NCBI RefSeq assembly: GCF_014646155.1
Contig: NZ_BMMX01000001.1
Location: forward strand, 731,720 to 795,719
Origin: Mangrovihabitans endophyticus
GTDB lineage: Bacteria; Actinomycetota; Actinomycetes; Mycobacteriales; Micromonosporaceae
Reading direction: 5' to 3'
Length of the DNA stretch: 64,000 nt
Positions 1 through 64,000 of the stretch are shown here, piece after piece. The position numbers and the translations under genes were made by a program. How positions within the stretch are numbered: the first letter of the stretch is position 1; every line of letters begins with the position of its first letter. Under the pieces are notes generated by a model. That model was not told where the DNA came from and did not search any database. It saw only the letters and a list, made by a program, of their open reading frames with translations.

Positions 1-1
1 T

Positions 2-748
2 GTCCTCGCCCGCAATCCGGGCCCGATGACGTTCGAGGGCACCAACTCGTGGCTGTTGCACGAGCCCGGCTCCGCGCAGGCGGTCGCGGTGGATCCCGGT
101 CCGGAGGACGGGCCGCATTTCGACGCCCTGTCGGCCGCCGCGGCGGTGCGCGGTGCGCGGATCACCACCGTGCTGCTCAGCCACCGGCATCCCGATCACG
201 CGGCGGGGGTTCGCGCGTTCGCGTCGACCGTCGACGCGCCGGTTGCCGGATACGACCCGGCGCTGGCCGACGTCGTTCTCGCCGGCGGCGAGGTGCTCGT
301 GGCCGGTGGGCTGCGGATCGAGGTGCTGGCCACGCCCGGCCACAGCAGCGACTCGTTGTCGTTCCGGTTGCCCGCCGACCGCGCGGTCCTCACCGGTGAC
401 GCCGTGCTCGGCCGGGGAGCCCCGGCGATCCTGCACCCGGACGGTCGGCTGTCCGACATGATCTCCTCGCTCTCGGCGCTGCGGTCCGGGGTCTGCGACC
501 GCACGGGCTCGGTGCTCCTTCCCGGACACGGTCCGCCGATTCGTCATCCGCTCGCGATGCTGGACGGGGCGCTGGCCGCCCGCCGCCGACGGCTGGCGCA
601 GATCGCCGCGGCCGTCGACGAGGGCTGCGACACGGCGGAATGCATCACTGAGCTTCTCTACGCCGGTCTGGACCCGAAGCTGCGCCGGGCGGCGCTGGCG
701 ACGGTCCGCGCGTACCTGGCGTACCTGGAGAACCCGTCAGCGATGTGA
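2..748 (+). CDS. MBL-fold metallohydrolase, 5' end outside window
   Basis: Metallo-beta-lactamase-fold hydrolase, a zinc-dependent cytosolic enzyme. Numbering from the internal Met at base 26, the metal motif HRHPDH lies at residues 53-58. It is followed by TPGH near residue 105, the LTGD aspartate and PGHGPPI. The frame is open to the window edge, and the residues before that Met (VLARNPGP) match the conserved beginning of this family, which reads on into MTxEGTN. The Met is therefore internal and the gene starts outside the window. The length and C-terminal helical tail fit the LACTB2-like / hydroxyacylglutathione-hydrolase-like group. The substrate cannot be told from sequence. A candidate promoter for the next operon follows directly, so this gene is probably not co-transcribed with the transporter. 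Confidence 0.85.
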   Translation, partial: VLARNPGPMTFEGTNSWLLHEPGSAQAVAVDPGPEDGPHFDALSAAAAVRGARITTVLLSHRHPDHAAGVRAFASTVDAPVAGYDPALADVVLAGGEVLVAGGLRIEVLATPGHSSDSLSFRLPADRAVLTGDAVLGRGAPAILHPDGRLSDMISSLSALRSGVCDRTGSVLLPGHGPPIRHPLAMLDGALAARRRRLAQIAAAVDEGCDTAECITELLYAGLDPKLRRAALATVRAYLAYLENPSAM

Positions 749-751
749 CCG

Positions 752-780
752 TTGACACATTCCCGAATCGACAGATACTT
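752..780 (+). promoter_or_regulatory. Candidate sigma-70-type promoter of the ABC importer operon
   Basis: A perfect TTGACA at 752-757 is followed after 17 bases by ATACTT at 775-780, a weak -10. It sits in the 242-base gap between the hydrolase and the importer operon and points towards the operon. The -35 is convincing for a GC-rich genome; the -10 is poor. Confidence 0.4.
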
Positions 781-795
781 TAGAACGCGATTCTA
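781..795. promoter_or_regulatory. Inverted repeat next to the promoter, possible operator
   Basis: TAGAA at 781-785 and TTCTA at 791-795 form perfect arms around a 5-base centre, directly downstream of the candidate -10. This is a typical place for a TetR-type operator. A second imperfect pair, CTGAC (802-806) and GTCAG (818-822), lies just beyond. No regulator gene is adjacent, so function is inferred from position only. Confidence 0.3.
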
Positions 796-990
796 GATCG
801 CCTGACTGTTCGGATCGGTCAGCCGCAGCGCTGCTGATGGGCATCGACGTCGGAAGCACCCTCGACCCGGAGAGGACGCGAGCGGGCACTCGGCGGTCCA
901 CCCCGCCGGTGACGGCGCGGCCGACTCCGTCCGCCTCGGGCGACGTGAGGGGCCTGCCGCCGGCGTGCACGGTGCCGGAGGGAGGGCTCC

Positions 991-2040
991 GTGAGGAACG
1001 CCGCGCCACTGTTGGCCGTGCACGATCTGCACGTGGATTTCGACACTCCGGCGGGCCCGGTCGCGGCGGTCAGCGGTGTCAGCTTCGAGATCGAACCGAA
1101 CGAGACGGTCGCGCTGGTCGGTGAGTCCGGCTCGGGCAAGTCGGTGACGGCGCTGGCGATGATGCGCCTGCTCGGCCGCGGGGCCACCCTGCGCGGGCAG
1201 ATCACCTGTGACGGCCGGGACATCACCGGCCTGACGGAGAAACAGATGCGCTCCGTCCGCGGCCGTGCCATGACGATGATCTTCCAGGATCCGATGAGCA
1301 GCCTGGACCCGCTGTATTCGGTGGGCAACCAGTTGGTCGAGACCGTCCGGCTGCACAACCGGATGAGCCGGGCCCGCGCGGTCGAGCGGGCCACCGAACT
1401 GCTCGACCAGGTCGGCATCGCCGACCCCCGCGGGCGGCTGCGTGCCTACCCGCATCAACTGTCCGGCGGCCAGCGGCAGCGGGTCATGATCGCGCTGGCG
1501 CTGGCGTGTTCGCCGCGCCTGCTGATCGCCGACGAGCCCACCACGGCGCTGGACGTCACGATCGAGGCGCAGATCCTCGAACTGATCCGGGGTCTGCAGC
1601 GCGAGTACCGGATGTCGCTGCTGCTGGTCACCCATGACATGGCAGTGGTGGCGGAGATGGCCGACCGGGTCGTGGTGATGTACGCCGGGCAGGTGGTCGA
1701 ATCGGGCGCGGCCGAGCAGATCCTGCGGCAGCCGCAGCACCCCTACACCACCGCGCTGTTCCAATGCATCCCCACCCCGGTGACGGACCGGTCGGCCGCG
1801 TTGACCGCGATACCCGGCGCGGTGCCGAGCCCGCACGAACTCCCGCCGGGCTGCCGGTTCCATCCCCGCTGTGCGGTCGCCTTCGACAGGTGCGTGACCG
1901 GCCAGGTGCCGCTGTTCCCGCTCGACGGCGGCGCCCGGCACAGCCGTTGCTGGCTGTCCGGCGACGCCGCCAGTGGGCGCGCCGACCGGACCGTGGTCAC
2001 CTCCGCGTCGGTGCCGGGCCCGGCGAGGCGACGCCGATGA
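991..2040 (+). CDS. Peptide-type ABC importer, ATP-binding subunit 1 (DppD/OppD-like)
   Basis: Cytoplasmic ATPase of a dipeptide/oligopeptide/nickel-class ABC importer, 349 residues. Walker A GESGSGKS is at residues 44-51, the LSGGQ signature near 157-161 and Walker B LLIADEP near 175-181. The C-terminal oligo/dipeptide-transporter extension has the [10 protein letters not shown] cysteine motif of this subclass. The GTG start is supported by a purine-rich ribosome site (GGAGGGAGGG) a few bases upstream. It is the first gene of a five-gene operon and overlaps the second ATPase gene by ATGA. Paired ATPases with the Cys extension are diagnostic of the class, but the transported substrate is not readable from them. 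Confidence 0.93.
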
Positions 2041-3086
2041 ACACGCCGGCGACCACGACGCAGCCACGCGTCCCGGTGCCGGGCGGGCGCGAACCGCTGC
2101 TGGCCGTCACCGACCTCGTCAAGCACTATCCGATCACCAAGGGGCTGCTGCGGCGCACGGTCGCTTCGGTGCGGGCCGTCGACGGCGTGTCGTTCACCGT
2201 CGGGCGGGGTGAGACGGTGGGGTTGGTCGGCGAATCCGGATGTGGCAAGTCCACCGTCGCCAAGATGGTCACCCGGCTCGTGCAGCCCACCTCCGGGTCG
2301 GTGCGCTTCGCCGGCACCGAGCTGACCGGGCTGCGTGCGCGGGAACTGCGGGAGTTCCGGCGCCGTTTCCACATCGTCTTCCAAGACCCCTACAGCTCGT
2401 TGGATCCGCGCCTGCGGATCGTCGAGTCGGTCGGCGAGCCGCTGGTCGCGCACCGCATCGCCACCGGCGCGGCCAAACGTCGGCGAGTCTGCGAGCTGAT
2501 GGAGCTGGTGGGTCTGTCGCCGGCGCACATCGACCGGTACCCGCACCAGTTCTCCGGCGGTCAGGCGCAGCGCATCGGCATCGCGCGGGCGCTGGCGACC
2601 GGCCCGGATCTGGTGGTGTGTGACGAGGCGGTCAGCTCGCTGGACGTCTCCATCCAGGCGCAGGTGCTCAACCTGCTCAAGAAGCTGCAACGCGAACTGG
2701 GTTTGTCCTATCTGTTCATCGCCCACGACCTCAACGTGGTGCGCTACCTCTCCGATCGGGTGTTCGTGATGTATCTCGGCCGCATCGTGGAGGTGGGTCC
2801 GGCCGCCGGCATCATGCAGCGGCCGGCGCACCCGTACACCGACGCGCTCATCGGATCGGTGGCGACACCCACCAGCTCGGGCGGGTTCCGGCGGTCCCGG
2901 GTCGTCGCGCGCGGCGAGGTGCCGAGCCCGAGCCGGCCACCCCCGGGATGCCGCTTCCACCCTCGCTGTCCGGAGGCGTTCGACCTGTGTCGCGTTCAGC
3001 AGCCGCCGGCATACCGCCTGACGGGCGACCGGCTGTCGGCATGCCATCTGCGCGCCGGCGAGGCGGAGGGCGTCCGCGATGGTTGA
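2037..3086 (+). CDS. Peptide-type ABC importer, ATP-binding subunit 2 (DppF/OppF-like)
   Basis: Second ATPase of the importer, 349 residues, forming a heterodimer with the upstream subunit. Walker A GESGCGKS is at about residues 65-72, FSGGQ near 173, and Walker B is in the DppF-typical form VVCDEAVSSLD. It also carries the C-terminal [10 protein letters not shown] cysteine motif. The start codon overlaps the preceding stop (ATGA), and the gene end overlaps the permease gene by 8 bases, so the three are translationally coupled. Confidence 0.93.
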   Translation: MNTPATTTQPRVPVPGGREPLLAVTDLVKHYPITKGLLRRTVASVRAVDGVSFTVGRGETVGLVGESGCGKSTVAKMVTRLVQPTSGSVRFAGTELTGLRARELREFRRRFHIVFQDPYSSLDPRLRIVESVGEPLVAHRIATGAAKRRRVCELMELVGLSPAHIDRYPHQFSGGQAQRIGIARALATGPDLVVCDEAVSSLDVSIQAQVLNLLKKLQRELGLSYLFIAHDLNVVRYLSDRVFVMYLGRIVEVGPAAGIMQRPAHPYTDALIGSVATPTSSGGFRRSRVVARGEVPSPSRPPPGCRFHPRCPEAFDLCRVQQPPAYRLTGDRLSACHLRAGEAEGVRDG

Positions 3087-4029
3087 GTACGCCCTGCGCC
3101 GGGCGCTGTACGGAGTCCTGGTCATCTTTATGGTCACGGTGTTCGTCTTCCTCGCGCTGCGCGCCGTTCCCGGCGACGCGGTGCGGATCCAACTGGCCGA
3201 CGCGCCCGGCGTCACCGAGGAACAGATCGCCGAGCGCACCGCCGCGCTCGGGCTCGACCAGCCGGTGCTCACCCAACTGTTCCACTTCCTGGGCGGGGCG
3301 ATCACCGGCGACTTCGGAGCCTCGTTCTCCGACGGCAGCAGCGTTGGCGGCCTGATCGCCGACAGGCTTCCGGTGACCGGCCAGCTCGGGCTGATGGCGC
3401 TGGCCATCGGCGTGGTGCTCGGCGTCGTGATCGGCATGGCCTCGGCGGTGCGACCCAACGGTCTGCTGGACCAATCGCTGCGACTGGTGAGCGTGAGCGG
3501 TCTGTCGGTGCCGAGCTTCTGGCTCGGCCTGCTGCTGGTCACCTACCTCGCCGTCTACGCCGGGTGGTCGCCCCCGCTGATCTATCAGGGACCGGCCGAG
3601 AACCTGGGCGGCAACCTCGCCCAGATGACTCTGCCGGCGCTGGCACTGGGCGCGGCGGCCATGGCGAGCATCGCGCGGATGCTGCGCTCGTCGCTGCTGG
3701 AGGTCCTGCAGTCCGACCACCTCCGCACCGTCCGTGCCCGCGGCGCCGGCCGCGGAACCACGCTGTTCAAGCACGCCACCCGCAACTCGTTGCTGCCCGT
3801 CTTCACCGTGCTCGGCCTTCAGGCGGGCGGCATCCTCGGCGGCACGGTCATTCTGGAGTCGATCTTCGGGATCCCCGGAATGGGTTCGCTCACCTTCGAG
3901 GCGGTGCAGATGCGTGACTACCCGGTGGTCCTCGGCTGCGTCATCGTCTACGGAGCGGTCTTCGTGGTCGTCAACATCGTCGTCGATCTGATGTACGGGG
4001 TCATCGACCCGCGCGTCCGGTACCGCTAG
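3079..4029 (+). CDS. Peptide-type ABC importer, permease 1 (DppB/OppB-like)
   Basis: Integral membrane permease, 316 residues. An N-terminal membrane helix (residues 8-28) is followed by the periplasm-facing domain typical of DppB, and then about five more helices. The cytoplasmic coupling loop, with ARGAGRGTTLFKHATRNSLLP after residue about 222, matches the EAA-type motif that contacts the ATPases. The C-terminus VDLMYGVIDPRVRYR is the standard family ending. It overlaps the upstream ATPase gene by 8 bases. Confidence 0.93.
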   Translation: MVEYALRRALYGVLVIFMVTVFVFLALRAVPGDAVRIQLADAPGVTEEQIAERTAALGLDQPVLTQLFHFLGGAITGDFGASFSDGSSVGGLIADRLPVTGQLGLMALAIGVVLGVVIGMASAVRPNGLLDQSLRLVSVSGLSVPSFWLGLLLVTYLAVYAGWSPPLIYQGPAENLGGNLAQMTLPALALGAAAMASIARMLRSSLLEVLQSDHLRTVRARGAGRGTTLFKHATRNSLLPVFTVLGLQAGGILGGTVILESIFGIPGMGSLTFEAVQMRDYPVVLGCVIVYGAVFVVVNIVVDLMYGVIDPRVRYR

Positions 4030-4038
4030 GAGCCCACG

Positions 4039-4953
4039 GTGACCGATCGAAGCGTACCGTCCTCGGCCGCGTCCCTCGCGGCGCAGACAACCGTGCCGGG
4101 GACGGTCCGTCGGCCGGCGGGGCGCGCGCTCTGGCGGTTTGTCCGCGAGCAACCGTTCGCGGCCGCCGCGCTCGCCGTCATCGTGGTGCTGGTTCTGCTG
4201 TCCGTGCTGGCACCGTTGATCACCCCCTTCGGCCCGACCGAGCAGAACCGAAGTGCCATCCAGCAGCCTCCGGGCGGGCGGTTTCTGATGGGCACCGACG
4301 ACCTCGGCCGGGACGTGTTCACCAGGGTGCTCTACGGCGCTCGTACTTCCATGCTGGTATCGGTGGTCACGGTCGTGGCCGGCGGCGCCGTCGGGGTGGC
4401 GATCGGCATCGTGTCGGGCTATTTCGGCGGGCGGTGGGCGGATTCGCTGTTCCAGCGCATCATGGACACGCTGATGGCCATTCCGGGACTGGTCCTGCTG
4501 CTGTTCATCGCCGCGCTCCTCGGGCCGAGCATCCGCAACAGCATCATCGCGCTCAGCCTTCTGGTGATTCCGGCCGTCAACCGCGTCGCGCGCGCGGAGA
4601 TGCTGCGGATCCGCGAGGAACCCTATGTGGACGCCGCGCGTGCCAACGGCTGCGGGCTGCCCAGAATCCTCATCCGGCACGGACTACCGAACCTTTTCGC
4701 GCCGCTCATGGTCATCGCCAGCCTGCTGTTCGCGGGCGTGCTCATCGCCGAGTCGGCGCTGAGCTACCTCGGTGTCGGAACCCCGCCACCCACCGCCTCC
4801 TGGGGCCGGATGCTCAGCGAGGGGACCAAGTTCTTGGAGATCGCGCCGTGGATGGTCGTCTTTCCCGGCGGCGCTCTCACCCTCGCGGTGCTTGCCTTCA
4901 ACCTGCTCGGTGACGGCCTGCGCGACTTCCTCGACCCCAAGCACCGCCGTTAG
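4039..4953 (+). CDS. Peptide-type ABC importer, permease 2 (DppC/OppC-like)
   Basis: Second permease, 304 residues, GTG start 9 bases after the previous stop. It has a cytoplasmic N-terminal tail of about 35 residues, a first helix, then the conserved segment HPFGTDDLGRDVF-like (here LMGTDDLGRDVFTRVLYG) and the EAA-type loop DAARANGCGLPRILIRHGLPN. The ending LLGDGLRDFLDPKHRR is the family standard. With the preceding permease it forms the membrane channel. Confidence 0.93.
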   Translation: MTDRSVPSSAASLAAQTTVPGTVRRPAGRALWRFVREQPFAAAALAVIVVLVLLSVLAPLITPFGPTEQNRSAIQQPPGGRFLMGTDDLGRDVFTRVLYGARTSMLVSVVTVVAGGAVGVAIGIVSGYFGGRWADSLFQRIMDTLMAIPGLVLLLFIAALLGPSIRNSIIALSLLVIPAVNRVARAEMLRIREEPYVDAARANGCGLPRILIRHGLPNLFAPLMVIASLLFAGVLIAESALSYLGVGTPPPTASWGRMLSEGTKFLEIAPWMVVFPGGALTLAVLAFNLLGDGLRDFLDPKHRR

Positions 4954-4987
4954 ACGCGCTTATCGGACAAGGAAAGAAGGGATCGAC

Positions 4988-6685
4988 ATGGTCGAGCGCA
5001 GCGAGGGTGTCAGCAGAGACGGCACGCGCGCTCACCCGGCGCGCAACGGCCCGGTCGCCGCCCTCATCGCCTGCCTGCTGGTGCTTGCCGGCTGCTTCGG
5101 CGGCGCGGCCCAGGACGACGAGACCCGGCAGGGCGCGCTGCCGGGAGTGCACCCCGACGACTCGCTGCCCGCGGTGCCGGGCGGCGTCTTCCGGATCGCG
5201 GCCCGCGCCGACGCCCCGTCGCTGGATCCGCTCAAGGAATCGGCCAACTCGACTCACATCGCGGTCGGTTACGTCTACAGCAAGCTGGTCGACTACAAGG
5301 TCGGCAAGGACACGCCGTTCGGCACCCACCAGCTCGAGGGCGACCTGGCCGAGGCATGGGAGACCTCTCCGGACGGGCTGAGTTGGACCTTCCATCTCCG
5401 GCACGGCGTGCGATTCCAGAACGTCGCGCCGGTCAACGGGCGGGAGTTCACCTCGGCCGATGTGGCCTGCACGCTGGACGCCGTCCGCGAGCGCGGACAG
5501 CAGCGTGGCGACATCGGCATGATTCAGTCGTGGGACACACCGGATCCGTACACCGTCGTGTTCACGCTCGCCTCGCCGTACCCGGACCTGGCGGCCAAGT
5601 TCGCCGGGCATTTCCTGTGGATGTTGCCGTGCGAGGGCACCGAGGGACGGTTCGATCTCGCGACGCGGGCGATCGGCACCGGTCCGTTCATGCTGACCAA
5701 GTGGAACAAGGACAAGGAACGCACGTACGCGAAGAACCCGGACTACTACGTCGCCGGCAAACCGTACCTGGACGGACTGCACGTGATCGTGATTCCGGAC
5801 ACCGCCGCGGCGAGTGCGGCGCTGCGCACCAAGAAGGTCGACTTGGTGGCGACGGTCACGGACATGGCCTCCGTGCGGGCGCTGGTGAAGAGCGATCCGG
5901 ACATCTACGTCGCCAAGGAACTGGCCTATCAGCCGACGATCGTCTATATGAACCAGGCGGTGAAACCGTTCGACGACCTGCGGGTGCGCAAGGCGGTGGC
6001 GATGTCCATCGACCGGGCCGACATGCTCACCTCGATCCGGCCGGGTGGCCTGATCTCGGGCCCGGTGACCCCTAAGGTGGCCGGCGCGCTGTCCCCGGCG
6101 GAGGTGCGCGAACTGCAACCCTATGATCCGGAGCGGGCCAGGAAGCTGCTCGCCGAGGCGGGCCTCGCCAACGGATTCACCACCAAGATGATCGTCACCA
6201 ACGGCTACAGCGACACCGTCGTCCGGGAGGCGCAGTGGGTCCAGGAGGACCTCGGCAAGGTGGGTATCAAGGTCGAGATCGACATGCAGGACTACGCCAC
6301 CTATTTCACCAAGAGCTGGGCGGGCAAGGACTACGCGATCGGCGCCGGGCTGCAGACCCCGTGGTTGACCGCCGACGACATGCTCATCAGCCAGTGGTAT
6401 TCCCGGGGCACCCGGAACTGGTTCAACATCGACGACCCGCACCTTGATCAGATGATCCTCGCGCAGCGCGCGGTGCAGGACCCGGCGCGGCGGCTGGAGG
6501 CGCTGAAGGACATCCAGCGCTACATCATCGACAAGGTCTCCAACCCGCTGCCGCTGTACATCTACGAAAGCATCGTCCTGTACGGCGGGTACATGCACGA
6601 CATCCATCCGCAGCCCGACTACGGCTCCCGCGACTACATGAACATGTGGATGGACAAGGACGCCCCCGGCCGCACCGGCGGATGA
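4988..6685 (+). CDS. ABC importer substrate-binding lipoprotein (SBP_bac_5 family)
   Basis: Extracellular solute-binding lipoprotein, 565 residues. The signal peptide ends in the lipobox LAGC at residues 33-36, so Cys36 should carry the lipid anchor. The mature part has the family-5 landmarks: LDPL near the start, an AEAWETSPDGLSWTFHLR segment, VRKAVAMSIDR in the hinge region, and a C-terminal lobe rich in Tyr and Trp. The ATG at 4988 has a GA-rich ribosome site just before it. It closes the importer operon. This class binds peptides, nickel-chelates, opines or sugars, and the ligand cannot be assigned. Confidence 0.92.
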   Translation: MVERSEGVSRDGTRAHPARNGPVAALIACLLVLAGCFGGAAQDDETRQGALPGVHPDDSLPAVPGGVFRIAARADAPSLDPLKESANSTHIAVGYVYSKLVDYKVGKDTPFGTHQLEGDLAEAWETSPDGLSWTFHLRHGVRFQNVAPVNGREFTSADVACTLDAVRERGQQRGDIGMIQSWDTPDPYTVVFTLASPYPDLAAKFAGHFLWMLPCEGTEGRFDLATRAIGTGPFMLTKWNKDKERTYAKNPDYYVAGKPYLDGLHVIVIPDTAAASAALRTKKVDLVATVTDMASVRALVKSDPDIYVAKELAYQPTIVYMNQAVKPFDDLRVRKAVAMSIDRADMLTSIRPGGLISGPVTPKVAGALSPAEVRELQPYDPERARKLLAEAGLANGFTTKMIVTNGYSDTVVREAQWVQEDLGKVGIKVEIDMQDYATYFTKSWAGKDYAIGAGLQTPWLTADDMLISQWYSRGTRNWFNIDDPHLDQMILAQRAVQDPARRLEALKDIQRYIIDKVSNPLPLYIYESIVLYGGYMHDIHPQPDYGSRDYMNMWMDKDAPGRTGG

Positions 6686-6702
6686 CCCGCGCCGCATCCC
6701 GG

Positions 6703-6719
6703 CGGGACCCTCCGTCCCG
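6703..6719 (+). terminator. Short hairpin after the ABC operon
   Basis: CGGGAC (6703-6708) and GTCCCG (6714-6719) form a perfect 6-bp stem with a 5-base loop, 18 bases after the lipoprotein stop codon. There is no U-tract, as is usual in actinomycetes. It is a weak terminator candidate. Confidence 0.35.
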
Positions 6720-6731
6720 TCAGGCGCGGGA

Positions 6732-6750
6732 CGTCAAGGAAGCGTCAAGG
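6732..6750 (+). promoter_or_regulatory. 11-bp-spaced direct repeats, candidate SARP binding site
   Basis: CGTCAAGG occurs at 6732-6739 and again at 6743-6750, one helical turn (11 bp) apart, in the 133-base gap upstream of the secreted repeat-protein gene. SARP regulators bind heptameric direct repeats with 11-bp period that overlap the -35 region. AAGGCT at 6771-6776 could serve as a -10. A SARP gene lies just beyond the next gene (7804-10752). Binding by that protein is an inference. Confidence 0.45.
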
Positions 6751-6818
6751 TTGCGGCCAAGCACCCGCGGAAGGCTGGCAGCGTCGCGGGAGCGAACGCT
6801 TCCGCAGAGGGGACGACG

Positions 6819-7769
6819 ATGAGAAAGTCGCTGACCGTCGCACTCGGCCTGCTGCTGGCCGCCGGGATGACGACGCCGGCCCGAGCCGCGACGGTGGATC
6901 CGCTGATCTCGGCGAAGGGCACCGTGGCCTTCCAAGCGGCCGACAACCGGCTCTGGGTCACCGGCATCACCGCGAACGGCAAGTCCTTGAACCTTGACAT
7001 GATGCCGGGAACCAGCCCGGCGATCTCGCCCGGCACCGGCCAGACCACCGTCCTGACCGGCACCGTGGTGTTCCAGGGCAGCAACGGGGACCTCTGGGCG
7101 GCGGCTGCCGGCAGCACGGCGAGCAAGGACCACGGTGTGCCGATGGCGCCGGGAACGAACGCGTCGATCACCACCGACGGCGCCCGGGTCGCCTTCCAGC
7201 ACGCCAACGGCGATCTGTGGACGACGGACGGCAGGTCGCCCGTGGACACCGGCCGCGCCATGGCGCCGGGCACCAGCCCGAGCGCCGGCACCGCGAGCCG
7301 GATGGCCTTCCAGGGCGCGGACGGATTCCTCTGGACCCTGTCGGGCGGCCGGACCAGCTACGCCATGGCGCCCGGCACGAGCCCGGCCATCTCCCAGGAT
7401 GGTGTGATCGCCTTCCAAGGGGCCACCGGCACACTGTGGATCATCCGGGTGGGTGGCGCGACCACGGACACCGGCTACCGGATGGCGCCGGGCACCAGCC
7501 CCGGCATGTCCACCATGTCGAAGGACTGGGACCTGACCCGGATCGCGTTCCAGGGCGACGACGGTCAACTGCACACCACGGCGGCCAGCGTCAACCGCCT
7601 CAACAAGGACTGGGGCTTCGACATGATGGCCGGCACCAGCCCGACGGTCTCCTCCGACGGGGCCCGGATGGCCTTCCACGGGGCGAACGGGCACCTGCAG
7701 ACGATGAGCGAGAACGACACCCGCCGCGACCTGGGGTACGTCCTGGCGGCCGGCACCAGCCCGGGCTGA
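6819..7769 (+). CDS. Secreted seven-repeat protein, probable beta-propeller
   Basis: Protein of 316 residues with a clear Sec signal peptide (residues 1-23, cleavage after ARA). The mature part is seven tandem repeats of about 35-45 residues. Each has the pattern (V/I/M)AFQ-x-x-x-G-x-L, then a variable stretch, then M-x-x-GTSP. Seven short beta-rich repeats with conserved Gly-Thr-Ser-Pro turns suggest a seven-bladed propeller like the tachylectin/tectonin sugar-binding proteins, but I cannot name a family from sequence alone. The ATG at 6819 has a strong AGAGGGGA ribosome site. It is convergent with the SARP gene. A link to the biosynthetic genes is not established. Confidence 0.75.
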   Translation: MRKSLTVALGLLLAAGMTTPARAATVDPLISAKGTVAFQAADNRLWVTGITANGKSLNLDMMPGTSPAISPGTGQTTVLTGTVVFQGSNGDLWAAAAGSTASKDHGVPMAPGTNASITTDGARVAFQHANGDLWTTDGRSPVDTGRAMAPGTSPSAGTASRMAFQGADGFLWTLSGGRTSYAMAPGTSPAISQDGVIAFQGATGTLWIIRVGGATTDTGYRMAPGTSPGMSTMSKDWDLTRIAFQGDDGQLHTTAASVNRLNKDWGFDMMAGTSPTVSSDGARMAFHGANGHLQTMSENDTRRDLGYVLAAGTSPG

Positions 7770-7803
7770 TCGGACAGGAACGGGGGTCATCAGGTCAGGG
7801 CCT

Positions 7804-10752
7804 TCAGATCAGGGCCTTCAGGCGTGCGCGGATCTCCTCCGCGTCGGCATGATCCAGGTCGGTGAGGATGTCCAGGGCGGTCCGCAGCGAGTCGCGGGCC
7901 GCCCCGGAATCTCCGGCTGCCTCGTGCGTGTCGGCCAGCCGGGTCATTGTGTCCGCCTCGAAGTAGCGGTCGCCCAGCGCCCGTACCAGTTCCAGGGCCC
8001 GCGCGTAGCACTCGACCGCGTCCGGATGGTTGCCGAGGTGATGATGCGCGTACCCGATGCTGTCCCAGGTCGTCGCCTCTCCCCAGACGTCCCCGGTGCG
8101 CCGGTGCAGGTCCAGCGCCCGCCGGCAGCAGCGCAGCGCCTGCGCGTAGTCGCCGAGCAGGCAATGATCCCAGCCGATCGAGTTGAGCGCGTCGGCCTGG
8201 CCCGGCAGGCTGCCGGCGGCTTCGAACAGCGCCAGCGCCTCCCGGTCGTGGCGCAACGCCTGCCGCGGGCGGCCCAGCCGCTCGCACAGCGAGGCCAGGG
8301 CTCGGTGGGTGTGCGCCTGCCCCGCGCGATCGCCGGCCCGGCCGAACAGGTCGAGCGCGCGGTGCAGATGCTCGTCGCTGTGCGTGTAGTGTCCCCTGCG
8401 GTTGTCGGCCCGGCCCAGGTCGCGGTACGCGTGAGCGGCGGCGACCGGATCACCGAGCCGGCCCGCGGCGTCCACGGCCACCTGCCACATGCGTGAGCGA
8501 TCGGGCCAGAATCCCCGTCGGTGCAGGAACGTGTCCAGCGCCCAGACGAGTTGCCAGGCCCGCCGGTCGTGGCCGGTGTCCACGGCGAGCTGCACCACCC
8601 CGAGCAGCACCTGATGTTCGGCGGTCAGCCAGGCGCGCGCCTGGGCGTCGTCGCCGTGCCGGTGCACCGTCGTGCCCGGCGACGGCTCGCCGGGCGGCAG
8701 CGGAATCGCATCGCGGGCCGGGTCCAACAGCCGGTCTGCCGCGAGGCAGGTGTGCAGGTAGTGGTCGAGCAGCCGCCGGGTCGCCGCGTCGCGTTCGGCC
8801 GCCGGGTCGGTCTCCCGGCACAGATCCGTCGCGTACGCCCGGAGCAGGTCGTGGCTCGCGAAGCGTCCCGGCGAACGTTCGGTGAGCAGGTTCGCCGCGG
8901 TCAGCTCGGACAGCAGGATGGTCGCCCGCGACGCTGCGGTCCCCGCGAGGCAGGCCGCGGCGTCCGCGTCGATGTCCGGGCCGGGGTGCAGACCGAGCAG
9001 ACGGAACAGGCGCGCGGCCGGGTCGCTGAGCGCGCGACAGGACCAGGAGAACACCGCCGCCACGTCCGAGCTCGGATCGCCCGCGTCCAGCGCGCTCAGC
9101 CGACGGCGCTCGTCGGCCAGGTCCCGGGCCAGCACGTCGAGCGGGAATCCCGACTGGCTCGCGCGGGCCGCGGTGATGCCCAGCGCCAGCGGCAGCCGGG
9201 CACAGTGCACGATGACCCGGTCGGTCGCCTCGGGCTCGGCCGCCACCCGGTCCGCGCCCAGCCGCGACTCCAGCAACGTGTGCGCCTCGGCCGTGGACAG
9301 CAGGTCGAGGGCGATGGCGTGCGCCCCCTCCACCGCGACCAGCGGGGTCAGCCGGTTGCGGCTGGTGATCAGGCAGAACGCCGCCGGGCCGCCGGGCAGC
9401 AGCGGCCGCACCTGGGCGGCGTCGCGGGCGTTGTCGAGCAGGATCAGCACCCGGCGGCCGGACAGCAGGCTCCGGTAGAGGTCCGCAGCAGCCTCCGGGT
9501 CGTCCGGTACGCGTTCCCCGGTCACGCCCAGGGCGAGCAGGAATCGGCGCACCACGGCGGACGGCGGCACGATCAGGCCGGAGCCGTCGAAGCCGCGCAG
9601 GTCGGCGTAGAGCTGCCCGTCGGGGAAGCGTTCGCGGACCCGCCGTGCCCAGTGCACGGCGAGCGTGGTCTTGCCGACGCCGGCCGTGCCCGAGACCGCC
9701 GAGACGATCGCCGTGGACGGGTGTCCCGGCGTGTCGAGCAGCGCGTCCAGGTCGCGCAGCGCCTCCCGGCGTCCGACGAAGCCGGCGGCGGCGGCGGGTA
9801 GCTGGGCCGGCCGCGGGAAGGGCGTCCGGGCGGCCCCGCGCGGCGGTGCGATGGCCGGTGCGGCGGTGGGTGGGGAAGCCGGCCGGGGCAGTTGGTCGCG
9901 CAGCACGGCTTGGTGCAGGGCCTGCAGCTCGGGTGCCGGCTCGGCACCGAGTTCCTCGGCCAGCCGGGCCCGCAGCGCGGCGTAGTGTTCCAGCGCCTCG
10001 GCGACCCGTCCGGCCTGGGCGAGTGCCCGCATGAGCGCACCCGCCAGGGGTTCGGCCATCGGGTATTCGCCCACCAGGTTCCGGAGCACGACGGTGACCC
10101 GGTCGCCGTGGCCCAGCCGCAACTCGGCGTCGGCCCACGCCACCACCGCGTCCAGGCGGTGCTGATACCAGGCGGTGCGGCTGCGGTCCGCCCAGCCGCC
10201 GCGCACGTCGGCGAGGGGAACCCCCTGCCACAGATCGAGCGCCGGGCGCAGCAGCGCCACGCGCGCCGGATCGGAGTGTTCGGCGATGCCGGCGGCGGTG
10301 AGCCGCCGGAACCGATGCAGGTCGATCAGCTCGGTGTGGATGTCGAGCAGGTAGCCGGCGGGCTGCCGGACCAGTCGGACCGGCCCGCCGCCGGTGGCCG
10401 CCGCGAGGACCCGGCGGATCCGGGCCACGTGCGAGTAGAGCACCTCGCGCCAGGCCCGGGGCGGGTCCTCGTCCCAGACCCGGGCGGCCAGCGCCTCCGT
10501 CGGCACCGGCCGTCCGGCTTCGACCGCGAGGATGGCCAGCACGGCGCGCATCTGCGCGCGCCCCAACGGAAGCGGTCGGCCATCGGCGCTGACCTGCACC
10601 GGGCCGAGCAGACGTACCTCCACATTCGCCACTGCCGGGGACAAAGAGGCCACCACGGCATTGACGGTACACAATGTCTCGCCCGCGAGATGCCTGAAGC
10701 TAGACGCCGCCTGTTGGCCGATATCTAGCGATCGCCCTACATGGCGCGACAT
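7804..10752 (-). CDS. SARP-family regulator with NB-ARC and TPR domains (AfsR-like)
   Basis: Large cytoplasmic transcription activator, up to 982 residues. Order of domains: an OmpR-type winged-helix DNA-binding domain beginning at VRLLGPVQV (residue 46), a bacterial transcriptional activation domain to about 290, an NB-ARC ATPase with P-loop SGTAGVGKTTLA near 350-362 and LILLDNARDAAQV near 430-445, then TPR-like helical repeats over roughly 660-975. The first 43 residues precede the domain and look unlike coding sequence of this family, so the true start may be internal, for example the GTG at 10623. It is divergently transcribed from the biosynthetic operon at 10883, which makes it the likely pathway regulator. 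The 3' end carries a duplicated CAGGGCCTTCAG. Confidence 0.88.
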   Translation of the reverse strand: MSRHVGRSLDIGQQAASSFRHLAGETLCTVNAVVASLSPAVANVEVRLLGPVQVSADGRPLPLGRAQMRAVLAILAVEAGRPVPTEALAARVWDEDPPRAWREVLYSHVARIRRVLAAATGGGPVRLVRQPAGYLLDIHTELIDLHRFRRLTAAGIAEHSDPARVALLRPALDLWQGVPLADVRGGWADRSRTAWYQHRLDAVVAWADAELRLGHGDRVTVVLRNLVGEYPMAEPLAGALMRALAQAGRVAEALEHYAALRARLAEELGAEPAPELQALHQAVLRDQLPRPASPPTAAPAIAPPRGAARTPFPRPAQLPAAAAGFVGRREALRDLDALLDTPGHPSTAIVSAVSGTAGVGKTTLAVHWARRVRERFPDGQLYADLRGFDGSGLIVPPSAVVRRFLLALGVTGERVPDDPEAAADLYRSLLSGRRVLILLDNARDAAQVRPLLPGGPAAFCLITSRNRLTPLVAVEGAHAIALDLLSTAEAHTLLESRLGADRVAAEPEATDRVIVHCARLPLALGITAARASQSGFPLDVLARDLADERRRLSALDAGDPSSDVAAVFSWSCRALSDPAARLFRLLGLHPGPDIDADAAACLAGTAASRATILLSELTAANLLTERSPGRFASHDLLRAYATDLCRETDPAAERDAATRRLLDHYLHTCLAADRLLDPARDAIPLPPGEPSPGTTVHRHGDDAQARAWLTAEHQVLLGVVQLAVDTGHDRRAWQLVWALDTFLHRRGFWPDRSRMWQVAVDAAGRLGDPVAAAHAYRDLGRADNRRGHYTHSDEHLHRALDLFGRAGDRAGQAHTHRALASLCERLGRPRQALRHDREALALFEAAGSLPGQADALNSIGWDHCLLGDYAQALRCCRRALDLHRRTGDVWGEATTWDSIGYAHHHLGNHPDAVECYARALELVRALGDRYFEADTMTRLADTHEAAGDSGAARDSLRTALDILTDLDHADAEEIRARLKALI

Positions 10753-10882
10753 TAGGTTGTTAGCGCATTAAGAGGTTAATAACGGGCATTCGGCGGCGCG
10801 AGGACGGTGGTCCGGGCCGGAGAGGACTGGGGTGGTTCGCAACGGCGCGCACGCGCGCGCCGCACCGTGAGGGGTGCTGCGG
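10753..10882. promoter_or_regulatory. Divergent control region between the SARP gene and the biosynthetic operon
   Basis: This gap must hold the promoters of both divergent transcripts. It starts with an unusually AT-rich patch (about 10751-10790) with the related words GGTTGTTA and GGTTAATA 19 bases apart, then becomes very GC-rich with an alternating GCGC tract around 10846-10862. No consensus promoter or perfect operator stands out. GAGGGG at 10869-10874 is the likely ribosome site for the operon's first gene. Confidence 0.4.
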
Positions 10883-11842
10883 GTGAAGTCGACCTATCTG
10901 CAAGACCTGGCCTTTTCGCTGGGTGCCATCGGCGGCTCGGTCAAGGACGCGGAACGCGAGGGCCTGCTGCGTTCCAGCGCCGACGACCTGGCGGCGGCCG
11001 GTTTCGACAGGCATCATCGTTGCCCGCCGGACGAGACCGCGTACGACCTGGCCCGCGCCGCCGTGACCGGCCTCGACGTGGCCGACGGGGTCGACGCCAT
11101 CATCTACAGCACGTGCCTGCCGGGCAACGGCTCGGTGGGCGATCCCGCCGCGTTCGCCGCCGACCGGGACGTGAAGCATCTGATGGAGTTCCCGGCCAGC
11201 CGCCTGCAGGCCGACTTCGGGCTCGGCTCCGCGGTGGTCTTCGGGCTCAGCCAGCAGGGCTGCACCGGGATGCTCGGCGCGCTGCGCCTGGCGGATGCGT
11301 TGCTGGCCCGCGAGTCCGGGTGGTCGCGGGTGTTGTGCGTGGCCGCCGACCGGTTTCCGGCCGACGCCGTGTACGAGCAGTCCTACAACCTGATCTCGGA
11401 CGGGGCAGCCGCGTGTGTCGTCTCCGCCGCGCCCCCGGGTCTCCGGCTGGTCGCGGCGCATCAGATCACCAACGGTGGCCTGCACGCGGCGACCGACGAC
11501 GAATCGGTCGGCACCTTCTTCTCGTACGTCCCCCGGCTGGTGCGTGACTGCCTGTCCCGCGCCGGCCTGACGATCGGCGACATCGACTGGGTGGTGCCGC
11601 AGAACACCAATCACAACGCCTGGCAGATCCTCGCCCGGCTGCTCGGGGTCGATCCGTCGAAGGTCTGGCAGAAGTCCCTGCCGGAAACCGCGCACGCCAT
11701 CTCGGCCGACAACATCATCAACCTCAAGTCGCTGCGGAACGCCGGGCGGATCCGGCCCGGCGAGCGAATCCTGCTGGTGATGGCCGGGCACGGCCTGAAC
11801 TGGCAGGCGGTCGTCCTGGAAGCGACGGAAGGACTGGCATGA
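10883..11842 (+). CDS. KAS III (FabH)-like ketosynthase/acyltransferase
   Basis: Thiolase-fold enzyme of the 3-oxoacyl-ACP synthase III family, 319 residues. The Cys-His-Asn triad is visible: Cys127 in QQGCTGM, His244 in PQNTNHNAW and Asn277 in ISADNIIN. I chose GTG 10883 over the in-frame GTG at 10874 because GAGGGG sits 8 bases upstream of 10883. KAS III relatives in secondary metabolism do either decarboxylative condensation or plain acyl transfer to O or N nucleophiles (CerJ type). Beside an amino-acyl carrier-protein system, an acyl-transfer role joining the amino-acyl unit to an acceptor is plausible but unproven. It is the first gene of the operon and overlaps the next by ATGA. Confidence 0.88.
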   Translation: MKSTYLQDLAFSLGAIGGSVKDAEREGLLRSSADDLAAAGFDRHHRCPPDETAYDLARAAVTGLDVADGVDAIIYSTCLPGNGSVGDPAAFAADRDVKHLMEFPASRLQADFGLGSAVVFGLSQQGCTGMLGALRLADALLARESGWSRVLCVAADRFPADAVYEQSYNLISDGAAACVVSAAPPGLRLVAAHQITNGGLHAATDDESVGTFFSYVPRLVRDCLSRAGLTIGDIDWVVPQNTNHNAWQILARLLGVDPSKVWQKSLPETAHAISADNIINLKSLRNAGRIRPGERILLVMAGHGLNWQAVVLEATEGLA

Positions 11843-12753
11843 CATCCCCGCATCTCGCCGCTCGCGGCGTCCGGCTCCGCTCCGCGATCGAAGCCATGTC
11901 CGGCACGGTGGATCGGCTCACCGAGCAGTCCCGCGTCAAGTACAGCAACCCCTACGCGGCGCTGAGCTGGCCGGACGCCGTGGACCCGGAGGCCGACTGG
12001 TTCTTCACCCCGGAACTGCTGTCGCCGGCCGGGACGGCCGTCATGGAGCGGCTCAGTGACCGGCAGTCGCGGGTGCTGGCGTTCCACGAGTCGGCCAACT
12101 TCTTCAGCCTCAACATCCACGGCGAGAAGTCGCTGATGGAGGGTCTGGCGAAGCGCCTCTACCGCAGCGACCTGGTGGACATCTCGGACTACCTGCATCA
12201 CTTCCTCGATGAGGAGAACAAACACAGCGTCTACTTCGGCGGCTTCTGCCGGCGCTATGCCACCCTCTACCGCAGCCGGCACGTCCCGTTCCAGGAGGGC
12301 CCGGACCGGGCCGTCGCCGACTTCCTGTTCTTCGCCAAGGCGCTCATCTTCGAGGAGCACGCCGACCGCTACAACGTCATCCAGGGCCGCGACGACCGGC
12401 TGCACCCGCTGGCCCGGTTCATCAATCAGGCCCACCACGCCGACGAGACCCGGCACCTGGTCTTCAACCGGGCCATCGTCGACGCGCTGTGGCAGACCGA
12501 CGCGCCCGACTGGGACGACCGGCAGCGCGCCGAGATCCGCGCCCGCCTCGGCCAGTTCTTCGTGGCCACGTGGCGGGAGTACTACAACCCCGACGTGTAC
12601 GCCGCATCCGGCCTCGACGACCCCTGGCAGGTCGCCGAGGACGCGTGGGCCCATCCGCGACAGCGGCGGCAGCGCCGCGAGATGTCGGACAAGTGCCTGC
12701 GCTTCTTCCTGTCCCACGGCATTCTCACCGAGGAGCCCGCCGATGCCTTCTGA
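11839..12753 (+). CDS. AurF-like diiron N-oxygenase
   Basis: Protein of 304 residues resembling AurF-family (p-aminobenzoate N-oxygenase) non-haem diiron enzymes, which oxidise amines to hydroxylamine, nitroso or nitro groups. Likely iron ligands follow the AurF pattern: a Glu near residue 96, E126xxH129 (EENKH), Glu172/173 (FEEHADRYN), His199, and E203xxH206 (DETRH). The gene lies between a KAS III-like gene and a carrier protein / amino-acyl ligase pair. I therefore infer that the substrate is an amine held on a carrier protein rather than a free aromatic amine. The start overlaps the preceding stop (ATGA). CmlI-type arylamine oxygenases and beta-hydroxylases of related fold are alternatives. 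Confidence 0.8.
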   Translation: MTSPHLAARGVRLRSAIEAMSGTVDRLTEQSRVKYSNPYAALSWPDAVDPEADWFFTPELLSPAGTAVMERLSDRQSRVLAFHESANFFSLNIHGEKSLMEGLAKRLYRSDLVDISDYLHHFLDEENKHSVYFGGFCRRYATLYRSRHVPFQEGPDRAVADFLFFAKALIFEEHADRYNVIQGRDDRLHPLARFINQAHHADETRHLVFNRAIVDALWQTDAPDWDDRQRAEIRARLGQFFVATWREYYNPDVYAASGLDDPWQVAEDAWAHPRQRRQRREMSDKCLRFFLSHGILTEEPADAF

Positions 12754-13000
12754 TCCGGACGAGCTGCACTCCTGGGTGCTGCGCAAGGCGCGGGACCTGC
12801 CGCCGGAAGGACTCACCGACGACCTTCCGCTGCTTGCCGGGCGGCACTTGACCTCGCTGCACATCCCCGAGCTGATCCTGCTGCTGGAACGGCTGCGCCG
12901 GCGACCGATCGACGTCGAGCAACTGTGCGCCGGAGACTTCCGCGACCTCGCCACCATCCGGGCGCGGTTCCTGCACGCCGAGCCGGGCGAGCTCGCATGA
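12743..13000 (+). CDS. Small stand-alone acyl/aminoacyl carrier protein
   Basis: Protein of 85 residues with carrier-protein architecture. The presumed phosphopantetheine serine is Ser38 in HLTSLHIPEL, where the usual Asp before Ser is Thr. The region after it (LILLLERLRRRPIDVEQL, then DFRDLATIRARF) matches helices II-IV of ACPs. It overlaps the upstream oxygenase gene by 11 bases and the downstream amino-acyl ligase gene by ATGA. Carrier proteins encoded next to class II synthetase paralogues are their known substrates, so this one probably holds the amino acid while it is modified. The non-canonical TSL motif makes it easy to miss in domain searches. Confidence 0.75.
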   Translation: MPSDPDELHSWVLRKARDLPPEGLTDDLPLLAGRHLTSLHIPELILLLERLRRRPIDVEQLCAGDFRDLATIRARFLHAEPGELA

Positions 13001-13869
13001 CCGGCCACCGTCCGCCCGGACTGCGGTGGAGCGACCTCGGCCATGCGGCGTTCAGCGGACCGCTGCGGGAGCTGGCACACGCCTGCGACGAGGCGTTCCG
13101 AGGGATGGCCGCGCGCTGGTCGGCCGACGCCGAGGACCACGCCGCGGTGGTCGCGGCGGCCGACCTGGCGCCGATCGGATATCTGCGGTCGTTCCCGCAC
13201 CTGGCCACCTTCGCGACCGCGCTGGACCCGGAGGGGGACAATCTGAGCGCCTTCGCCGCGGACCCGTCCGACGCCCGCACCGGCGCGGTACGGCTGACCG
13301 GCCTGGCCGCCACGACCGGCGTGCTGACCCCGGCGGCCTGCTATCACGTCTACATCCAGCACCGCGGCGAGGAGTTCACCGGCCCCCGCTACATCACGAC
13401 GCAGAACACCTGTTTCCGCCGCGAGTCCCACTACCAGCCGCTGCGCCGCCAGCACAGCTTCCGGATGCGGGAGATCGTCTGTCTGGGCACCCGCGAGGAG
13501 GTGACGGCGTTCCTGGACGAGAACCGGCGGCTCACTACACGTCTGCTCACGGCGCTCGGCCTGCCGGACGACTGGGTCGCCGCGACCGATCCGTTCTTCG
13601 ATCCCGCACATCACCCCGGCTACCTCGCGCAGAAGCTCCAGCCGACGAAGCACGAGGCCCGGTACGGCGATCTCGCGGTCGCCTCGGTCAACCTGCACGA
13701 GGACCACTTCGGATCGGCTTACCACATGCGCCGCGACGGCCGGGCGGTCAGCAGCGGCTGCATCGCCTTCGGCATCGAACGCTGGCTGTTCGCGCTCGTC
13801 GACCGTTGGGGGACCGAGCACACCGGCTGGCCGGACCCGCGAGACGCGCTCGCGGAGGTCCTCGCGTGA
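12997..13869 (+). CDS. Amino acid:carrier-protein ligase (class II aminoacyl-tRNA synthetase-like)
   Basis: Protein of 290 residues related to the catalytic core of atypical (archaeal-type) seryl-tRNA synthetase but lacking any tRNA-binding arm. Class II motif 2 is seen as CFRRESHYQPLRRQHSFRMRE (residues 139-159) and motif 3 as SGCIAFGIERW (residues 253-263). Cys115, Glu159 and Cys255 fall at the spacing of the three zinc ligands of this family, where zinc reads the amino group of a small amino acid. Known homologues from Bradyrhizobium and others adenylate glycine or alanine and pass it to the phosphopantetheine of a neighbouring carrier protein. That fits the adjacent 85-residue carrier protein exactly. 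Which amino acid is used here is not known; glycine is my first guess. Confidence 0.85.
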   Translation: MTGHRPPGLRWSDLGHAAFSGPLRELAHACDEAFRGMAARWSADAEDHAAVVAAADLAPIGYLRSFPHLATFATALDPEGDNLSAFAADPSDARTGAVRLTGLAATTGVLTPAACYHVYIQHRGEEFTGPRYITTQNTCFRRESHYQPLRRQHSFRMREIVCLGTREEVTAFLDENRRLTTRLLTALGLPDDWVAATDPFFDPAHHPGYLAQKLQPTKHEARYGDLAVASVNLHEDHFGSAYHMRRDGRAVSSGCIAFGIERWLFALVDRWGTEHTGWPDPRDALAEVLA

Positions 13870-14993
13870 CCCGCCGCGTGCTCGTCACCGGCGCGGACGG
13901 CTATCTCGGCCTGCGTACGGTGCAGCGCCTGCTGGCCGAGACCGACGACCGGCTGGTGCTCAGCGTGCGGGCGGCGGACCGCACCGAACTGGCGGACAAG
14001 AAGTCCCGCCTGGAGCGGGAAACCGGGACCACGGCACACCGCCGGGTGGAGGTGGTGCCCGCGGACCTCACCGAGGACGCGCCGCTGGCCGGGGTCGCCA
14101 CCGACCTGGCATGCATCGTGCATGCGGCCGCCCGGACGAACTTCGACATCGGCCGGGACACCGCGCGCCGGGTCAACGCCGACGCGACCGCCCGGGTTGC
14201 CGAGTTCGCCGCCGCCTGCCCCCGGCTGGACCGGTTTCTGTTCCTGTCGACCCTGGTCAGCGTGGGCTGCCGGACGGGCGACATCGCCGAGACGGTCACC
14301 GAGGGCGACGTCGAGCACGCCAACCACTACGAATGGTCCAAGGAACAGGCCGAACGCCGCCTCGCGGAGCGCTTCGCGCACCTGCCGTGGTCCATCGCCC
14401 GCCTGTCCACGATCGTGGCCGACGACGACACCGGCCGGGTCACGCAGTACAACGCCTTTCACAACACGCTGAAGATGTTGTTCTACGGCCTGCTCAGCCT
14501 GATGCCGGGGCTGCCGGACACCCCGCTGTACCTGGCGACCGCCGAGTTCACCGCTCGCGGCATCGTGCGGCTGACCCGGCCGGAGACGGTCGGCGGCGTC
14601 TACCACCTCGCGCCGTCGCCGGACGAGGCGGTCCCGCTCGGCGACGTGATGAACACCGTCTTCGACATCTTCGAACGGGACCCGGCCTTCGTACGCCGGC
14701 GGTTGCTGCGCCCGGAGTTCTGCGACCTCGGCACCTTCGCGTTCATGGTCGACGCCACCCGCGGTCTCGGCGCCAGCCCGGCGGCCGGCGCGCTGCGCTC
14801 GGTGGCCCCGTTCTCCGAGCAGATGTTCCGCCCCAAGCGTTTCGACAACTCCCGGCTGCGCGCGTCCTGGCCGGACGCCCCGGCCGCATCCGGTCTCCCG
14901 CTGGTCGCGGCGACGTGCGCCACGCTCGTCGGCACGCGCTGGGGGAGAAACCCTGCCCCGAACGGAGTGACACCCGATGCCGTCCCTCAGTGA
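13866..14993 (+). CDS. Extended SDR, thioester-reductase / fatty acyl reductase-like
   Basis: Protein of 375 residues with an N-terminal Rossmann motif TGADGYLG (residues 8-15) and the extended-SDR catalytic set: Ser in LFLSTLVSVG and YEWSK as Tyr-x-x-x-Lys. The overall pattern is that of the NAD-binding-4 / male-sterility group, which includes the reductive-release domains that turn a carrier-bound thioester into an aldehyde or alcohol. In this operon a carrier-bound acyl or amino-acyl group is the likely substrate. GTG start in a GTGA overlap with the ligase gene. An epimerase-type reaction on a free substrate cannot be excluded. Confidence 0.75.
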   Translation: MTRRVLVTGADGYLGLRTVQRLLAETDDRLVLSVRAADRTELADKKSRLERETGTTAHRRVEVVPADLTEDAPLAGVATDLACIVHAAARTNFDIGRDTARRVNADATARVAEFAAACPRLDRFLFLSTLVSVGCRTGDIAETVTEGDVEHANHYEWSKEQAERRLAERFAHLPWSIARLSTIVADDDTGRVTQYNAFHNTLKMLFYGLLSLMPGLPDTPLYLATAEFTARGIVRLTRPETVGGVYHLAPSPDEAVPLGDVMNTVFDIFERDPAFVRRRLLRPEFCDLGTFAFMVDATRGLGASPAAGALRSVAPFSEQMFRPKRFDNSRLRASWPDAPAASGLPLVAATCATLVGTRWGRNPAPNGVTPDAVPQ

Positions 14994-15564
14994 CAACGAC
15001 CGCTGGCTGCTGAGCTACTACCGCAGCTCCGAGATCAACGCGGCGCTGTTCTTCGGCCGCGTCTCCCGCATGGTCAAGCCGGGCGAACTGCAAGCCGAGG
15101 TGACGCACCACTTCGCCGACGAGGCCAACCATGCGAAGTACTGGAATCAATGCATCAACGACCTGGACGCGTATCCGATCAAGATGCGTGAGTCCTATCA
15201 GGACCAATATCTCGACGCGGTGGGCATGCCGAGCAACCTGATGGAGGTCATGGCCATCACCCAGGTGCTGGAGAAGCGGGTGATCGGACAGTACCGTCGG
15301 CAGCTACGCGTGCCCGGCCTGCACCCGCGCGTGAAGCAGACCCTCGACCAGATCATGCTCGACGAGCGCTGGCACATCCAGTATGTGCGCGACGCCCTGG
15401 AAGACATGAAGGACCGCTACGGCGCCGATCACATCGAGGCGACACTGGACAAGTTCACCCGAGCCGACCAGGAGGTCTACGCCAAGACCCTGGCGGAGTA
15501 CGGGGAACGCGTCGACTTCCTCGGCGTCCGCCCGGAATTCCTCGGCGGCCCGGACGACCTGTGA
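14977..15564 (+). CDS. Ferritin-like diiron oxidase/desaturase
   Basis: Protein of 195 residues predicted to be an all-helical ferritin-like four-helix bundle. The full diiron ligand set is present: Glu19, Glu49xxHis52 (DEANH), Glu99 (VLEKR) and Glu130xxHis133 (DERWH). Enzymes of this type carry out O2-dependent hydroxylation, desaturation or N-oxidation. I do not recognise a characterised close relative. It is the second diiron protein in the operon. The ATG at 14977 has a GGAG ribosome site 9 bases upstream and overlaps the preceding gene by 17 bases. Confidence 0.75.
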   Translation: MPSLSDNDRWLLSYYRSSEINAALFFGRVSRMVKPGELQAEVTHHFADEANHAKYWNQCINDLDAYPIKMRESYQDQYLDAVGMPSNLMEVMAITQVLEKRVIGQYRRQLRVPGLHPRVKQTLDQIMLDERWHIQYVRDALEDMKDRYGADHIEATLDKFTRADQEVYAKTLAEYGERVDFLGVRPEFLGGPDDL

Positions 15565-16445
15565 CGCGAGTGCCCGGCGTCCGGTTCTTCCTCGGGCGTG
15601 AACCCTTGCCGGTCGCCGAACTGACCGGCGGCGAGGCCGCGCAGTACGCCGCGCTGCCGCCACACGGGCCGCGCCGGCGCGCCTGGCTCACCGGTCGGCA
15701 CGCGCTGCGCCGGGCGCTGGTCTGGACCGGCCGCCCGGCCGACACGTCGCGGGTGACCTTCCCGCACGACGCGGTGTCGCTGTCCTACTCCGGCGCGATC
15801 GCGGTGGTCGCCGCCACCGACGGCGCCGTCGCCGGGATCGGGGTGGACGTGGAAACCGGTCCGCCACCGGACATCGAGACGGCTCGGGTCTTTCTGCGCG
15901 ACGGCGAGTTGCGGATGCTGCGGCGGCTGCCGCCGCCGCGACAGCCGGGCGCGTTGCTGCGGTGGTGGACGGTGAAGGAGGCGCTGTTCAAGGCGGATCC
16001 GGACAACCACCTCGGCGGCCTGCGGCGCTATGTCCTCGGCACCCCGCCGGGCGGCGGTGGCGTCGCCCGCCGCGCGGCCGGCCGGTGCGGTGCCGGCCTC
16101 TCGTACCGAAGTTTCGCGCTGCGCCGGGGCTACCTGAGCGTGGCCCTGGCTCTCGACCCCACAAGGAGCGTTCCCCCGATGGCAAACCGCGACTTCTCCG
16201 AACTGGCGGCGAAGCTGGCCCCGCTGATCTCCCGGCCGGCCGCCACCATCAGCCCGGACCTGACGATGAACGACCTGGCGCTGGACAGCATGACCGCCGT
16301 CGAGATGGTCGTCGACCTGCAGGAGGACTACGACATCCTGCTGTCCCGTGCGGACCTGGAATCCTGCGCCACCCTCGGCGACCTGGCCGAGCTGATCTGG
16401 TCGCGCCTGCCGGGCGCCGCCGGGAACGAGCCGGTCCGTGGCTGA
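15561..16445 (+). CDS. Phosphopantetheinyl transferase fused to a carrier protein
   Basis: Protein of 294 residues. Residues 1 to about 200 are an Sfp-type 4'-phosphopantetheinyl transferase: GIGVDVE (92-98, with Mg ligands Asp96 and Glu98) and WWTVKEALFKA (135-145, Glu140). Residues 207-294 are an acyl carrier protein with the attachment Ser243 in LALDSMTAVEM. The fusion would let the transferase activate its own carrier domain, and it may also serve the other carrier proteins and the giant synthase. An in-frame ATG at 16179 with a good ribosome site means free carrier protein may be made as well. GTGA overlap with the upstream gene. Confidence 0.83.
   Translation: MTRVPGVRFFLGREPLPVAELTGGEAAQYAALPPHGPRRRAWLTGRHALRRALVWTGRPADTSRVTFPHDAVSLSYSGAIAVVAATDGAVAGIGVDVETGPPPDIETARVFLRDGELRMLRRLPPPRQPGALLRWWTVKEALFKADPDNHLGGLRRYVLGTPPGGGGVARRAAGRCGAGLSYRSFALRRGYLSVALALDPTRSVPPMANRDFSELAAKLAPLISRPAATISPDLTMNDLALDSMTAVEMVVDLQEDYDILLSRADLESCATLGDLAELIWSRLPGAAGNEPVRG
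16163..16181 (+). promoter_or_regulatory. Internal ribosome binding site and in-frame start for free carrier protein
   Basis: AAGGAG at 16163-16168 lies 10 bases before ATG 16179, in frame with the transferase/carrier fusion. Starting there gives an 88-residue carrier protein beginning MANRDFSEL. The residues just upstream (DPTRSVPP) are not part of either domain and look like a leader. Either both a fused and a free form are made, or two ancestral genes have lost the stop between them. Confidence 0.6.
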
Positions 16446-17025
16446 CCCGGTGCTGCTGCTTCTGCTGCTCGACTTCGGCCTCATCGCGGCGCTGCCGCGG
16501 ATCTTCTTCCGCCGTGACGGCAGCTTCAACGCGCGATGGTGGTCCACGGCGCTGCCGGTCGGCGCGACACCCGTCGTGCTGGTCCTCGGCCGCGCGCTGC
16601 CCCTCGACCCGATCGTGCCGGCCGGCTGGCTGGCGATGACCGGGCTGGTGGCGGTCGCCGCCGCGGCGCTGTCCATCGGATTGATCGCGTTGACCCTCGG
16701 CACGCACCGCATCCCCATCGCGCTGTGGCACCAGAACGACGACGCCCCACGGCATCTCGTCACGTGGGGGGCGTACCGGCTGATCCGGCATCCCTTCTAC
16801 GCGGCCTTCCTGCTCGCGTTCGCGGCAGCGTTCCTGGCCTTCCCGCACTGGCTCACCGCCGCCGCGCTGGTCTACATGACCGTCATGCTCAACGCCGTCG
16901 CCGCCCGCGAGGAACGGCGGCTGAGCGACTCGGAGTTCGGCGCGGAATACCGCGAGTACGTCGAGCGCTCCGGCCGGTTTCTGCCCCGGCTCACACCCGC
17001 CGGGCAGCCGGAGGTGACCTCGTGA
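16438..17025 (+). CDS. Isoprenylcysteine carboxyl methyltransferase (ICMT/PEMT)-like membrane methyltransferase
   Basis: Membrane protein of 195 residues with about four or five helices. It carries the family SAM-binding features GAYRLIRHPFYAAF (residues 111-124, RHP at 117-119) and, near the C-terminus, AREERRLSDSEFGAEYREY (from about residue 154). The family methylates carboxylates, phosphoethanolamine or other polar groups at the membrane using S-adenosylmethionine. In this operon it is the only methyltransferase, so it could methylate an N-oxygenated or carboxyl group of the product. The acceptor is unknown. GTG start, overlapping the carrier-protein gene by 8 bases. Confidence 0.75.
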   Translation: MADPVLLLLLLDFGLIAALPRIFFRRDGSFNARWWSTALPVGATPVVLVLGRALPLDPIVPAGWLAMTGLVAVAAAALSIGLIALTLGTHRIPIALWHQNDDAPRHLVTWGAYRLIRHPFYAAFLLAFAAAFLAFPHWLTAAALVYMTVMLNAVAAREERRLSDSEFGAEYREYVERSGRFLPRLTPAGQPEVTS

Positions 17026-17873
17026 CGGCGCGGCCCGCGATTCTCATCACCGGGTGCTCGACGGGTGTCGGCAATGCCGTCGCGTGGCGGTTCCTGCGCG
17101 CCGGATTCCCGGTCTACGCCACCGCCCGCGACGTCGCCGCGCTGCGCGACCTGGCCGCCGCGGGCGCCGTGACGCTGACCCTGGACGTGGCCGACGAGGC
17201 GGACCGGGTTGCCGCGGTCAAACGCGTGGAGGCCGACCACGGGGCGGTCGGCATCCTGGTCAACAACGCCGCGTACGGCATCCAGGGCGCCATCGAGGTG
17301 GCACCGCTGGACCGGGTGCGGCAGATGTTCGAGACCAACGTCTTCGGGCAGGCCCGGCTCAGCCAGCTCGTACTGCCGGCCATGCGTGAGCGCGGCGCCG
17401 GCCGCATTGTCAACCTGTCCGCCATGGGCGGCAAGTTCTCGCTGCCCGGCGCCGGGTACCTGCACGCCTCCAAGTACGCCGTGGAGGCCGTCTCCGACGC
17501 GCTGCGCCGCGAGGTGCGCGGCTTCGGCATCACGGTGGTCGTCGTCGAGCCGGGACCGATCCACACGGCGTTCCCGGGCAAGATCAACGCGACCCTGCCC
17601 CCGCCGGCCGGCGGTGTGTACGACGACTTCCACCGCTCGGTCGAGCAGCGTGTCGCGAAGGCGTACGCGGACAAGGCGGTGAGTTTCGCCCAGAGCGCCG
17701 ACCAGGTGGCCCGGGTCGTCGAGCGCGCCGCGCTCACCCGGCGGCCCCGTGCCCGCTACGCCTCCGGCGTGATGGCCCGCGGCCTGATGCTTGTCGCCCG
17801 GCTGTGCCCGGACGCCGTCGTCGACCTGATCATGCGTACCCAGTTCCCCGGTCCCCAGGCGGTGTCGTCGTGA
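17022..17873 (+). CDS. Classical SDR protein lacking the catalytic tyrosine
   Basis: Protein of 283 residues with a classical SDR fold: cofactor motif TGCSTGVG (10-17), NNAAYG near 84-89, the Ser in VNLSAMGG, and PGPIHTAF after the active site. The catalytic motif should read Tyr-x-x-x-Lys. Here Lys151 is preceded four residues earlier by Leu147 (GYLHASK), with a Tyr displaced to position 146. The usual proton donor is therefore missing unless Tyr146 substitutes. It could be a reduced-activity reductase, a binding protein, or an enzyme with changed chemistry. GTGA overlaps on both sides tie it to the operon. Confidence 0.8.
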   Translation: MTARPAILITGCSTGVGNAVAWRFLRAGFPVYATARDVAALRDLAAAGAVTLTLDVADEADRVAAVKRVEADHGAVGILVNNAAYGIQGAIEVAPLDRVRQMFETNVFGQARLSQLVLPAMRERGAGRIVNLSAMGGKFSLPGAGYLHASKYAVEAVSDALRREVRGFGITVVVVEPGPIHTAFPGKINATLPPPAGGVYDDFHRSVEQRVAKAYADKAVSFAQSADQVARVVERAALTRRPRARYASGVMARGLMLVARLCPDAVVDLIMRTQFPGPQAVSS

Positions 17874-19504
17874 GTGAATTCCTCGACCGTGTGATCGTGA
17901 CGGCCGCGCGCACCGAACGCGGCCTGGTCACCGGTGAACCCGGCGCGCCGCACCGGCAGACCTGGGCCGCGCTGCACCGCCGGGCGCGGGAGATGGCCGC
18001 GGCCCTGATCGCCGACGGGGTGCGCCCCGGTGACGCGGTCGCCGTCCTGGCCGCGGAGCCGGTCCTCATCGCGCCCGTGGTGCAGGCGGCCTGGCTGGCC
18101 GGTGCCAGCGTCACCATGCTGCACCAGCCGACCGCGCGCACCGACCTGCAGGACTGGGGCGATCACACGCTGCGCGTGCTGCGGCTGATCGGCGCCCGCA
18201 CCGTGCTGCTGGGGGAGTCGTTCGGGATCGTCGCGCCGATGCTCGCCGAGCGGACCATCGCGCACCGCCTGATCTCGGAGCTGACCGGCGCTCCGGCGGC
18301 CACCCTCCCGGCGCCGGTCGGCGAGGACGACGTCGCCCTGCTCCAGCTCACCAGTGGCTCGACGGACGACCCGAAGGCCGTGCGGATCACACATCGCAAC
18401 CTGCTGGCGAACCTCACCAGCATCGCCGGCCACGGCCGGCTCGACCCGGACGACGAGGTCATCGTCTCCTGGCTGCCGCTCTTCCACGACATGGGCATGG
18501 TCACGTTCCTGGCCCTGCCGATGCTGCTGGGCATCGAGACGGTTCAGGTCACCCCGGTGGACTTCGTCAACAACCCGCTGCTGTGGATCGACCTGCTGAG
18601 CCGCTACCGCGCCACGATCACCGGAGCGCCCAATTTCGCGTACGCGGTGACGGGCCGCGCCATGCGGCGGCTGACCGGCGGCGAGGGCTACGACCTGTCC
18701 CGGCTGCGCGCCGCGCTCAACGGCGCGGAGCCCATCGACGAGGACGTGGCGCGCCGCTTCATCGCCGCCGCTGCGCCGTTCGGCCTGCGCCCGGAGAGCC
18801 TCGTCTGTTCCTACGGCATGGCCGAATGCACCGTCGCCATCACCGCCCGCCCCCTCGGCGGCGGGCTGAGCGTCGACGTGGTGCAGGCCGGCCCGATGGA
18901 GACCGGCGACCGGGCCGAACCGGCGAACGGGACGGTGGCCGCGCGGCCCCTGGTGAAGCTGGGCCCGCCGCTGTCGGGCATCGAGGTGAAGGCGGTCGGG
19001 GTGGACGGCGCCCCGCTCGGCGACCGGGCGATCGGGCGGCTGTGGATCCGCGGCGACTCGGTCACCCCCGGATATCTCACCGCGCAGGGTCCGGTGGGGG
19101 CGCAGGACGCGGACGGCTGGCTGGACACCGGCGACCTCGGCTATCTGGTCGACGGCGAGGTGGTGATCTGCGGGCGCGCCAAGGACGTGATCATTCTCGG
19201 TGGCCGCAACCTCTACCCGACCGACATCGAACGCGTCGTCACCTCGGTGCCGGGCGTGCGCAGCGGCAACGCGGTCGCCGTCCGGATCGACGCGGGCACC
19301 GGACGGGAGAGCTTCGCCGTCGTCGCCGAATCCAAACTCGACGACGACGCGGACATCCAGCGCCTGATCCAGGACATCACCAGCCGGGTGGTGAACGTCG
19401 TCGGAGCCCGCCCAAGCAGGATCGCCATCGTGCCGCCCGGATCCCTGCCGAAGACCCCGTCGGGCAAACTCAGGCGATCCTCGGCTGCGCTTCTGCTCGG
19501 ATAG
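17870..19504 (+). CDS. Acyl-AMP ligase (ANL superfamily, FAAL-like)
   Basis: Adenylate-forming enzyme of 544 residues. The phosphate-binding motif LTSGSTDDPKAV is near residues 159-170, SWLPLFHDMGM near 200-210 is characteristic of fatty acyl-AMP ligases, the A5-type motif is CSYGMAECT, GWLDTGDLGYL follows, and PKTPSGKLRR is near the C-terminus. FAALs activate a carboxylic acid as acyl-AMP and hand it to a carrier protein rather than CoA. The carrier domain two genes upstream is an obvious partner. The substrate could be the polyketide acid released by the thioesterase or a separate small acid. The GTG at 17870 (GTGA overlap) is the start. Confidence 0.87.
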   Translation: MSEFLDRVIVTAARTERGLVTGEPGAPHRQTWAALHRRAREMAAALIADGVRPGDAVAVLAAEPVLIAPVVQAAWLAGASVTMLHQPTARTDLQDWGDHTLRVLRLIGARTVLLGESFGIVAPMLAERTIAHRLISELTGAPAATLPAPVGEDDVALLQLTSGSTDDPKAVRITHRNLLANLTSIAGHGRLDPDDEVIVSWLPLFHDMGMVTFLALPMLLGIETVQVTPVDFVNNPLLWIDLLSRYRATITGAPNFAYAVTGRAMRRLTGGEGYDLSRLRAALNGAEPIDEDVARRFIAAAAPFGLRPESLVCSYGMAECTVAITARPLGGGLSVDVVQAGPMETGDRAEPANGTVAARPLVKLGPPLSGIEVKAVGVDGAPLGDRAIGRLWIRGDSVTPGYLTAQGPVGAQDADGWLDTGDLGYLVDGEVVICGRAKDVIILGGRNLYPTDIERVVTSVPGVRSGNAVAVRIDAGTGRESFAVVAESKLDDDADIQRLIQDITSRVVNVVGARPSRIAIVPPGSLPKTPSGKLRRSSAALLLG

Positions 19505-19508
19505 CGGC

Positions 19509-21107
19509 GTGAAAGCCTTATCCGCGCCGCGCGAGGCCACCGCGCCGCCGGTCGGGACCGCGCCGCCCGTCGGGACCGCGCCGCCCGTCGGGACCGCGCC
19601 GCCCGTCGGGACCGCGGCGGCCCGGCCCGCGTACCGCCCGCTCGTTCTCGTCGCGGGCGCCGTCGCGGTGCTGCTCGCCGCGACCAGTTCCCGGGTGGGC
19701 GCGTTCGGCGACGAGTTGTACTTCGTGGCCGCCGGCCGCCATCCGGACTGGGGTTACGTGGACCAGCCACCGCTGGTGCCGCTGCTGGCCCGCCTGTTGT
19801 GGGACGTGTCCGGCGGCTCGCTCGTCGTGTTGCGCCTGCCCGCCACGCTGCTCACCGCGCTCGCCGTAGTGGCCGCCGGGCTGATCGCGTACGAGATGGG
19901 CGGCAGCCGACGTGCGCAGGTGCTCACCGCCGCGGTCGCCGGGGTGTCCTCGGGCCTGCTGGCCACCGGGCATGTGCTGGCCACGTCCACCGTCGATCCG
20001 GTGCTGTGGATCCTGGTGACCTGGCTGCTGGTGCGCTGGCTGCGGCTGCGCGACGACCGCCTGCTGCTGGCCGCGGGCCTGCTCACCGCGCTGGCCGTGC
20101 AGGTGAAGTTCCTCATCGGAGGGTTCTGGCTGGTGCTGATCGTGGCCGTGCTCGTGGCCGGGCCGCGCGAGATGCTGCGCCGGCCGCTGCTCCTTCTCGG
20201 CGGGGTGGTCACGGTGGTGTCGCTGGCCCCCGGGCTGGTGTGGCAGGCCCGGCATGGGTGGCCGCAACTGGAGATGGCCTCGGTGATCGCCGCCGAGCAG
20301 CAGCAGACCGCCGGGGGACGGGCCGCGTTCCTGCCGTTGACGGTCGTGATGGCCGGGATCGCGGCAGGCGCCGTGCTGGCCGGGCTCGGGCTGTGGCGGC
20401 TGCTGCGCGGCCCGTACCACTTCCTGGGCCTGACCGTGGTCGGCGTGCTCGCGCTCTTCCTGATCGGCGGTGGGCGGCAGACGTACGCGAGCGGGCTGTT
20501 GCCGGTGTGCTGGGCGGCGGGCGCGGTCCGGCTCGATGCGTACCCGGCCCGGCTCGACGGCCGCCCCGCGTCGCGGGCGTGGCGGTGGCTCACGCATCCG
20601 CTGAGCCTCGCGCTGACGCTGGTGGTCACCGTGCTGGCCGCGCTTCCGGTACGGCCGGTGGCGCAGCAGGTCCAGGTGGACTATGTGGCGCGCGGCAGCA
20701 CCGGGTGGCCCCGGCTGGCGGACACGGTGGCGAGGGCGTACGCGGACCTGCCGGCCGGGCAACGGTCCCGGGTGAGCCTGGTGGCGGACACGTTCTGGCA
20801 GGCTTCCGCGCTTGAGGTGTACGGACCGGCCCGCGGCCTGCCGCGTCCGTACAGCCCGAACCGCGGCTACGGGTATTTCGGCGAACCGCCGGAACGGGCC
20901 CGCAACACGCTCTACGTCGGGGTGGATCCCGGTGCGCTGCGGAGCGCGTTCACGGACGTACGACAGGTCGCGAAAATGTCCAATCCGGACGGTTTTGTGG
21001 AGCAGAATGGCGTTGTCCCGGTTTGGTGGTGCACCGGCCGGACGGTCTCCTGGGCGCGTCTCTGGCCGGGTCTTCGGCACGCCGACACTGCGCCGTTGAC
21101 CTGGTAA
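19509..21107 (+). CDS. GT39-like polytopic membrane glycosyltransferase
   Basis: Membrane protein of 532 residues with about ten or eleven helices after a low-complexity N-terminus. The GDELYF motif before the first extracytoplasmic loop and the following YVDQPPLVP match the catalytic Asp-Glu region of the ArnT/PMT-type GT-C transferases, which move a sugar from a polyprenyl-phosphate donor to an acceptor outside the membrane. Residues from about 8 to 36 are four APPVGT repeats. Codon 4 is TTA (19518-19520), a rare leucine codon that ties expression to the bldA tRNA in streptomycetes. It follows the ligase gene by 4 bases and may decorate or modify the product, or be unrelated and merely co-transcribed. 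Confidence 0.72.
   Translation: MKALSAPREATAPPVGTAPPVGTAPPVGTAPPVGTAAARPAYRPLVLVAGAVAVLLAATSSRVGAFGDELYFVAAGRHPDWGYVDQPPLVPLLARLLWDVSGGSLVVLRLPATLLTALAVVAAGLIAYEMGGSRRAQVLTAAVAGVSSGLLATGHVLATSTVDPVLWILVTWLLVRWLRLRDDRLLLAAGLLTALAVQVKFLIGGFWLVLIVAVLVAGPREMLRRPLLLLGGVVTVVSLAPGLVWQARHGWPQLEMASVIAAEQQQTAGGRAAFLPLTVVMAGIAAGAVLAGLGLWRLLRGPYHFLGLTVVGVLALFLIGGGRQTYASGLLPVCWAAGAVRLDAYPARLDGRPASRAWRWLTHPLSLALTLVVTVLAALPVRPVAQQVQVDYVARGSTGWPRLADTVARAYADLPAGQRSRVSLVADTFWQASALEVYGPARGLPRPYSPNRGYGYFGEPPERARNTLYVGVDPGALRSAFTDVRQVAKMSNPDGFVEQNGVVPVWWCTGRTVSWARLWPGLRHADTAPLTW
19542..19613 (+). repeat. Four tandem 18-bp repeats in the GT39-like gene
   Basis: Four head-to-tail copies of an 18-bp unit (GCGCCGCCCGTCGGGACC, first copy with one change) encode APPVGT four times in the cytosolic N-terminal tail. 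The 18-bp period keeps frame, so copy number could vary between strains without breaking the gene. Confidence 0.9.
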
Positions 21108-21199
21108 GACATAAATTCGAATGGATCTATAGGGAATTCCTGGAAAGGCCGGTGTCAGCCTGATCGTCGCTTGATCCGTGGCGACGGCGGGAGATCTTC
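21108..21199 (+). promoter_or_regulatory. Leader of the giant synthase gene
   Basis: A 92-base gap whose first 40 bases are AT-rich for this genome (ATAAATTCGAATGG, TATAGGG), while the rest is GC-rich. GGGAG at 21189-21193 is the ribosome site for ATG 21200. No well-spaced -35/-10 pair is evident. A separate promoter for the 41-kb gene is possible but cannot be shown, and read-through from the upstream operon is equally possible. Confidence 0.35.
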
Positions 21200-62428
<41,229 letters not shown>

Positions 62429-62462
62429 CGACGCCGCGGGCCCGGCCGGGCCCGCGGCGTCG
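62429..62462. terminator. Perfect 34-base palindrome between convergent genes
   Basis: CGACGCCGCGGGCCCGG (62429-62445) is followed directly by its exact reverse complement (62446-62462). It starts at the first base after the synthase stop codon and lies 42 bases from the fkbG stop on the other strand. It is the natural candidate for a bidirectional terminator. Confidence 0.8.
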
Positions 62463-62504
62463 CCGGGCGGGCCGGCGCGGCAGGTGCGCGGGCCCCGCCG
62501 CCGG

Positions 62505-63170
62505 TCAGTGCTTCTTGCGGATCAGGGTGATGCCGTCCGCCATCGGGATCAGCGACACGTCCACCCGCGGATCGTCGCGGACCATGAGGTTGAACGTCCG
62601 GATGCCGACGGTGTCCGCGTCCTGCGCCTGCGGATCGACGACCCGGCCGAAGAACAGCGTGTTGTCCACCGCGATCAGTCCCCGGTCGTGCACCAGGGTC
62701 AGCGCCAGCTCGTAGTAGTCGGGATAGCGTTGCTTGTCGGCGTCCAGGAACACGAAGTCGAACGTTCCGGCGCGCCGGTCCGCGATCAGCTCGGCGAGGG
62801 TCTGGGTCGCGTCGCCGATGCGGACGTCGATCCGGTCCGCCACGCCGGCCTGCTGCCAATAGCCGGCGCCGATGCGCGGCCAGCGGTTGGTGATGTCGCA
62901 AGTGACCAGGCGGCCGTCGGGTGCCAGCGCGCGCGCCAGGCACAGCGTGCTGTACCCGGTGAACGTGCCGATCTCCAGGATGTTGCGGGCCGGCGTCATC
63001 CCGGCCAGCAGCGCCAGCAGTTGCCCCTCCTCGGGCATCACCTGCATGGCCGCGCCCATCGGCAGCTCGTGCGTCGTCTGCCGCAGCCTCCGCAGGATGT
63101 CGTCCTCACGCAGCGAGACGTCGCGGAGATAGCCGGCCAGCGCCGCGGAGGTGTCTACCTGCTGTGCCAT
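62505..63170 (-). CDS. fkbG: SAM-dependent O-methyltransferase of methoxymalonyl-ACP synthesis
   Basis: Class I methyltransferase of the caffeoyl-CoA/catechol type, 221 residues. The SAM motif LEIGTFTGYSTL is at 65-76, and the metal-binding acidic residues are FLDADK (Asp143, Asp145) and VDN (Asp169, Asn170). It methylates the hydroxyl of the carrier-bound C3 precursor to give methoxymalonyl-ACP; the assignment rests on the family and on the adjacent fkbH. The ATG at 63170 is used because longer in-frame versions run into the fkbH coding region. The fkbH stop lies 16 bases inside this gene, so the two are coupled. FkbI, FkbJ and FkbK equivalents are expected beyond the window. Confidence 0.85.
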   Translation of the reverse strand: MAQQVDTSAALAGYLRDVSLREDDILRRLRQTTHELPMGAAMQVMPEEGQLLALLAGMTPARNILEIGTFTGYSTLCLARALAPDGRLVTCDITNRWPRIGAGYWQQAGVADRIDVRIGDATQTLAELIADRRAGTFDFVFLDADKQRYPDYYELALTLVHDRGLIAVDNTLFFGRVVDPQAQDADTVGIRTFNLMVRDDPRVDVSLIPMADGITLIRKKH

Positions 63171-64000
63171 GCGTCGCCTCCCTCGGGGAACGGACCGGCG
63201 AGGGGCACCGCGCGCACGGTCATCGTGGACGGCGGGCTGGCCGGCGACGGGACCAGGTGGAGCCGCCGGAGCTCGCTCAGCTCGGGCGGTGACAGGTCGG
63301 TGCGGCACGCGCACGGGTCGTCGGTGAAGCCGGCGAAACGGTACGCGACGTCCATCATCCGGTTGCGGGCGGTCGGCCGGAAGTCCGCGAGCAGGTGGAC
63401 CCCGGCCCGTGTGGCCTCGGCGCCGAGCCAGTTCAGCAGCGTCGCGCCCACCCCGAACGCCACCACGCGGCACGAGGTGGCGAGCAGCTTGAGGTGCCAG
63501 GCGGCGGCGTGCCTGCCCATCAGCACCAGGCCGACCGCGCCGTGCGGTCCGAACCGGTCGGTCAGCGTGGTGACCAGCACCTCGTGCTCCGGGTCGGCGA
63601 GCAGCGCGGTGAGCTCCGGGTGTCCGTAGTGCACGCCGGTGGCGTTCATCTGGCTGGTGCGCAGGGTCAGCTCCTCGACCCGGGCCAGGTCCGCCTCGCC
63701 GGCCCGGTCGATGCGCATCACCATGTCGAGGCTGCGCAGGAAGTCATCGCTCGGGCCGCGGAATTCCGCCTGGGCCGCGGTGCGCGCGAACCCCGCCCGG
63801 TACATCCGGCGCCGGTCACGCGCGTCCGCGGTCACCGTGGCGGGGGAGAACTCCGGCAGCGTGGCGATCTGGTCGAGTCGCTCGGCCGGGTAGCACCGCA
63901 CCTGCGGGTGGTGGTACGTCACCTCCGCACGCTCGGCGGGCTGGTCGTCGACGAAGGCGATGACGTCGTGCGCGAAATTGAGCCCGTCCGCTATCTGGGC
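63155..64000 (-). CDS. fkbH: FkbH-like HAD-superfamily protein, N-terminal part outside window
   Basis: The last 281 residues of an FkbH protein; the frame is open to the window edge. The visible part starts with the end of the HAD domain, including the metal motif AFVDDQPAER, and continues into the GNAT-like acyltransferase domain (ELTLRTSQMNATGVHY, then VGATLLNWLGAEA). FkbH takes a glyceryl unit from 1,3-bisphosphoglycerate, dephosphorylates it and loads it on a dedicated ACP, the first step towards methoxymalonyl-ACP. It precedes fkbG on the same strand with a 16-base overlap. The catalytic DxD and Cys of the N-terminal part cannot be checked here. Confidence 0.87.
   Translation of the reverse strand, partial: AQIADGLNFAHDVIAFVDDQPAERAEVTYHHPQVRCYPAERLDQIATLPEFSPATVTADARDRRRMYRAGFARTAAQAEFRGPSDDFLRSLDMVMRIDRAGEADLARVEELTLRTSQMNATGVHYGHPELTALLADPEHEVLVTTLTDRFGPHGAVGLVLMGRHAAAWHLKLLATSCRVVAFGVGATLLNWLGAEATRAGVHLLADFRPTARNRMMDVAYRFAGFTDDPCACRTDLSPPELSELRRLHLVPSPASPPSTMTVRAVPLAGPFPEGGDAWHSR

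Follow-up and report, generated by a model that had tools for sequence, protein, structure and literature searches.

A ten-gene putative amino acid N-oxidation cassette of Mangrovihabitans endophyticus recurs without a nearby match to its polyketide synthase neighbour

The 64,000-nucleotide stretch of Mangrovihabitans endophyticus DNA analysed here (the window) carries ten successive genes, running from that of a KAS III-like protein (kas3) to that of an acyl-AMP ligase (positions 10883-19504), which overlap by 4 to 17 bases. We lean towards the view that they form an independent small cluster which would join an N-oxidised amino acid to an acyl chain and would have no starter or tailoring role for the giant polyketide synthase (PKS) beside it. 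The eight activities named in an earlier note are all encoded in this one overlapping operon according to Pfam, NCBIfam and PDB sequence matches, and the same operon additionally encodes a PPTase-ACP fusion and an SDR oxidoreductase (Table 1). As judged by sequence, the gene set is more than a chance assembly, since the same content and order are found in many unrelated genomes.

Table 1. Genes of the cassette and its flanks, in positions of the window.
Feature	Position	Strand	Basis or remark
Divergent regulator, candidate cluster member	7804..10752	-	BTAD, NB-ARC, TPR
KAS III-like acyltransferase (kas3)	10883..11842	+	PF08541 7.9e-18
AurF/CmlI-type diiron N-oxygenase (aurf), predicted	11839..12753	+	PF11583 5.1e-31
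85-residue carrier protein (cp)	12743..13000	+	Ser38, probable attachment site
Amino acid:[carrier protein] ligase-like protein, class II aaRS fold family	12997..13869	+	NF005479, PDB 3mey
Thioester reductase, stand-alone	13866..14993	+	TGADGYLG, YxxxK
Second diiron enzyme (fer), small, ferritin-like	14977..15564	+	invariant predicted ligands
PPTase-acyl carrier protein fusion	15561..16445	+	ACP portion from about 16179
ICMT/PEMT-type SAM methyltransferase, membrane	16438..17025	+	RHPFY
SDR oxidoreductase, accessory	17022..17873	+	Pfam; copy of at least 50% identity in 5/38 relatives
Acyl-AMP ligase-like enzyme	17870..19504	+	NF005850
Glycosyltransferase	19509-21107	same strand as cassette	

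The AurF-like protein scores 108.3 bits against PF11583, the AurF/CmlI family profile (cut-off 29.6), and the fold of its predicted model is closest to CmlI and AurF. E96, E126, H129, E172, H199, E203 and H206 are invariant in 35 of 35 homologues; the last four were placed by a weak AurF alignment (E 0.21) and the first three by motif. The six predicted metal ligands and the seventh histidine are all found in the protein, and this histidine is said to mark N-oxygenases in the accessible part of PMC13061610. The 85-residue carrier protein has no Pfam match, and its Ser38 is invariant in 35 of 35 homologues.

The class II aaRS core of the ligase resembles atypical SerRS most, and the protein matches PRK00960 (serine--tRNA ligase) at 6.7e-13. 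It reaches 135.5 bits (1.8e-39) against NF005479, below the cut-off of 357, and by that model's score is a relative of the family and not an equivalog. Residues 49-283 match PDB 3mey, the Bll0957 ligase (Amino acid--[acyl-carrier-protein] ligase 1), at 2.8e-26 and thereby over most of the core. C115 (36/36), E159 (36/36) and C255 (37/37) are kept, and the same letters are aligned in 3mey, whereas the window ligase differs from Bll0957 in staying under the NCBIfam equivalog cut-off. We take the Cys, Glu and Cys of this ligase family to be zinc ligands. The proposal of the earlier note that a small amino acid is oxidised on nitrogen while tethered holds for the gene anatomy, namely a ligase with its own carrier protein and an AurF/CmlI-type enzyme; support is lacking for the enteromycin and PKS context in which it was placed. 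Glycine may be the substrate, and a nitronate or oxime may be the product.

Named genomes were scanned with the second diiron protein (fer) as query, which yielded 38 loci, 23 from Actinomycetota, 9 from Pseudomonadota and 6 from others (phylum as named in the records), many of them from MAGs, whose taxa may in part be artefacts of misbinning; 13 are shorter than 15 kb and 25 span at least 15 kb. Counting the window, fer is present at 39/39 loci as the query, the reductase at 38/39, the ligase at 37/39, kas3, aurf and cp at 35/39 each, the PPTase and the ACP at 32/39 each, and the acyl-AMP ligase at 30/39. Presence was scored by tblastn because the simple script used for gene calls outside the window missed some genes. 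The four loci devoid of aurf all lie on contigs that are short or truncated on the left; no ligase could be detected at L111, and no carrier protein at L112. On contigs of sufficient length, the order kas3-aurf-cp-ligase-reductase-fer is largely kept. Twenty neighbourhoods were hand-picked among the better of 60 matches, and G438/L089 and G473/L092 are very probably the same records and hence not independent. The fer loci L080, L082, L084 and L104 were left out of the 38 in alignment A2; A3 holds 23 of 35 aurf, A4 24 of 38 reductase and A5 21 of 35 kas3 sequences, near-copies and odd starts having been left out.

The AurF-carrier protein-ligase triad is also found elsewhere, often beside a nitronate monooxygenase, a homologue of which occurs at 7 of the 15 triad loci outside the cassette family. 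In Tistrella pTM2 and in Streptomyces NBC_01431, a gene annotated as nitronate monooxygenase comes directly after the triad. Cassettes for glycine-derived nitronates were reportedly described by He and Ryan in Nat Chem in 2021 (a work cited by PMC9967187 and PMC12154687); they may carry a ligase of this kind, and the triad loci with nitronate monooxygenase are probably these cassettes. Such loci (e.g. Tistrella pTM2) share the triad and its order with our cassette, which has a reductase, fer, a KAS III-like protein, an acyl-AMP ligase/ACP and a SAM enzyme instead of the monooxygenase. No nitronate monooxygenase homologue is found at the 38 cassette loci, or by Pfam in the window operon. An AurF tree from a quick search places 36 cassette sequences (35 from the 39 loci, plus G471) on one side of a branch with SH-aLRT 100, versus 15 AurFs of the other triads. 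The direct succession of triad and nitronate monooxygenase, and its homologues at other triad loci, would agree with a carrier-bound nitronate whose breakdown would supply nitrite, or some other reactive source of nitrogen, to a separate reaction. For the cassette this is improbable, as the monooxygenase is missing from all 38 loci, its AurFs branch apart from those of the other triads, and the reductase and the acyl arm would have no use.

The small ferritin-like protein fer has invariant E19, E49xxH52, E99 and E130xxH133. Its ferritin-like Pfam matches all lie below cut-off, Foldseek gave no match at E 0.001 or better, and the fold matches are not specific, with MiaE-, VlmB- and bacterioferritin-like scores nearly equal to that of aldehyde deformylating oxygenase (ADO). 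At one locus (G145, L070), where none of aurf, cp and ligase finds a match, a fer relative (30%) lies between a small ACP-like protein, recognised by eye, and an acyl-AMP ligase homologue (31%). In another reading, fer would belong to the amino acid arm and perform N-N or azoxy chemistry, as VlmB does, and the amino acid would be other than glycine. We consider this quite unlikely: 3ez0, ADOs and MiaE score equally or higher, the relative at L070 is flanked by an ACP-like protein and an acyl-AMP ligase, and nothing like VlmA, VlmH or VlmO shows up in the operon by Pfam.

The putative acyl-AMP ligase scores 739 bits against NF005850 (cut-off 572) and 374 bits, under cut-off, against the MbtM model. 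NF005850, its best NCBIfam model, carries the name of a CoA ligase (long-chain-fatty-acid--CoA ligase). The window protein is 55-59% identical to the copies of L075/L076 and 24-34% to the others, and for this reason the acyl chain may vary between loci.

The KAS III-like protein has invariant Cys127, His271 and Asp276 (34/34), and Gln240 replaces the His of the FabH HQAN motif (34/34), so that the Cys-His-Asn set is absent; because of this His-to-Gln change, a FabH function was rejected. Acyltransferases of the CerJ/ChlB3 type work with a Cys together with the His and Asp of a C-terminal motif. H271 and D276 align with the corresponding residues in ChlB3, completing that Cys-His-Asp set. A PDB sequence search with the window protein ranks ChlB3 first (7.8e-11), whereas identity to kas3 is low and a profile search puts ordinary FabH first (2ebd, 7.2e-19). 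The thioester reductase has invariant T8, G12, G15, Y155 and K159, and hence both the NAD(P) motif and YxxxK. Its nearest PDB sequences are MxaA (7.4e-22) and the AusA reductase domain, CAR being also matched; against TIGR01746 it reaches 89 bits, below the cut-off of 213.

At E 1e-5, an ICMT-type enzyme is found at 28/39 loci, a DUF3419/BtaA-like enzyme at 7/39, both at none, and neither at 4, all left-cut; the loci counted are partly related and hence not independent. Exclusivity is not absolute, since L088 (Nocardia stercoris) carries DUF3419 and a divergent ICMT (PF04140) protein, being the sole locus with both. Apart from L088, the two enzyme types appear from sequence to be complementary in presence. 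The state changes twice on the aurf tree and four times on the reductase tree, and well-supported branches force two changes in each. A partial DUF3419 match adjoins the cassette at G471.

The PKS starts with a KSQ-AT(YASH)-ACP loading module and ends with a thioesterase; in view of its own KSQ loading module it is predicted to prime itself. Its first ketosynthase has no match at any of the 38 named loci (25 of at least 15 kb; a more distant PKS is possible), nor in the gene calls of G438, G454 and G473. The coupling of cassette and PKS put forward in the earlier note is not borne out by these results. Bacteria here and there in several phyla have much the same genes with no such giant enzyme beside them, so that the cassette looks like a pathway of its own. 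Akazaoxime and enteromycin carboxamide share with the operon a diiron oxygenase and a methyltransferase, and perhaps glycine, but the authors of PMC9967187, in its accessible part, predict for akazaoxime that glycine is loaded on an NRPS, and the window operon has no NRPS gene by Pfam. Membership in the enteromycin class, also raised earlier, was rejected on this ground. We likewise give little credence to a cassette that provides the PKS next to it with N-oxidised glycine for an enteromycin-like product: the genes lie on the same strand, and spacings of 4 bases (acyl-AMP ligase to glycosyltransferase) and 92 bases (glycosyltransferase to PKS) make co-transcription possible in the window, but the unmatched ketosynthase, the PKS's own loading module and thioesterase end, and the predicted NRPS loading for akazaoxime speak against it. 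The glycosyltransferase is found in the window only, among the 39 loci.

Fragin has a fatty acyl partner. The ham/pvf systems (fragin, valdiazen), as described in the accessible part of PMC11659414, resemble the cassette in a tethered amino acid, an AurF-like N-oxygenase and a reductase domain; they have a single NRPS-like protein, whereas the aaRS-like ligase, the carrier protein and the reductase are separate genes here. Pfam shows none of the remaining ham gene types in the operon. By analogy, the tethered amino acid might be N-hydroxylated only, with the reductase freeing it as an N-hydroxy amino aldehyde for N-acylation to a hydroxamate or for further condensation, and no nitronate would arise. 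Equivalent logic is present in the operon, split over separate genes, but this reading is rather unlikely in view of an operon that has no NRPS gene by Pfam and of the nitronate monooxygenase often found at other triad loci, which suggests deeper oxidation in the wider family. The nocuolin A cluster noc shares acyl-AMP ligases, ACPs, an acyl-ACP reductase and two proteins distantly like AurF; it was rejected because its gene set differs, with a PKS, an NRPS, an aminotransferase and an N-monooxygenase, and with no mention of an aaRS-like ligase in the accessible part of PMC5333925. PMC13291983 was rejected as a description of the cluster, the ICMT and the reductase in its accessible part belonging to other clusters. 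No description was recognised in the open-licence literature, a scope outside which most subscription papers fall.

For an independent cluster we propose the following pathway; its substrates, the succession of its reactions, its product and the lipid character of that product are all inferred. A small amino acid, for which glycine is the probable candidate, would be adenylated by the ligase and loaded on the 85-residue carrier protein, and the AurF/CmlI-type enzyme would oxidise the nitrogen of the tethered amino acid to an oxime, nitro compound or nitronate. The acyl-AMP ligase would charge the ACP, made holo by the fused PPTase, with a fatty acid, and the small diiron enzyme would oxidise the ACP-borne acyl chain or an aldehyde derived from it. 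The KAS III-like protein, with its CerJ/ChlB3-like Cys-His-Asp, would move one acyl group onto the other partner, and the thioester reductase would free the product. The SAM enzyme would cap an oxygen, the ICMT type with methyl and its DUF3419/BtaA-like counterpart of other species with 3-amino-3-carboxypropyl.

The some ten conserved genes appear as one recognisable cluster family across unrelated bacteria, set apart from a misleading PKS neighbour, and they provide a setting for the AurF-carrier protein-ligase triad other than that with nitronate monooxygenase. The product is directly searchable, as named strains such as Catellatospora bangladeshensis NBRC 107357 and Streptomyces bohaiensis 11A07 have copies with no PKS match close by, and the SAM enzyme swap is a testable clue to the site of product modification. 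Tentatively, the family may make undescribed lipids in five or six phyla (as named in the records). In these lipids, an amino acid N-oxidised on its carrier would be linked to a fatty chain that is itself oxidised, and an oxygen would bear either of two interchangeable SAM-derived caps, methyl (ICMT type) or 3-amino-3-carboxypropyl (DUF3419/BtaA type). Should the cap sit on the N-O oxygen, the cassette would offer a new route to O-alkyl nitronates, oximes or hydroxamates, homoserine-bearing ones included.

The gene set of the cassette is confirmed: all eight enzymes listed in the earlier note are encoded where it placed them, namely a KAS III-like acyltransferase, an AurF/CmlI-type diiron N-oxygenase, an 85-residue carrier protein (CP), an amino acid:carrier protein ligase-like protein, a thioester reductase, a second, small ferritin-like diiron protein, a membrane methyltransferase of the ICMT/PEMT type, and an acyl-AMP ligase. 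Two further genes code for a PPTase-ACP fusion and an SDR. All successive genes from the acyltransferase through the acyl-AMP ligase overlap by 4 to 17 bases; a glycosyltransferase gene follows after 4 bases and, after a further 92, the giant polyketide synthase (PKS) gene. The genome containing the window has 7.58 Mb.

When 300 genomes of the family were searched with the ferritin-like protein, seven gave a match (own genome counted), four of the others being strong (56-64%). Genomes G438, G454, and G473 carry the acyltransferase, N-oxygenase, CP, ligase, reductase, ferritin-like protein, ACP, methyltransferase, and acyl-AMP ligase, and the PPTase query found no match there. Genome G471 has a rearranged gene set with the PPTase and without the methyltransferase; its sole acyl-AMP ligase match is far away. 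The MmpL protein and acyl-AMP ligase of G438 are 100% identical to those of Catellatospora bangladeshensis NBRC 107357 (L089).

A scan of named genomes, which depends on exact short patterns and thus gives a lower bound, revealed 38 cassette loci (23 Actinomycetota, 9 Pseudomonadota, 2 Melainabacteria, 2 Acidobacteriota, 1 Omnitrophota, and 1 Dormibacterota; taxa as titled, many being MAGs). Among the 39 loci including the window, the ferritin-like protein (the query itself) is present in 39, the reductase in 38, the ligase in 37 (undetectable in L111), the acyltransferase, N-oxygenase, and CP in 35 each (CP undetectable in L112), PPTase and ACP in 32 each, the acyl-AMP ligase in 30, and the methyltransferase in 28. 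Contigs are short or cut for L098, L099, L101, L106, and L108, the last (Dormibacterota) showing just ligase, reductase, ferritin-like protein, and DUF3419. Most actinomycete loci have the order acyltransferase, N-oxygenase, CP, ligase, reductase, ferritin-like protein, PPTase/ACP, (MmpL), methyltransferase, acyl-AMP ligase; the latter two mostly lead the order in those proteobacterial, Melainabacteria, and Acidobacteria loci which retain them. PPTase and ACP share a single open frame in 16 of the 39 loci and are separate in 13, with at least one undetected in 10.

Coordinates of the cassette, its neighbors, and features at compared loci
Feature	Locus	Coordinates	Remarks
Peptide-type ABC transporter set	Window	991-6685	By eye: two each of ATPases and permeases, plus a binding protein; upstream, same strand
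Cassette	Window	10883-19504	Ten overlapping genes
PPTase-ACP fusion	Window	15561-16445	
SDR	Window	17022-17873	
PKS	Window	21200-62428	Single modular protein, 13,742 aa
O-methyltransferase (PF01596) and following genes	Window	62505-64000	Minus strand; gene row runs to about 66456 (joined coordinates, L031)
ACP-like protein (by eye), relative of the cassette's ferritin-like protein, acyl-AMP ligase homologue	L070	8870-11395	Row of genes; no match to AurF-CP-ligase
309-363 residue family	L071	9574-10665	No Pfam match at 1e-5
309-363 residue family	L072	9930-10859	
AurF-CP-ligase-nitronate monooxygenase	L074	8751-12036	Tistrella mobilis pTM2
DUF3419 and GNAT acetyltransferase	L088	11535-13798	GNAT 3' of DUF3419; next to the cassette
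DUF3419-GNAT acetyltransferase fusion	L094	1284-3557	Next to the cassette
DUF3419-GNAT acetyltransferase fusion	L097		Next to the cassette

A coupling of the cassette to the PKS is not supported. The first ketosynthase of the PKS has matches in none of the 38 loci (25 of which are at least 15 kb), and the glycosyltransferase occurs in the window alone among the 39. Among the called genes in the 26-34 kb read around the cassettes, PKS matches are absent from G438, G454, and G473; one G471 gene matches part of the PKS and is, by eye, a stand-alone quinone-oxidoreductase-like protein. In the PKS, a ketosynthase having an active-site Gln (TGQSSG; KSQ) comes first, then an AT containing YASH, and then an ACP; seven more ketosynthases and a thioesterase come after these. 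Because KSQ-AT-ACP constitutes a loading module, the PKS should prime itself, the YASH motif suggesting propionate as starter. We thus consider it likely that the cassette is a cluster independent of the PKS. Beyond the PKS, the O-methyltransferase gene is followed in series by FkbH-like, acyl-CoA dehydrogenase-like, ACP-like, and dehydrogenase-like genes (named by eye); this row looks like a methoxymalonyl-ACP set serving the PKS. While tethering and N-oxidation of an amino acid, as proposed previously, are consistent with the sequence, the suggested enteromycin-class product does not fit it.

The AurF-CP-ligase triad also occurs in other settings. Among 397 genomes in the order, 52 (own genome counted) have a ligase match, and 12 of 20 fetched neighborhoods also carry an AurF homologue. 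Among 15 other triads (these 12 plus three plasmid loci), seven have a nitronate monooxygenase homologue; in Tistrella mobilis pTM2 and Streptomyces NBC_01431, its gene lies immediately 3' of that for the ligase. No such homologue was found in the 38 cassette loci. In the AurF tree (quick search), a branch supported at 100 separates the 36 cassette rows from the AurFs of the other triads. The missing nitronate monooxygenase and the separate AurF branch indicate that the cassette is a distinct use of a triad also present elsewhere. Several triad loci have, 5' of the AurF-like gene, a protein family of 309-363 residues. The Tistrella mobilis strain carrying L074 produces C-diazeniumdiolate siderophores according to a reference in PMC11659414, and we speculate that the L074 set might supply their second nitrogen. 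Among the systems compared, ham (PMC11659414) has the closest published logic to the cassette.

At E 1e-5, 28 of the 39 loci have the ICMT-type methyltransferase, seven have DUF3419, none has both, and four (left-cut contigs) have neither. The chance of zero overlap is about 1.5e-7 supposing that the 35 informative loci are independent, which they are not. State changes number two on the AurF tree and four on the reductase tree, two being forced in each by well-supported branches. An exception is L088, with DUF3419 plus a divergent PF04140 protein which the methyltransferase query matches at E 1e-3. In G471, a partial DUF3419 match adjoins the cassette. DUF3419 is the BtaA family, which transfers 3-amino-3-carboxypropyl from SAM onto a lipid hydroxyl. 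The simplest reading is that both enzymes would cap the same group of a lipid-like product.
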